A stretch of 36,169 bases of DNA from Actinomycetota bacterium. GTDB lineage: Bacteria; Actinomycetota; Thermoleophilia; Solirubrobacterales; 70-9. A program made the position numbers and the translations under genes. This document shows, piece after piece, positions 1 to 36,169 of this stretch; the stretch's first letter is position 1; each line of letters begins with the position of its first letter. Under the pieces are notes generated by a model. That model was not told where the DNA came from. It was given only the letters and a program-made list of their open reading frames with translations, and made no database searches. The stretch is taken from contig JAFDWG010000327.1 of NCBI GenBank assembly GCA_018268605.1, positions 1-36,169 of the forward strand, given 5' to 3'.

Positions 1-2
1 TC

Positions 3-587
3 ACCTCGAACCCGGCCCCTTCCGAGCCGATCGACCCCGAAGGGCATTGGGGCTACGACGCGCCGGAAGGCCAGACCATCGAAGGGACCTTCGTCTCCCC
101 GGAACGGCTCGAAGGACGGATCACGACGGTCGAACGGATGACGCCGGGATGCGAAGCGACCCGGGCCACCTTCGTCGCGATCCCCGGGCAGACACCGCCG
201 CCGATGCCGCCGGTGATCTACGCCGTCCAGAACGTGATGACCGGCTACCGGGAGCGGAACCCGACCTGGATCTTCCTCGGCCGCGGCTCCTCGTTCATCC
301 TCGACACCCTGACCTGGCAGACCTTCGGCAAAGGGGTCGCCCGCGCGACCGGCATGGCGACCATCCGCCGGTCCGGGCGGGAATGGACGCCACACTCGCG
401 GGTCGAGCTGAGCCGGCCGGTGCCCGACGGCCCCCACAAAGCGATCTACACGATGGTCCGCTTCTGGCTGCGCGGGCCGGTTCCCCCGCGCTTCCCGCAC
501 TCCGGCTGGGTCAAGTTGAATCGCCACGGCGTGGTGGCGACGTCGCCGAGATCGCTTCGCGCGCTGAGCCGCAAGCCGCACCGCTGA
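3..587 (+). CDS. Hypothetical protein, C-terminal part (5' end outside window)
   Basis: The frame is open from the window edge and ends at a TGA at 585-587, so only the last 194 codons are visible. An in-frame ATG at 138 exists, but the protein-like sequence continues upstream of it, so I treat the gene as truncated by the window. The visible part has no transmembrane segment and no motif I recognise. It has a mixed hydrophobic core (FILDTLTWQTF, AIYTMVRFWL) and a basic tail. Its last 77 bases overlap the 3' end of the convergent pabAB gene. Function is unknown; the coding call rests on amino-acid composition and the long open frame. Confidence 0.5.
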   Translation, partial: TSNPAPSEPIDPEGHWGYDAPEGQTIEGTFVSPERLEGRITTVERMTPGCEATRATFVAIPGQTPPPMPPVIYAVQNVMTGYRERNPTWIFLGRGSSFILDTLTWQTFGKGVARATGMATIRRSGREWTPHSRVELSRPVPDGPHKAIYTMVRFWLRGPVPPRFPHSGWVKLNRHGVVATSPRSLRALSRKPHR

Positions 588-2604
588 GGAGCTCCACGAG
601 CGGTTCCGCCTTCAGCAGCATCTCGGCGTACTCCTCCTCGGGATCGGAGAGGACGGTGATGGCGCCGCCGCTGCCGATCGTCGCCAGGCCGTCGTCGATC
701 ACGATCGTGCGGATGACGATGCTGAGGTCGACCGCGCCGTCGAGGCCGAACCAACCGAGGGCGCCGGAGTAGGGGCCGCGGGCCACCGGCTCGAGGCGGT
801 CGAGGATCTCCATCGTCCGCAGTTTCGGCGCCCCGGTCATCGAGCCGCCGGGGAAGCAGGATTCGACGCATTCGACCGGGTCGCGCCCGTCGGCGAGGCG
901 GCCGCGGATGGTGGAGACGAGCTGGTGGACCTGGGCGAAGCTCTCGACCTCCATCAGCCCGTCGACCTCGACCGAGCCGACCTCGCAGACGCGGCCGAGG
1001 TCGTTGCGCAGGACGTCGACGATCATCAGGTTCTCGGCCCGGTCCTTCGCGCTCGACAGGAGCTCCCCGCGCAGCTCGCGATCGGACTTGGGATCGTCGC
1101 CCCGCGGCCGGGTCCCCTTGATCGGCCTCGCCTCGACGGTGCCGTCGCGGTCGATCCGCAGGAAGCGCTCGGGGGAGGCGCTCAGCACCGCGAACGACCC
1201 GCAGCGCAGGAAGGCGGCCTGCGGGGCGGGGCTCCGTCGGCGCAGCTCGAGGTAGAGGTCCAACGGATCGACCTCGGGATCGACCGGGAAATCGATCCGG
1301 TTCGTCAGGCAGATCTCGTAGGACTCGCCGGCCTCCAGGCAGCGTCGCGCCGCGGCGATGGCGTCGAGGTACTCGTCGCGGTCGAGCGCGTGCACGGGCT
1401 CGGCGTCGGCCTCGTCACCCCCGCCTCCGGCGCTTTCCGAAGGGCGCAGTTCTCCCGGCGCGGGCATCGACTCCAGCGACCGTCGCATCGCCTCGAGGTC
1501 CCGTTCGGCAGCCACCTGATCCTCGTCCGGCCCGACCACCGCGATCACGTGCGCCTCACCGGAGCGGTGGTCGATGACGAGGAGCCGCGAGGCGTAGATG
1601 AGGCAGGCGTCGGGGACAGGCGAGCTGTGGCGCCCGGCCGAACCCAGATGCGATTTGAGCTCGTAGCCGAGGTAGCCGACATAGCCGCCCGCGAACTCGA
1701 ATTCGGGATCACCGGGCGTCCGCCGGTCCCGCAGCCTCTGCCTCAGCACCTCGAAGATCGTGCCGTCGCCCTCGGTTCCGGTCAGAAGCTCCGAGCCGGG
1801 CGCGGCGGCGCTCCCCATCACCGTGCGGCCGGCGCCGCCGGGGAACGACGGGGACGCCTCGCGGTCGATCCAGAAGGCGTAGGGGGCGTCCCCGAAGAGG
1901 CGCGCGAAGGCGCTCGCCGGATCGGGGAGGCGCGGGAGCGAGAGGGCGATGACGCGCGGCGCCGCGTCACCGGTCGGCGTGGGTGCCTCCGTCCTCGTCG
2001 GCAGGGATCGACGTGGGGCCCGATCGGCATGGCGGTCCACGAGCCCGACGAAGTTCCCGAGCAGCGTCCTTCCCAAGGGTGTCCCCGCCGACTCCGGATG
2101 GAACTGCATCCCCCAGATCGGCAGCCTCCGGTGTTCGAGCGCCATCACCGTCCCGTCGTCGCTCCAGGCTGTCGCCCGCAGGCAGTCGGGGAGGGGCGAT
2201 CGGGCGGCGAGCGAGTGATAGCGGACGGCAGGGAAGCCGCTGGGGGCGCCGGCGAACATCGGCGCGCCGTCGTGGCGGATGGCGGTGGCCCGGCCGTGGA
2301 CGGGATCGATCCGATCCACGGCGCCGCCGAACGCCGTCGCGATCCCTTGGTGGCCGAGGCAGACGCCGAGCAGGGGGACGGTCGCCTCGCGGATGACCGC
2401 CGCGCAGCCGCCGAAGTCGGCCTCCTCGTCGGGGCGTCCCGGGCCGGGGGAGAGGACGATGCCGTCGAAGTCCCGCCGCGCGATCGCCGCCGTCGGGATC
2501 TCGTCATTTCGCGCCACGGTCGGCTCCCCGCCCGCCGCCTCGGCCAGCAGCTGGACGAGGTTGTAGGTGAAGGAGTCGTAGTTGTCGATCAGCAGGAGCC
2601 GCAC
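511..2604 (-). CDS. pabAB: Aminodeoxychorismate synthase, fused PabA-PabB
   Basis: Converts chorismate plus glutamine to 4-amino-4-deoxychorismate, the first step of the p-aminobenzoate branch of folate synthesis. The N-terminal class I glutamine amidotransferase domain starts LLLIDNYDSFTYNL, has an LSPGPG turn (about residue 51), the nucleophile Cys82 in GVCLGHQG and the FHPES motif. The C-terminal chorismate-binding domain has PIKGTRPRG, where the lysine distinguishes PabB from TrpE (PIAGT), and the GALGWFG region near the end. I chose the GTG at 2604 over the GTG at 2625 because PabA proteins begin right at this strand and because a TAGATT box lies 8 nt upstream. The fused order (amidotransferase first) is known in actinobacteria. 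No other folate gene is in the window. Confidence 0.93.
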   Translation of the reverse strand: MRLLLIDNYDSFTYNLVQLLAEAAGGEPTVARNDEIPTAAIARRDFDGIVLSPGPGRPDEEADFGGCAAVIREATVPLLGVCLGHQGIATAFGGAVDRIDPVHGRATAIRHDGAPMFAGAPSGFPAVRYHSLAARSPLPDCLRATAWSDDGTVMALEHRRLPIWGMQFHPESAGTPLGRTLLGNFVGLVDRHADRAPRRSLPTRTEAPTPTGDAAPRVIALSLPRLPDPASAFARLFGDAPYAFWIDREASPSFPGGAGRTVMGSAAAPGSELLTGTEGDGTIFEVLRQRLRDRRTPGDPEFEFAGGYVGYLGYELKSHLGSAGRHSSPVPDACLIYASRLLVIDHRSGEAHVIAVVGPDEDQVAAERDLEAMRRSLESMPAPGELRPSESAGGGGDEADAEPVHALDRDEYLDAIAAARRCLEAGESYEICLTNRIDFPVDPEVDPLDLYLELRRRSPAPQAAFLRCGSFAVLSASPERFLRIDRDGTVEARPIKGTRPRGDDPKSDRELRGELLSSAKDRAENLMIVDVLRNDLGRVCEVGSVEVDGLMEVESFAQVHQLVSTIRGRLADGRDPVECVESCFPGGSMTGAPKLRTMEILDRLEPVARGPYSGALGWFGLDGAVDLSIVIRTIVIDDGLATIGSGGAITVLSDPEEEYAEMLLKAEPLVELLSGAACGSAREAISATSPPRRGDST

Positions 2605-2612
2605 GGGCGCCC

Positions 2613-2618
2613 AATCTA
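2613..2618 (-). promoter_or_regulatory. Candidate -10 box of a leaderless pabAB transcript
   Basis: TAGATT on the minus strand fits the TAnnnT consensus and ends 8 nt before the GTG at 2604, so transcription would start at or next to the start codon. I see no Shine-Dalgarno sequence and no convincing -35 box. Confidence 0.35.
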
Positions 2619-2682
2619 CGCCCACACGCGATCACCCCGTTCGGGTGAAGGCGGCCGCACTCCGGTCGTGAATGCTCACGGC

Positions 2683-2865
2683 ATGCAGAAAGACTCCGAT
2701 CTCACCTACCTGCCGCTTCTGATCGCCGTCCCCGTCGCGATCCTGGTGGTGCTGGCCTGTTACTTCTTCATCGGCGCGGTCGTCGGCACCGCGGTGCTCC
2801 TGGTGGCGATCGTCGGGTCGGTCGTCCTGATCGCCCGGTTCATGCGGCGCAACGACACCGCCTGA
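2683..2865 (+). CDS. Small membrane protein (60 aa)
   Basis: A 60-residue protein that is almost entirely hydrophobic after a short polar N-terminus (MQKDSDLTY). Two adjacent membrane helices, about residues 9-30 and 32-52, are followed by a basic tail (RFMRRND), predicting both ends on the cytoplasmic side. An in-frame GTG at 2668 would add five residues. It is divergent from pabAB and convergent with the LAL regulator, and its stop codon lies in a shared terminator hairpin. No family is recognised. The call rests on the clean hydrophobic pattern and a position between well-defined genes. Confidence 0.6.
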   Translation: MQKDSDLTYLPLLIAVPVAILVVLACYFFIGAVVGTAVLLVAIVGSVVLIARFMRRNDTA

Positions 2866-2883
2866 GGTCCCGGGCGCCTCAGG
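2861..2883. terminator. Bidirectional hairpin containing both stop codons
   Basis: CCTGAGG (2861-2867), a 9-nt loop, then CCTCAGG (2877-2883). The TGA of the plus-strand gene (2863-2865) pairs with the TCA (2879-2881) that is the TGA of the minus-strand gene. No U-tract is visible on either strand. Confidence 0.5.
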
Positions 2884-5113
2884 GCCGGTCGGTGAGGTCG
2901 AGCAGGCCCGACTCCTTGGCCACCTCGACCGCCTCGCCGCGCGTGCCGACGCCGAGTTTGCGGTAGATCGACTGGGCCTGCGTCTTGACCGTGTTGGGGG
3001 AGACGTAGAGCTCGGTCGCGATCTTGGCGAAGGAGAGGTGCGTGGGAAGGAGGCGCAGGACGCGCAGCTCGGCCGGGCTGAGGGAGCCGACAGCGCTGTC
3101 GCGCAGGTCGCCGAGCTGCGCCTCGATGCGGTTCTGCCACGCGAGGAGGAGTGGCGCCCCGGTCGCCTCCGGGTCGAGATCGCGGGCTTCGGCGAGGAGG
3201 CGTTCGGTCAGCGGGAGGTCGTGGAGCCCCTGGGCCGCCGCGGCGCCGGCGAGCCGTCCCTGCACTTCGTACCAACCGGCGAAGGAGTCGAGCCGGTCGA
3301 GCAGCGAGAGGCCGAGCCGCAGGTCGGCGGCCGCCTCGGTCGAGCGTCGCTCGTGGCACTTGACCATCGCGGCAACCGAGAGGACGCCGGCGATCGTCGG
3401 CTGCTCCTCGAGGCCCGACCGGTCGATCTGCGCGCGGGCCTGGGAGGCGAGCATCAGCGCCCGGTCCCAGTCGCCGCTTTCGCAGTCGAGCAGGGCCAGT
3501 TGGGCGAGGCTCGTGACCTGGAGGATCGGGACGCCGTTGCGGGCCGCGTGCCGGATCGCCTCGACCAGCTTCTCCCGCGCGACCTCGCGATCTTCGCGTA
3601 GGTGGTGGCCGATGCCTTCGAGCATCCAGACCCACGACCACCAGAGGCTGTCGTCCGGGATCGCCGCGCCACCGGCCCCCGCCTGGGCGAGCATCGTGTC
3701 GACGCCGCCGCGGGCGAGCGTCCCATCGACCAGCGCCATCGTGCCCGCCATGGTCGTTCCCTCGATCGGGGCCGGTTCGCGCCCGATCAGGGTGCGGCCG
3801 AGGCCGTTCCAGTCGTCCGCCGCGGTGCCTTCGCCGCGCAGCAGCGCGACCTGGCCCATGATCAGGGCGAGCCGGGGGTCGGTGGAGACACGGCCGAGGC
3901 CGATCTGCTCGAGCCATAGACGCAGGGTCGCCGACTGTCCCCAGGAGTTATAGGTGGGGACCGCCTCCCAGAGCAGCCCGACGGCGCGGTCGCGGTCGTC
4001 GGCGGCGATGGCGTGTTCGATCGCCCGCACCAGGTCGCCCTGCTCGTGCCACCAGGCCGACGCCCGCAGGTGCAGTCCGGGGACGTCGGCGGGGGCGGTC
4101 CGCTCCAGCTCGGCGCGCAGCATGTCGCCGAGCAGCGAGTGCAGGCGAAACCAGGTGTCGCTGCGGTCGAGCGGGATCACCAGCATGTTCAGCTCCGCCA
4201 GTTCGCGCAGCACGGCTGCCGACCCGGATCGCTCGAGGACCGCGTCGCAGAGGTCTCCGCAGACGCGGTCGAGGATCGAGATGCCCTTGAGGAAGTCGAC
4301 CACGTCGAGGGAGGCGCGGGCGAGGAACTCCTCGCGGATGTAATCGACGATGAAGCGGTCGTCGCCCGCGAATCGGGCCACCGCGGCGGCGACGTCGTCC
4401 TCACCCCGCAGCGCCAGCGCCGCCAGGTAGAGCGCCGCCGGCCAACCCTCGGCGCGCTCGATCACCGCGGTCGCCTGCTCGCCGCTGAGCGCGAGGCCGA
4501 CCCTCTGCAGCAGCGCCTCGCACTCGCCCGGGGTCATCGCCAGCCGGTCCTGCCCGACCTCGGCGAGCCGCCGGCCGGCGCGCAGCCGGGCAGCTTGGCG
4601 GAGGCCGCCGGCGCGGCTGGCCACGGCAAGTTGGGATCCGTTGCCGATCGACCTGGCGATCGCCGACAGCAGCCGGTGGGTGTCCTCGCCCTCGACGCAC
4701 TCCAGCTCGTCGAGCACCAGCACCATCGGCTTGCGCCTGCCTTCGAGGTCCCGCACGAGCCGGTCCTCGGCCAGCGGCAGGTTCAGCTCGGGAACCCGCA
4801 GCAGCGCTGCCAGCTCGGTCGACACCGGCTCCACCGTTTCCAGCGCCTCGATCACGGCGGCCAGGAAGGCGGCCGGATCCTCATGCCGTCGGGCCAGCGT
4901 GATCGAGGCGAAAGGTCGCGACTCAGTTGCCGCCCACTGCGCCAGGAGGACCGACTTCCCGTAGCCGGCGGGAGCGCAGAGCTCGATCACCGGCTCCCGA
5001 GCCGAAGAAAGCGCCTCCAGCAGCCGCGGCCGCTCGAAGAACCCGTCCTGACTGAGCGCGTCCAAGTAGATCCCGGCGATGCAGGCTGCGTGAAGCCGCT
5101 CGTTCGGGGCCAC
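2879..5113 (-). CDS. LAL-type LuxR family regulator (MalT-like ATPase)
   Basis: A 744-residue signal-transduction ATPase with a C-terminal DNA-binding domain. Residues 47-54 (APAGYGKS) form the Walker A loop and VLVLDELE is the Walker B strand. A long helical TPR-like middle section follows, and the last 65 residues are a LuxR helix-turn-helix (LSPAELRVLRLL ... IATELYVSPNTVKTQ ... IYRKLGV). This is the MalT/LAL architecture, in which ATP and an inducer control oligomerisation. The inducer and target genes cannot be read from the sequence. Start is GTG at 5113, without a strong Shine-Dalgarno. A dyad 20 nt upstream could be an autoregulatory site. Confidence 0.88.
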   Translation of the reverse strand: MAPNERLHAACIAGIYLDALSQDGFFERPRLLEALSSAREPVIELCAPAGYGKSVLLAQWAATESRPFASITLARRHEDPAAFLAAVIEALETVEPVSTELAALLRVPELNLPLAEDRLVRDLEGRRKPMVLVLDELECVEGEDTHRLLSAIARSIGNGSQLAVASRAGGLRQAARLRAGRRLAEVGQDRLAMTPGECEALLQRVGLALSGEQATAVIERAEGWPAALYLAALALRGEDDVAAAVARFAGDDRFIVDYIREEFLARASLDVVDFLKGISILDRVCGDLCDAVLERSGSAAVLRELAELNMLVIPLDRSDTWFRLHSLLGDMLRAELERTAPADVPGLHLRASAWWHEQGDLVRAIEHAIAADDRDRAVGLLWEAVPTYNSWGQSATLRLWLEQIGLGRVSTDPRLALIMGQVALLRGEGTAADDWNGLGRTLIGREPAPIEGTTMAGTMALVDGTLARGGVDTMLAQAGAGGAAIPDDSLWWSWVWMLEGIGHHLREDREVAREKLVEAIRHAARNGVPILQVTSLAQLALLDCESGDWDRALMLASQARAQIDRSGLEEQPTIAGVLSVAAMVKCHERRSTEAAADLRLGLSLLDRLDSFAGWYEVQGRLAGAAAAQGLHDLPLTERLLAEARDLDPEATGAPLLLAWQNRIEAQLGDLRDSAVGSLSPAELRVLRLLPTHLSFAKIATELYVSPNTVKTQAQSIYRKLGVGTRGEAVEVAKESGLLDLTDRP

Positions 5114-5132
5114 GGTCTCGATGACAACCTCT

Positions 5133-5152
5133 GATCGTCGGGTCGGACGATC
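5133..5152. promoter_or_regulatory. Dyad upstream of the LAL regulator
   Basis: GATCGTC, a 6-nt spacer (GGGTCG), then GACGATC: perfect 7-bp arms starting 20 nt upstream of the regulator's GTG. The size and place suit an operator, possibly for the regulator itself. It could also form a hairpin in the 5' leader. Confidence 0.35.
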
Positions 5153-5286
5153 GACCGAAACGATATCTCTGTGTGGTGACCGGACGGGCGTTCGGCACGC
5201 GAGGGAAATGGACGCAAGGCTCGCCGGGGCATGGAAAGCCGTTCCGGTGCCCGACGGAACAGTCGCGGAACGCCTCGGAATCAGAG

Positions 5287-5330
5287 GTGTGGCCTTTCAC
5301 GCACGAACCCCCGGAGAAGCACTGCACTCC
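5287..5330 (-). repeat. 44-nt dispersed intergenic repeat, copy A
   Basis: Read on the minus strand this block matches 28284-28327 on the plus strand at 39 of 44 positions without gaps, including an exact core of 20 bases (CTCCGGGGGTTCGTGCGTGA). It lies about 170 bp upstream of the LAL regulator, between it and a small SHOCT gene. Four of the five differences are transitions. The surrounding 5114-5344 region has no convincing gene. Confidence 0.7.
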
Positions 5331-5344
5331 CCAGGGCACCGCAG

Positions 5345-5569
5345 CTAGGACTGCCGCCCCCGCCCCTCCTCCCGCCATGCGTCCCTCTCCAGCCTCCTTC
5401 GCTCGTCCTCGTACTGCTCCTCGGTGAACAGCCCCGCGCGGCGGAGCTCGTCGAGCTCGGCGAGCAGACGCGCGAGCCTCTCGGGTGACGGATCGCTGCC
5501 CGCTTGGTCCTCCGGGACGCCTCGTCTGGAGTCCACGGGACCATCGAACCAGCCGGCGGCCGCGGGCAA
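5345..5569 (-). CDS. Small SHOCT-like protein
   Basis: A 74-residue protein from a TTG start, with alternative in-frame GTG starts at 5536 and 5518. The C-terminal half (ERLARLLAELDELRRAGLFTEEQYEDERRRL) has the SHOCT pattern: an amphipathic helix, a G-hydrophobic-T/S turn, then an E/D-E-[FY] helix. SHOCT domains are short C-terminal modules of unclear function. No signal peptide or membrane helix is seen. It is divergent from the sulfatase. The start is uncertain; the domain is fairly clear by comparison with the two SHOCT proteins at 9.9-10.6 kb. Confidence 0.55.
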   Translation of the reverse strand: MPAAAGWFDGPVDSRRGVPEDQAGSDPSPERLARLLAELDELRRAGLFTEEQYEDERRRLERDAWREEGRGRQS

Positions 5570-5587
5570 TTCACCCGTATCTGATGA

Positions 5588-5615
5588 TTTTGATCGCGCG
5601 TTTCGTCCCTAGATT
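5588..5615 (+). promoter_or_regulatory. Possible promoter of the sulfatase gene
   Basis: TAGATT (5610-5615) is a good -10 box about 33 nt before the GTG. TTTTGA (5588-5593), 16 nt upstream, is a weak -35. A Shine-Dalgarno-like AAAGAGGAA lies before the start codon. Confidence 0.25.
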
Positions 5616-5648
5616 CGGCTGGTCACCAAGGACGAAAGAGGAACGAGA

Positions 5649-8012
5649 GTGAGCCAGAACGATCAGCCGTCGCGGACGGTGTTGCCGATCCCCGACCGCC
5701 CCTATGCGGGGCCGATCTCATACGACGCCTCCGAGCCGGGCACGGAGGTCCCCGCGATCGAGCCTCTGCGCCCGCCCACGGACGCGCCGAACGTGCTGAT
5801 CGTCCTCCTCGACGACGTCGGCTTCGGTGCCTCGAGCGCTTTCGGCGGCCCCTGCGAGACCCCGACCGCCGAGCGCCTCGGGGCCGCCGGCCTGCGCTAC
5901 AACCGTTTCCACACGACGGCGCTCTGCGCGCCGACCCGCGCCGCGCTGCTGACCGGACGCAACCACCACGCGGTCGGCATGGGTGCGGTCACCGAGGTCG
6001 CCACCTCGGCGCCCGGGTACGACTCGATCCGACCCAACACGGCCGCCCCGATCGCCGAGACCCTGCGCCTGAACGGCTACTCGACCGCCCAGTTCGGCAA
6101 GTGCCACGAGGTCCCGGTCTGGCAGACCAGCCCGCTCGGCCCCTTCGACGCCTGGCCCACCGGGGGCGGCGGCTTCGAGCACTTCTACGGCTTCCTCGGC
6201 GGTGAGACCAACCAGTACTTCCCCTCGCTCTACCACGGCACCACGCCGGTCGAGCCCGAGCGCACCCCCGAGGAGGGCTACCACCTCACCGAGGACCTCG
6301 CCGACCGGGCGATCGACTGGATCCGCCAGCAGAAGGCGCTGATGCCCGACAAGCCCTTCTTCACCTACTTCGCCCCCGGCGCCACCCATGCTCCCCACCA
6401 TGTGCCGCCGGGCTGGGCGGACAAATACAAGGGCAGGTTCGACGACGGCTGGGACGCCCTGCGCGAGCGGACCTTCGCCCGCCAGATCGAGCTCGGGGTG
6501 ATCCCCCTCGACGCCGAGCTGACCGCCCGCCACGACGAGATCCCCGCCTGGGAGGACGTGCCGGCGGAGCTGCGCCCGGTGCTCGCCCGCCAGATGGAGG
6601 TCTACGCCGGCTTCCTCGAGCACACCGACCACCAGGTCGGCCGCGTGATCGACGCGCTGGAGGAGCTGGGGGCGCTCGAGGACACGCTCGTCTACTACAT
6701 CGTCGGCGACAACGGGGCGTCCGGCGAGGGCGGCCTCAACGGAAGCTTCAACGAGGGTTTCGTCTTCAACGGCGCGGGTCACCTGGAGACCCCCGGGTTC
6801 CTCGCCGCCCACCTCGATGACTTCGGCACCCCCGCCGCCTACAACCACTACGCGGTCGGCTGGGCGCACGCCTGCGACACGCCGTACCAGTGGACCAAGC
6901 AGGTCGCCTCGCACTGGGGCGGCACCCGCTGCGGCGCGATCGTCCAGTGGCCGCGTGGCATCTCGGCGAGCGGCGAGGTCCGCTCGCAGTTCTGCCACGT
7001 GATCGACATCGTCCCGACGATCCTCGAAGCGGCCGGCCTGCCCGAGCCGCTGAGCGTCAACGGGGTCCAGCAGATGCCCATGCACGGCACCAGCATGGGG
7101 CACACGTTCGACGACGCCGCGGCGCCCGAGCGCCACACCACGCAGTACTTCGAGATCTTCGTCAACCGCGGCATCTACCACCAGGGATGGACCGCGGTGA
7201 CGAAACACAGCACGCCGTGGGACGGCAACGCACAGATGCCCGCCTTGGACGACGACGTCTGGGAGCTCTACGGTCCCGACGACTGGACGCAGGCCCGCGA
7301 CCTCGCCGCCGAGCAGCCCGACAAGCTGCGCGAGCTGCAGCGGCTCTTCCTGCTCGAGGCGGTCCGCTACGACGTCTTCCCGCTGGACGACCGGCGGATC
7401 GAGCGCTTCGACCCGGGGCTCGCGGGCCGGCCGCAGTTGATCACCGGCAACTCGCAGATGCTCTTCCCGGGGATGGGACGGCTGACCGAGAACACCGTCC
7501 TCAACATCAAGAACAAGTCCCACGCGGTGACCGCCGAAGTCGCCGTCGGCGAGGAGGACGCCGGCGTGATCGTCGCCCAGGGCGGCGCCTTCGGCGGCTG
7601 GAGCCTCTACCTGCTCGAGGGCCGGCCGGTCTACTGCTACAACCTCCTCGGCCTGCAGCGGGTCAAGGTCGCGGGGCCCGCGCCGCTCACGCCGGGCGAG
7701 CACCAGGTGCGGATGGAGTTCGACTACGACGGCGGCGGGCTCGGCAAAGGCGGCGCGATCGGCCTCTTCGTCGACGGGGTCCCGGTCGGCGAGGGGCGGC
7801 TCGGCGCCAGCGTGCCGCTGGTCTTCTCCCCCGACGAGACGACCGACGTCGGCAGCGACGGGGCGAGCCCGGTCTCCGACGACTACGGGCCGGGCAGTGC
7901 CTTCACCGGGCGGGTGCGCTTTGTGCGCATCGACCTCGGCGACGACGCCAAGAATGCCGATCACATGATCACCGCCAACGACCTGTTCCGGCTGGCGATG
8001 GCGCGGCAATAG
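5649..8012 (+). CDS. atsA: Arylsulfatase (type I, AtsA-like)
   Basis: Hydrolyses sulfate esters. At 787 residues it has the size of the long actinobacterial AtsA enzymes. Metal-binding Asp55-Asp56 lie in VLIVLLDDVGFG. The signature C93-A-P-T-R97, then AALLTGR, contains the cysteine that is oxidised to formylglycine. HAPHHVPP and DNGASGEGG supply further active-site and metal ligands. The C-terminal 200 residues are a beta-rich extension typical of this subgroup. There is no obvious signal peptide, so it may be cytosolic. The formylglycine-generating enzyme it needs is not in the window. Start is GTG at 5649. The antiporter gene follows 45 bp downstream. Confidence 0.93.
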   Translation: MSQNDQPSRTVLPIPDRPYAGPISYDASEPGTEVPAIEPLRPPTDAPNVLIVLLDDVGFGASSAFGGPCETPTAERLGAAGLRYNRFHTTALCAPTRAALLTGRNHHAVGMGAVTEVATSAPGYDSIRPNTAAPIAETLRLNGYSTAQFGKCHEVPVWQTSPLGPFDAWPTGGGGFEHFYGFLGGETNQYFPSLYHGTTPVEPERTPEEGYHLTEDLADRAIDWIRQQKALMPDKPFFTYFAPGATHAPHHVPPGWADKYKGRFDDGWDALRERTFARQIELGVIPLDAELTARHDEIPAWEDVPAELRPVLARQMEVYAGFLEHTDHQVGRVIDALEELGALEDTLVYYIVGDNGASGEGGLNGSFNEGFVFNGAGHLETPGFLAAHLDDFGTPAAYNHYAVGWAHACDTPYQWTKQVASHWGGTRCGAIVQWPRGISASGEVRSQFCHVIDIVPTILEAAGLPEPLSVNGVQQMPMHGTSMGHTFDDAAAPERHTTQYFEIFVNRGIYHQGWTAVTKHSTPWDGNAQMPALDDDVWELYGPDDWTQARDLAAEQPDKLRELQRLFLLEAVRYDVFPLDDRRIERFDPGLAGRPQLITGNSQMLFPGMGRLTENTVLNIKNKSHAVTAEVAVGEEDAGVIVAQGGAFGGWSLYLLEGRPVYCYNLLGLQRVKVAGPAPLTPGEHQVRMEFDYDGGGLGKGGAIGLFVDGVPVGEGRLGASVPLVFSPDETTDVGSDGASPVSDDYGPGSAFTGRVRFVRIDLGDDAKNADHMITANDLFRLAMARQ

Positions 8013-8057
8013 GCCGCGCCCCTGCTGACGGGACCGGCGACCGACCGGAGGCCCGAG

Positions 8058-9404
8058 GTGGACTGGTCATTGGCGATCGTCGCGACGGCGGTGCTCGGCG
8101 TCGCGGCCTTCTCGGCTCGGCTCTCCGACTCGCCGGTCACGCCGCCGCTGGCGTTCATGCTGCTCGGCCTCCTGGTGGGCGGCGAGGTGCTCGGCGGCGT
8201 CGAGTTCTCGAGCACCGACGCCACCGTCCGCACCCTGGCCGAGGCGGCGCTGACCCTGGTCCTCTTCACCGACGCGGCGCGGATCGACCTCCGCGCGCTG
8301 CGGCGCGGCGGCGGCGTGCCGGCCCGGCTCCTCGGCGTCGGGCTGCCGCTGACGATCGTCGCCGGGACCGCCGCGGCGGCGCTCTGCTTCGGTGACCTGA
8401 CGCTGGGCGAGGCGGCGATCGTCGCCGTCATCCTCGCCCCGACCGACGCCGCCCTCGGGCAGGCCGTCGTCACCTCCCGCGCGATCCCGACCCGCTGGCG
8501 CCAGGGCCTGAACGTGGAGAGCGGGCTCAACGACGGCATCTGCGTGCCGCTGCTGTTCGCCGCGGTGGCCGCCGCCGACGTCGAGTCCCACATCTCCGGC
8601 GGGCGCGGCCCGGGGACGCTCCTGCTCGAGGAGATCGGCTACGGCGCACTCGGCGGGATCGTCGCCGGGTGCCTCGTCGCCTTGGTCGTCGTCCAGGCCG
8701 GCCGGCGAGGCCTGATCGACGACCTCTGGCGCCAGATCGTCCCGGCCGCGGGCGCCGCGCTCGCCTATGGGATCGCCGTCGCCCTGCAGGGCTCGGGCTT
8801 CATCGCGGCGTTCGTCGCCGGGCTTGTCTTCCGCGGCCTCGCCCGCGAGGACCCGGTCCGGATCGACCTCCTCTCGGAGCAGGTCGGCGACGCGCTCGGC
8901 GGCGTGACCTTCCTCCTCTTCGGCGCCATCCTGCTCCCCCCGGCGCTGTCGGCGATCACCCCGACGCTCGTGATCTACGCGGTGCTCAGCCTTACCGTGG
9001 TGCGGATGGTGCCGGTGGCGATCTCGATGCTCGGCACCGGGGCACGGGCGCCGACCGTGGCGCTGCTCGGCTGGTTCGGCCCGCGCGGACTTGCCTCGAT
9101 CGTCTTCGCCCTGATCGTGGTCGAGGAGTCCCACCTGCCGGGCCAGGAGCTGATCGTCACGGCCGTCTACCTCACCGTCGGCCTCTCGGTGATCCTCCAC
9201 GGGGTCAGCGCGGCGCCGCTCGCCCACCGTTACGGCGCGTGGCTGGCGGCGAACCCGAAGCCCGCCGAGGAGTCCGGGGAGCACGCGGTGGAGTTGACCC
9301 GGGTCCGCGGCGCGGCGGCCCGCCGGGAGCCGCTCGACCTCCGGCCGGACACTCTTCCCAGATCACCCGATGAAGATGAAGCCCGGCCGTGGTGCCGGAA
9401 CTAG
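8058..9404 (+). CDS. CPA1-family Na+(K+)/H+ antiporter (NhaP-like)
   Basis: A 448-residue membrane protein with about 12 helices, exchanging monovalent cations for protons across the cytoplasmic membrane. The family's ion-binding region is seen in LAPTDAALGQAVV and in NVESGLNDGICVPLLF, with the conserved ESxLND. FGPRGLASIVFALIV corresponds to the conserved late helix. A hydrophilic tail of about 60 residues follows the last helix and lacks a TrkA/RCK fold. The start is GTG at 8058, preceded by a purine-rich GGAGGCCCGAG. Same strand as the sulfatase with a 45-bp gap, so co-transcription is plausible. Confidence 0.88.
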   Translation: MDWSLAIVATAVLGVAAFSARLSDSPVTPPLAFMLLGLLVGGEVLGGVEFSSTDATVRTLAEAALTLVLFTDAARIDLRALRRGGGVPARLLGVGLPLTIVAGTAAAALCFGDLTLGEAAIVAVILAPTDAALGQAVVTSRAIPTRWRQGLNVESGLNDGICVPLLFAAVAAADVESHISGGRGPGTLLLEEIGYGALGGIVAGCLVALVVVQAGRRGLIDDLWRQIVPAAGAALAYGIAVALQGSGFIAAFVAGLVFRGLAREDPVRIDLLSEQVGDALGGVTFLLFGAILLPPALSAITPTLVIYAVLSLTVVRMVPVAISMLGTGARAPTVALLGWFGPRGLASIVFALIVVEESHLPGQELIVTAVYLTVGLSVILHGVSAAPLAHRYGAWLAANPKPAEESGEHAVELTRVRGAAARREPLDLRPDTLPRSPDEDEARPWCRN

Positions 9405-9437
9405 CTTGCTCCTCGTGACCGAACCGAAGGAGGAGAT

Positions 9438-9890
9438 GTGACCGACGAGGAGACCTTTGACCGGTTGGAGGAGATGGGCCCGATCGACTACCTGGTCATC
9501 GAGTGGCCCGGTGGCCGGCCTCACGGGGACGTGGCGCCGCGGCTGTTGGAGTTGGTCGATGCCGGCCTGATCCGGGTGCTGGACCTTGCCTTCGTGGCCA
9601 AGGACGCCGACGGCAACGTCACCGCGCTCGACTTCGAGCAGCTCGCCGACGACGTGGTCGAGCTCTCGATCTTCGAGGGCGCCGCCAGCGGTCTCCTGGG
9701 CGAGGAAGACCACGCCGAGGTCGGCGCGGTGATGGAGCCGGACACCGCCGCCGCGGTGATCGTCTTCGAGAACGTCTGGGCGGCGCCGTTCGCGACCGCC
9801 GTGCGGCGCTCGGGCGGCCAGTTGGTCGCCGGCGGTCGCATTCCCGTACAAGCGATGCTCGCCGCCCTGGACGCGGTCGAGGCAGCCTGA
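9438..9890 (+). CDS. DUF6325 family protein
   Basis: A 150-residue soluble protein. The MGPIDYLVIEWPG opening, the LVDAGLIRVLDLAFVAKDADG segment, AAAVIVFENVWAAPFA and the final GGRIPVQAM match what I remember of the actinobacterial DUF6325 family, which is often found beside SHOCT proteins. Biochemical role is unknown. The start GTG at 9438 has a strong AAGGAGG (9427-9433) only 4 nt upstream. It heads a run of five same-strand small genes up to 11.5 kb. Confidence 0.72.
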   Translation: MTDEETFDRLEEMGPIDYLVIEWPGGRPHGDVAPRLLELVDAGLIRVLDLAFVAKDADGNVTALDFEQLADDVVELSIFEGAASGLLGEEDHAEVGAVMEPDTAAAVIVFENVWAAPFATAVRRSGGQLVAGGRIPVQAMLAALDAVEAA

Positions 9891-9904
9891 GAGGAGATAC
9901 CGAA

Positions 9905-10189
9905 ATGCCAAGACTTCTAAGAGGGATGGTTCGCACCGCGGCCGTGGCCGGGACCGCCACCGCGGTCAGCGGCGGCGTCCGGCGGCGCCAGGAGAACCGC
10001 TGGGCCCAGAAGGAAGAAGGGCAAAGCGCCGCCGCGGCGCCTCAGGCCCCACCCGCGCCGCCGGCTCCCGCCGAGGCTGCGGCGCCATCCACCCTTGACC
10101 AACTCAAGCAGCTGGGAGAACTTAGATCACAAGGCGTGCTCACCGATGAGGAGTTCGCCGCGCAGAAGGCCAAGGTGCTGGCGGCCTGA
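9905..10189 (+). CDS. SHOCT domain protein
   Basis: A 94-residue protein. ATG at 9905 is preceded by GAGAGGAG, and the gene begins 14 bp after the DUF6325 stop, so the two are very probably co-transcribed. The N-terminus is basic and weakly hydrophobic (RTAAVAGTATAVSGGVRRRQ). An Ala/Pro-rich linker (about residues 38-60) leads to a C-terminal SHOCT module (LDQLKQLGELRSQGVLTDEEF, then AAQKAKVL). In similar proteins the linker separates a membrane-associated segment from the SHOCT hairpin. Function is unknown. Confidence 0.78.
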   Translation: MPRLLRGMVRTAAVAGTATAVSGGVRRRQENRWAQKEEGQSAAAAPQAPPAPPAPAEAAAPSTLDQLKQLGELRSQGVLTDEEFAAQKAKVLAA

Positions 10190-10218
10190 CCGCCGGCGAC
10201 CATCCGGAAAGGAACCCC

Positions 10219-10611
10219 ATGTCAATCCTCGCCGACATCAGCTTCGGTGAACTGCTCCTCCTGACGTTCGAGATCTTCCTCTTCGTCATCTGGATCTGGA
10301 TCCTGTTCACGATCATCACCGATCTGTTCCGCGACCACGAACTCTCGGGATGGTGGAAGGCGGTCTGGGTCTTCTTCCTCATCTTCATCCCGGTCATCAC
10401 CGCGCTGGTCTACCTGATCGCCCGCGGCAACGGGATGCGCGACCGAACGATCAAAGCCCAGGCCGACGCGAAACGTCATTTCGACGAGTACGTCCGCGAG
10501 CAGGCCGTCACCTCACCCGCAGATGAACTCCACAAACTCAACGAACTGCGCGAAAAAGGCGCCCTCAGCCAGGCGGAGTTCGATCAGGCCAAGGCCAAGC
10601 TCCTGACCTGA
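10219..10611 (+). CDS. Membrane protein with PLDc_N-type helices and SHOCT domain
   Basis: A 130-residue protein. ATG at 10219 follows GGAAAGGAA at 8 nt. Two transmembrane helices (about residues 10-34 and 46-68) have the WW and IxIPxxxALxYL pattern of the phospholipase D nuclease N-terminal family, a membrane anchor without catalytic activity. A basic amphipathic segment and a C-terminal SHOCT module (ADELHKLNELREKGALSQAEF, then DQAKAKLL) follow. It sits 29 bp after the preceding SHOCT gene. The arrangement suggests a membrane-tethered scaffold; that is inference. Confidence 0.8.
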   Translation: MSILADISFGELLLLTFEIFLFVIWIWILFTIITDLFRDHELSGWWKAVWVFFLIFIPVITALVYLIARGNGMRDRTIKAQADAKRHFDEYVREQAVTSPADELHKLNELREKGALSQAEFDQAKAKLLT

Positions 10612-10748
10612 GCCACCGACCAATCGTCCACAAGTCAGTCTCGTCTTGGTCTCGAATTCCGACCGGAGCGGCGCCGCCTCGACTACGTTCGCGCGCGCAC
10701 GCCGACTCCGGTCGGTCCAAGACAACCCAGTGGGGGACGAAGAAACAG

Positions 10749-11132
10749 ATGAATCGTCGGTTCGGGAAGTACGGCTCAAAGGCGTCGGCGCTCGCGCTGA
10801 TCGTGGCGGCGGCGCTCGCGGGCGGGGTGCTCGCCGGTTGCGGCAGCAACAGCAACAACGTCGCGAGCACGGTGGAAAAGCAGATCGAAAAGAGCGGCGA
10901 ACAGGCCGAAAAAATCGTCAACGAAGCCACCAATCAGGCGCAGGAAGAACTTCAGAAGGCCAACAAGGAAAGCGGCGAAGCCTCCAAGTCGGCCGAAGAA
11001 GTGACGAAGAGCACCGAAGCCGCGATCGAAGAAGCCAACAAGAAGGCCAAGAAGGGCATCCAGCAGGGGCAGGAAATGTCCAAGGAAATCACCGAAGAAG
11101 TCAACAAGCAGATCGAAGAAGCGACCCCCTAG
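10749..11132 (+). CDS. Glu/Lys-rich coiled-coil lipoprotein
   Basis: A 127-residue protein with a lipoprotein signal peptide: basic start, hydrophobic core, lipobox LAGC with the acylated Cys near residue 31. The mature part is a long charged helix rich in Glu, Lys, Ala and Gln, predicted as a coiled coil with no other domain. All of its more than 20 glutamates are encoded by GAA and none by GAG, unlike most neighbours. A 137-bp gap separates it from the SHOCT gene, so it may have its own promoter. It probably works at the outer face of the membrane; its role is unknown. Confidence 0.72.
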   Translation: MNRRFGKYGSKASALALIVAAALAGGVLAGCGSNSNNVASTVEKQIEKSGEQAEKIVNEATNQAQEELQKANKESGEASKSAEEVTKSTEAAIEEANKKAKKGIQQGQEMSKEITEEVNKQIEEATP

Positions 11133-11159
11133 GGCCGACCGCGAGGCGAGGAGAAGACC

Positions 11160-11498
11160 ATGGGCTTCATGGACAAGCTGAAGGGCACCGCGAAGCAGGC
11201 CGTCAATCCCGGCGGCTCGATGAAGGAACGCGACAAGATCCAGAAGATCAACGCGTCGGGGGTCGACGCGACCGCCACGGTGGACTCGATGGAGGAGGTC
11301 GGCTCGCAGCTCGGCGGCGGCCATCAGATCGACTTCCAGCTCACCGTCCATCCGGCGGGCGGCGCCGACTACCAGGTGTCGACCAGCCAGTCGATGCACG
11401 AGCAGACCCTGAAAGGGGTCGAACAAGGCGCGACGGTCGCGGTCAAGATCGACCCTGACGATCCCCAGTCGCTACTGGTCTGGGGCGCCGCGAGCTAG
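11160..11498 (+). CDS. Small soluble protein, DUF3592-like beta fold (tentative)
   Basis: A 112-residue protein with an amphipathic, basic N-terminus (MDKLKGTAKQAVNPGGSMKERDKIQKI) followed by alternating strands: GVDATATVDSMEEVG, HQIDFQLTVHP, ADYQVSTSQSM, GATVAVKIDPDDPQSLLV. The phrase 'V(K)IDPxDPxxxxV' is typical of small OB-like domains that occur in DUF3592 and related actinobacterial proteins. The assignment is by pattern only. ATG at 11160 has GAGGCGAGGAG upstream. Its stop lies 4 bp from the stop of the convergent ATPase gene. Last gene of the small-protein run. Confidence 0.65.
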   Translation: MGFMDKLKGTAKQAVNPGGSMKERDKIQKINASGVDATATVDSMEEVGSQLGGGHQIDFQLTVHPAGGADYQVSTSQSMHEQTLKGVEQGATVAVKIDPDDPQSLLVWGAAS

Positions 11499-11502
11499 AC
11501 CC

Positions 11503-13392
11503 TCAGCGGCGTGCCGAGAGGTACGCCGCGACCCGCTCACAGCCGCGCCGCAACCGTCGGAAGTAGGCGGCGCGGCTGAGGTGGAGGGACTCGGCGACGG
11601 CTTCGTGGGTCGCGCTCCGTTCGAGGTAGCCGCGACGGAGCGCGGTCTGGGTCAGCTGGTCGCCGGGCGTCCCGTCGAAGGCGTGATCGACGGCGTCGGT
11701 GAGGGCGGCGCGGACCGAGGCGGAGCGAGCCGCGATGGTCTCGCCGCTCGCCAGGGGGCTCCCCGCCAGGTCGGCGCGGATGCCGAAGGCGCGGAACGCC
11801 TCGCGGACCGTCGCCACCGAGACGGCCTGGTCGACGCTCGGGCGTGGCGGTTCCGGCAGGCCGAGCTCACGGTAGACGTGGGCGTGCAGGGCGGCGATGA
11901 TCCCGCCCGGTCCCCAGTCGAGGAGGTGGCACTCGACCGTCTCCTCGCCGACCCGAGCGTCCAACTCGGGGACGTGGACGGCGCCGCCCGCGGCGGCGAA
12001 CTCCCGCGCGCCGGGCAGCGCCGGGTTGATCGGCAGGTAGCCGTAGCGCGGGCTGACCGAGGTCGCGGCGAGTAGGCCCGCCATGCCGAGCAACCCGAAG
12101 AGGTCCGGGTCGCGATCCCCTTTGACGGCGATCATGTCGCGCCAGATCACCGCGTCGGGGCGGTCGAGCCGGCGCGCGTGGGCGAGGCGCGGGCCGAGGA
12201 TCGGGTCCTCGTCGGCCGCTTCGGGGGCGGTACCGGGGGTGAGGCAGACGGTGATGCCGCAGAGGCGCTCGTCGCGGTCGCGGGCGACCGTGGCGTGGTC
12301 GGGAGACGCCTCGAGCAGGGCCCGGGAGCCCTCCCAGACGCCTGCGTGTCGGTGTCCGGCGACAGCTTGATCGGCCGTCTCGAGGTCCCCGGCCCGGAGG
12401 CCGTCGACGCGCAGGCGCTCGGACGCCCGCCAGGAGAAGCCCCAGTGGAGCGCCGGGCTCTCGGCGAGTTCGGCCAGGTCGGTCAACGCCAGCGGGCCCG
12501 CCGGGCCGGTGCCGATCGCGTACAGATGGTCGGCGACGCGGCGGCGCAGCTCCGCTTCGAGCAGGGGGTGGTCGCGCCGCATGCAGGCGCGGATCGCCTT
12601 GCGGACCAGCTCGTGGGGCGCGACCCCGAGGCCGCGCGGCTCGACGAAGTCGCGTCGCCGGAGCCACTCCCACTCGGCCTCCGGGTCGGCCCCCATCAGC
12701 GATCCGGCGAGCAGCTCGGGCGTCGTCACGCGCGCGATCGCCGCGATGGCGAGCGTCGCCAGGTGCGGGCCTTGGAGCCGTTCGGCGACCAGGCGCGCGA
12801 CGAAATCCTCGTCGAGACCGACGCCGGGCCCCGGCGATCCTGATGTGCGGTCCGCCGCCGCGGCGGCCAGCTCCAGCGCCAGCGGGTTGCCCTGCGCCCA
12901 GTCGCGGGCGCGGGCGACCGCGGCCGCGTCGAGGCCGTGACGGCGGAGCAGCTCGGTCGACGCCTCCGCATCGAGCGGCGCCAGCGGCAGCGACAGGAAG
13001 CGGCGCTCCTCGCGCGCCGCCCACTCAGGTCCGGGCGCGCGGCGCGAGGCGATCAGGACCGCCGCCCCCTCCGGCAGCGCCGGCAGCAGCACCCGACGTA
13101 GGTAGCCGCCGAGCGCCTCGACCCGCTCGAAGCAGTCGAGGACCACCAGCGGGCGCCCTCCCTCCGCCCACGCCCCGAGCGCGTCCTCCAACTGGTCGGG
13201 AACCGGCGCGATGTCGCGGCCGTCGATCCACACGACCTCGAACCCGGCCCCCGCCGCCCGCTCCGCCACTGCCCGCAGCAGCGCCGTCTTCCCGATCCCC
13301 GCCGGCCCATGGGCATAGACAGCCGCGACGCCCCCGACCTTCGCCAGCTCGGCCTCGATCCCACTCAACTCACGGTCGCGCCCCGCCAGCAC
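11503..13392 (-). CDS. ATP-binding regulator with N-terminal AAA domain
   Basis: A 629-residue protein. It opens with the AAA_16-type start LAGRDRELSGIEAEL, has a Walker A (GPAGIGKTALL, about residues 29-39), a Walker B (RPLVVLDCFE) and a sensor-like VLIASRR. A winged-helix-like section and a variable middle follow. The last 60 residues (ERSATHEAVAESLHLSRAAYFRRLRRG) look like a DNA-binding helix-turn-helix. The layout resembles STAND/LAL regulators but lacks the canonical LuxR domain. Start GTG 13392. Target and ligand are unknown. Confidence 0.75.
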   Translation of the reverse strand: MLAGRDRELSGIEAELAKVGGVAAVYAHGPAGIGKTALLRAVAERAAGAGFEVVWIDGRDIAPVPDQLEDALGAWAEGGRPLVVLDCFERVEALGGYLRRVLLPALPEGAAVLIASRRAPGPEWAAREERRFLSLPLAPLDAEASTELLRRHGLDAAAVARARDWAQGNPLALELAAAAADRTSGSPGPGVGLDEDFVARLVAERLQGPHLATLAIAAIARVTTPELLAGSLMGADPEAEWEWLRRRDFVEPRGLGVAPHELVRKAIRACMRRDHPLLEAELRRRVADHLYAIGTGPAGPLALTDLAELAESPALHWGFSWRASERLRVDGLRAGDLETADQAVAGHRHAGVWEGSRALLEASPDHATVARDRDERLCGITVCLTPGTAPEAADEDPILGPRLAHARRLDRPDAVIWRDMIAVKGDRDPDLFGLLGMAGLLAATSVSPRYGYLPINPALPGAREFAAAGGAVHVPELDARVGEETVECHLLDWGPGGIIAALHAHVYRELGLPEPPRPSVDQAVSVATVREAFRAFGIRADLAGSPLASGETIAARSASVRAALTDAVDHAFDGTPGDQLTQTALRRGYLERSATHEAVAESLHLSRAAYFRRLRRGCERVAAYLSARR

Positions 13393-13441
13393 CGCCGCAG
13401 GATCTCAGATCCCGGGGAAAATGAGCCTGGGCGACCGGGAC

Positions 13442-14308
13442 TCAGTCGGCACTCGGGGGCCAGGGACGGTAGACGGTGGCGAGGACCGAGACGGTGGCCT
13501 CGGTCGGGAGGGCGGCGGCATCGAGGGTGGCGAGGTCCTGGGCGCTGAGGTGGCGCGCGCTCGGGGTCATCCGCAGCAGGGCGCCGGCCTCTTCGTCGGT
13601 GAGGGACAGGGGGTATGAGATCCGCTCGGTCTCGAGGGGCTCGAAATGGGGGTCGAGGGCGCGCTCCAGGCGCTCCTCCTTCTCCGGGTCGACGTCGACC
13701 ATCCCCTTCACCCGGCGGCGTAGCTCGGCGAGGTGGTCGCCGTCGGGCCGCGCGACGATCAGGCGGCCCTCCGGCCGCAGGACGCGGTGGAACTCGGCCG
13801 GGTTGCGCGGGGCGAAGACGTCGAGGGCCAGGTCCACCGAGGCGGGCGCGATCGGGAAGGGGCGGAAGACGTCCCAGCTCGCGGCGGCGCCGTGAGGGTG
13901 CGCCTTGGCGGCGGCGCGCAGGGCGCGGACGGAGGAGTCGAGGCCGAGGCCGCGCGCTTCCGGCAGGGCTTCGAGGACGCCCGCGAGGTGGTAGCCGGTG
14001 CCGCAGCCCACCTCGAGGACGGTGGCGGCCCCCGGCCCCGAGCGCGCGCCCAGCCCGGCGAGCGCGTCGCGGAGTGGGGCATAGTGGCCGGCCGCGAGGA
14101 AGTCGATGCGCGCGCGGGCCATCGCCGCGTCATCGCCGCTCCGCGCCTGCCCGCCGCTCAGCAGGCTCGCGTAACCCTGGCGGGCGATGTCGAAACTATG
14201 GCGCCGTGGGCAGCGAAGCGAGGATTCGACCCGCCCGAGGCCCTCCCCGCAGACGGGGCAGCGGAGGATCGGGAGGACGAGGTCGAGGGCGGTGTCTGGT
14301 GCGGGCAT
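13442..14308 (-). CDS. rlmA: RlmA-like 23S rRNA (guanine-N1) methyltransferase
   Basis: A SAM-dependent methyltransferase of 288 residues. The N-terminal zinc site C17-P-V-C20 with C33 and H37 (CPRRHSFDIARQGYASLL) matches RlmA enzymes, which methylate G745 or G748 in the loop of 23S rRNA helix 35. The SAM motif I is VLEVGCGTGYHLAG, and FAPRNPAEFHRVLRPEGRLIVARP and LLRMTPSARH match later conserved parts. Whether it is of the RlmA-I or RlmA-II (TlrB) type cannot be told. I chose ATG 14308 because the ORF extension upstream is Arg-rich and not conserved. It lies 31 bp after the PP-loop gene on the same strand. Confidence 0.87.
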   Translation of the reverse strand: MPAPDTALDLVLPILRCPVCGEGLGRVESSLRCPRRHSFDIARQGYASLLSGGQARSGDDAAMARARIDFLAAGHYAPLRDALAGLGARSGPGAATVLEVGCGTGYHLAGVLEALPEARGLGLDSSVRALRAAAKAHPHGAAASWDVFRPFPIAPASVDLALDVFAPRNPAEFHRVLRPEGRLIVARPDGDHLAELRRRVKGMVDVDPEKEERLERALDPHFEPLETERISYPLSLTDEEAGALLRMTPSARHLSAQDLATLDAAALPTEATVSVLATVYRPWPPSAD

Positions 14309-14339
14309 GGGCGGCCGGTAGAGTGCCGCCCGAGCGTAG

Positions 14340-15041
14340 CTAGCGGCGCGCCGCCGCCGTCTTCGCCGCAAGATCGACGAACCAGACCCCGTCGCGCAGG
14401 CTTCGCTCGCCGACGTCGACCTCGACCGGGTGGGAGAAGATCGGGCCGTCGACTACGAAGGTGTGGAACTCGCCGTTCTCCCCGGCCAGGTCGACATCCG
14501 CGGCGGCGAAGCGCCCGAGCATCTCCTCGTCGACCACCTCGCCGAGGAGCGAGGGCGGCAGCAGCCCGTCCCTGACCGCGACGACGACGGCGCGGAAGCC
14601 GAGGTCCAGCAGCTCCCGCATCAGCCCCTCCCGCGAGCGTTGCCAGAGCGGTAGCCAGGCCTCCGTCCCGACCGAGGCGGCCATCGCCTCGACCCATTCG
14701 CGGTGAGCCTCGGTGTCGATGTCCCCGAAGATCCCGGTGCCGAGGCCCTGCTGCGCCGCGCCCGCGAGCTCGGCTCGCAGCGCCTCCTCGTACCCGTGCC
14801 AGGTGGTCGCGGCGAAGGCGATCGGGACGCCGAGCGCTGCCCCCTGCGCCTCGAGCAGCTCCCGCCTCAGCCCATGGGAGCGGGAGCGCTCGCCGCTCTC
14901 GGTCAGCATCGTCACCAGCAGGCCGGGCTTGGCGCCTCCGGCCAGCGCGTGGTGGAGCGCCAGCGCCGAGTCCTTACCGCCGCTCCAGGAGCAGTAGACG
15001 GGGACGGAGCGGGCCGAGGGAGTCGATTCGCTAGAAGTCAT
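14340..15041 (-). CDS. Dph6-like PP-loop ATPase (ATP pyrophosphatase family)
   Basis: A 233-residue N-type ATP pyrophosphatase of the diphthine-ammonia ligase (Dph6/DUF71) family. The PP-loop SGGKDS occupies residues 20-25 (YCSWSGGKDSALALH). GTGIFGDIDTEAHREWVE and the near C-terminal GENGEFHTFVVDGP are the family hallmarks. In eukaryotes and archaea the family amidates diphthine on EF-2. The bacterial substrate is not known, because bacteria lack diphthamide. The ATG at 15041 is the only start that keeps the PP-loop. It lies 2 bp from the start codon of the divergent dsbA-like gene. Confidence 0.85.
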   Translation of the reverse strand: MTSSESTPSARSVPVYCSWSGGKDSALALHHALAGGAKPGLLVTMLTESGERSRSHGLRRELLEAQGAALGVPIAFAATTWHGYEEALRAELAGAAQQGLGTGIFGDIDTEAHREWVEAMAASVGTEAWLPLWQRSREGLMRELLDLGFRAVVVAVRDGLLPPSLLGEVVDEEMLGRFAAADVDLAGENGEFHTFVVDGPIFSHPVEVDVGERSLRDGVWFVDLAAKTAAARR

Positions 15042-15055
15042 CCATGCAGATTGAA
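15032..15055. promoter_or_regulatory. Back-to-back start codons with candidate overlapping -10 boxes
   Basis: The ATG of the minus gene (15041-15039) and the ATG of the plus gene (15044) are separated by CC only. On the plus strand TAGAAG (15032-15037) ends 6 nt before its ATG. On the minus strand CAATCT (15055-15050) ends 6 nt before its ATG. Each box lies in the other gene's coding sequence. Both are imperfect -10 matches, so leaderless transcription is inferred, not shown. Confidence 0.35.
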
Positions 15056-15694
15056 GTCTTCTCCGACGTCGTGTGTCCCTGGTGCTATCTCGGCAAACGC
15101 CGGCTGGAGGCCGCGCTCGCGGACTTCGACGGGCCCGCCGAGGTGATCTGGCGCGCCTTCCAACTGCAGCCCGACGCGCCGCGCTTCGGCGAGCCGGGGG
15201 CGGGGGAGCTGAGCACGGTCGCCCTCGCCGAGCGCTACCCGCCCGAGCAGATCGCCGAGATGCAGGGACGGCTGACGGCGCTCGCCGCCGAGGAGGGCCT
15301 CGACTACGCGCTTGACCGCGCCCATCACGTCAACAGCTTCGACGCGCACCGGCTCGCGAAGGGGGCTGCCCGCCACGGCCGCGGAGCGGAGATGGTCGAG
15401 CGCCTTTTCCGGGCTCAGCAGGTCGAGGCGCTGCGGATCGACGACCCGGCGGTGCTCGCCTGGCTGGCCGAGGAGGTCGGCGTCCCCGCGAGCACGCCCG
15501 CCGAGGACGCCGAGGACGCCGCGGCGGTCTTCGCCGACCTCGAGGAGGCGGCGGCGATCGGCGTCAACGGCGTCCCCTTCTTCGTCCTCGACCGCCGGCT
15601 CGCCGTCTCCGGCGCCCAGTCGGCCGAGCTGCTCGGCCGCGCGCTGGCTCAGGCGGCGACGGTGCGGGAGAGCAGCGCCGAGAGCTCCGTGTAG
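15044..15694 (+). CDS. DsbA family oxidoreductase (FrnE-like)
   Basis: A 216-residue thioredoxin-fold protein of the DsbA/FrnE/2-hydroxychromene-2-carboxylate isomerase group. It has the redox motif C11-P-W-C14 directly after the first strand (IEVFSDVVCPWCYLGK). A helical insert (HHVNSFDAHRLAKGAARHG) is typical of FrnE. The cis-proline region is INGVPFFVL-like (GVNGVPFFVLDRRLAVSGAQ). There is no signal peptide, so it acts in the cytosol. FrnE proteins are thiol-disulfide oxidoreductases linked to oxidative stress. The last 46 bp overlap the convergent dienelactone hydrolase gene. Confidence 0.88.
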   Translation: MQIEVFSDVVCPWCYLGKRRLEAALADFDGPAEVIWRAFQLQPDAPRFGEPGAGELSTVALAERYPPEQIAEMQGRLTALAAEEGLDYALDRAHHVNSFDAHRLAKGAARHGRGAEMVERLFRAQQVEALRIDDPAVLAWLAEEVGVPASTPAEDAEDAAAVFADLEEAAAIGVNGVPFFVLDRRLAVSGAQSAELLGRALAQAATVRESSAESSV

Positions 15695-16395
15695 GCGCGC
15701 TCGGCCGCGGCCTCGTCGTAGGCGGGGGTATCGGCCATCGTGTAGCCGTGCTCGGCGTCGGCATAGACCTCCGAGCGGAACTCCTTGCCCGCCGCGCGCA
15801 GGGCGTCCTCGACGGCCGCGATCTGCTTCGGCGTCGCGCTCCGATCGTGGTCGGCGAAGCCGAGGTAGAGCTCGGCTTCGAGGTCCGCGGCGCTCAGGTG
15901 CGGGCTCTCGTCGTCGTCGGTCGCCAGGCCGCCGGTGTGGAAGCAGCCCAGGGCCGCGACGCGGTCCGGATAAGCGGCGGCGATCCGCCAGCCGAGCCGC
16001 CCGCCCATGCAGTAGCCGGTGACCGCGACGTCGCCACCGTCTGCCTCGTCCTGCAGCTTGCCGAGGTAGGCGGCCGCGTCGGCGACGATCCGCTCCGTCG
16101 TCAGCTCCCGGATCAGTGGCATCAACCGCCCGAAGATCTCCCCCCGGCGCTCCGGGGCGTCGAGCCCGTCGAGCGGGACCACCGGCGCCCGCCCCACCCG
16201 GTAGAAGACGTTCGGCGCGAGGACGACGTAGCCCGCCGCCGCGATCCGATCGACCATCGCCTCGATCTGCGGCCGCAGCCCGAAGGCGTCGACCAGGAAG
16301 AGCACCCCCGGATGCGGGCGCCCGTCGTCGGGCCGGGCCAGATAGGAATCGGCGACCCCTTCGGCCGTTTTGACGTCGATCATTGCGCTGTTCAC
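15649..16395 (-). CDS. Dienelactone hydrolase family protein
   Basis: A 248-residue alpha/beta hydrolase. The cysteine nucleophile Cys129 is in GYCMGGR, the acid is in LYLGFADHD and the histidine in DAEHGYTM, the Cys-Asp-His triad of dienelactone hydrolases. These enzymes open lactone rings, often in aromatic degradation, but many homologues have unknown substrates and no other chlorocatechol gene is nearby. The GTG at 16395 is supported by a GGAAGG six nt upstream. The ATG at 16383 is the alternative. It follows the TrxR-like fusion gene on the same strand with a 71-bp gap. Confidence 0.87.
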   Translation of the reverse strand: MNSAMIDVKTAEGVADSYLARPDDGRPHPGVLFLVDAFGLRPQIEAMVDRIAAAGYVVLAPNVFYRVGRAPVVPLDGLDAPERRGEIFGRLMPLIRELTTERIVADAAAYLGKLQDEADGGDVAVTGYCMGGRLGWRIAAAYPDRVAALGCFHTGGLATDDDESPHLSAADLEAELYLGFADHDRSATPKQIAAVEDALRAAGKEFRSEVYADAEHGYTMADTPAYDEAAAERAYTELSALLSRTVAA

Positions 16396-16401
16396 TTCAC
16401 A

Positions 16402-16407
16402 CCTTCC
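16402..16407 (-). promoter_or_regulatory. Shine-Dalgarno deciding the dienelactone hydrolase start
   Basis: GGAAGG on the minus strand lies 6 nt before the GTG at 16395. It is 18 nt from the in-frame ATG at 16383, so the GTG is preferred. Confidence 0.55.
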
Positions 16408-16466
16408 GAGCTCGGATCATGCGTTCGCCGGGTCGGTGCCAACCCTAGTGAGACGGAGTCTCCGGG

Positions 16467-18152
16467 CTACCGCCGCAATGGGGTCAGGCGTTCCGCGGCG
16501 AAGAGCTCGTGGACCATGCGGACCGCGATCGAGCCCTCGCCGACGGCGGCGGCGACGCGACTCATCGAGCCGGAGCGGACGTCCCCGGCGGCGAAGACTC
16601 CGGGCACGCTGGTCTCGAGCGGGAACGGTTCGCGGTCCAGGGGCCAGGCCCTGTTCTGGCGCGCGGCTTCGCCGGTGAGGACGTAGTCGCCATCGCCGCG
16701 CCGGACCTCGGGCGGGAGCCAGTCGGTGTTCGGGTCGGCACCGATCATCAGGAAGAGGGCGCCGGCGTCGACGGTCTCGACGCTGCCGTCGGCGCCCTGC
16801 AACTCCAGGCTCTCGAGCCACTCACCGCCCCCGCCGCCGACGACCTCGGTCCGCAGCCGCACGTCGATGTTGGGCGCACCTTCGACCTGGCGCACGAGGT
16901 AGTCGGACATTCCGAGGTCGAGCGCGTCCTTGCGGATGACCAGGGTGACGCGGCGGGCGTAGTCGGCGAGGTGGAGCGCCGCCTGGCCGGCCGAGTTGGC
17001 GCCGCCGACGACGAAGACATCCGTGCCCGCCATCCCCGGCGCCTCGGAGGCGGGGCCGCCGTAGAAGACGCCCGCGCCGGTCAGGCGGTCGAGCTCGGCG
17101 ACCGGCAGCCGACGGTAGGTCGCGCCACCGGCGAGGACGACGGCGCGCGCCTGCACTTCGGTGCCATCGGAGAGGCTGAGGACGAGCCCGTCGGCCTCGC
17201 GTCGCAGGTCGATCGCCTGGTGCATCAAGGCGAACTGCGCGCCGAAGACCCACGACTGTTCGTAGGCCTGTTCGGCGAGGCGGCGGCCACTGACCCCGCG
17301 GGGGAAGCCGAGGTAGTTGCGGATCAGGGAGCTCGAGGTCGCCTGTCCGCCGATCCCGCCCTCGTCGATGACCAGCGTCCGCAGCCCCTCCGAGGCGCCG
17401 TAGACCGCCGCCGACAGCCCCGCCGGCCCGGCGCCGACGATGACCAGGTCGAACTCGCTGCGCCGCGGGTCGACCGTGGCGCCGACCGCCTCGGCCAGCT
17501 CGGCGTTGCTCGGGTTCGACAGCACGGTGCCGTTGGGGAAGACGACCAGGGGCAGCGGCTCGTCGGCGTCGGGCTCGGCCTCGGCGATCATCTCCTTGCC
17601 CTCGGGCGAGTCGGCCAGGGTGAAGGTGTGGGGGAGGGCGCAGCGGCCGAGGACCTGTCGCAGCTCGTAGGCTCGCCCGGTCCACGACTCGCCGACGACC
17701 CGCACCGTATGTGGGGCGACCCGCCGCGCGTGTGACCATTCGAGCAGGAAGGAGGTGATCGCCTGATGGAACTGCTCGTCCGGGCTCCGGCTCGGCCGGA
17801 TCACGTAGTACTCGATCTCCCGCCGGGCCATCGCCCCGAGGATCGCCTCGCCGGTCCGCCCGTCGCCCCAGCTGGCCCAGTCGATCAAGAGCGCGCGCTG
17901 GGCGAACGGGTCGAGCCCCCGCACCTTGCCGAGCAGCTCGCTTCCGGTCATGCCCTTCAACCACTGGCCCGCCAGCACGAGCGCGATGTCGTCGCCCGCT
18001 TCGCTCAGCTCCTCCAGCCGTCGCAGGGCCCGCCGCGAGGAGTTGACGCAGACGACGCGGTAGTCGCGGCCGTAACGCTCGCGCAGCTCATCCTCGACCT
18101 CGCGCAGTGAGGCCTGATCCTCGTCGACGGCAAAGAGGACGGGCTTGGACAA
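16467..18152 (-). CDS. Pseudo-receiver / thioredoxin-like / TrxR-like FAD oxidoreductase fusion
   Basis: A 561-residue three-part fusion. Residues 1-130 are receiver-like, with D10-E11-D12, but the phospho-acceptor aspartate is Gly62 (LVLAGQW, where relatives have an Asp). Residues 148-225 are thioredoxin/glutaredoxin-like, with SWTGRAY at the active-site turn and no CxxC. From about residue 235 there is a thioredoxin-reductase-like module with FAD motif VIVGAGPAGLSAA, NADPH motif VFVVGGANSAGQAA and FAD-binding GVFAAGDVR. The CATC redox pair is replaced by GGPA (VFYGGPASEA). Such fusions are known and annotated as fused response regulator/TrxR. The start is TTG at 18152. It probably binds FAD and NADPH but cannot do disulfide chemistry at the usual sites. 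Confidence 0.85.
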   Translation of the reverse strand: MSKPVLFAVDEDQASLREVEDELRERYGRDYRVVCVNSSRRALRRLEELSEAGDDIALVLAGQWLKGMTGSELLGKVRGLDPFAQRALLIDWASWGDGRTGEAILGAMARREIEYYVIRPSRSPDEQFHQAITSFLLEWSHARRVAPHTVRVVGESWTGRAYELRQVLGRCALPHTFTLADSPEGKEMIAEAEPDADEPLPLVVFPNGTVLSNPSNAELAEAVGATVDPRRSEFDLVIVGAGPAGLSAAVYGASEGLRTLVIDEGGIGGQATSSSLIRNYLGFPRGVSGRRLAEQAYEQSWVFGAQFALMHQAIDLRREADGLVLSLSDGTEVQARAVVLAGGATYRRLPVAELDRLTGAGVFYGGPASEAPGMAGTDVFVVGGANSAGQAALHLADYARRVTLVIRKDALDLGMSDYLVRQVEGAPNIDVRLRTEVVGGGGGEWLESLELQGADGSVETVDAGALFLMIGADPNTDWLPPEVRRGDGDYVLTGEAARQNRAWPLDREPFPLETSVPGVFAAGDVRSGSMSRVAAAVGEGSIAVRMVHELFAAERLTPLRR

Positions 18153-18263
18153 GACACTCCGACCGTACCGCGCCCCGACCGCCGCGACAACGGTGAATCC
18201 TTAGCTTGCGACGGCCGGCACGCGGATAGGATCGGAAATCTCCTCCAGGAAAAGGAGCATCTC

Positions 18264-18439
18264 TTGAATGCCAACCGGGAACTCTGGGAGAAGGGTGATC
18301 GGTGCGGGTGACCCGCCCGGGGCGGTCGCATCGTGATGCGAACTGGATCCTCGGGGACCCGACCCTGGTCGCCCAGATCCTCAAGATCGCCTCCGCCTAC
18401 TTGCCGCCGCCCCCTCTCCTGTCACAAGTCGCACGCTGA
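18264..18439 (+). pseudogene. Remnant of a class I SAM methyltransferase gene
   Basis: The TTG at 18264, with AAAAGGAG upstream, encodes NANRELWEKGD, the usual N-terminus of a UbiE-like methyltransferase group, then runs into a stop at 18309. From 18302, in another frame, VRVTRPG then NWILGDPTLVAQILKIASAY and PPPP resembles the segment just after the SAM-binding core of the same group. Between TRPG and NWI the expected GRIVM is present in a third frame (18324-18338), so a one-base insertion and a one-base loss compensate each other. About 100 codons are missing between the two pieces and the C-terminal half is gone. Family alignment is from memory. Confidence 0.6.
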
Positions 18440-18452
18440 CCCTCGCGAAGTC

Positions 18453-19101
18453 CGCATAACCCGCATTCCCCGCGGCAAGGGGGAGAGAATCCACCGGCGG
18501 AGCCTCGAGCAGCGCGTCAAGACCGGACGGCTGCATCTGATCTCCCGCGGGGTCTACGCGATGGGCCGCGCGGAACTGACGCCGCACGGGCGTTGGATGG
18601 CCGCCGTCCTGGTCTGCGGGGACGGAGCGGCGCTCAGCCATCGCAGCGCGGCCGAGCTGTGGGGCATCGGCCACGAGGAGCGGGGACGGATCGACGTCGC
18701 CACCGAACTTCTGCCGCTCCGCCTCGAGCGTGCGGTCAACGAGGCCGACAAGCACGACCTCGTCGACCCGGAGACGCTGCGGCGGGCGCTGGAACTCGAG
18801 GCCTACCGCGGCATGCCGGGCGTGGGAACTCTGAGGACGATGCTCGACCGCCACACCTTCCGGCTCTCGGATTCCGACCTTGAGATCTTCCTCGAGCCGC
18901 TCGCGCTGTCGGCCGGCTTCCCGCAGCCGCTGACGAAACACTGGGTCCTGGGCCATGAGACGGACTTCTTCTTCCCCGACCACGACCTGATCGTCGAGGC
19001 CGACGGGCTGCGCTACCACCGCACCGCGTCCCAGCAGGCGCGGATGGTCAGGCGCGACCAGAAGCACGTGGCGGCGGGCTACACGGTGCTGAGGTTCAGT
19101 C
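18453..19101 (+). pseudogene. Degraded DUF559 / AbiEi-like protein gene
   Basis: The frame encodes RRSLEQRVKTGRLHLISRGV then YAMGR, HGRWMAAVL and LSHRSAAELWGI, the start of an AbiEi-like/DUF559 protein, and later VDFFF-like ETDFFFPDHDLIVEADGLRYHR and AAGYTVLRFS, the Vsr-like nuclease fold. Between GRIDV and ATELLPLRLERAV, where homologues have some 40-60 residues including the second half of the antitoxin-like domain, the sequence is joined directly. No start codon fits the N-terminus: the frame continues upstream into methyltransferase remains. After LRFS the homology is lost while the frame stays open. I read this as an in-frame deletion derivative, probably non-functional. Confidence 0.5.
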
Positions 19102-19207
19102 GTGCAAGCGGTCGACTGGAGGGATCCGATGGGAGAAGCCCCGTGGCGCGGTCAGGCTCGTCCGCGTGCGTGCGACCGACGGCGGGAGCGGGGGAGCGCA
19201 GGCGCCC
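19102..19207. other. Non-coding spacer after gene remains
   Basis: The open frame of the degraded DUF559 gene continues here and beyond, but the residues have no protein-like pattern. I see nothing else in it. Confidence 0.4.
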
Positions 19208-19240
19208 GCGGCCGGCGTCTCGCGAGGGTTCGCCGGCCGC
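19208..19240 (-). terminator. Strong hairpin downstream of the COG4315 lipoprotein gene
   Basis: GCGGCCGGCG (19208-19217), a 13-nt loop, then CGCCGGCCGC (19231-19240): perfect 10-bp arms, 30 bp past the lipoprotein stop codon. No U-tract. Confidence 0.5.
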
Positions 19241-19248
19241 GAGCTGGT

Positions 19249-19266
19249 CGATCGGGGCGCCGATCG
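19249..19266 (-). terminator. Second hairpin next to the lipoprotein stop codon
   Basis: CGATCGG, loop GGCG, CCGATCG: perfect 7-bp arms that end 3 bp beyond the stop codon at 19270. With the next hairpin it forms a tandem pair. Confidence 0.45.
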
Positions 19267-19269
19267 GCC

Positions 19270-19818
19270 TCAGTAGCTGTAGCCGCCGCGGGATTCTTCT
19301 TCTTCCGATTCAGCTTCGCCGCCGGTCGCCTGGCCCTTCACGGGTGCGCCCGCTTCGTCCAGGACGAACCAGGTGCCTTCGGATTCGTTGCCGTTGGCTT
19401 CGCCGGGGCCCTTGTCGCCGGCGAAGGTGTAGAGCTGGTGGGCCGCGTAGGTCTCCTGCAGGGTCCCGTCCTTGCGCTTGGTGGTGCCGAGGTCGGCGGC
19501 CGTCGCGCCCGCGCCGGCGGTCGGCTTGCCGGTCGTCGTCACCGGCGGCCAGGCCGCTTCGCAACCGCCGTAGCAGTTGGATTTGGTGCCTTCGTCGACG
19601 GTGAAGTCGTAGACGGTCATGCCTTCGGAGTCGACCAGGACCGAGCCGAGGCCTTCGATTTCGGCCGCGCCGATCGTCCCTTCGACGCCGGAACCGCCGC
19701 CCGTTTCGGAACTCGACGAGCTACTCGACCCGCCGCCACCGCAGCCGGCGATCACGAGCGCCGCGACCACCGCCGCGAGGACGAGTGCGAACGTCGAAAC
19801 TTTTGGCTTGCTTCTCAC
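19270..19818 (-). CDS. Secreted-repeat lipoprotein (COG4315 / Lipoprotein_15 family)
   Basis: A 182-residue lipoprotein: GTG start with a perfect AAGGAGG at 7 nt, hydrophobic signal and lipobox IAGC, then a Gly/Ser linker. The mature domain has the COG4315 features: GSVLVDSEGMTVYDF, CYGGCEAAWPPV with two cysteines, HQLYTFAGDKGPGEANG and GTWFVLD. The family's function is unknown. It is anchored outside the membrane. The tail is Glu-rich (EAESEEEESRGG) and encoded by GAA codons. It is upstream of the tandem hairpins and downstream of kbl, with its own ribosome site. Confidence 0.86.
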   Translation of the reverse strand: MRSKPKVSTFALVLAAVVAALVIAGCGGGGSSSSSSSETGGGSGVEGTIGAAEIEGLGSVLVDSEGMTVYDFTVDEGTKSNCYGGCEAAWPPVTTTGKPTAGAGATAADLGTTKRKDGTLQETYAAHQLYTFAGDKGPGEANGNESEGTWFVLDEAGAPVKGQATGGEAESEEEESRGGYSY

Positions 19819-19872
19819 TTTCGTACCTCCTTGGGATTGCGCCCAGGGGTACGCGCGGCGGTCCGGCCGGGT

Positions 19873-21039
19873 TCAGCGGACGCGGGCGAATGCGTCGATC
19901 GCCCGGCGCAGCTCCTCCTCGTCATGAGCGGCCGACATCTGGGCGCGGATCCGGGCCTGGCCCATCGGCACCACGGGATAGGAGAAGGCGACGACGTAGA
20001 CGCCCTCGGCGAGGAGGCGCTCGGAGACCTCGACGGCCCGCTTCGCGTCGCCGAACATGATCGGCACGATCGGGTGGTCGCCAGGCAGCACCTCGTAGCC
20101 CTGCGCGGCGATCTCGCGGCGGAAGGCCTCGGTGTTGGCGCGGAGCTGGTCGAGAGGCGCCTCGCCGCGGTCGATCAGGTCGAGCACCCGCATCGAGGCG
20201 GCGACGATCGGCGGTGCCAAGGCGTTGGAGAAGAGGTAGGGACGGGAGCGCTGCCGCAGCAGGTCGACGATCTCCCCGCGGCCCGAGACGTAACCGCCGC
20301 TGGCGCCCCCGAGCGCCTTGCCGAGCGTGCCGGTGACGATGTCGACGCGGTCTTGCACGCCGAAGAGCTCCGGCGTGCCGCGCCCGGTCTCGCCGATGAA
20401 GCCGACGGCGTGGGAGTCGTCGACCATCACCATCGCGTCGTGGCGCTCGGCCAGCTCGCAGATGCGATCGAGCTGGGCGAGGTAGCCGTCCATCGAGAAG
20501 ACGCCATCGGTGACGACGAGCCGACGGCGGGCGTCGCCGGCCTCGCGCAGCCGCGCCTCGAGCTCGTCCATGTCCCCGTTCGCGTAGCGCAGGCGCCGCG
20601 CCTTGCTGAGCCGGATCCCGTCGATGATCGAGGCGTGGTTCAGGGTGTCGGAGATCACCGCGTCCTCGAGCCCGAGCAAGGTCTCGAAGACGCCACCGTT
20701 GGCGTCGAAGCAGGAGCTGTAGAGGATCGTCTTCTCCGTGCCGAGGAACTCCGAGAGCCGCTGCTCCAGGTCGACGTGGATCTGCTGCGTGCCGCAGATG
20801 AAGCGGACCGACGCCATGCCGTAGCCCCAGCGGTCGAGCGCCTCGTGGGCCGCCGCGATCACCTCGGGGTGGTCGGCGAGCCCGAGGTAGTTGTTGGCGC
20901 AGAGGTTGATCAGTGGGCCGGTCCCGACCTCGACCTCGCCCCGCTGCGGCGAGGCGATCAGGCGCTCGGCCTTGTGCAGGCCGGCCGCGCGGATCTCCTC
21001 GAGCTCTCCCGCCAACTGCTCGCGGACGTCTCCCAGCAT
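19873..21039 (-). CDS. kbl: Glycine C-acetyltransferase (2-amino-3-ketobutyrate CoA ligase)
   Basis: A PLP enzyme of the alpha-oxoamine synthase family, 388 residues. It splits 2-amino-3-ketobutyrate with CoA into glycine and acetyl-CoA, the second step of threonine degradation. The N-terminal [18 protein letters not shown], the PLP-binding [18 protein letters not shown] and the Schiff-base lysine K241 in [15 protein letters not shown] match Kbl. It starts 2 bp after the tdh stop and is thus translationally coupled. Length is near the E. coli protein (398). The partner gene makes the assignment firm over other oxoamine synthases. Confidence 0.95.
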
Positions 21040-21041
21040 GC

Positions 21042-22067
21042 TCAGCTCCAGTCCAGGAGGACCTTCGCGGCGCGGTCCCCACCCGCCGCGTCGAAGGCCG
21101 CCTCGTGCTCGGTGTAGTGGAAGCGATGGGTGAGGACGGGGGTGACGTCGAGCCCGGACTGGAGCATCACGCTCATCATGTACCAGGTCTCGTACATCTC
21201 CCTACCGTAGATCCCCTTCAGCGTGAGCATGTTGAAGACGACCTGGTTCCAGTCGATCGCGATCTCTTCGCTGGGGATGCCGAGCAGCGCGATGCGCCCG
21301 CCATGGGCCATGTTCCCGAGCATCCCCCGCAGCGCGGCGGGGTTGCCGGACATCTCGAGGCCGACGTCGAAGCCCTCATCCATGCCCAGGTCCTCGGCGA
21401 CGGCGGCGAGGTCAGTGGCGGTCGGGTCGACGGCGACGGTGGCGCCCATCGTCCGCGCCAGATCGAGGCGGAACGCGTTCGGGTCGCTGACCACGATGTG
21501 ACGGGCGCCCGCGTGGCGGACGACGGCGGTCGCCATCAGTCCGATCGGCCCGGCGCCGGTGATCAGCACGTCCTCGCCGAGCGTCTTGTGGGCGAGGGCG
21601 GTGTGGACGGCGTTGCCGAGCGGGTCGAAGATCGCCGCCACCTCGAGGTCGACGTCGGCGCGCTGGTGCCAGACGTTCGTCATCGGCAGCGAGATGTACT
21701 CGGCGAAGGCGCCCGGCCGGTTGACGCCGACGCCGCTGGTGTTGGCGCAGAGGTGGCGCCGCCCGGCCATGCAGTTGCGACAGCGACCGCAGACGACGTG
21801 GCCCTCACCGCTGACCAGCTCCCCGGGACGGAAGTCGTTGACGTTCTCGCCCACCGCGACCACCTCGCCGACGAACTCGTGGCCGACCACGAGCGGCACC
21901 GGGATCGTCGCCTGCGCCCACGCGTCCCAGCGGTGGATGTGGACGTCGGTCCCGCAGATGCCGGTCTTCAGCACCCGGATCAGGACGTCGTTGATGCCGA
22001 CCTCCGGATCGGGCACGTCGAGCAGGCTGAGGCCTGGGGCGGCCTCGTTCTTGACCAAAGCTCTCAC
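21042..22067 (-). CDS. tdh: L-threonine 3-dehydrogenase
   Basis: A zinc-dependent medium-chain dehydrogenase of 341 residues, oxidising L-threonine to 2-amino-3-ketobutyrate with NAD+. Catalytic site: C38, T40, H43 in [10 protein letters not shown] and H63-E64 in [10 protein letters not shown]. Structural zinc: C93, C96, C99, C107. The Rossmann motif is [10 protein letters not shown]. These positions fit E. coli Tdh exactly. The start is GTG at 22067 with a -10 box 6 nt upstream and no Shine-Dalgarno sequence. First gene of the tdh-kbl operon. Confidence 0.95.
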
Positions 22068-22073
22068 CGATCA

Positions 22074-22079
22074 GTTATA
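22074..22079 (-). promoter_or_regulatory. Candidate -10 box of a leaderless tdh transcript
   Basis: TATAAC on the minus strand is followed by TGATCG and then the GTG start, so transcription would begin at the start codon. It lies in the 31-bp gap to the NHL gene. No clear -35 box is visible. Confidence 0.5.
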
Positions 22080-22098
22080 CAGAGCGGCCGAAGTGGCC

Positions 22099-24096
22099 CT
22101 AGGGCGCTTCCGGCGGCCCGATCTGCGGCGAGCGGGTCGGCGCGGCGAGCCCGAGGTAGGCGACGATCTGGTAGCCGCCCGGATTGGTCTGGATCGGCGC
22201 GTTCTTCCAGTTGTTGGCGAGCCAGACATTGCCGGAGGGGTCGATCGCGACCCCGGTGTTGCGGACCAGGCCGTCGAAGCCGTAGCCGGACTTCGGCGAG
22301 ATCGCCGCACCGACGCGACGCTTGCCGGGCGGGCAGTTGCGTGGCACGGTGCCGCAGAGCTCGGAGAGGCGGCGGCCGCCGAAGTTCGCGATCCAGACCT
22401 GGTCGGCGCCGTCGACCGCGATGCCCCACGGGTTGTTCAGGCCGGCTCCGGTGATCGGGTCCGCGGCGGCCGGTTCGCCGTTCGGCTTCAGCAGGGTCAC
22501 GTTGCCGCCGCCTTTGCCGACCTTTTCCTCGACCTGCTTCGGTTCCACCTTGCCGGGGCAGGGCGCCACGACCCACTTGGAGTTCGACACCCACATGTAG
22601 CCGTTGCTGTCCCCGGCGATGCCCATCGGCAGGTGCAACCCGCCGCCGGTCGCGAGGCCGAGGACCTTGCCCGCGGGGGAGAGCTTGGCCACCGAGTTGC
22701 TGGAGTTGGCGGTGACGAAGACGTCGCCCTCGCCATTGACCGCGGCGCCGAAGGGCCGTTCGAAGCCGACCGTGCTCCCCGCCGTGACCAGACCTTCGCC
22801 GAGGTTGACCGCCTTGGCCGGGTCGCCGCCGTCGATCTTGGTGACGCTGTCGTTGCCGCAGTTGGCGAGCCAGATGTTCCCGCCCTGGTCGGAGACCGTC
22901 CCCTGCGGCCAGCTGATCCCTCCGACTTCGTAGCCGCCCGCCGGGGAGAGCGGTTTGCCCGCGAGGGTGAAGGCGGAGGCGGTGTAGTGGTTCGCCGCGG
23001 TTTCGCAGCCCTTGCCTTCGAAGCCGAAGTTGCCGAGCCAGACGCGGCTCGCCGGGTCGATCGCGATCCCGAAGCCGACCCCGCTGAGCCCGCCCCCTGC
23101 ATAAGGGGAGCCAGGATAGGTCTGGCCGGTCGGGGTGAAGCGGAAGAGCTTGTCGCTGCCGCAGGCGGGGACCTTGGGACGGCGGTCGTAGGCGTAGTTG
23201 TTGGCGACCCAGATGTTTCCTTCGGCGTCGATCGCGAAGTTGCCGGGGCCGTCCATCCCGGGCGGGTCGCCTTCGAAACGCAGGGCGAGGGTCCAGGCGC
23301 CGGGCGCTTCGCCTGCGCCGAGGACCGGGGACCACAGCGGGGGCGCGAGCCGTGCCAGCTTCGTCAGGCCGGCGACGTCGTGCCAGGGGTAGCGGGCGAC
23401 GTTGGCGACGGCTTCCAGGGTGTCGACGGCCGGTGCGTGGTCACCGGGCGCGCCCGCCAGCGAGAGTAGCCGCGCGCAGCGCTCGTCCTGGCGGCGGCAC
23501 AGTGCGAGCAGATCGGCGAGGGTGTTGAACGTCGCCAGGGTGGAGGTCGAGCCCCCGTTGGGGAACTCCCGGAGCACCGGTGAGAGGCTGCCGTCAAGAT
23601 CGACCAGGTCCCCGCTCATCGCCGCCGCGTTGCGCAGGCCGGGGTTCTTTCCGGCCACCTGCGCCGTGTTACGGCCCTGGTCCCAGTCGATGAACTGGGC
23701 CAGAGCGAAGCCCATCGCCACCGTGGTGCGCTCGGTCACCTTGGCGCGGGGCGGCGGGGTGCCTTCGCCGAGCGCGGCGCCGAGCCGGTAGCTCTGCCCA
23801 GAGGCCGGGAAGCCGGCTTCGGCCGCGCCCCCGGGGCGCGTCGCGGTGAGGTAGTCGACGGTGCTCGCCCGCGCGCCGCGGTAGCGCAGGACGTAGGCGC
23901 CGCCTGGACCGCTGCGCGCCTCGCCGAGCCGGGTCGGCGCCTTGCCGCCGGGGGTCGCCGCCCACAGCTCGACCGTCATCCCGCGCAGGGGGACCGTGCC
24001 GGAGATGGTCCCGGCGCCCTTCGCCATCGCCGTCCCCGGCATGAGGAGCACCGCGAGGATCGACAAGGGCACTGCAAGGCGACGCAGGGACTTCAA
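22099..24096 (-). CDS. Secreted NHL / Vgb-like beta-propeller protein
   Basis: A 665-residue exported protein. I set the start at TTG 24096, which has GAGAGGAG upstream and begins a clear signal peptide (KSLRRLAVPLSILAVLLMPG, cleavage after AMA). Upstream, the minus frame stays open for another 1.6 kb only as a shadow of the acyl-CoA synthetase. An N-terminal domain with a prealbumin-like start (GTISGTVPLRGMTVELWA) is followed by about six NHL/virginiamycin-B-lyase-like blades: repeated 'G-I/V-A-I/V-D ... G-N-I/V-W-V/L-A-N' units from about residue 300 to the end. It probably binds or scaffolds outside the cell; no enzyme activity can be claimed. Confidence 0.82.
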   Translation of the reverse strand: MKSLRRLAVPLSILAVLLMPGTAMAKGAGTISGTVPLRGMTVELWAATPGGKAPTRLGEARSGPGGAYVLRYRGARASTVDYLTATRPGGAAEAGFPASGQSYRLGAALGEGTPPPRAKVTERTTVAMGFALAQFIDWDQGRNTAQVAGKNPGLRNAAAMSGDLVDLDGSLSPVLREFPNGGSTSTLATFNTLADLLALCRRQDERCARLLSLAGAPGDHAPAVDTLEAVANVARYPWHDVAGLTKLARLAPPLWSPVLGAGEAPGAWTLALRFEGDPPGMDGPGNFAIDAEGNIWVANNYAYDRRPKVPACGSDKLFRFTPTGQTYPGSPYAGGGLSGVGFGIAIDPASRVWLGNFGFEGKGCETAANHYTASAFTLAGKPLSPAGGYEVGGISWPQGTVSDQGGNIWLANCGNDSVTKIDGGDPAKAVNLGEGLVTAGSTVGFERPFGAAVNGEGDVFVTANSSNSVAKLSPAGKVLGLATGGGLHLPMGIAGDSNGYMWVSNSKWVVAPCPGKVEPKQVEEKVGKGGGNVTLLKPNGEPAAADPITGAGLNNPWGIAVDGADQVWIANFGGRRLSELCGTVPRNCPPGKRRVGAAISPKSGYGFDGLVRNTGVAIDPSGNVWLANNWKNAPIQTNPGGYQIVAYLGLAAPTRSPQIGPPEAP

Positions 24097-24174
24097 CGGG
24101 GATCTCCTCTCGGTGCTGCTGGGCGGGCGGAGCGTATTCGCTGAATAGAGTTCGCGGCCAGGAGGAACGGCCCT

Positions 24175-25794
24175 TTGTACGAGTACGACCCATCCAGCTT
24201 CCGCGGCGTCTTCGAGCGCGATCTCGGCTACCTCGCGGGGGTGGCCCGGAACGCGTCGCGCTTCGCCGACCACCTCGCGCTCGCCGAGGCCGAGGGCGGC
24301 CGCGCGTGGACCTACACAGAGCTCTGGCGCGACGTCGAGCGCCTGGCAGGGGCCTTCGGGGAGCGCGGCGTGCGACCGGGGGAGACGGTCGTCTTCCAGC
24401 TCTTCAACGGCCCCGAGTTCGCGCTCTGCTGGCTCGCCGCGATGCGCCTCGGGGCGATCCCGACGCCGATCAACTTCCGCCTCTCGGCCGGGGAATCGGC
24501 GCACGTGATCGACGACTCGCGCCCGGCGGCGTTCATCTTCGACGCCGAGCTCGGCGTCGGGGCACGCGAGGCGATCGCGCTCGCCTCCCACGGCCCCGGC
24601 TGGACCGCCGTCGTCGGCGAGGACTTCGAGGAGCTGCTCGCGGTCGACGCGACCCCGCCGCCGCCCCCCGACCGCGACATCTACGGCGAGACGACCCGGC
24701 TCTACACCTCGGGGACGACGGGGCTGCCGAAGGGCGTCTCGCTGAACGATGCGGTCGAGGTGATGAGCGCCCACGACGTGATCATGCACTTCCCCCTCGC
24801 GCCCGACGACCGCACCCTGAACATGACCCCGTGGTTCCACCGCGGGGGCCTCTACTCGGGCGGGCCGAACCCGGTCTTCTACGTCGGGGCGGCGGCGATC
24901 AGCCTGCGGGCGTTCGATCCGGCGGCGGTGCTCGACCTGGTCTCGGCACGTGGGCTCACCTTCCTGGTCGGCGCCCCGACGAACCTCGCGATGCTGGCCG
25001 CCGAGCAGCGGAGCGCCCCGCGGGACCTCTCCACCCTGCGCGGCATCGTGACGATGGGCGCGCCGCTCGAGCGCGAGGCCTGTCTGCTCTACCAGGAGGT
25101 GCTGACGCCGCGGATCTTCAACGGCTACGGGACCACCGAGTCGTTCTGGAACACCTTCCTGCGCCCGGCCGACCTGCCCGCTCACGCGGGCTCGGCGGGC
25201 CGCGCCTGCACCGACGACGACGTGGTCGTTGCGCGGCCGGGGCCGGGCGAGGGCGACGCGGCGGACCCCGCCGACCCGGTGGCGCGCGACGGCGTGGAGG
25301 TCGGCGAGGTCGTCGTCCGCACCCCGAAGGCGGGTTACGCCTACGTCAACCGGCCCGAGGAGACGGCGGCCCGCTTCCGCGACGGCTGGTTCCACACCGG
25401 CGACCTCGCGACCTGGGACGTCGAGGGCTTCGTGACGATCGTCGGCCGCGGCGACGACATGCTGATCTCCGGTGGCGAGAATGTCCACCCGGTGCAGGTC
25501 GAGGAGGTCCTGAACGAGCACCCGGGGGTGGCGGACTCCTGCGTCGTCGGCCTGCCGGACGATCGCTGGGGCGAGCTGATCGTCGCCTACGTCCTCCCCG
25601 CGAACGACGCGGAAGAGCTGACGGTGGCCGCCCTCGACGCCCACTGCCGCGAGCACCCGATGCTGGCCGACTACAAGCGACCCCGTGCCTACCGCCTCGT
25701 CGCCTCTCTGCCGATGACCGCGACCGGCAAGAAGATGCACTTCCGCGTCCGGGAAGCGGCGATCGCCGACACCGCCCTTTTAACGCGTCCCTGA
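24175..25794 (+). CDS. AMP-binding acyl-CoA synthetase
   Basis: A 539-residue adenylate-forming enzyme that makes acyl-CoA from a carboxylic acid, ATP and CoA. The P-loop-like A3 motif is LYTSGTTGLPKG at about residues 177-188. FNGYGTTE and FHTGDLATWDVEGFVTIVGRGDDML match motifs A5 and A7-A8, and MTATGKKMHFRVRE carries the catalytic C-terminal lysine. The substrate (fatty or aromatic acid) cannot be told. The TTG start at 24175 is preceded by AGGAGG at about 8 nt. It is divergent from the NHL gene across 78 bp that contain a TATTC-GCT-GAATA dyad. Confidence 0.9.
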   Translation: MYEYDPSSFRGVFERDLGYLAGVARNASRFADHLALAEAEGGRAWTYTELWRDVERLAGAFGERGVRPGETVVFQLFNGPEFALCWLAAMRLGAIPTPINFRLSAGESAHVIDDSRPAAFIFDAELGVGAREAIALASHGPGWTAVVGEDFEELLAVDATPPPPPDRDIYGETTRLYTSGTTGLPKGVSLNDAVEVMSAHDVIMHFPLAPDDRTLNMTPWFHRGGLYSGGPNPVFYVGAAAISLRAFDPAAVLDLVSARGLTFLVGAPTNLAMLAAEQRSAPRDLSTLRGIVTMGAPLEREACLLYQEVLTPRIFNGYGTTESFWNTFLRPADLPAHAGSAGRACTDDDVVVARPGPGEGDAADPADPVARDGVEVGEVVVRTPKAGYAYVNRPEETAARFRDGWFHTGDLATWDVEGFVTIVGRGDDMLISGGENVHPVQVEEVLNEHPGVADSCVVGLPDDRWGELIVAYVLPANDAEELTVAALDAHCREHPMLADYKRPRAYRLVASLPMTATGKKMHFRVREAAIADTALLTRP

Positions 25795-25815
25795 GGCGCC
25801 CCCACGGCGCCTCAG
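25791..25815. terminator. Bidirectional hairpin containing both stop codons
   Basis: CTGAGGCGC (25791-25799), a 7-nt loop, GCGCCTCAG (25807-25815): perfect 9-bp arms. The synthetase TGA (25792-25794) pairs with the TCA (25812-25814) that is the TGA of the glycosyltransferase on the other strand. Confidence 0.7.
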
Positions 25816-27020
25816 GCGAGGGCTTCCAGGCGGTCGGCCGCCGTCGCCGCGCCGCCGGTGGACTCGAAGCCGGCCTTGACCCGGGCGGCGCCGGCGTGGC
25901 AGGCGAGCGCCTGGTCGACTGCGGCGGTGAGGCGGGCGGGGGAGAGGCGGCGGCGACCGACGCGCGTCCCACAGCCGGCATGGAGGACGTGGGCGGCGAC
26001 GTCTAGTTGGTCCCGTCCCCAGGGCACGACGCAGACCGGCACCCCGAACGCCAGCGCCTTCTGCGTGATCCCCATGCCGCCGTGGCAGACGACGACGTCG
26101 GCCTGGCGCAGGATCGGCACGTGGGGCAGGAAGCGGGCGACGACCGCGTCGCCGGGATCGCCGAGCGTCGCCGGGTCCACTCCCGCGGTGGTGACGACGA
26201 GGCGGTAACGATCGCGGAGGCCGGCGAGCGCCGCGGCGGCGATCGCGCCGTCGTCCTGGAACTCCGAGGAGCAGCCGACCAGCACCAGGGGCCGATCGTC
26301 GGCCGGGAGGTCTACTGACGTCTCCGCCGCCGGGTCCCAGAGGCTCGGGCCGACCATGACCACGCTCGGCGGCAGGTTGCGCGGGTAGTCGAAGGGCTCG
26401 GCGGTGTAGTAGATCGTCAACGGCGCACGGTGGCGGAACTCGGCGGCACGGGCGAGCGGCGGTAGGCCCGCGGCGCGGCGCCCGGCGTTGACTGCGGGCA
26501 GGCGCGAGCGCCGGTCGAAGCCCGCCCCGAGCAGCCCGAGTGCGCGGTCGCGGAGCGGCCCCAGCGGCGGCCCCAGCGGGCGGACCCCGAGCCCGAACGG
26601 CGTCCCGTCGGCTGCCGGCTCTTCGAGCAGCGACGGCTGGGAGACCGCCCAGCGCAGCCCTTCGCGCTCGGCCAGCGCCTTGGCCCCGAAGGTGGTCGAG
26701 TCGACGATCAATACGTCGGGGCCGACCTCGGCGAGCGCCGCTTCCAGGTCGGGGACCTCGTGCGCGGCGCGGCGGCGCAGGGTGCGGAACGAGCGTTCGC
26801 CTGAGGTGATCTGCACGTGCGCCTCGTGGTCGTCGTGGACGACCGCCTCGATCGCGGGTGAGATCGGCGCCGCCTCGAGCCCCGCCGCGCGCACGCCGTC
26901 GACCGATGCCGCGAGCGTGCGCACGTGGACCTCGGTGCCGCGGCGGTGCAGCTCAAGCAGCGGCCCCATCATCGGGGTGAGGTGGCCGCGGGCGGGGGAG
27001 GTGTAGGCGAGGATCCTCAT
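25812..27020 (-). CDS. GT1-family (MGT-like) glycosyltransferase
   Basis: A 402-residue GT-B enzyme related to UDP-glycosyl, erythromycin-type and macrolide glycosyltransferases. The N-terminus is MRILAYTSPARGHLTPM. The C-terminal nucleotide-sugar domain has RFLPHVPILRQADVVVCHGG and GGMGITQKALAFGVPVCVVPWGRDQ, a variant of the plant/MGT signature. Acceptor unknown; relatives modify antibiotics, sterols or carotenoids. Its ATG overlaps the stop of the upstream tetR gene by 4 bp (ATGA), so the two are one operon under TetR control. This is consistent with an inducible detoxification enzyme, which is inference. Confidence 0.88.
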   Translation of the reverse strand: MRILAYTSPARGHLTPMMGPLLELHRRGTEVHVRTLAASVDGVRAAGLEAAPISPAIEAVVHDDHEAHVQITSGERSFRTLRRRAAHEVPDLEAALAEVGPDVLIVDSTTFGAKALAEREGLRWAVSQPSLLEEPAADGTPFGLGVRPLGPPLGPLRDRALGLLGAGFDRRSRLPAVNAGRRAAGLPPLARAAEFRHRAPLTIYYTAEPFDYPRNLPPSVVMVGPSLWDPAAETSVDLPADDRPLVLVGCSSEFQDDGAIAAAALAGLRDRYRLVVTTAGVDPATLGDPGDAVVARFLPHVPILRQADVVVCHGGMGITQKALAFGVPVCVVPWGRDQLDVAAHVLHAGCGTRVGRRRLSPARLTAAVDQALACHAGAARVKAGFESTGGAATAADRLEALA

Positions 27021-27604
27021 CGGCGCGCTGCCTCCACCATCGCCACCATCGCTTCGCGCGTCGATTCCCTCCCCAGCCCCTCCCGCCTACGCAACAGGTG
27101 CCAGACGTAGACGTCGGTCGCCGTCGCCAGGGCGGCGCGGCGGGCGCGCCGCTCCCCGCGCGGGAGTCCGTCGAGGTCCGGGGCGAAGACCTCCTCGACC
27201 CATTCGTGGTGGGTTTCGGTTCCTCGTTCGGTGACCCGGCGGACGAAGGGCAGCCGGTCGGCGAGCGCGAGCCAGCGCATCACCTCGTCGCCCATCGCCT
27301 CGTAGTGGGAGACGATCGCGCGCACCGCTCCGTCGACGTCGCCGGGCTCCGCGTGGCGGGTCGTCGCAGCGGCCGCGACGCCGGCCGCGATCGCCGCCTC
27401 GAGCAGGCCCTCCTTGGAGCCGAACTGGCGGATCACGGTGCGGGTGCTGACCCCCGCGCGGGCGGCGACGGCGTCGAGCGAGGGGTCGAGCTGCGGGTCG
27501 GCCCGGAAGAGCTCCTGGGCGGCGTCGAGGATCGCCTCCCGCGTCCGTCCGGTCGCGTCGGCCCGCCGCGTCTGCTTGTAGGTGCGCGGGCTGCGCGTCG
27601 TCAT
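27017..27604 (-). CDS. TetR/AcrR family transcriptional regulator
   Basis: A 195-residue repressor. The N-terminal helix-turn-helix is GRTREAILDAAQELF ... SLDAVAARAGVSTRTVIRQFGSKEGLL, a TetR pattern with slightly unusual TVIRQF in place of TLYRHF. The C-terminal ligand domain is helical. I start at ATG 27604: the frame is open further upstream, but those residues are not protein-like and the operator and -10 lie there. It is the first gene of the operon with the glycosyltransferase. The ligand is unknown, perhaps the transferase's acceptor. Confidence 0.9.
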   Translation of the reverse strand: MTTRSPRTYKQTRRADATGRTREAILDAAQELFRADPQLDPSLDAVAARAGVSTRTVIRQFGSKEGLLEAAIAAGVAAAATTRHAEPGDVDGAVRAIVSHYEAMGDEVMRWLALADRLPFVRRVTERGTETHHEWVEEVFAPDLDGLPRGERRARRAALATATDVYVWHLLRRREGLGRESTREAMVAMVEAARR

Positions 27605-27628
27605 TGATGTCACTATAGGTGACATCAA
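27604..27628. promoter_or_regulatory. TetR operator: perfect inverted repeat over the -10 box
   Basis: TTGATGTCAC, spacer TATAG, GTGACATCAA: perfect 10-bp arms that touch the first base of the tetR start codon. The core is TGATGTCAC/GTGACATCA. A repressor bound here would cover the -10 box (27612-27617) and the start site, so autoregulation is the obvious reading. Confidence 0.8.
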
Positions 27629-27639
27629 ATCCCAAGCAA
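27612..27639 (-). promoter_or_regulatory. Leaderless promoter of the tetR-glycosyltransferase operon
   Basis: On the minus strand TTGCTT (27639-27634), a 16-nt spacer and TATAGT (27617-27612), followed by 7 nt and the ATG at 27604. Transcription should start at the A of ATG or within a base of it. No ribosome-binding site exists upstream. Confidence 0.65.
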
Positions 27640-27668
27640 CGGGCGCCCCGGAAGGGCGGGGCCTGGGA

Positions 27669-27878
27669 TCAGGCCGCAGGTTGCTCCGAACGCGTCGCCG
27701 AGGCCTCGCGGAGCATCGCGCGATGCTCCGCGATCTGGGCATCGCGGACAGCCCAGCGCAGCCGCTCGACCAACTGGGCACCCGCGTGTCCTTCGAGGTG
27801 GACCGAGCCCACGCTCTCGCTGTAGATCACCTCGCCGTCGGCCTCGGACGGATCGGTCAGGACCAAGATCTGCGCCAT
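27669..27878 (-). CDS. Small conserved-looking hypothetical protein (69 aa)
   Basis: ATG 27878 has AGGGGAAG 4-5 nt upstream. The protein opens with a short strand (MAQILVLTDPSE), then GEVIYSESVGSVHLEGH and a helix (AGAQLVERLRWAVRDAQIAEHRAML). This looks like a small alpha/beta domain. No signal or membrane helix. I do not recognise a named family. It is on the same strand as, and upstream of, tetR, separated by 64 bp that hold the tetR promoter, so it is a separate unit. Confidence 0.65.
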   Translation of the reverse strand: MAQILVLTDPSEADGEVIYSESVGSVHLEGHAGAQLVERLRWAVRDAQIAEHRAMLREASATRSEQPAA

Positions 27879-27982
27879 CGTCTTCCCCTTTCGTTGACTG
27901 GGGAGCATGCTGGCGCCGTTTTCTTGGATCGAGGTGAAGCGGCGGTAAAAGTACCCGGTCGGGGACCCCCGCCTGCGCCGCG

Positions 27983-28057
27983 CTAGAGCACGCGGCGGGC
28001 GAGCGCGATCACGAGCAGCACGAGGATGATGACGATGAGGATCCAGACGATGGTCAC
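27983..28057 (-). CDS. 24-residue single-helix membrane peptide
   Basis: GTG at 28057 is preceded at 8 nt by a perfect AAGGAGG (28072-28066). The product TIVWILIVIIVLVLLVIALA-type helix (four polar residues only) ends in RRVL: one membrane helix with a basic end, expected N-outside/C-inside. Such tiny hydrophobic peptides are common but usually not annotated. The combination of an ideal Shine-Dalgarno, an exact helix length and an immediate stop supports a real gene. It is 104 bp upstream of the 69-aa gene on the same strand. Function is unknown. Confidence 0.6.
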   Translation of the reverse strand: MTIVWILIVIILVLLVIALARRVL

Positions 28058-28093
28058 GGGCAAGGCCTCCTTCTGACGGGGGTCTTCACGCGC

Positions 28094-28147
28094 CGCGGGT
28101 CGCGGCACGACGAGGTTTCTCTCCTCGGACGCCAAGTCGTACCCGCG
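28094..28147. repeat. Bulged inverted repeat S1
   Basis: CGCGGGT (28094-28100), then ACGAC (28107-28111) and GAGG (28112-28115) pair with CCTC (28123-28126) and the contiguous GTCGTACCCGCG (28136-28147). The stem has a 6-nt bulge on the left side and a 9-nt internal bulge on the right. Confidence 0.5.
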
Positions 28148-28151
28148 CTAT

Positions 28152-28227
28152 CGGGGCACCAAACAGTGGTCCTCGTCCAAACGGGGGTTGCGCCGGCCGC
28201 TCCGGCAGTCCTATGGGCGGTGCCCCG
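28152..28227. repeat. Inverted repeat S2, enclosing a small hairpin
   Basis: CGGGGCACC (28152-28160) pairs perfectly with GGTGCCCCG (28219-28227). Inside, GCCGG (28192-28196) and CCGGC (28202-28206) form a second stem, giving a closed, branched element. Confidence 0.5.
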
Positions 28228-28274
28228 GGCGTCTCATGGAGGTCCTGGCAGGCTGTGACCTCCACGAGACGCCC
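28227..28274. repeat. Inverted repeat S3, 18-bp arms
   Basis: Arms 28227-28244 and 28257-28274 (GGGCGTCTC-A-TGGAGGTC and its complement), loop 12 nt, with one mismatch: A/C on the plus strand, which would be G-U in minus-strand RNA. It shares its first base with the end of S2. Confidence 0.7.
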
Positions 28275-28283
28275 AGGACGGTG

Positions 28284-28327
28284 GGAGTGCGGTGTTCCTC
28301 CGGGGGTTCGTGCGTGAGCGGCCACAC
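28284..28327 (+). repeat. 44-nt dispersed intergenic repeat, copy B
   Basis: 39 of 44 positions match copy A (5287-5330, minus strand), with the 20-base core CTCCGGGGGTTCGTGCGTGA unchanged. Copy A is preceded directly by GGTGCCC. In copy B the same GGTGCCC lies 55 nt further upstream, with hairpin S3 between, as if S3 had been inserted. Confidence 0.7.
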
Positions 28328-28351
28328 ACCGCGGCCGATCCCGAAGGACGC

Positions 28352-28390
28352 GCCGCACATTCGTGCCCTATGGGGGCACCAATGTGCGGC
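28352..28390. repeat. Inverted repeat S4, 17-bp arms
   Basis: Arms 28352-28368 and 28374-28390 (GCCGCACATT-C-GTGCCC and complement), loop TATGG, one central mismatch. The mismatch is C/C on the plus strand and G/G on the minus strand, so it does not point to a strand. Confidence 0.7.
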
Positions 28391-28404
28391 ACGGAGACGG
28401 GCGG

Positions 28405-28439
28405 GGCAGATCCACCCCCTGTAGGGGGGTCAACCTGCC
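28405..28439. repeat. Inverted repeat S5 with internal loop
   Basis: GGCAG (28405-28409) pairs with CTGCC (28435-28439). ACCCCC (28414-28419) pairs with GGGGGT (28425-28430). A symmetric 4-nt internal loop separates the two helices. Confidence 0.5.
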
Positions 28440-28549
28440 GCGCACCTAGGTCGGTGTTGTGCAACACGCACGGAAGCGTGGACTTCGTGGCATCTCCCGC
28501 GCGTCACCCGCGACGGCGTCGCAGTTTCTCCTCACCTCTCATACCCCCG

Positions 28550-28595
28550 CCGTCCCGGCCACGGCCACAGCCTGCCCGGGCCGTGGCCGGGACGG
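28550..28595. repeat. Inverted repeat S6, perfect 16-bp arms
   Basis: CCGTCCCGGCCACGGC (28550-28565), a 14-nt loop, then GCCGTGGCCGGGACGG (28580-28595). It is 70 bp from the stop codon of the minus-strand IPT/PASTA gene and could be that gene's terminator, but no U-tract follows. Confidence 0.7.
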
Positions 28596-28664
28596 CCGTG
28601 CTCGCCGCAGGCCCTTGCGTCCCTTTCCTCGAGCCCCGACCCGCCGAGGCGAGTGATGACCGGA

Positions 28665-29243
28665 CTACCGGACGGTGACGTCGACCCGCGTGCCGGACTC
28701 GTGCCAGGTGCCGGGCCGCGGGCTGACGGCGATCACACGGAGTGCGCCGCTCGCGCTGCCCGCACGCCGTACCTGGCCGGTCTTGCAGCCTGCTTCGGAG
28801 ATCTCGCGGCGCGCCTGACGCACGGTGTGGTCCTTCAACCGTGGGACGTGGCAGCCGATGAAGGCGAAGGTCGCGTTGCTGGTCGCCGCGCCGCCCGCCG
28901 CGGCGACGTGGATCCGGACCTTGGTGCCGCGCGGCACCCGTGGCGTCACCGCGTCGATCACGTTGTCGGATTTCACGTCGAACGATTGCGCCGCGTGGCC
29001 GCCGAAGGAGACGCCGCTGACCCCGGTGAAGCCGCCGCCGCTGATGTGCACGACGGTGCCGCCCGCGATCGTCCCTTCGTGCGGGGAGAAGCCGACGATC
29101 GCCGGGCCCGCGCCGCTGTTGCCGCCCCCGCCGGGGGCGTCCCCGAGGGCCGACACCGCGGCGATCGAGGAGATCGGGAGGAGGGCCGCCACCACGGTGA
29201 GGGTGGCGATCAGGGCACGACGACCGGGCTTTTGCCAGAACAT
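28665..29243 (-). CDS. Secreted IPT/TIG-PASTA domain protein
   Basis: A 192-residue exported protein with a signal peptide (RRALIATLTVVAALLPISSIAAVSA). The IPT/TIG immunoglobulin-like domain (about 48-125) has VGFSPHEGTIAGGTVVHISGGGF and ATFAFIG. The PASTA domain (about 130-192) has CHVPRLKDHTVRQARREISEAGC then KTGQV, ending VSPRPGTWHESGTRVDVTV. The two cysteines in the PASTA part could form a disulfide. PASTA domains bind muropeptides in PknB kinases and PBPs; here it is free of both. ATG at 29243 has AGGGG close upstream. Probably a cell-wall-binding protein. Confidence 0.85.
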   Translation of the reverse strand: MFWQKPGRRALIATLTVVAALLPISSIAAVSALGDAPGGGGNSGAGPAIVGFSPHEGTIAGGTVVHISGGGFTGVSGVSFGGHAAQSFDVKSDNVIDAVTPRVPRGTKVRIHVAAAGGAATSNATFAFIGCHVPRLKDHTVRQARREISEAGCKTGQVRRAGSASGALRVIAVSPRPGTWHESGTRVDVTVR

Positions 29244-29279
29244 GCCCCTATTAACCCACGCCGGGGTGAGGAGATGCGC

Positions 29280-29522
29280 TCAGGTGTAGACGGGCCCGCC
29301 GCACTCGACCAAGGCCGCGTCGCCGCCCGCGTCTTCGACATCCTTGCGGGCGCGTTCCACCGCGTCGTCGCAGTTGTCGGCCTGCACGCGCAGGTGATGG
29401 CGGCGGCGCATGGTGCCTTCTTCGTCGGCGGCGCCCTGGACCCAGTAGAGGCCCTGGGCGGTCAGCTGGTCGACGGTCGACTCGCTGAACTGAGCGCGGA
29501 CGGTGACGTTGTAGAGAGCCAA
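29280..29522 (-). CDS. Small hypothetical protein (80 aa)
   Basis: TTG start at 29522, 9 bp after the stop of the HD-domain gene on the same strand, so it is very likely co-transcribed. The first strand (ALYNVTVRAQF) and later RRHHLRVQADNCDDAVERARKDVED suggest a small alpha/beta fold. Two cysteines (about residues 50 and 74). No signal or membrane helix. I do not recognise the family. Confidence 0.62.
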   Translation of the reverse strand: MALYNVTVRAQFSESTVDQLTAQGLYWVQGAADEEGTMRRRHHLRVQADNCDDAVERARKDVEDAGGDAALVECGGPVYT

Positions 29523-29531
29523 GGCCTGATC

Positions 29532-30137
29532 CTATGCCTCTTCGGCGGCGGCACCGCCGGCCGGTGCGGGCTCGCCGGTCAGGCCGAGCTCCTCGGCGCG
29601 CGGTTCGAGCGCCGCGATCACGAACGCCAGGTGCTCGTCGAAGTCCTCGCCCAGCTCCTCCGCGCCGAGGCGCATGTCCTCGCGGCTGACCGCGGCGGCG
29701 AAGCTCGGCTGCTTCATCTTCTTCTTCACCGATTTCGGCTTCATCCCCGCGATCCCGGTCGGCCGCACCAGCGCCACCGCGGCGATGAAGCCCGTCAGCT
29801 CGTCGACCGCGAAGAGCGTCTTCGACATCCTTGTCGCCCGCGGCACCCCGAGATAGGAAGCGTGCCCGGCGACCGCGTCGATCAGCTCCGGCGGGTAATC
29901 CAGTTCCTCGAACAAGGCGATCGCCACCCGCGGGTGGCCGGTCTCCAGGTCCGGGTGCTTCTCGTAATCGAGATCGTGGAGGATGCCGGTCGCCGCCCAC
30001 AGCTCCGCGTCCTCGCCGTAGCGCTCCGCGTAGGCGCGCATCGCCGCTTCGACCCCGAGTACATGCCGCCGCAGGGATTCGGACTCGGTCCACTCGCAGA
30101 AGAGCTCCCAGGCTTCGTCGCGGCTCGGCGCGGGCAT
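29532..30137 (-). CDS. HD-domain phosphohydrolase family protein
   Basis: A 201-residue protein with the HD metal site: H25 in LRRHVLGVEAAM, H54-D55 in TGILHDLDYEKHPDLETGHP and H-rich AVAGHASYLG. Relatives hydrolyse nucleotides or phosphate monoesters; this subgroup (HDIG-type, 'HD domain-containing protein') has no proven substrate. The start is ATG 30137 because the frame upstream of it is Arg-rich. TAGCCT lies 8 nt upstream, pointing to a leaderless transcript. C-terminal Ala/Pro/Glu tail. The gene reads toward the 80-aa gene and is divergent from the 100-aa membrane protein. Confidence 0.82.
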   Translation of the reverse strand: MPAPSRDEAWELFCEWTESESLRRHVLGVEAAMRAYAERYGEDAELWAATGILHDLDYEKHPDLETGHPRVAIALFEELDYPPELIDAVAGHASYLGVPRATRMSKTLFAVDELTGFIAAVALVRPTGIAGMKPKSVKKKMKQPSFAAAVSREDMRLGAEELGEDFDEHLAFVIAALEPRAEELGLTGEPAPAGGAAAEEA

Positions 30138-30145
30138 CGGGCACC

Positions 30146-30151
30146 AGGCTA
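30146..30151 (-). promoter_or_regulatory. Candidate -10 box of the HD gene
   Basis: TAGCCT on the minus strand fits TAnnnT and ends 8 nt before the ATG at 30137. No Shine-Dalgarno is seen between them. Confidence 0.35.
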
Positions 30152-30178
30152 GCGATCGGTGTCTGCGAGGATTGCCGC

Positions 30179-30481
30179 GTGGACGCGCCACCGACCGCAC
30201 CCGTAGTCGCCACCGGCCTGGTCGGCGGCTACGCGATCGCCCGCTTCAGCGGCCGTCGTGAGCTCGGCGGCATCTTCCTCGCCGCCTGCGGCGTCTGGTC
30301 GGCGCGCCAGTGGAGCCGCAAGGGCGGCCCGCCGCTCGCGGGCGGCCTCGGTCTGACCTACGCCGCCGCCTTCGGCGCCTCGCACCCGCTGGCGAAACGG
30401 ATCGGCGCCTGGCCCTCGGTCGGCGTCGTGACCGCGGTCGCGTCCGGCGCCGCGGCGGCCCTGGCCGACCGCCGCGCCTGA
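30179..30481 (+). CDS. Small membrane protein (100 aa)
   Basis: A 100-residue protein from a GTG at 30179. Gly/Ala-rich hydrophobic segments at about 8-22, 28-40, 53-68 and 80-95 (VATGLVGGYAIARF; GGIFLAACGVW; LAGGLGLTYAAAFGASHP; VGVVTAVASGAAAAL) suggest three or four short helices. The polar turns are basic (WSRKGGPP, AKRIGAW). No family recognised. It is divergent from the HD gene with a 41-bp gap. Confidence 0.6.
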   Translation: MDAPPTAPVVATGLVGGYAIARFSGRRELGGIFLAACGVWSARQWSRKGGPPLAGGLGLTYAAAFGASHPLAKRIGAWPSVGVVTAVASGAAAALADRRA

Positions 30482-30521
30482 GCGCTGTTCCTTTTGGCGC
30501 TGTGGGCGCCATCAAGAACAG

Positions 30522-30656
30522 CTACCGCTGTTCCCACCAGCGGATGATCGCGGGCCAAAAGCGGATCAGGACGATCGCGGCGGCGATTGCGACGAGGACG
30601 ACGATGCCGCCGCCGCGCAGCGCGTGGTGCAGGAGGAGCCTCTGTCCGAGGGCCAT
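30522..30656 (-). CDS. Small single-helix membrane protein (44 aa)
   Basis: ATG 30656 (or the ATG two codons upstream at 30662). The order is a basic N-terminus ([16 protein letters not shown]), one hydrophobic helix ([17 protein letters not shown]) and an aromatic, basic end (IIRWWEQR). No Shine-Dalgarno sequence is visible; a TACGAT box lies close upstream on the minus strand. It fills an otherwise empty gap between two plus-strand genes. Coding status is moderately supported by the clean helix and compact length. Confidence 0.4.
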
Positions 30657-30718
30657 TGGCATCCATCGATCGTAGGCAGTCGAAAGTGCCGGCCGAGCGG
30701 TCCGGTATCGGTGGGTCC

Positions 30719-31648
30719 GTGAATTCGGCCCTGCTCACGGTTCTCGGCACCGCCAAGCTGGGCGCGGGCGACCGCGCCGCGCTCCAGAGCCTGATCCCGC
30801 TGGCGAGCGGTTTGGGCGCGGGGACGATCTTCGGGCTCTTCTTCGTCGGCCGGCGACGGGCGAGCTTCGCCGTCTTCGAATCGATCGCGATCGTCGCCGT
30901 GTTGGTCGCAGTCGGCACCAGCGCCTACTACGCGATCACCCTCCTTCATCGCGACGCCGCGATCTCCGACAAGGAACTGGCCGAGACGGCGATGCCGCTG
31001 GTCGTCGCCGCGCTGCTCCTGATCCTGATCAGCATCGTCGCCCGACTGCGCGGCGCGACCCAGCGGGTCGCCGTGCTGCTGCCGTTGGTGTTGGTCGCCG
31101 TGATCGCGGCGATCGAGCTGGCGGGCTCCGGCGCCGCCGTGGAACCCGACGCCGCCCCCGCCGTCGCCCTCGCGATCCTCACCGCGGGCGGGGCCTTCGG
31201 GGCCCTCGGCACCGTCCTCGACGCGCGGGCGCGCCGGTCGGTACGACGCGCCGAGCACGACCGGCTCGCGCTCCTCACCGGCCGCGGCTATTCGCCGGAC
31301 GAAGCTCCGCTCGCCGTCGCGCTCCCACGGCGCCAGGGGGAGTCAGGGCCGCCACCGCTCGACGTCTGGCGGCGCGACGGCCACGCCTTCCTCGACGGCG
31401 CCACCGCCCGCCGTCTACGCGACGACGTCGACGAGCGCTGGCAGGCCCTCGCCGCCGGCGACGCCCACGGCCCGCACGCCGGCGCCGTCCTGCTCGAGGT
31501 CGAACCGCTCGGCGGCCCCCGCCGGGCCGAGATGCCGACCGAGCTGCGCCTCGCCACCCTCCGTCCCGGCGTCGAGCCGCCCCGCCACACCGCGTCGCTG
31601 GCCGTCAACAACGACGGCCTCTTCGACATCACCGATCTTGTGACCTGA
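30719..31648 (+). CDS. Membrane protein with cytosolic C-terminal domain, unknown
   Basis: A 309-residue protein, GTG start at 30719 with TATCGG 7 nt upstream. Five hydrophobic helices: about 26-43, 51-77, 90-110, 118-138 and 148-168. A hydrophilic domain of about 140 residues follows, containing [37 protein letters not shown] and [16 protein letters not shown]. The lower part of the protein may be a ligand or regulatory domain. No family is recognised. Its stop is in the 15-bp terminator shared with the convergent channel-like gene. Confidence 0.7.
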
Positions 31649-31683
31649 GGCGCGTGGGGGCGCCTCGGCCCACGCGCCTCAGG
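31644..31683. terminator. Bidirectional 15-bp hairpin containing both stop codons
   Basis: CCTGAGGCGCGTGGG (31644-31658), a 10-nt loop, CCCACGCGCCTCAGG (31669-31683): perfect. The plus TGA (31646-31648) pairs with the TCA at 31679-31681, the minus-strand TGA. The stem start CCTGAGGCGC is shared with the hairpin at 25791. Confidence 0.75.
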
Positions 31684-32107
31684 TACTAGCCTCGTTCTCC
31701 AGGTGGAGCGCGCGCTCGGCCTTCTCCATCTCCGCGTTCAGCTCTCTGCTGCGGGCGTGGAAGAAGGCGCCGAAGGAGCCGGCCAGGGAGGCGACGACGA
31801 AGATCGCCCAGAGGTCGAAGACCAGCTCGAGGATCTTGCCGAGGTTCGTATGCGGGTTGGCGACCGAGGAGCCCGTGAGGAGCTGTGAGGCGGAGAAGAG
31901 GAAGGCGTCGAAGAGCGAGTGGATTTCCGTGCCCTTCGCGTTGTGCTCGGTGAGGTAGGTGACGAGGGTGCAGATCAGGGCGAAGATCGCGGTGACGCCG
32001 AAGATGGCGAGGATGCGGCGGCGCAGGTGGTAGTGGGTCTTGGTCGAGCCACGGGCGACCGCGATCGCCTCGCGGGAGGCGTGTTTGATCGGCCGGTGTC
32101 GATCCAC
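31679..32107 (-). CDS. Two-helix potassium-channel-like membrane protein, atypical filter
   Basis: A 142-residue protein from GTG 32107. A basic N-terminus (HLRRRILAIFG) leads to helix 1 (VTAIFALICTLVTYLTEH), a pore-like re-entrant segment (LFDAFLFSASQLLTGSSVANPHTNLGK), helix 2 (ILELVFDLWAIFVVASLAGSFGAFFHAR) and a C-terminal coiled coil (ELNAEMEKAERALHLENE). This is the Ion_trans_2 plan, but the TVGYGD filter is replaced by TGSSVA. It is either a relative with other ion preference or a non-conducting one. The divergent gene starts 31 bp away. Confidence 0.65.
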   Translation of the reverse strand: MDRHRPIKHASREAIAVARGSTKTHYHLRRRILAIFGVTAIFALICTLVTYLTEHNAKGTEIHSLFDAFLFSASQLLTGSSVANPHTNLGKILELVFDLWAIFVVASLAGSFGAFFHARSRELNAEMEKAERALHLENEAST

Positions 32108-32126
32108 GCGCGGAAGTATCGAGTGG

Positions 32127-32132
32127 TATACG
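32127..32132 (+). promoter_or_regulatory. Candidate extended -10 box of a leaderless transcript
   Basis: TATACG preceded by TGG (extended -10) ends 6 nt before the ATG at 32139. No Shine-Dalgarno sequence precedes that ATG. Confidence 0.4.
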
Positions 32133-32138
32133 GATGGC

Positions 32139-32804
32139 ATGACGAACACCGACGCCGAAGGGTTCGCGGCCTGGGCGGGCGCCCACGAGCTGACGCTCGA
32201 AGACGGGGTCCACCTGCCGCGCACCACGCCGCTCCTCGCCGAGGGCGAGGTGCACGCGGTCGATGCGCTGGCGGGCGGCTGGCTCTCCAGATACGTCGAA
32301 GCCAAGATCGCCTTGATCGACCGCGATGGGGGGCACTTCACCGTCGCCGTCACCCACGTGCCCAAGGCCAAGCGCTTCGTCCCCTGGATGCTCTGCCAGC
32401 GCGTCGAGGACGAGCACCTGCTCGGGCGCGCCGCGCGAACGCTGATCGGCGGTGGCCCGGCGATCGACCTCGGCAGCGCCGAATTCGACCAGCACTACCG
32501 CGTCCACGCGGCGTCGGAGCGCGACGACATCTGGTTCCACGAGCTCTTCTCGCCCGCCTTCATCGTCTTCCTCATCGAACAGGCCCCGAAGGGATTCGCC
32601 TTCGAGTACGTCGAAGGGACCCTCTGCGTGAGCCTGCTGGGACAGCGCACCGTCGCCGAGGACCTCGACGGGCTGCGCGACGCGACGGTCGAGTTGGTGC
32701 GGCGGATCCGCGCCGAGATCAGCGAGCGGCTCGGCCCCGCCCAAGCGGCTCGCTCGGCCCCGGACGAGTCCGGCTTCCAGACGGGCGCCGCGCCGCAGGA
32801 TTAA
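32139..32804 (+). CDS. Hypothetical soluble protein (221 aa)
   Basis: ATG 32139, 6 nt after a TATACG box. The protein has strands and helices without signal or membrane parts: YVEAKIALIDRDGGHFTVAVTHVPKAKRFVPWMLCQR, FDQHYRVHAASERDDIWFHELFSPAFIVFLIEQAP, FAFEYVEGTLCVSL, then a long amphipathic C-terminal helix (VELVRRIRAEISERL). The middle part ('FxxxYrVhaaxerd...lfsPafi.fL') is like the pattern in DUF3137-type domains, but this is not firm. Function unknown. The SBP lipoprotein gene follows after a hairpin. Confidence 0.7.
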   Translation: MTNTDAEGFAAWAGAHELTLEDGVHLPRTTPLLAEGEVHAVDALAGGWLSRYVEAKIALIDRDGGHFTVAVTHVPKAKRFVPWMLCQRVEDEHLLGRAARTLIGGGPAIDLGSAEFDQHYRVHAASERDDIWFHELFSPAFIVFLIEQAPKGFAFEYVEGTLCVSLLGQRTVAEDLDGLRDATVELVRRIRAEISERLGPAQAARSAPDESGFQTGAAPQD

Positions 32805-32810
32805 AGGTTT

Positions 32811-32835
32811 AGGCCGCGGCTGCCGAAGGCGGCCT
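32811..32835. promoter_or_regulatory. Hairpin directly before the ABC binding protein start
   Basis: AGGCCGC (32811-32817), an 11-nt loop, GCGGCCT (32829-32835), ending 2 nt before the ATG at 32838. It would occlude the position of a ribosome site. It might end the upstream transcript or regulate translation of the next gene. Confidence 0.4.
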
Positions 32836-32837
32836 CA

Positions 32838-34502
32838 ATGGGACTGAGAAAAGCCTTTCTTTTCATTGCGGCCTGCGCGCTGGCGGCCCTCGGCCTGTCC
32901 GCTTGCGGGGGCGGCGGCAGCTCGAGCTCCGGCGATTCCTCCACGAGCGGCTCCGGCGGCAAGGAAGGCGGCACCCTGCTGGGTGCCTACGCCTCGTTCC
33001 CGGACTATCTCGACCCGGCGTTGTCCCACACCCTCGAAGGGTGGACCGCGACCTACGACACGTACATCCCGCTGCTCACCTACGCCCATGAAAACGGGCA
33101 GGCGAGCGGCCGCGTGATCCCCGGCCTCGCGACGGCGCTCCCCAAGGTGTCAGACGACGGCAAGACCTATGAACTGACCCTGCGCAAGGGCCTCAAGTAC
33201 TCCAACGGCGAACCGGTCGTCGCCAGCGACTTCACCCACTCCCTCGAACGCGTCTTCATCCTCAACTCCGGCGGCTCGCCGTTCTACGAAGGGATCGTCG
33301 GCGCTGCACACTTCATCAAGGCGAAGGCGGGCGGGATCCCCGGCGTCGAGACCGACGACAAGACCGGCAAGATCACGATCCACCTGGAAAACCCCGACGG
33401 CAGCTTCGAGTCCGAGCTCGCCCTTCCCTACGTCGCCCTGCTTCCGGCGAAGACGCCGAACAAGGATCTCACCGCCGAACCGCCCCCGGCCACCGGCCCA
33501 TACGTCATCACCAAGTCCGAGCCCGGGCGAGGCTGGGAATACGAACGCAACCCGCAGTGGGCGAAGAACAACGAGAAGCTGATGCCGGAAATCCCCTCGG
33601 GCCACGTCGACAAGATCGAGATCCAGGTGCTGCGCAACCCGCAGACCGAGGTGAACTACATCGAATCGGGCAAGCTCGACTGGATGGGCAACGAAGTGCC
33701 GCCGGACCGCTACCAGGACGTCAAGTCCAAATATGAAGGCACCCAGTTCCGGATCGAGCCGACCTTCTCCAACTACTTCTTCTGGATGAACACCACCCAG
33801 GCGCCCTTCAACGACGTCAAGGTGCGCCAGGCGGTCAACTACGCGATCGACCCGGCGGCGCTGGAACGGATCTACTCGGGGCGCCTCGAAGCCGGCCAGC
33901 AGATCCTCCCGCCCGGAATGCCCGGCTACAAGAAGCTGAACCTCTACCCGCACGACATGAAGAAGGCGAAGGAACTGATCGCCGAAGCGGACCCGAGCGA
34001 CAAGAACATCGTCGTCTGGACCAACAACGAATCGCCCTCCGACGACGCCGGGACCTACTACCAGGGCGTGTTGCAGGAACTCGGCTTCAACGCCGAACTG
34101 AAGATCCTCTCGCCGGACAACTACTTCACCGTGATCACCAACTCCTCGACGCCGGAACTCGACACGGGCTGGGCCAATTGGTTCCTCGAATACCCGAGCC
34201 CGGCCGGCTTCTTCGGCCCGCTCCTGAGCGAAGACTCGATCGCGCCGGTCGGCGGCACGAACCTGCCGCGCTTCGCCGATCCGACCCTGAGCAAGAAGAT
34301 CGCCGAACTCGAAGAAGAACCGGTCGGGCCCAAGCAGGAAGCCGAATACGCGCAGCTCGACAAGGAATTCATGGAGGAAGCGCCGCTGGCGCCGTACGGG
34401 ACGAGCACCGCCGCGACCTTCGTCTCCAAGGACATCAACCTCGAAAACGTGGTGTTCTCGCCGAGCTTCGGGCAGGACCTGGCGAGCTTCGAATTCAAGT
34501 AG
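32838..34502 (+). CDS. ABC transporter substrate-binding lipoprotein, peptide/nickel type (SBP_bac_5)
   Basis: A 554-residue extracytoplasmic binding protein. Signal peptide with lipobox LSAC (Cys23), then a Gly/Ser linker (GGGGSSSSGDSSTSGSGG). The mature part has family 5 features: YIPLLTYAHENGQASGRVIPGLA, KTYELTLRKGLKYSNGEPVVASDF, APFNDVKVRQAVNYAID and the aromatic WANWFLEYPSP region. The substrate, probably an oligopeptide, cannot be read. No permease or ATPase gene lies beside it, so it is an orphan here. Glutamates are mostly GAA (about 36 of 45 by hand count). There is no clear Shine-Dalgarno; a hairpin abuts the start. Confidence 0.9.
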   Translation: MGLRKAFLFIAACALAALGLSACGGGGSSSSGDSSTSGSGGKEGGTLLGAYASFPDYLDPALSHTLEGWTATYDTYIPLLTYAHENGQASGRVIPGLATALPKVSDDGKTYELTLRKGLKYSNGEPVVASDFTHSLERVFILNSGGSPFYEGIVGAAHFIKAKAGGIPGVETDDKTGKITIHLENPDGSFESELALPYVALLPAKTPNKDLTAEPPPATGPYVITKSEPGRGWEYERNPQWAKNNEKLMPEIPSGHVDKIEIQVLRNPQTEVNYIESGKLDWMGNEVPPDRYQDVKSKYEGTQFRIEPTFSNYFFWMNTTQAPFNDVKVRQAVNYAIDPAALERIYSGRLEAGQQILPPGMPGYKKLNLYPHDMKKAKELIAEADPSDKNIVVWTNNESPSDDAGTYYQGVLQELGFNAELKILSPDNYFTVITNSSTPELDTGWANWFLEYPSPAGFFGPLLSEDSIAPVGGTNLPRFADPTLSKKIAELEEEPVGPKQEAEYAQLDKEFMEEAPLAPYGTSTAATFVSKDINLENVVFSPSFGQDLASFEFK

Positions 34503-34532
34503 TCACGGCCGCGTGGTTATGCTGCGCCGCCG

Positions 34533-35066
34533 ATGCGTGACCTCGACCTGAAGCTGCTGCGCCTGATGCGGACCCGCGGGCACACGCCTGCATTGGAGCG
34601 GGCCGCGAAGTTGCTCGGTAAGGCCGGTAACAACGGCGCCGGGTGGCTCGTGGCGGGGGCGGCGCTTGCCGCCGCCGACAAGCCGCGGCGCTCGGCGTGG
34701 GGCGTTGCCGCGGTCCTAGGCCCGGCCGCGATCGGTCTCAACTACGGGGTCAAGCTCATCGCCAGACGGCCGCGGCCGGTGCTGAAGGGGCTGCCGCCGC
34801 TCGGCGGCGCGCCGAGCTCGCTCAGCTTCCCCTCGGCCCACTCGACCTCCTCCTTCGCCGTCGCCACCGCGATGACCCGGATCGACCGCCGCGCCGCGGT
34901 CGCCTTCGTTCCCGCCGTCGCGGTCGCGGCCGGGCGTCCTTACCTGGGCATGCACTACCCCTCAGACGTCGCGGTCGGGGTGGTGCTGGGGACGGCGCTC
35001 GGCCTCGCGGTCCCGCTGCCGCGTCGCGACGAGGAGCCACTGCCGCCGAAGGAGGAGACGCCATGA
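34533..35066 (+). CDS. PAP2-family membrane phosphatase
   Basis: A 177-residue protein with all three PAP2 motifs: K74 to P82 (KLIARRPRP), P100-S-A-H103 (SFPSAHSTSS) and R135 xxxxx H141 xxx D145 (RPYLGMHYPSD). Helices flank the motifs; the first part (AGWLVAGAALAA) is also hydrophobic. Enzymes of this type remove phosphate from phosphatidic acid, diacylglycerol pyrophosphate or undecaprenyl pyrophosphate at the membrane. The substrate is unknown. Its stop overlaps the ychF start by ATGA, giving translational coupling. Confidence 0.88.
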   Translation: MRDLDLKLLRLMRTRGHTPALERAAKLLGKAGNNGAGWLVAGAALAAADKPRRSAWGVAAVLGPAAIGLNYGVKLIARRPRPVLKGLPPLGGAPSSLSFPSAHSTSSFAVATAMTRIDRRAAVAFVPAVAVAAGRPYLGMHYPSDVAVGVVLGTALGLAVPLPRRDEEPLPPKEETP

Positions 35067-36136
35067 AGGTCGGGATCGTCGGGCTGCCGAACGCGGGCAA
35101 GTCGACCCTGTTCAACGCGCTCACCTCGGGCGGCGCGATCGTCGGCAACTACCCCTTCACCACGATCGAGCCGAACGTCGCCGTGGCGCAGGTGCCGGAC
35201 GAGCGCCTCGAAGCGGTCGCCAAGACCGTGAAGAGCTCGGAGCTCGTTCCGGCGACCATCGACTTCCACGACATCGCCGGCCTCGTCAAGGGTGCGAGCG
35301 AGGGGGAGGGGCTCGGCAACCAGTTCCTCGCCTCGATCAGGGAGACCGACGCGATCTGCCACGTCGTTCGCTGCCACCAGGACGCGGGCGTGATCCATCC
35401 TGACGGGCGGGTCGACCCGATCGCCGACATCGAGACGATCGAGACCGAGTTGATCCTCTCCGACTACGAGCAGACCGAGCGCCGCATCCCGCGCGTCGGC
35501 AAGCAGGCCAAGGCGGGCGACAAAGCGGCGATCGCCGAGCAGGGCTGGCTCGAAGCGGTCAAAGAGGCGCTGGCGGCGGGAAAGCCCGCGCGCTCGGTGC
35601 CGGTCCCCGACCTGGCGCCCGACGCCGCCCGCAACCTCGGCGCGATCACCTCGAAGCCGATCCTCTACGTCGCCAACGTCGACGAAGAAACGACCGAGGT
35701 GCCCGAGGGCGTCGCCGCCCACGCCAACTCGGTCGACGCCGGGGCGGTCGCCGTCAGCGCCCGGATCGAGGGTGAGCTCGCCGAGCTCGACCCCGAGGAA
35801 GCGGCCGAGATGCGCGAGTCCTACGGCGTCGAAGGCTCCGGGCTCGCCCGCCTCGTCCGCGCTGCCTACGACCTGCTCGAGCTGATCACCTTCTTCACCG
35901 CGGGCGAGGGCAAGGAGGCGGTCGCCCGCCCCCTCCACCGCGGCGCCACCGCCCTTGAAGCGGCGGGCACGATCCACACCGAGATCATGGAAGCCTTCAT
36001 CAAAGCCGAGGCGATCGGCTGGGCCGAGCTGGTCGAGTACGGCGGCTACGTCGCCGCGCGCGAGAAAGGGGCCCTGCGGATCGAGGGGCGGGACTATCTT
36101 GTGCAGGACGGCGACGTCATCACGATTCGGGTTTAG
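35063..36136 (+). CDS. ychF: Redox-regulated ATPase YchF (OBG-family P-loop protein)
   Basis: A universally conserved P-loop protein of 357 residues that binds ATP rather than GTP and associates with ribosomes. G1 is GLPNAGKS (K13), then NYPFTTIEPN (switch), HDIAGLVKGASEGEGLGNQFL (G3 and beyond), and NVDE in place of the GTPase NKxD. The C-terminal TGS domain has LLELITFFTAGEGKEAVARPL and YVAAREKGALRIEGRDYLVQDGDVITIRV. Complete. Start ATG 35063, preceded by GAAGGAGGAG within the PAP2 gene and overlapping its stop. After the stop only 33 bp of sequence remain. Confidence 0.96.
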   Translation: MKVGIVGLPNAGKSTLFNALTSGGAIVGNYPFTTIEPNVAVAQVPDERLEAVAKTVKSSELVPATIDFHDIAGLVKGASEGEGLGNQFLASIRETDAICHVVRCHQDAGVIHPDGRVDPIADIETIETELILSDYEQTERRIPRVGKQAKAGDKAAIAEQGWLEAVKEALAAGKPARSVPVPDLAPDAARNLGAITSKPILYVANVDEETTEVPEGVAAHANSVDAGAVAVSARIEGELAELDPEEAAEMRESYGVEGSGLARLVRAAYDLLELITFFTAGEGKEAVARPLHRGATALEAAGTIHTEIMEAFIKAEAIGWAELVEYGGYVAAREKGALRIEGRDYLVQDGDVITIRV

Positions 36137-36169
36137 CGAGGGACGAGGTTTGTGGGCCGCCGTCGGTTA

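Follow-up and report, generated by a model that had tools for sequence, protein, structure and literature searches.

A pseudo-receiver fused to a thioredoxin reductase-like domain lacking CxxC, encoded without a neighboring histidine kinase in an actinobacterium

The gene at 16467–18152 of the window (the whole stretch of 36,169 nucleotides of Actinomycetota DNA that was analyzed) probably encodes, at a rough probability of 0.7, an NAD(P)H-dependent, FAD-containing oxidoreductase of the thioredoxin reductase (TrxR) fold carrying an orphaned pseudo-receiver and freed from kinase control. The flavin is predicted to pass electrons directly to an external acceptor, because no internal dithiol is left. 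The gene is a single open frame with a TTG start (561 residues). Its features, and the neighboring gene downstream, are:

16467..18152, minus strand: whole gene, pseudo-receiver / glutaredoxin-like / TrxR-like flavoenzyme (open frame, translation, 13 full-length clade relatives)
17712..18146, minus strand: receiver-fold domain, residues 3–147 (homology to canonical receivers, model)
17478..17711, minus strand: glutaredoxin/NrdH-like domain without CxxC, residues 148–225 (model of residues 146–230)
16488..17465, minus strand: TrxR-like FAD/NAD(P)H domain, residues 230–555 (Pfam PF07992, PDB TrxRs)
17967..17969, minus strand: Gly62 (GGC) at the position of the phospho-acceptor Asp (alignment)
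17883..17885, minus strand: Ile90 at the position of the conserved receiver Thr (alignment)
17796..17798, minus strand: Arg119 at the position of the conserved receiver Lys (alignment)
17640..17642, minus strand: Cys171 (invariant in the 14-member clade)
17418..17435, minus strand: FAD motif GAGPAG, residues 240–245 (sequence)
17319..17321, minus strand: Arg278, loop following GGQ (characteristic of the 59-member clade)
17046..17057, minus strand: Gly-Pro-Ala-Ser 366–369 replacing the TrxR CxxC (alignment)
16986..17006, minus strand: NAD(P)H dinucleotide motif GGANSAG, residues 383–389 (alignment)
15649..16395, minus strand: dienelactone hydrolase family protein, downstream neighbor after a 71-base gap (Pfam PF01738, 3.5e-36)

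The receiver-TrxR ('TrxB'-output) response regulators share this arrangement of three domains, and CxxC is absent from these as from the window protein. Mean identity to the other 71 receiver-TrxRs is 34% in the receiver and 48% in the TrxR domain. Unlike the canonical members, the window protein has neither the Asp/Thr/Lys set nor an adjacent histidine kinase, and has Arg278 for Glu and Cys171 for Asn. In five public annotations, receiver-TrxRs are named 'FAD-dependent oxidoreductase'. A TrxB class of response regulators occurs in Streptomyces coelicolor (PMC9739842), and a 'Mycobacterium-like combination' of receiver and TrxR is mentioned in PMC5847659; the available text of PMC9025218 and PMC8945050 holds nothing on the receiver-TrxR family. 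A literature search gave no paper joining 'thioredoxin reductase' with either 'pseudo-receiver' or 'UBP-type zinc finger', or 'fused response regulator' with 'thioredoxin-disulfide reductase'.

The N-terminal domain is a receiver fold by descent. Profile–profile alignment (hhalign) with canonical members gives a probability of 99.9 (E 1.3e-34) and places residue 62 opposite the acceptor Asp. In the model, the predicted strands and helices follow the (beta-alpha)5 order, each 10-residue block within residues 1–80 has a pLDDT of at least 90, and a long last helix (126–145) leads into the glutaredoxin-like domain. The acceptor Asp, the Thr, and the Lys are all replaced (Gly62, Ile90, Arg119), with the acidic pair at 11–12 retained (Glu11, Asp12). 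The initial annotation was right about the acceptor position, where the codon GGC gives Gly62; the changes of Thr90 to Ile and Lys119 to Arg were missing from it. With a limit of E = 1, the Pfam receiver model PF00072 does not match the window protein, nor does it match the clade relatives L007 and L009 with a limit of 0.01; it does match canonical members (L240, 3.7e-14; L236, 1.5e-12). As a receiver by descent without the key phosphotransfer residues, the domain fits the definition of a pseudo-receiver (PMC12632262), and like other bacterial pseudo-receivers it has no adjoining kinase. The sequence survey of that review is based on PF00072, which misses the window protein. Its available text contains neither 'thioredoxin' nor 'TrxB', and the output of the window protein is a TrxR-like flavoenzyme.

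The protein belongs to a clade of 14, nested in a clade of 59 that is actinobacterial, judging by its named members; with 71 further receiver-TrxRs the set comes to 130. Its 13 full-length relatives in the small clade are 55–62% identical to it. The set holds 130 of 131 receiver sequences; L146 (short after trimming), L155 (starting at residue 116, at a contig edge), and L005 (a true TrxR) are left out. Sampling was seeded from the window protein, and one listed match (G535:C314) and several plasmid matches (H2, H5, H6, H9, H10) lie outside the sample. Sequences of the CNB-TrxR type, in which the N-terminal domain is cyclic-nucleotide-binding, do not form one outgroup: six are separate from the others, and L153, L176, and L180 cluster within the larger CNB set. 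Rooting with them was therefore rejected, the root and the ancestral state are inferences, and the 71 other members are a grade, not a clade. Values of dN/dS are of no use in absolute terms, dS being apparently compressed by GC bias.

Over this tree the switch residues vary as follows. The acceptor Asp, Thr, and Lys are present in 71, 70, and 71 of the 71 members outside the 59-member clade. Within that clade, Asp remains in 21/59, Thr or Ser in 6/59, and Lys in 28/59, and in the 14-member clade each of the three is absent from all members. By parsimony, 11–12 changes of Asp occur in the 59-member clade versus 0 among the other 71 (tree lengths 22.3 and 20.1), the number of losses being approximate because several inner branches of the clade are weakly supported (0.37–0.5). 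For pairs with 50–60% identity in the TrxR domain, receiver identity is 36–38% in the 59-member clade versus 60–61% in the others.

The kinase neighbor shows a similar distribution. In a search with an HMM trained on kinases from five of these loci, 69 of the 71 members outside the clade have a histidine-kinase ORF in the flank. In the 59-member clade such an ORF is found in the flank of 3/59, never adjacent on the same strand, and a few may be unseen because some flanks are short (5/59 under 1200 bases downstream, 4/59 under 900 bases upstream). The whole 36-kb window has no histidine-kinase match in the HMM search. The window's own genome (~85% complete) has no full-length relative of the kinase, only matches to the C-terminal ATPase domain of at most 51 bits; an unlinked kinase is ruled out in part in this genome alone, and nowhere else. 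In a second, independent phylum (that of a Granulicella genome), all 25 readable receivers have Asp/Thr/Lys and a kinase is adjacent at 26/26 loci (L279, without a receiver, is counted only among the 26). A strict-threshold search with a betaproteobacterial center found 0/299 genomes and is uninformative. Both forms occur in one genome of Geodermatophilus sabuli: L246 has Asp/Thr/Lys and a kinase; L253 has Gly/Ile/Arg and no kinase.

In a comparison of ORFs of at least 80 residues over 13 clade loci and window positions 10001–26000, the only window ORF shared is the gene itself, and an operon with a conserved neighbor was rejected. The other shared ORFs are antisense or out-of-frame shadows of the gene or come from close relatives (L007/L014, L010/L011, L215/L218), with one further pair, L009/L218; the ORF of L009 encodes a short-chain dehydrogenase. 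The dienelactone hydrolase gene is probably outside the system, since it was not found beside other clade members. A UBP zinc finger gene lies beside the gene at three loci of the 59-member clade (L150, L151, L154), so that a neighbor from the canonical operon survives there.

None of the 130 aligned receiver-TrxRs contains CxxC. The initial annotation spoke of lost catalytic residues: inactivation in the lineage holds for the receiver, while the absence of CxxC is common to the whole sampled receiver-type family, and a loss of CxxC in the window lineage was rejected. That the thioredoxin-like (here glutaredoxin-like) domain has no CxxC was borne out. In the TrxR domain, CxxC is absent as had been noted, but the replacement is one residue off from the GGPA for CATC proposed: columns 366–369 read G-P-A-S, beside a one-residue insertion, versus C-G-V-C in L005, a separate TrxR encoded by the same genome. 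Cys35 and Cys171 are the only cysteines of the window protein. Among CNB-type sequences, scanned over the last 440 residues, some CxxC occurs at any place in 4/86 (L241, L019, L025, L057).

The window protein belongs to the superfamily of TrxR-fold flavoproteins. Its TrxR-like domain matches Pfam PF07992 (2.7e-29, 103 bits, cut-off 26.1), and it resembles PDB TrxRs in sequence as well as in fold, with Z values up to 34. For TIGR01292 (thioredoxin-disulfide reductase) the score is 188.3 bits, under the curated cut-off of 343.45. The motifs GAGPAG and GGANSAG are intact, but the initial description of the NADPH motifs as intact is only partly right: the dinucleotide-site columns read R-R-D-E-F-R in L005 and include R407, K408, and D412 in the window protein, so no preference for NADPH over NADH can be claimed. 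Residue 278 is Arg in 58/59 members of the clade (Gln in one); outside it, the column is Glu in 69 and Asp in two of 71, and it is Glu in 86/86 CNB-TrxRs and in L005. A search of the PDB with the full-length model recovers the TrxR part only, and the glutaredoxin-like domain was for that reason modeled alone (residues 146–230, pLDDT 86). Its best VIA match is the thioredoxin-like BC3987 (3zit; Z 10.8, rmsd 2.1 over 76 residues), with NrdH entries at Z 8.9–9.5; the best Foldseek match is Mrx1 (E 1.6e-3), with none at or under 0.001.

These observations suggest the following course. Probably, the ancestral gene lay beside one for a histidine kinase that itself carries a cyclic-nucleotide-binding domain, and that kinase very probably phosphorylates the receiver Asp and thereby controls the flavoenzyme. 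At the base of the 59-member clade the adjacent kinase would have been lost, with the receiver Thr gone in most members; the Asp would thereafter have been lost many times, until Asp, Thr, and Lys were all gone in the 14-member clade. Against this stand the Asp retained in 21 of the 59 clade members and the finding that orphan response regulators are for the most part of the typical kind (PMC12632262). In the enzyme, NAD(P)H would hand a hydride to FAD, and the flavin would then directly reduce an external acceptor, either a protein or a small molecule. This agrees in outline with the earlier suggestion that the protein reduces another substrate, as the flavin and dinucleotide sites are kept and no dithiol is available.

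TrxR-like enzymes without CxxC that reduce ferredoxin, flavodoxin, or IsdG are known (PMC10294844). Like the window protein, the TrxR-type ferredoxin/flavodoxin-NAD(P)+ reductases (PMC10294844; PMC10526003) combine the TrxR fold, FAD, and NAD(P)H without CxxC; unlike them, it is fused to regulatory domains, and its chain runs only a little beyond the last helix (554 of 561). As for the flavin-stacking residues, the spacing of Asp57 and Phe61 of BsFNR fits Asn279 and Phe283, with Thr272 then at Tyr50, a fit of spacing only and within a loop (275–285) that is of low confidence in the AF2 model, built without FAD or NAD(P)H. AhpF also combines a thioredoxin-fold N-terminal part with a TrxR-like part and fills the top two Foldseek rows for the full-length model. 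AhpF is not known to carry a receiver. It relays electrons via cysteine pairs (PMC8945050), of which the window protein has none.

A much less likely reading than loss of control alone is that direct regulation by redox state or a metabolite has taken over from the kinase. The pseudo-receiver and Cys171 (with Cys35 in most of the 14) would then sense thiol or NAD(P)H state and gate the delivery of FAD electrons to a new acceptor; Arg278, close to the flavin, would belong to the retuned active site. In a switch of the RitR type, a single cysteine would replace phosphorylation, and its oxidation, or a mixed disulfide on the glutaredoxin-like domain, would switch the flavoenzyme or the binding of a partner. 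Cys171 is specific to the small clade (14/14; 0/71 outside the 59-member clade, where the column is Asn in 68/71; 0/86 in CNB-type sequences), Cys occurs there at column 35 in 10/14 and at column 34 in 5/14, and single-cysteine switching is known for RitR and HP1021-type regulators (PMC12632262; RitR abstract). Yet Cys171 is missing in 45/59 members of the wider clade, which likewise have no kinase neighbor; its reactivity is putative, and in the model it appears just after the first glutaredoxin-like helix (159–170), outside both the inter-domain linker and the classical active-site loop.

Somewhat more doubtful is a non-catalytic sensor, an idea of the initial annotation, in which the redox state of FAD, set by NAD(P)H, would shift the conformation of the fused domains and signal to a partner. 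The kept flavin and dinucleotide motifs, the absent electron exit, and the retained regulatory domain are consistent with it; there is, however, no output domain and no conserved signal-carrying neighbor was found in the 14-member clade, and a CNB-type relative is reported as an active reductase (PMC6544261).

That relative, ATII-TrxR, raises a further alternative, an unlikely one, namely, a disulfide reductase working by an unconventional route. CNB-TrxRs are annotated as 'cyclic nucleotide-binding domain-containing thioredoxin-disulfide reductase'. The window protein is not itself a CNB-TrxR: the receiver fold replaces the cyclic-nucleotide-binding N-terminus, and PF00027, present in 3/3 paralogues of its own genome, is not among its Pfam families. 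The two types share the glutaredoxin-like and TrxR-like parts (36–47% identity) and the lack of a Cys pair at the TrxR CxxC columns. ATII-TrxR reduces thioredoxin (Km 1.03 uM) and DTNB with NADPH or NADH as donor, and the terms CxxC, CAVC, and CATC are absent from the available text (PMC6544261). Its cysteines 206, 223, and 376, judged by residue number, fit Cys207, 224, and 377 of the CNB-type L026, and the fourth named cysteine (467) is without counterpart in L026. At these columns, where Cys is frequent in CNB-TrxRs, the window protein has Phe205, Ala222, and Met374, and none of the 14 clade members has Cys at any of the three.

A decaying gene is rejected as very improbable: the receiver no longer has its switch residues and changes more rapidly than canonical receivers do, but there is no stop or frameshift, all 14 clade members, from at least three named genera, are open over their full length (551–573 residues), identity to the nearest is 62%, and the TrxR motifs are kept. 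A lone degraded copy among homologues that keep the Asp and the cysteines is not what is found; with the Asp missing in 14/14 and CxxC in 130/130, the change is a lineage trait, and since close relatives share the receiver change, it appears to be an inherited change of control. Least probable of all is activation by an unlinked kinase phosphorylating another residue, for which the kept Glu11 and Asp12 could speak, against the replacement of Asp, Thr, and Lys in 14/14 and the lack of a full-length relative of the usual kinase in the window's own, incomplete, genome.

For proteins of this kind without CxxC, the label 'thioredoxin reductase' would imply a mechanism that they probably cannot use. 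If the redox or metabolite control were real, a two-component system would here have given rise to a sensor-enzyme in a single protein. The workings of bacterial pseudo-receivers are little known (Bourret et al. 2025; PMC12632262). In the receiver-TrxR family, kinase-coupled and orphaned forms coexist, sometimes in one strain as in G. sabuli, and the read-out is simple and optical (flavin, NAD(P)H oxidation). What becomes of a freed receiver, and whether the kinase neighbor was lost first and Thr, Asp, and Lys after it, can thus be tested directly.

Positions 16467-18152 of the minus strand hold one uninterrupted gene frame of 561 codons that starts with TTG. The AlphaFold2 model of its product, built on 24 sequences (mean pLDDT 83), has three parts:

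Residues 5-145: (beta-alpha)5 domain
Residues 150-223: beta-alpha-beta-alpha-beta-beta-alpha domain
C-terminal to the middle domain: thioredoxin reductase (TrxR)-like part with two Rossmann units

The TrxR-like part resembles solved thioredoxin reductases in sequence as well as in fold (Z up to 34.4, 301 residues superposed at rmsd 2.5). The middle domain, folded separately (pLDDT 86), has structural matches among glutaredoxins, NrdH proteins and the thioredoxin-like BC3987 (Z up to 10.8, 76 residues superposed at rmsd 2.1), with a best Foldseek E of only 1.6e-3 (Mrx1). The Pfam receiver model PF00072, which matches the canonical receiver-TrxR proteins (2/2 scanned), does not match the N-terminal domain; aligned with the canonical receivers of the family, that domain gives a probability of 99.9% and an E of 1.3e-34.

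The acceptor-Asp position of the receiver is Gly62 (codon GGC), as the initial annotation held, and the change is stronger than claimed there, with Ile90 at the Thr position and Arg119 at the Lys position; the acidic pair Glu11 and Asp12 is retained. The tree was built on the glutaredoxin and TrxR part only, to keep the receiver from shaping the topology. The window protein falls inside a 59-member clade (local support 1.00). Thirteen of these loci form a nested 14-member clade with it (support 1.00), seven of them named, from Geodermatophilus, Georgenia and Aeromicrobium. Judged by the named relatives, the host probably belongs to the Actinomycetota. In the other 71 receiver-TrxR proteins, Asp is present in 71/71, Thr in 70/71 and Lys in 71/71; in the 59-member clade, Asp occurs in 21/59 (otherwise Gly in 18, Ala in 14, Glu and Pro in 2 each, Ser and Asn in 1 each), Thr or Ser in 6/59 and Lys in 28/59, and in the window's 14-member clade each of Asp, Thr and Lys in 0/14. 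Asp is also missing in other branches of the 59 (L149, L157, L158, L160, L161, L152, L165, L212, L214, L213, L098, L100, L103 and others), the branches outside the 14 having Gly, Ala, Ser, Asn or Glu at that position.

By parsimony, Asp changed 11 (Fitch) or 12 (losses only) times in the 59-member clade (tree length 22.3) and never among the others (tree length 20.1). Were losses spread simply in proportion to branch length, the chance of finding all 12 in the one part would be ~0.53^12 = 5 in 10,000, a loss count that is approximate because the inner branches of the clade are weak. The receiver also changes faster in the clade: at TrxR identities of 50-60%, receiver identity is 36-38% in the 59-member clade versus 60-61% in the others. 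The window gene is real and intact, the receiver change is clade-wide and, judged from these comparisons, the inactivation is real and inherited.

An "ATP-binding protein" gene follows the receiver-TrxR gene, overlapping it in 4/5, in the canonical loci for which annotation was examined (Gloeothece, Deinococcus, Caballeronia, Tsukamurella, Streptomyces). The Streptomyces neighbor encodes a histidine kinase that also carries a cyclic-nucleotide-binding (CNB) domain (HATPase_c 1.1e-22, cNMP_binding 1.2e-6; HisKA 0.008, under its cut-off). With an HMM made from six kinases of these five loci, a kinase ORF was found in the examined flank of 69/71 other members (the five included; misses L175 and L121) and of 3/59 clade loci; five of the 59 have a downstream flank under 1200 bases and four an upstream flank under 900 bases. 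The three with a kinase ORF are L224 (upstream, >1 kb off), L012 (opposite strand, convergent) and L008 (a 20-bit match, far upstream). The same HMM found no kinase over the whole window, and in the window's own genome (85% complete) relatives of the canonical kinase were limited to ATPase-domain similarities. In an independent phylum, that of the Granulicella genome (26 loci from 25/199 genomes), Asp, Thr and Lys are present in 25/25 readable receivers, and in 26/26 loci a kinase gene of the same orientation lies next to the receiver-TrxR gene, on its downstream or its upstream side. In Geodermatophilus sabuli (two copies of three matches compared), one copy combines D/T/K and Glu278 with a kinase; the other shows G/I/R and Arg278, with no kinase. 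From the counts in the 130 members, the independent phylum and these two copies, intact receiver and kinase neighbor go together. Kinase loss looks like the earlier event, since 21 clade members retain Asp without a kinase neighbor.

Some canonical loci also have a UBP-type zinc-finger protein beside the receiver-TrxR gene (L239:8137-8487, L240:8110-8463 and others; zf-UBP PF02148, 3.8e-14 in L240), with tblastn matches in the examined flank of 18/71 canonical loci, 3/59 clade loci and 0/14 of the window's clade. In Tsukamurella (L239:8556-9641), the zinc finger is followed by genes for an S-(hydroxymethyl)mycothiol dehydrogenase and for an MBL hydrolase, which may connect the canonical operon with the chemistry of formaldehyde or mycothiol. 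The neighborhood comparison found no conserved neighbor hinting at an acceptor in the 14-member clade. Other genes of the window are:

15044-15694, plus strand: FrnE/DsbA-like protein (PF01323, 7.3e-39; CPWC near the start), overlapping the end of a convergent dienelactone hydrolase gene
18333-19604, plus strand: divergent upstream ORF, weak DUF559 match (5.6e-5)
11503-13392, minus strand: STAND-like ATPase, matches under Pfam cut-offs
2879-5113, minus strand: LuxR-type AAA/TPR regulator

At the TrxR CxxC columns the window protein has Gly-Pro-Ala-Ser (366-369); the absence of CxxC stands, but the residues GGPA proposed for the site lie nearby. "Lost" is wrong as history: in an alignment of 130 receiver-TrxR proteins and 86 CNB-TrxR relatives (PF00027 in 6/6 scanned, the rest assigned by failing to match the receiver), 0/130 have CxxC at any position, and its lack is no loss in the window lineage. 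The own genome has three CNB-type paralogs (PF00027 in 3/3), without CxxC at that site, and a separate TrxR with CGVC (L005). As annotated, the FAD motif is intact, and so is GGANSAG, the dinucleotide motif, but of the three arginines that bind the NADPH 2'-phosphate in E. coli TrxR only the first is still Arg (R407, K408 and D412; R, R, R in L005). The CNB domain lies either on TrxR itself (6/6 CNB-TrxR scanned) or on the histidine kinase of the receiver form (L240); a similar sensor module is thereby wired to the same enzyme in two different ways.

TrxR-like ferredoxin/flavodoxin reductases without CxxC are an established group (PMC10294844). The CNB-type ATII-TrxR is reported to reduce both thioredoxin and DTNB, using NADPH or NADH as donor, with redox centers named from a model (Cys206-Cys223, Cys376-Cys467; PMC6544261). 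By position number alone, Cys206, Cys223 and Cys376 would correspond to Cys207, 224 and 377 of the related L026, columns with Cys in 69, 53 and 77 of the 86 CNB sequences; the window protein, in contrast, has Phe205, Ala222 and Met374, and no member of its 14-member clade has Cys there in the alignment. With both CxxC and the cysteines of these columns absent, neither known kind of disulfide relay is open to it. In the loop after GGQ, Arg278 is found in 58/59 clade members, with Glu or Asp in 71/71 others and Glu in 86/86 CNB sequences. The adjacent Asn279 would match, reading by spacing, the flavin-binding Asp57 of BsFNR (Asp57/Phe61 spacing from PMC10526003).

On the predicted path, electrons would pass from NAD(P)H through FAD to an external acceptor, and neither an internal dithiol nor a phospho-switch would take part. 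Bourret et al. (PMC12632262) name protein contact, ligand binding and cysteine oxidation as modes of pseudo-receiver control. The only cysteines of the window protein are Cys35 and Cys171 (the latter replacing Asn in 14/14 of its clade), and we consider cysteine-based redox control of it quite improbable. We favor, at a probability of roughly 0.7, an orphaned pseudo-receiver oxidoreductase. According to the same review, orphans are strongly overrepresented among characterized pseudo-receivers, in line with a protein that has no kinase neighbor; most orphan response regulators are nevertheless typical ones, so orphan status does not by itself imply inactivity. The pseudo-receiver may serve as a rigid scaffold, offer a surface for binding or have become a new sensor.

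What the first reader, a model, noticed from the sequence alone, without database searches (positions are those of the whole stretch)
28086..28600. Intergenic region with six consecutive long stems: candidate new structured RNA
About 600 bp between a micropeptide gene and an IPT/PASTA gene have no credible protein gene but hold six inverted repeats in a row with arms of 9-18 bp; three of them abut (28094-28147, 28152-28227, 28227-28274) and two have nested or bulged helices, as in a folded RNA rather than a row of terminators. A mismatch in S3 becomes G-U on the minus strand, weakly favouring that strand. I know no family with this order of stems, but I could not search.
Basis: partly seen in the sequence, partly recalled or inferred. 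Interest (0 to 1): 0.8.

Follow-up and report, generated by a model that had tools for sequence, protein, structure and literature searches.

The report
Dispersed hairpin-bounded repeat in Solirubrobacterales
The six hairpins are not one new RNA gene. Most of them belong to one copy of a repeat, about 450 bases long here, that sits between genes at tens to well over a hundred places in six related soil-bacterium genomes, is capped at both ends by hairpins with the same 14-base loop, and has no obvious enzyme to spread it.

Summary
The stems are real, but they are not one RNA. Window 28187-28636 is one copy of a dispersed repeat. The genome holds 125 exact copies of its loop motif, five related Solirubrobacterales species hold 66-328, and every other genome searched in the order (226) has 5 or fewer. 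The six carriers form one clade. Each element has two hairpins with 18-24 bp stems and a nearly invariant 14-nt loop, CCKGGCAGGCTGTG, facing each other 200-850 bp apart. Between them lie further, partly exchangeable palindromes and no protein gene. The stems covary strongly while the loop stays fixed. Elements sit between convergent genes (43 of 64; background 33 of 193), about 60 bp from both stop codons, with no orientation preference. The window site is empty in G007 and G011, so G000 most likely gained it. IS200/RAYT (Y1), reverse-transcriptase and IS110 genes do not track the repeat. The first two stems of the finding lie in, or reach into, the conserved promoter/leader of a neighbouring micropeptide gene and are not part of the element. 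Best reading: a new REP/BIME-like, non-autonomous mobile repeat, much larger than known REPs and without the usual transposase, probably acting as a bidirectional 3'-end barrier. Spreading mechanism and function are inferred.

The parts
28187..28636 (.). Whole dispersed repeat element (borders good to about 10 bp)
   Evidence: Homology with other copies starts and ends here, flanks unrelated; empty orthologous sites in G007 and G011
28224..28277 (+). Left end hairpin; invariant 14-nt loop CCTGGCAGGCTGTG at 28244-28257
28352..28390 (.). Internal palindrome 1 (17-bp arms, 5-nt loop), a variable/exchangeable module
28404..28440 (.). Internal palindrome 2 (GGCAG...CCCCC-TGTAG-GGGGG...CTGCC), a variable module
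28549..28596 (-). Right end hairpin; same loop in inverted orientation (CCGGGCAGGCTGTG on the minus strand, 28566-28579)
28597..28636 (.). Conserved right terminal segment (...GCCCTTGCGTCCCTTTCCTCG)
28058..28180 (-).
27983..28057 (-). Not part of the element: micropeptide VTIVWILIVIILVLLVIALARRVL

Best explanation
It is one copy of a new family of REP/BIME-like, non-autonomous dispersed repeats in a Solirubrobacterales clade. Each element is a block of palindromes closed by two head-to-head hairpins with a fixed 14-nt loop. Shown: high copy number at unrelated sites, presence/absence at orthologous sites, clade restriction, stem covariation with a fixed loop, no protein gene inside, strong preference for gene 3' ends. 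Inferred: (a) it spread as DNA through recognition of the two end hairpins (conserved loop, covarying stem, so recognised as a folded single strand) by a factor that is not a detectable Y1/RAYT, reverse transcriptase or IS110 enzyme; (b) copies survive where they harm least, in the gap between convergent genes, and there the back-to-back hairpins act on both incoming transcripts as a symmetric 3'-end barrier or stabiliser.
For: More than 40 related places in the window's own genome, several nearly full length at 91-93% identity with unrelated flanks. Loop motif counts 125, 197, 328, 311, 104 and 66 in six genomes; 0-1 in the six other genomes of the genus; 5 or fewer in all other genomes of the order, like the reversed-pattern control. 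Carriers are one 100/100 clade on a single-protein tree. The hairpins scanned pair head-to-head, 89 pairs 200-850 bp apart, without coding potential in the 73 distinct elements scored. 145 distinct hairpins share the loop while stems covary. 43 of 64 elements are convergent against 33 of 193 background gaps (p about 1e-18), 3 divergent, and 7 against 8 for orientation in tandem gaps. Window site empty in G007 and in the more distant G011; in G006 also without element but rearranged; 10 of 11 orthologous flanks lack the element in G007.
Against: No transposase is identified and no target-site duplication could be resolved, since species are only 75-90% alike. The most similar copies in a genome are about 93% identical, so recent movement is not shown (near-identical copies would break MAG contigs, and many contigs do end in the element). 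Covariation could also arise by palindrome-correcting template switching. No transcription data.
Confidence: 0.6

Rival explanations
1. RNA-level module: a bidirectional transcription terminator or mRNA 3'-end stabiliser, with the conserved loop bound by an RNA-binding protein. Spread is incidental and selection acts on the transcript.
For: Strong convergent-gene preference and spacing of about 60 bp from both stop codons. Each convergent transcript entering the element meets a hairpin with the same loop first. Fold z-scores and covariation.
Against: The scan found no T-tract after the end hairpins. On the loop strand A.C mismatches exceed G.U at both ends (17 against 6 and 19 against 7), the reverse of what a transcript reading into each hairpin would give. 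Orientation in tandem gaps is random. It does not by itself explain copying to new sites.
Confidence: 0.2
2. A classical MITE: terminal inverted repeats cut by a DDE transposase acting in trans; the hairpins are only long inverted ends.
For: Inward-facing ends, no ORF, outer GGGAAGGGAYGGG-like motifs at both ends in G007 and G006, high copy number.
Against: The two ends share loop and fold rather than stem sequence, each end is itself a hairpin, no target duplication was seen, and no autonomous copy was found. DDE families were not screened.
Confidence: 0.12
3. Palindromes kept perfect by replication template switching or gene conversion rather than by selection; the repeat is inert.
For: Almost no wobble intermediates; several unrelated hairpin families in the same genomes show constant bases with variable but paired apices.
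Against: The unpaired 14-nt loop is nearly invariant across 145 hairpins in six species, which template switching does not explain.
Confidence: 0.05
4. A single new structured RNA gene at 28086-28600, as first proposed.
For: Fold better than shuffles; no Rfam match.
Against: Many dispersed copies; first two stems lie in or reach into another feature; site empty in related species.
Confidence: 0.02

Closest known systems
REP/BIME repeats (GTAG- and CGTC-tagged REPs; PMC3733652)
   Same: High-copy extragenic palindromes, head-to-head dimers, mostly between convergent or same-strand ORFs close to stop codons; CGTC REPs also lack a dedicated transposase
   Different: Stems 18-24 bp and loop 14 nt with a fixed loop sequence (CGTC REPs: stems 8-9 bp, loops 4-5 nt; GTAG stems 5-13 bp); partners 200-850 bp apart with other palindromes between them; no GTAG/CGTC tag demonstrated; no Y1/RAYT gene in any of the 12 genomes of the genus
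REPINs (PMC3116915)
   Same: Two inverted hairpin units forming one non-autonomous unit
   Different: Far larger, different units, no RAYT found
MITEs / ERIC / BOX / RUP-type small dispersed repeats
   Same: Non-coding, dispersed, palindromic, intergenic
   Different: Ends are self-contained hairpins with a shared loop; no target duplication resolved; no parent IS found
IS200/IS605-derived non-autonomous elements
   Same: Subterminal hairpins with likely single-strand recognition
   Different: No Y1 transposase in carriers; loops inverted relative to each other; very long stems

Membership tests
GTAG/CGTC REP super-families | Short palindrome (stem 5-13 bp GTAG, 8-9 bp CGTC) with terminal GTAG or CGTC tag | tested here: not met
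   Stems 18-24 bp, 14-nt loop, no tag at the unpaired foot of the stem; definition from PMC3733652
GTAG REP/REPIN with RAYT | Y1 (RAYT/IS200) transposase in the genome | tested here: not met
   PF01797: 0 of 12 genomes of the genus, controls ring; MAGs are incomplete
REP-like repeats in the broad sense | High-copy extragenic palindromes located mainly downstream of genes | tested here: met
REP-like repeats in the broad sense | Head-to-head dimers | tested here: met
   89 + / - pairs found
MITE | Terminal inverted repeats with target-site duplication and a parent transposase | tested here: inconclusive
   Ends are inverted; no duplication resolved; DDE families not screened
Intrinsic terminator | GC hairpin followed by a T-tract | tested here: not met
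   Only one small hit (28510-28522), not at the end hairpins
Known Rfam RNA | Covariance model match at gathering score | tested here: not met
Kissing-loop RNA (left loop pairs with right loop) | Coupled changes in the two loops of one element | tested here: not met
   33 identical pairs of 73, 34.2 expected by shuffling
Retroelement / group II intron or retron | Reverse transcriptase accompanying the repeat | tested here: not met
   PF00078 only in G010 (non-carrier) and G008

The most novel reading that the evidence does not exclude
The element is moved by a so far unknown hairpin-recognising DNA recombinase, not a Y1/HUH transposase, that reads the fixed 14-nt loop on a folded single strand. 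This would be a second route by which REP-like repeats colonise bacterial genomes, and other hairpin families in the same genomes (constant stem base, variable apex) may be its further substrates.
Probability: 0.22. Interest if true: 0.8.

Novelty: new variant of a known kind. Interest (0 to 1): 0.52.

Why it matters
It is an abundant repeat family (about 30 to 165 elements per genome, from 66 to 328 loop motifs) that no family library or paper searched here describes. It has a rare combination: end hairpins with a fixed loop and covarying stems, other exchangeable palindromes inside, placement between convergent genes, and none of the three enzyme families tested that could move it. It bears on the open question of how REP-like repeats without a RAYT arise and spread. 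It also explains why these MAGs fragment, since many contigs end inside an element.

Tried and rejected
Single structured RNA: rejected by copy number. Known RNA family: no Rfam match. RAYT/IS200 mobilisation: no Y1 gene in 12 genomes. Reverse transcriptase and IS110: present in scattered carriers and non-carriers. Autonomous copy with an ORF: none among 89 pairs, and the longest interiors are non-coding. Kissing loops: no coupling. Canonical terminator: no T-tract. Matches of the loop in other phyla (Spirochaetota, Halomonas, Caldilineales, Pseudomonadales): three lie inside long open frames, one is a lone hairpin; treated as chance. A first regex scan timed out. Literature: no paper on such repeats in Solirubrobacterales in the library searched.

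Full report
WHAT WAS CHECKED. The stretch 28086-28600 was read and folded. The long stems are real: 28224-28277, 28349-28393, about 28404-28440 and 28549-28596. The 450-nt stretch 28187-28636 folds better than all 100 dinucleotide shuffles on both strands (RNA z -4.5 and -7.3, DNA z -6.1). Rfam gives nothing, and no protein gene is credible.

TWO FEATURES, NOT ONE. The left part of the finding (to about 28180) is the promoter and 5' leader of a 24-aa membrane micropeptide gene (27983-28057, minus strand). It aligns at 84% with G007 and 90% with G011, where no element follows, and carries a SigB/SigF-like GTTT-16-GGGTAC promoter (promoter class from general knowledge). S2 pairs its GGGGCACC with GGTGCCCC of the neighbouring element, so it crosses the junction. 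The remaining stems belong to one element, about 28187-28636.

A DISPERSED REPEAT. Searching the window's own genome with this stretch gave more than 40 related places; several are nearly full length at 91-93% identity, others share only the two ends with a different middle. Flanks are unrelated. The 14-nt loop pattern CCKGGCNGGCTGTG occurs 125 times in this genome and 197, 328, 311, 104 and 66 times in G011, G006, G008, G007 and G003, against 0-2 for the reversed pattern on each strand. The other six genomes of the genus have 0-1, and across 232 genomes of the order no other genome exceeds 5. On a tree of one solute-binding protein the six carriers form one clade with 100/100 support.

ANATOMY. 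Each element is bounded by two hairpins whose loops are the same sequence in inverted orientation: 89 head-to-head pairs were found, all 200-850 bp apart. Over 145 distinct hairpins the loop CC(T/G)GGC(A)GGCTGTG is nearly invariant while the stem varies and stays paired. On 36 distinct hairpins 92.7% of cells pair, 18 of 21 pairs have changes on both sides, and the covariation score is 0.69 against 0.23 (sd 0.016) in shuffles and 0.18 or less in all slid controls. The interior holds other palindromes that differ between copies. In 18 elements of G006 a consensus fold contains the end hairpins, two long-range helices and a central hairpin that exists in two unrelated but fully paired versions. 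No interior has coding potential.

PLACEMENT. With a home-made gene caller, 43 of 64 elements lie between convergent genes, against 33 of 193 gaps on a 354-kb contig of G007 (p about 1e-18). Three are divergent, and in tandem gaps the orientation is random, 7 against 8. The end hairpins start typically about 60 bp from the stop codon on either side.

GAIN AND LOSS. The window's site is empty in G007 and in the more distant carrier G011; in G006 it also lacks the element but is rearranged. So the copy was most simply gained in the window's lineage. Of 11 elements whose flank has an ortholog on the G007 contig, 10 are absent there. The one shared site carries the element apparently in opposite orientation. 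No target duplication could be read at 75-90% identity. The most similar copies within a genome are about 93% identical; younger copies would be lost at MAG contig ends, many of which lie in elements.

MECHANISM. A fixed loop on a freely changing but always paired stem is what recognition of a folded single strand would leave. In IS200/IS605 and REP systems that is done by Y1 enzymes, but none exists in the 12 genomes of the genus, and reverse transcriptase and IS110 genes do not track the repeat. Loop-loop pairing between the ends is not supported. On the loop strand A.C mismatches exceed G.U at both ends (17 against 6, 19 against 7). Since the two loop strands lie on opposite DNA strands, no single transcript is favoured. 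I therefore prefer a DNA-level mobile repeat kept at gene 3' ends, where it probably also acts as a symmetric barrier to both incoming transcripts. Both the mobilising factor and the 3'-end role are inferred.

COMPARISON. The nearest kind is REP/BIME repeats, which are likewise head-to-head and between convergent ORFs, and whose CGTC branch also lacks a dedicated transposase (PMC3733652). The element fails their size, loop and tag definitions, so it is not filed as a member; it is a new, much larger, composite variant. Other long-hairpin families share these genomes: family A (CTGTTCCTTATG...CATAAGGAACAG) and family B (GATGGGCCGAAAAC...GTTTTCGGCCCATC), single or as modules inside elements, with constant bases and variable paired apices.

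VERDICT. A real structural observation, misread as one RNA. It is a new variant of a known kind of dispersed repeat, of moderate interest, with a mobilising mechanism that is still open.

Noticed in passing
window 27983-28164 (minus strand): 24-aa membrane micropeptide VTIVWILIVIILVLLVIALARRVL with a 5' leader and a SigB/SigF-like promoter (GTTT-16-GGGTAC) kept in G007 (84%) and G011 (90%); the leader is absent at the orthologous place in G006.
   Followed up: partly
G007:C82 (L106-L123), and genus-wide: Hairpin family A, CTGTTCCTTATG...CATAAGGAACAG with a variable but paired apex: 81 in G006, 72 in G008, 35 in G007, 10 in G005 (which lacks the main element), 5 in G000, 3 in G003.
   Followed up: partly
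G007:C82 108865-108915, 138460-138513, 306185-306233 and genus-wide: Hairpin family B, GATGGGCCGAAAAC...GTTTTCGGCCCATC with a variable paired apex: 61 in G006, 38 in G007, 18 in G003, 9 in G000, 8 in G008, 5 in G011, none in non-carriers.
   Followed up: partly
L202 (JAFEFH010000094.1): A contig filed under a Proteobacteria MAG carries an element about 87% identical to a G000 copy; probably a mis-binned contig from a related Solirubrobacterales organism.
   Followed up: partly
L089 (G008) against G007:C82 95930-96829: The same gene (about 91% identical) has the element at its end in both species, but apparently in opposite orientation, as if inserted twice or inverted.
   Followed up: partly
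L192 1-300, L194 90-380: Right of the element, G006 copies carry tandem units of about 36 bp (CATCCCTTTCCCTCCGGGCGACAGCTTCAGGGGCCG).
   Followed up: no
G006 elements, alignment A2 columns 70-210: A tandem unit of about 30 bp (CACAGGGACGGGAGGGGGTCGTGAAAAAGACGG) varies in copy number inside the left part of the element.
   Followed up: no
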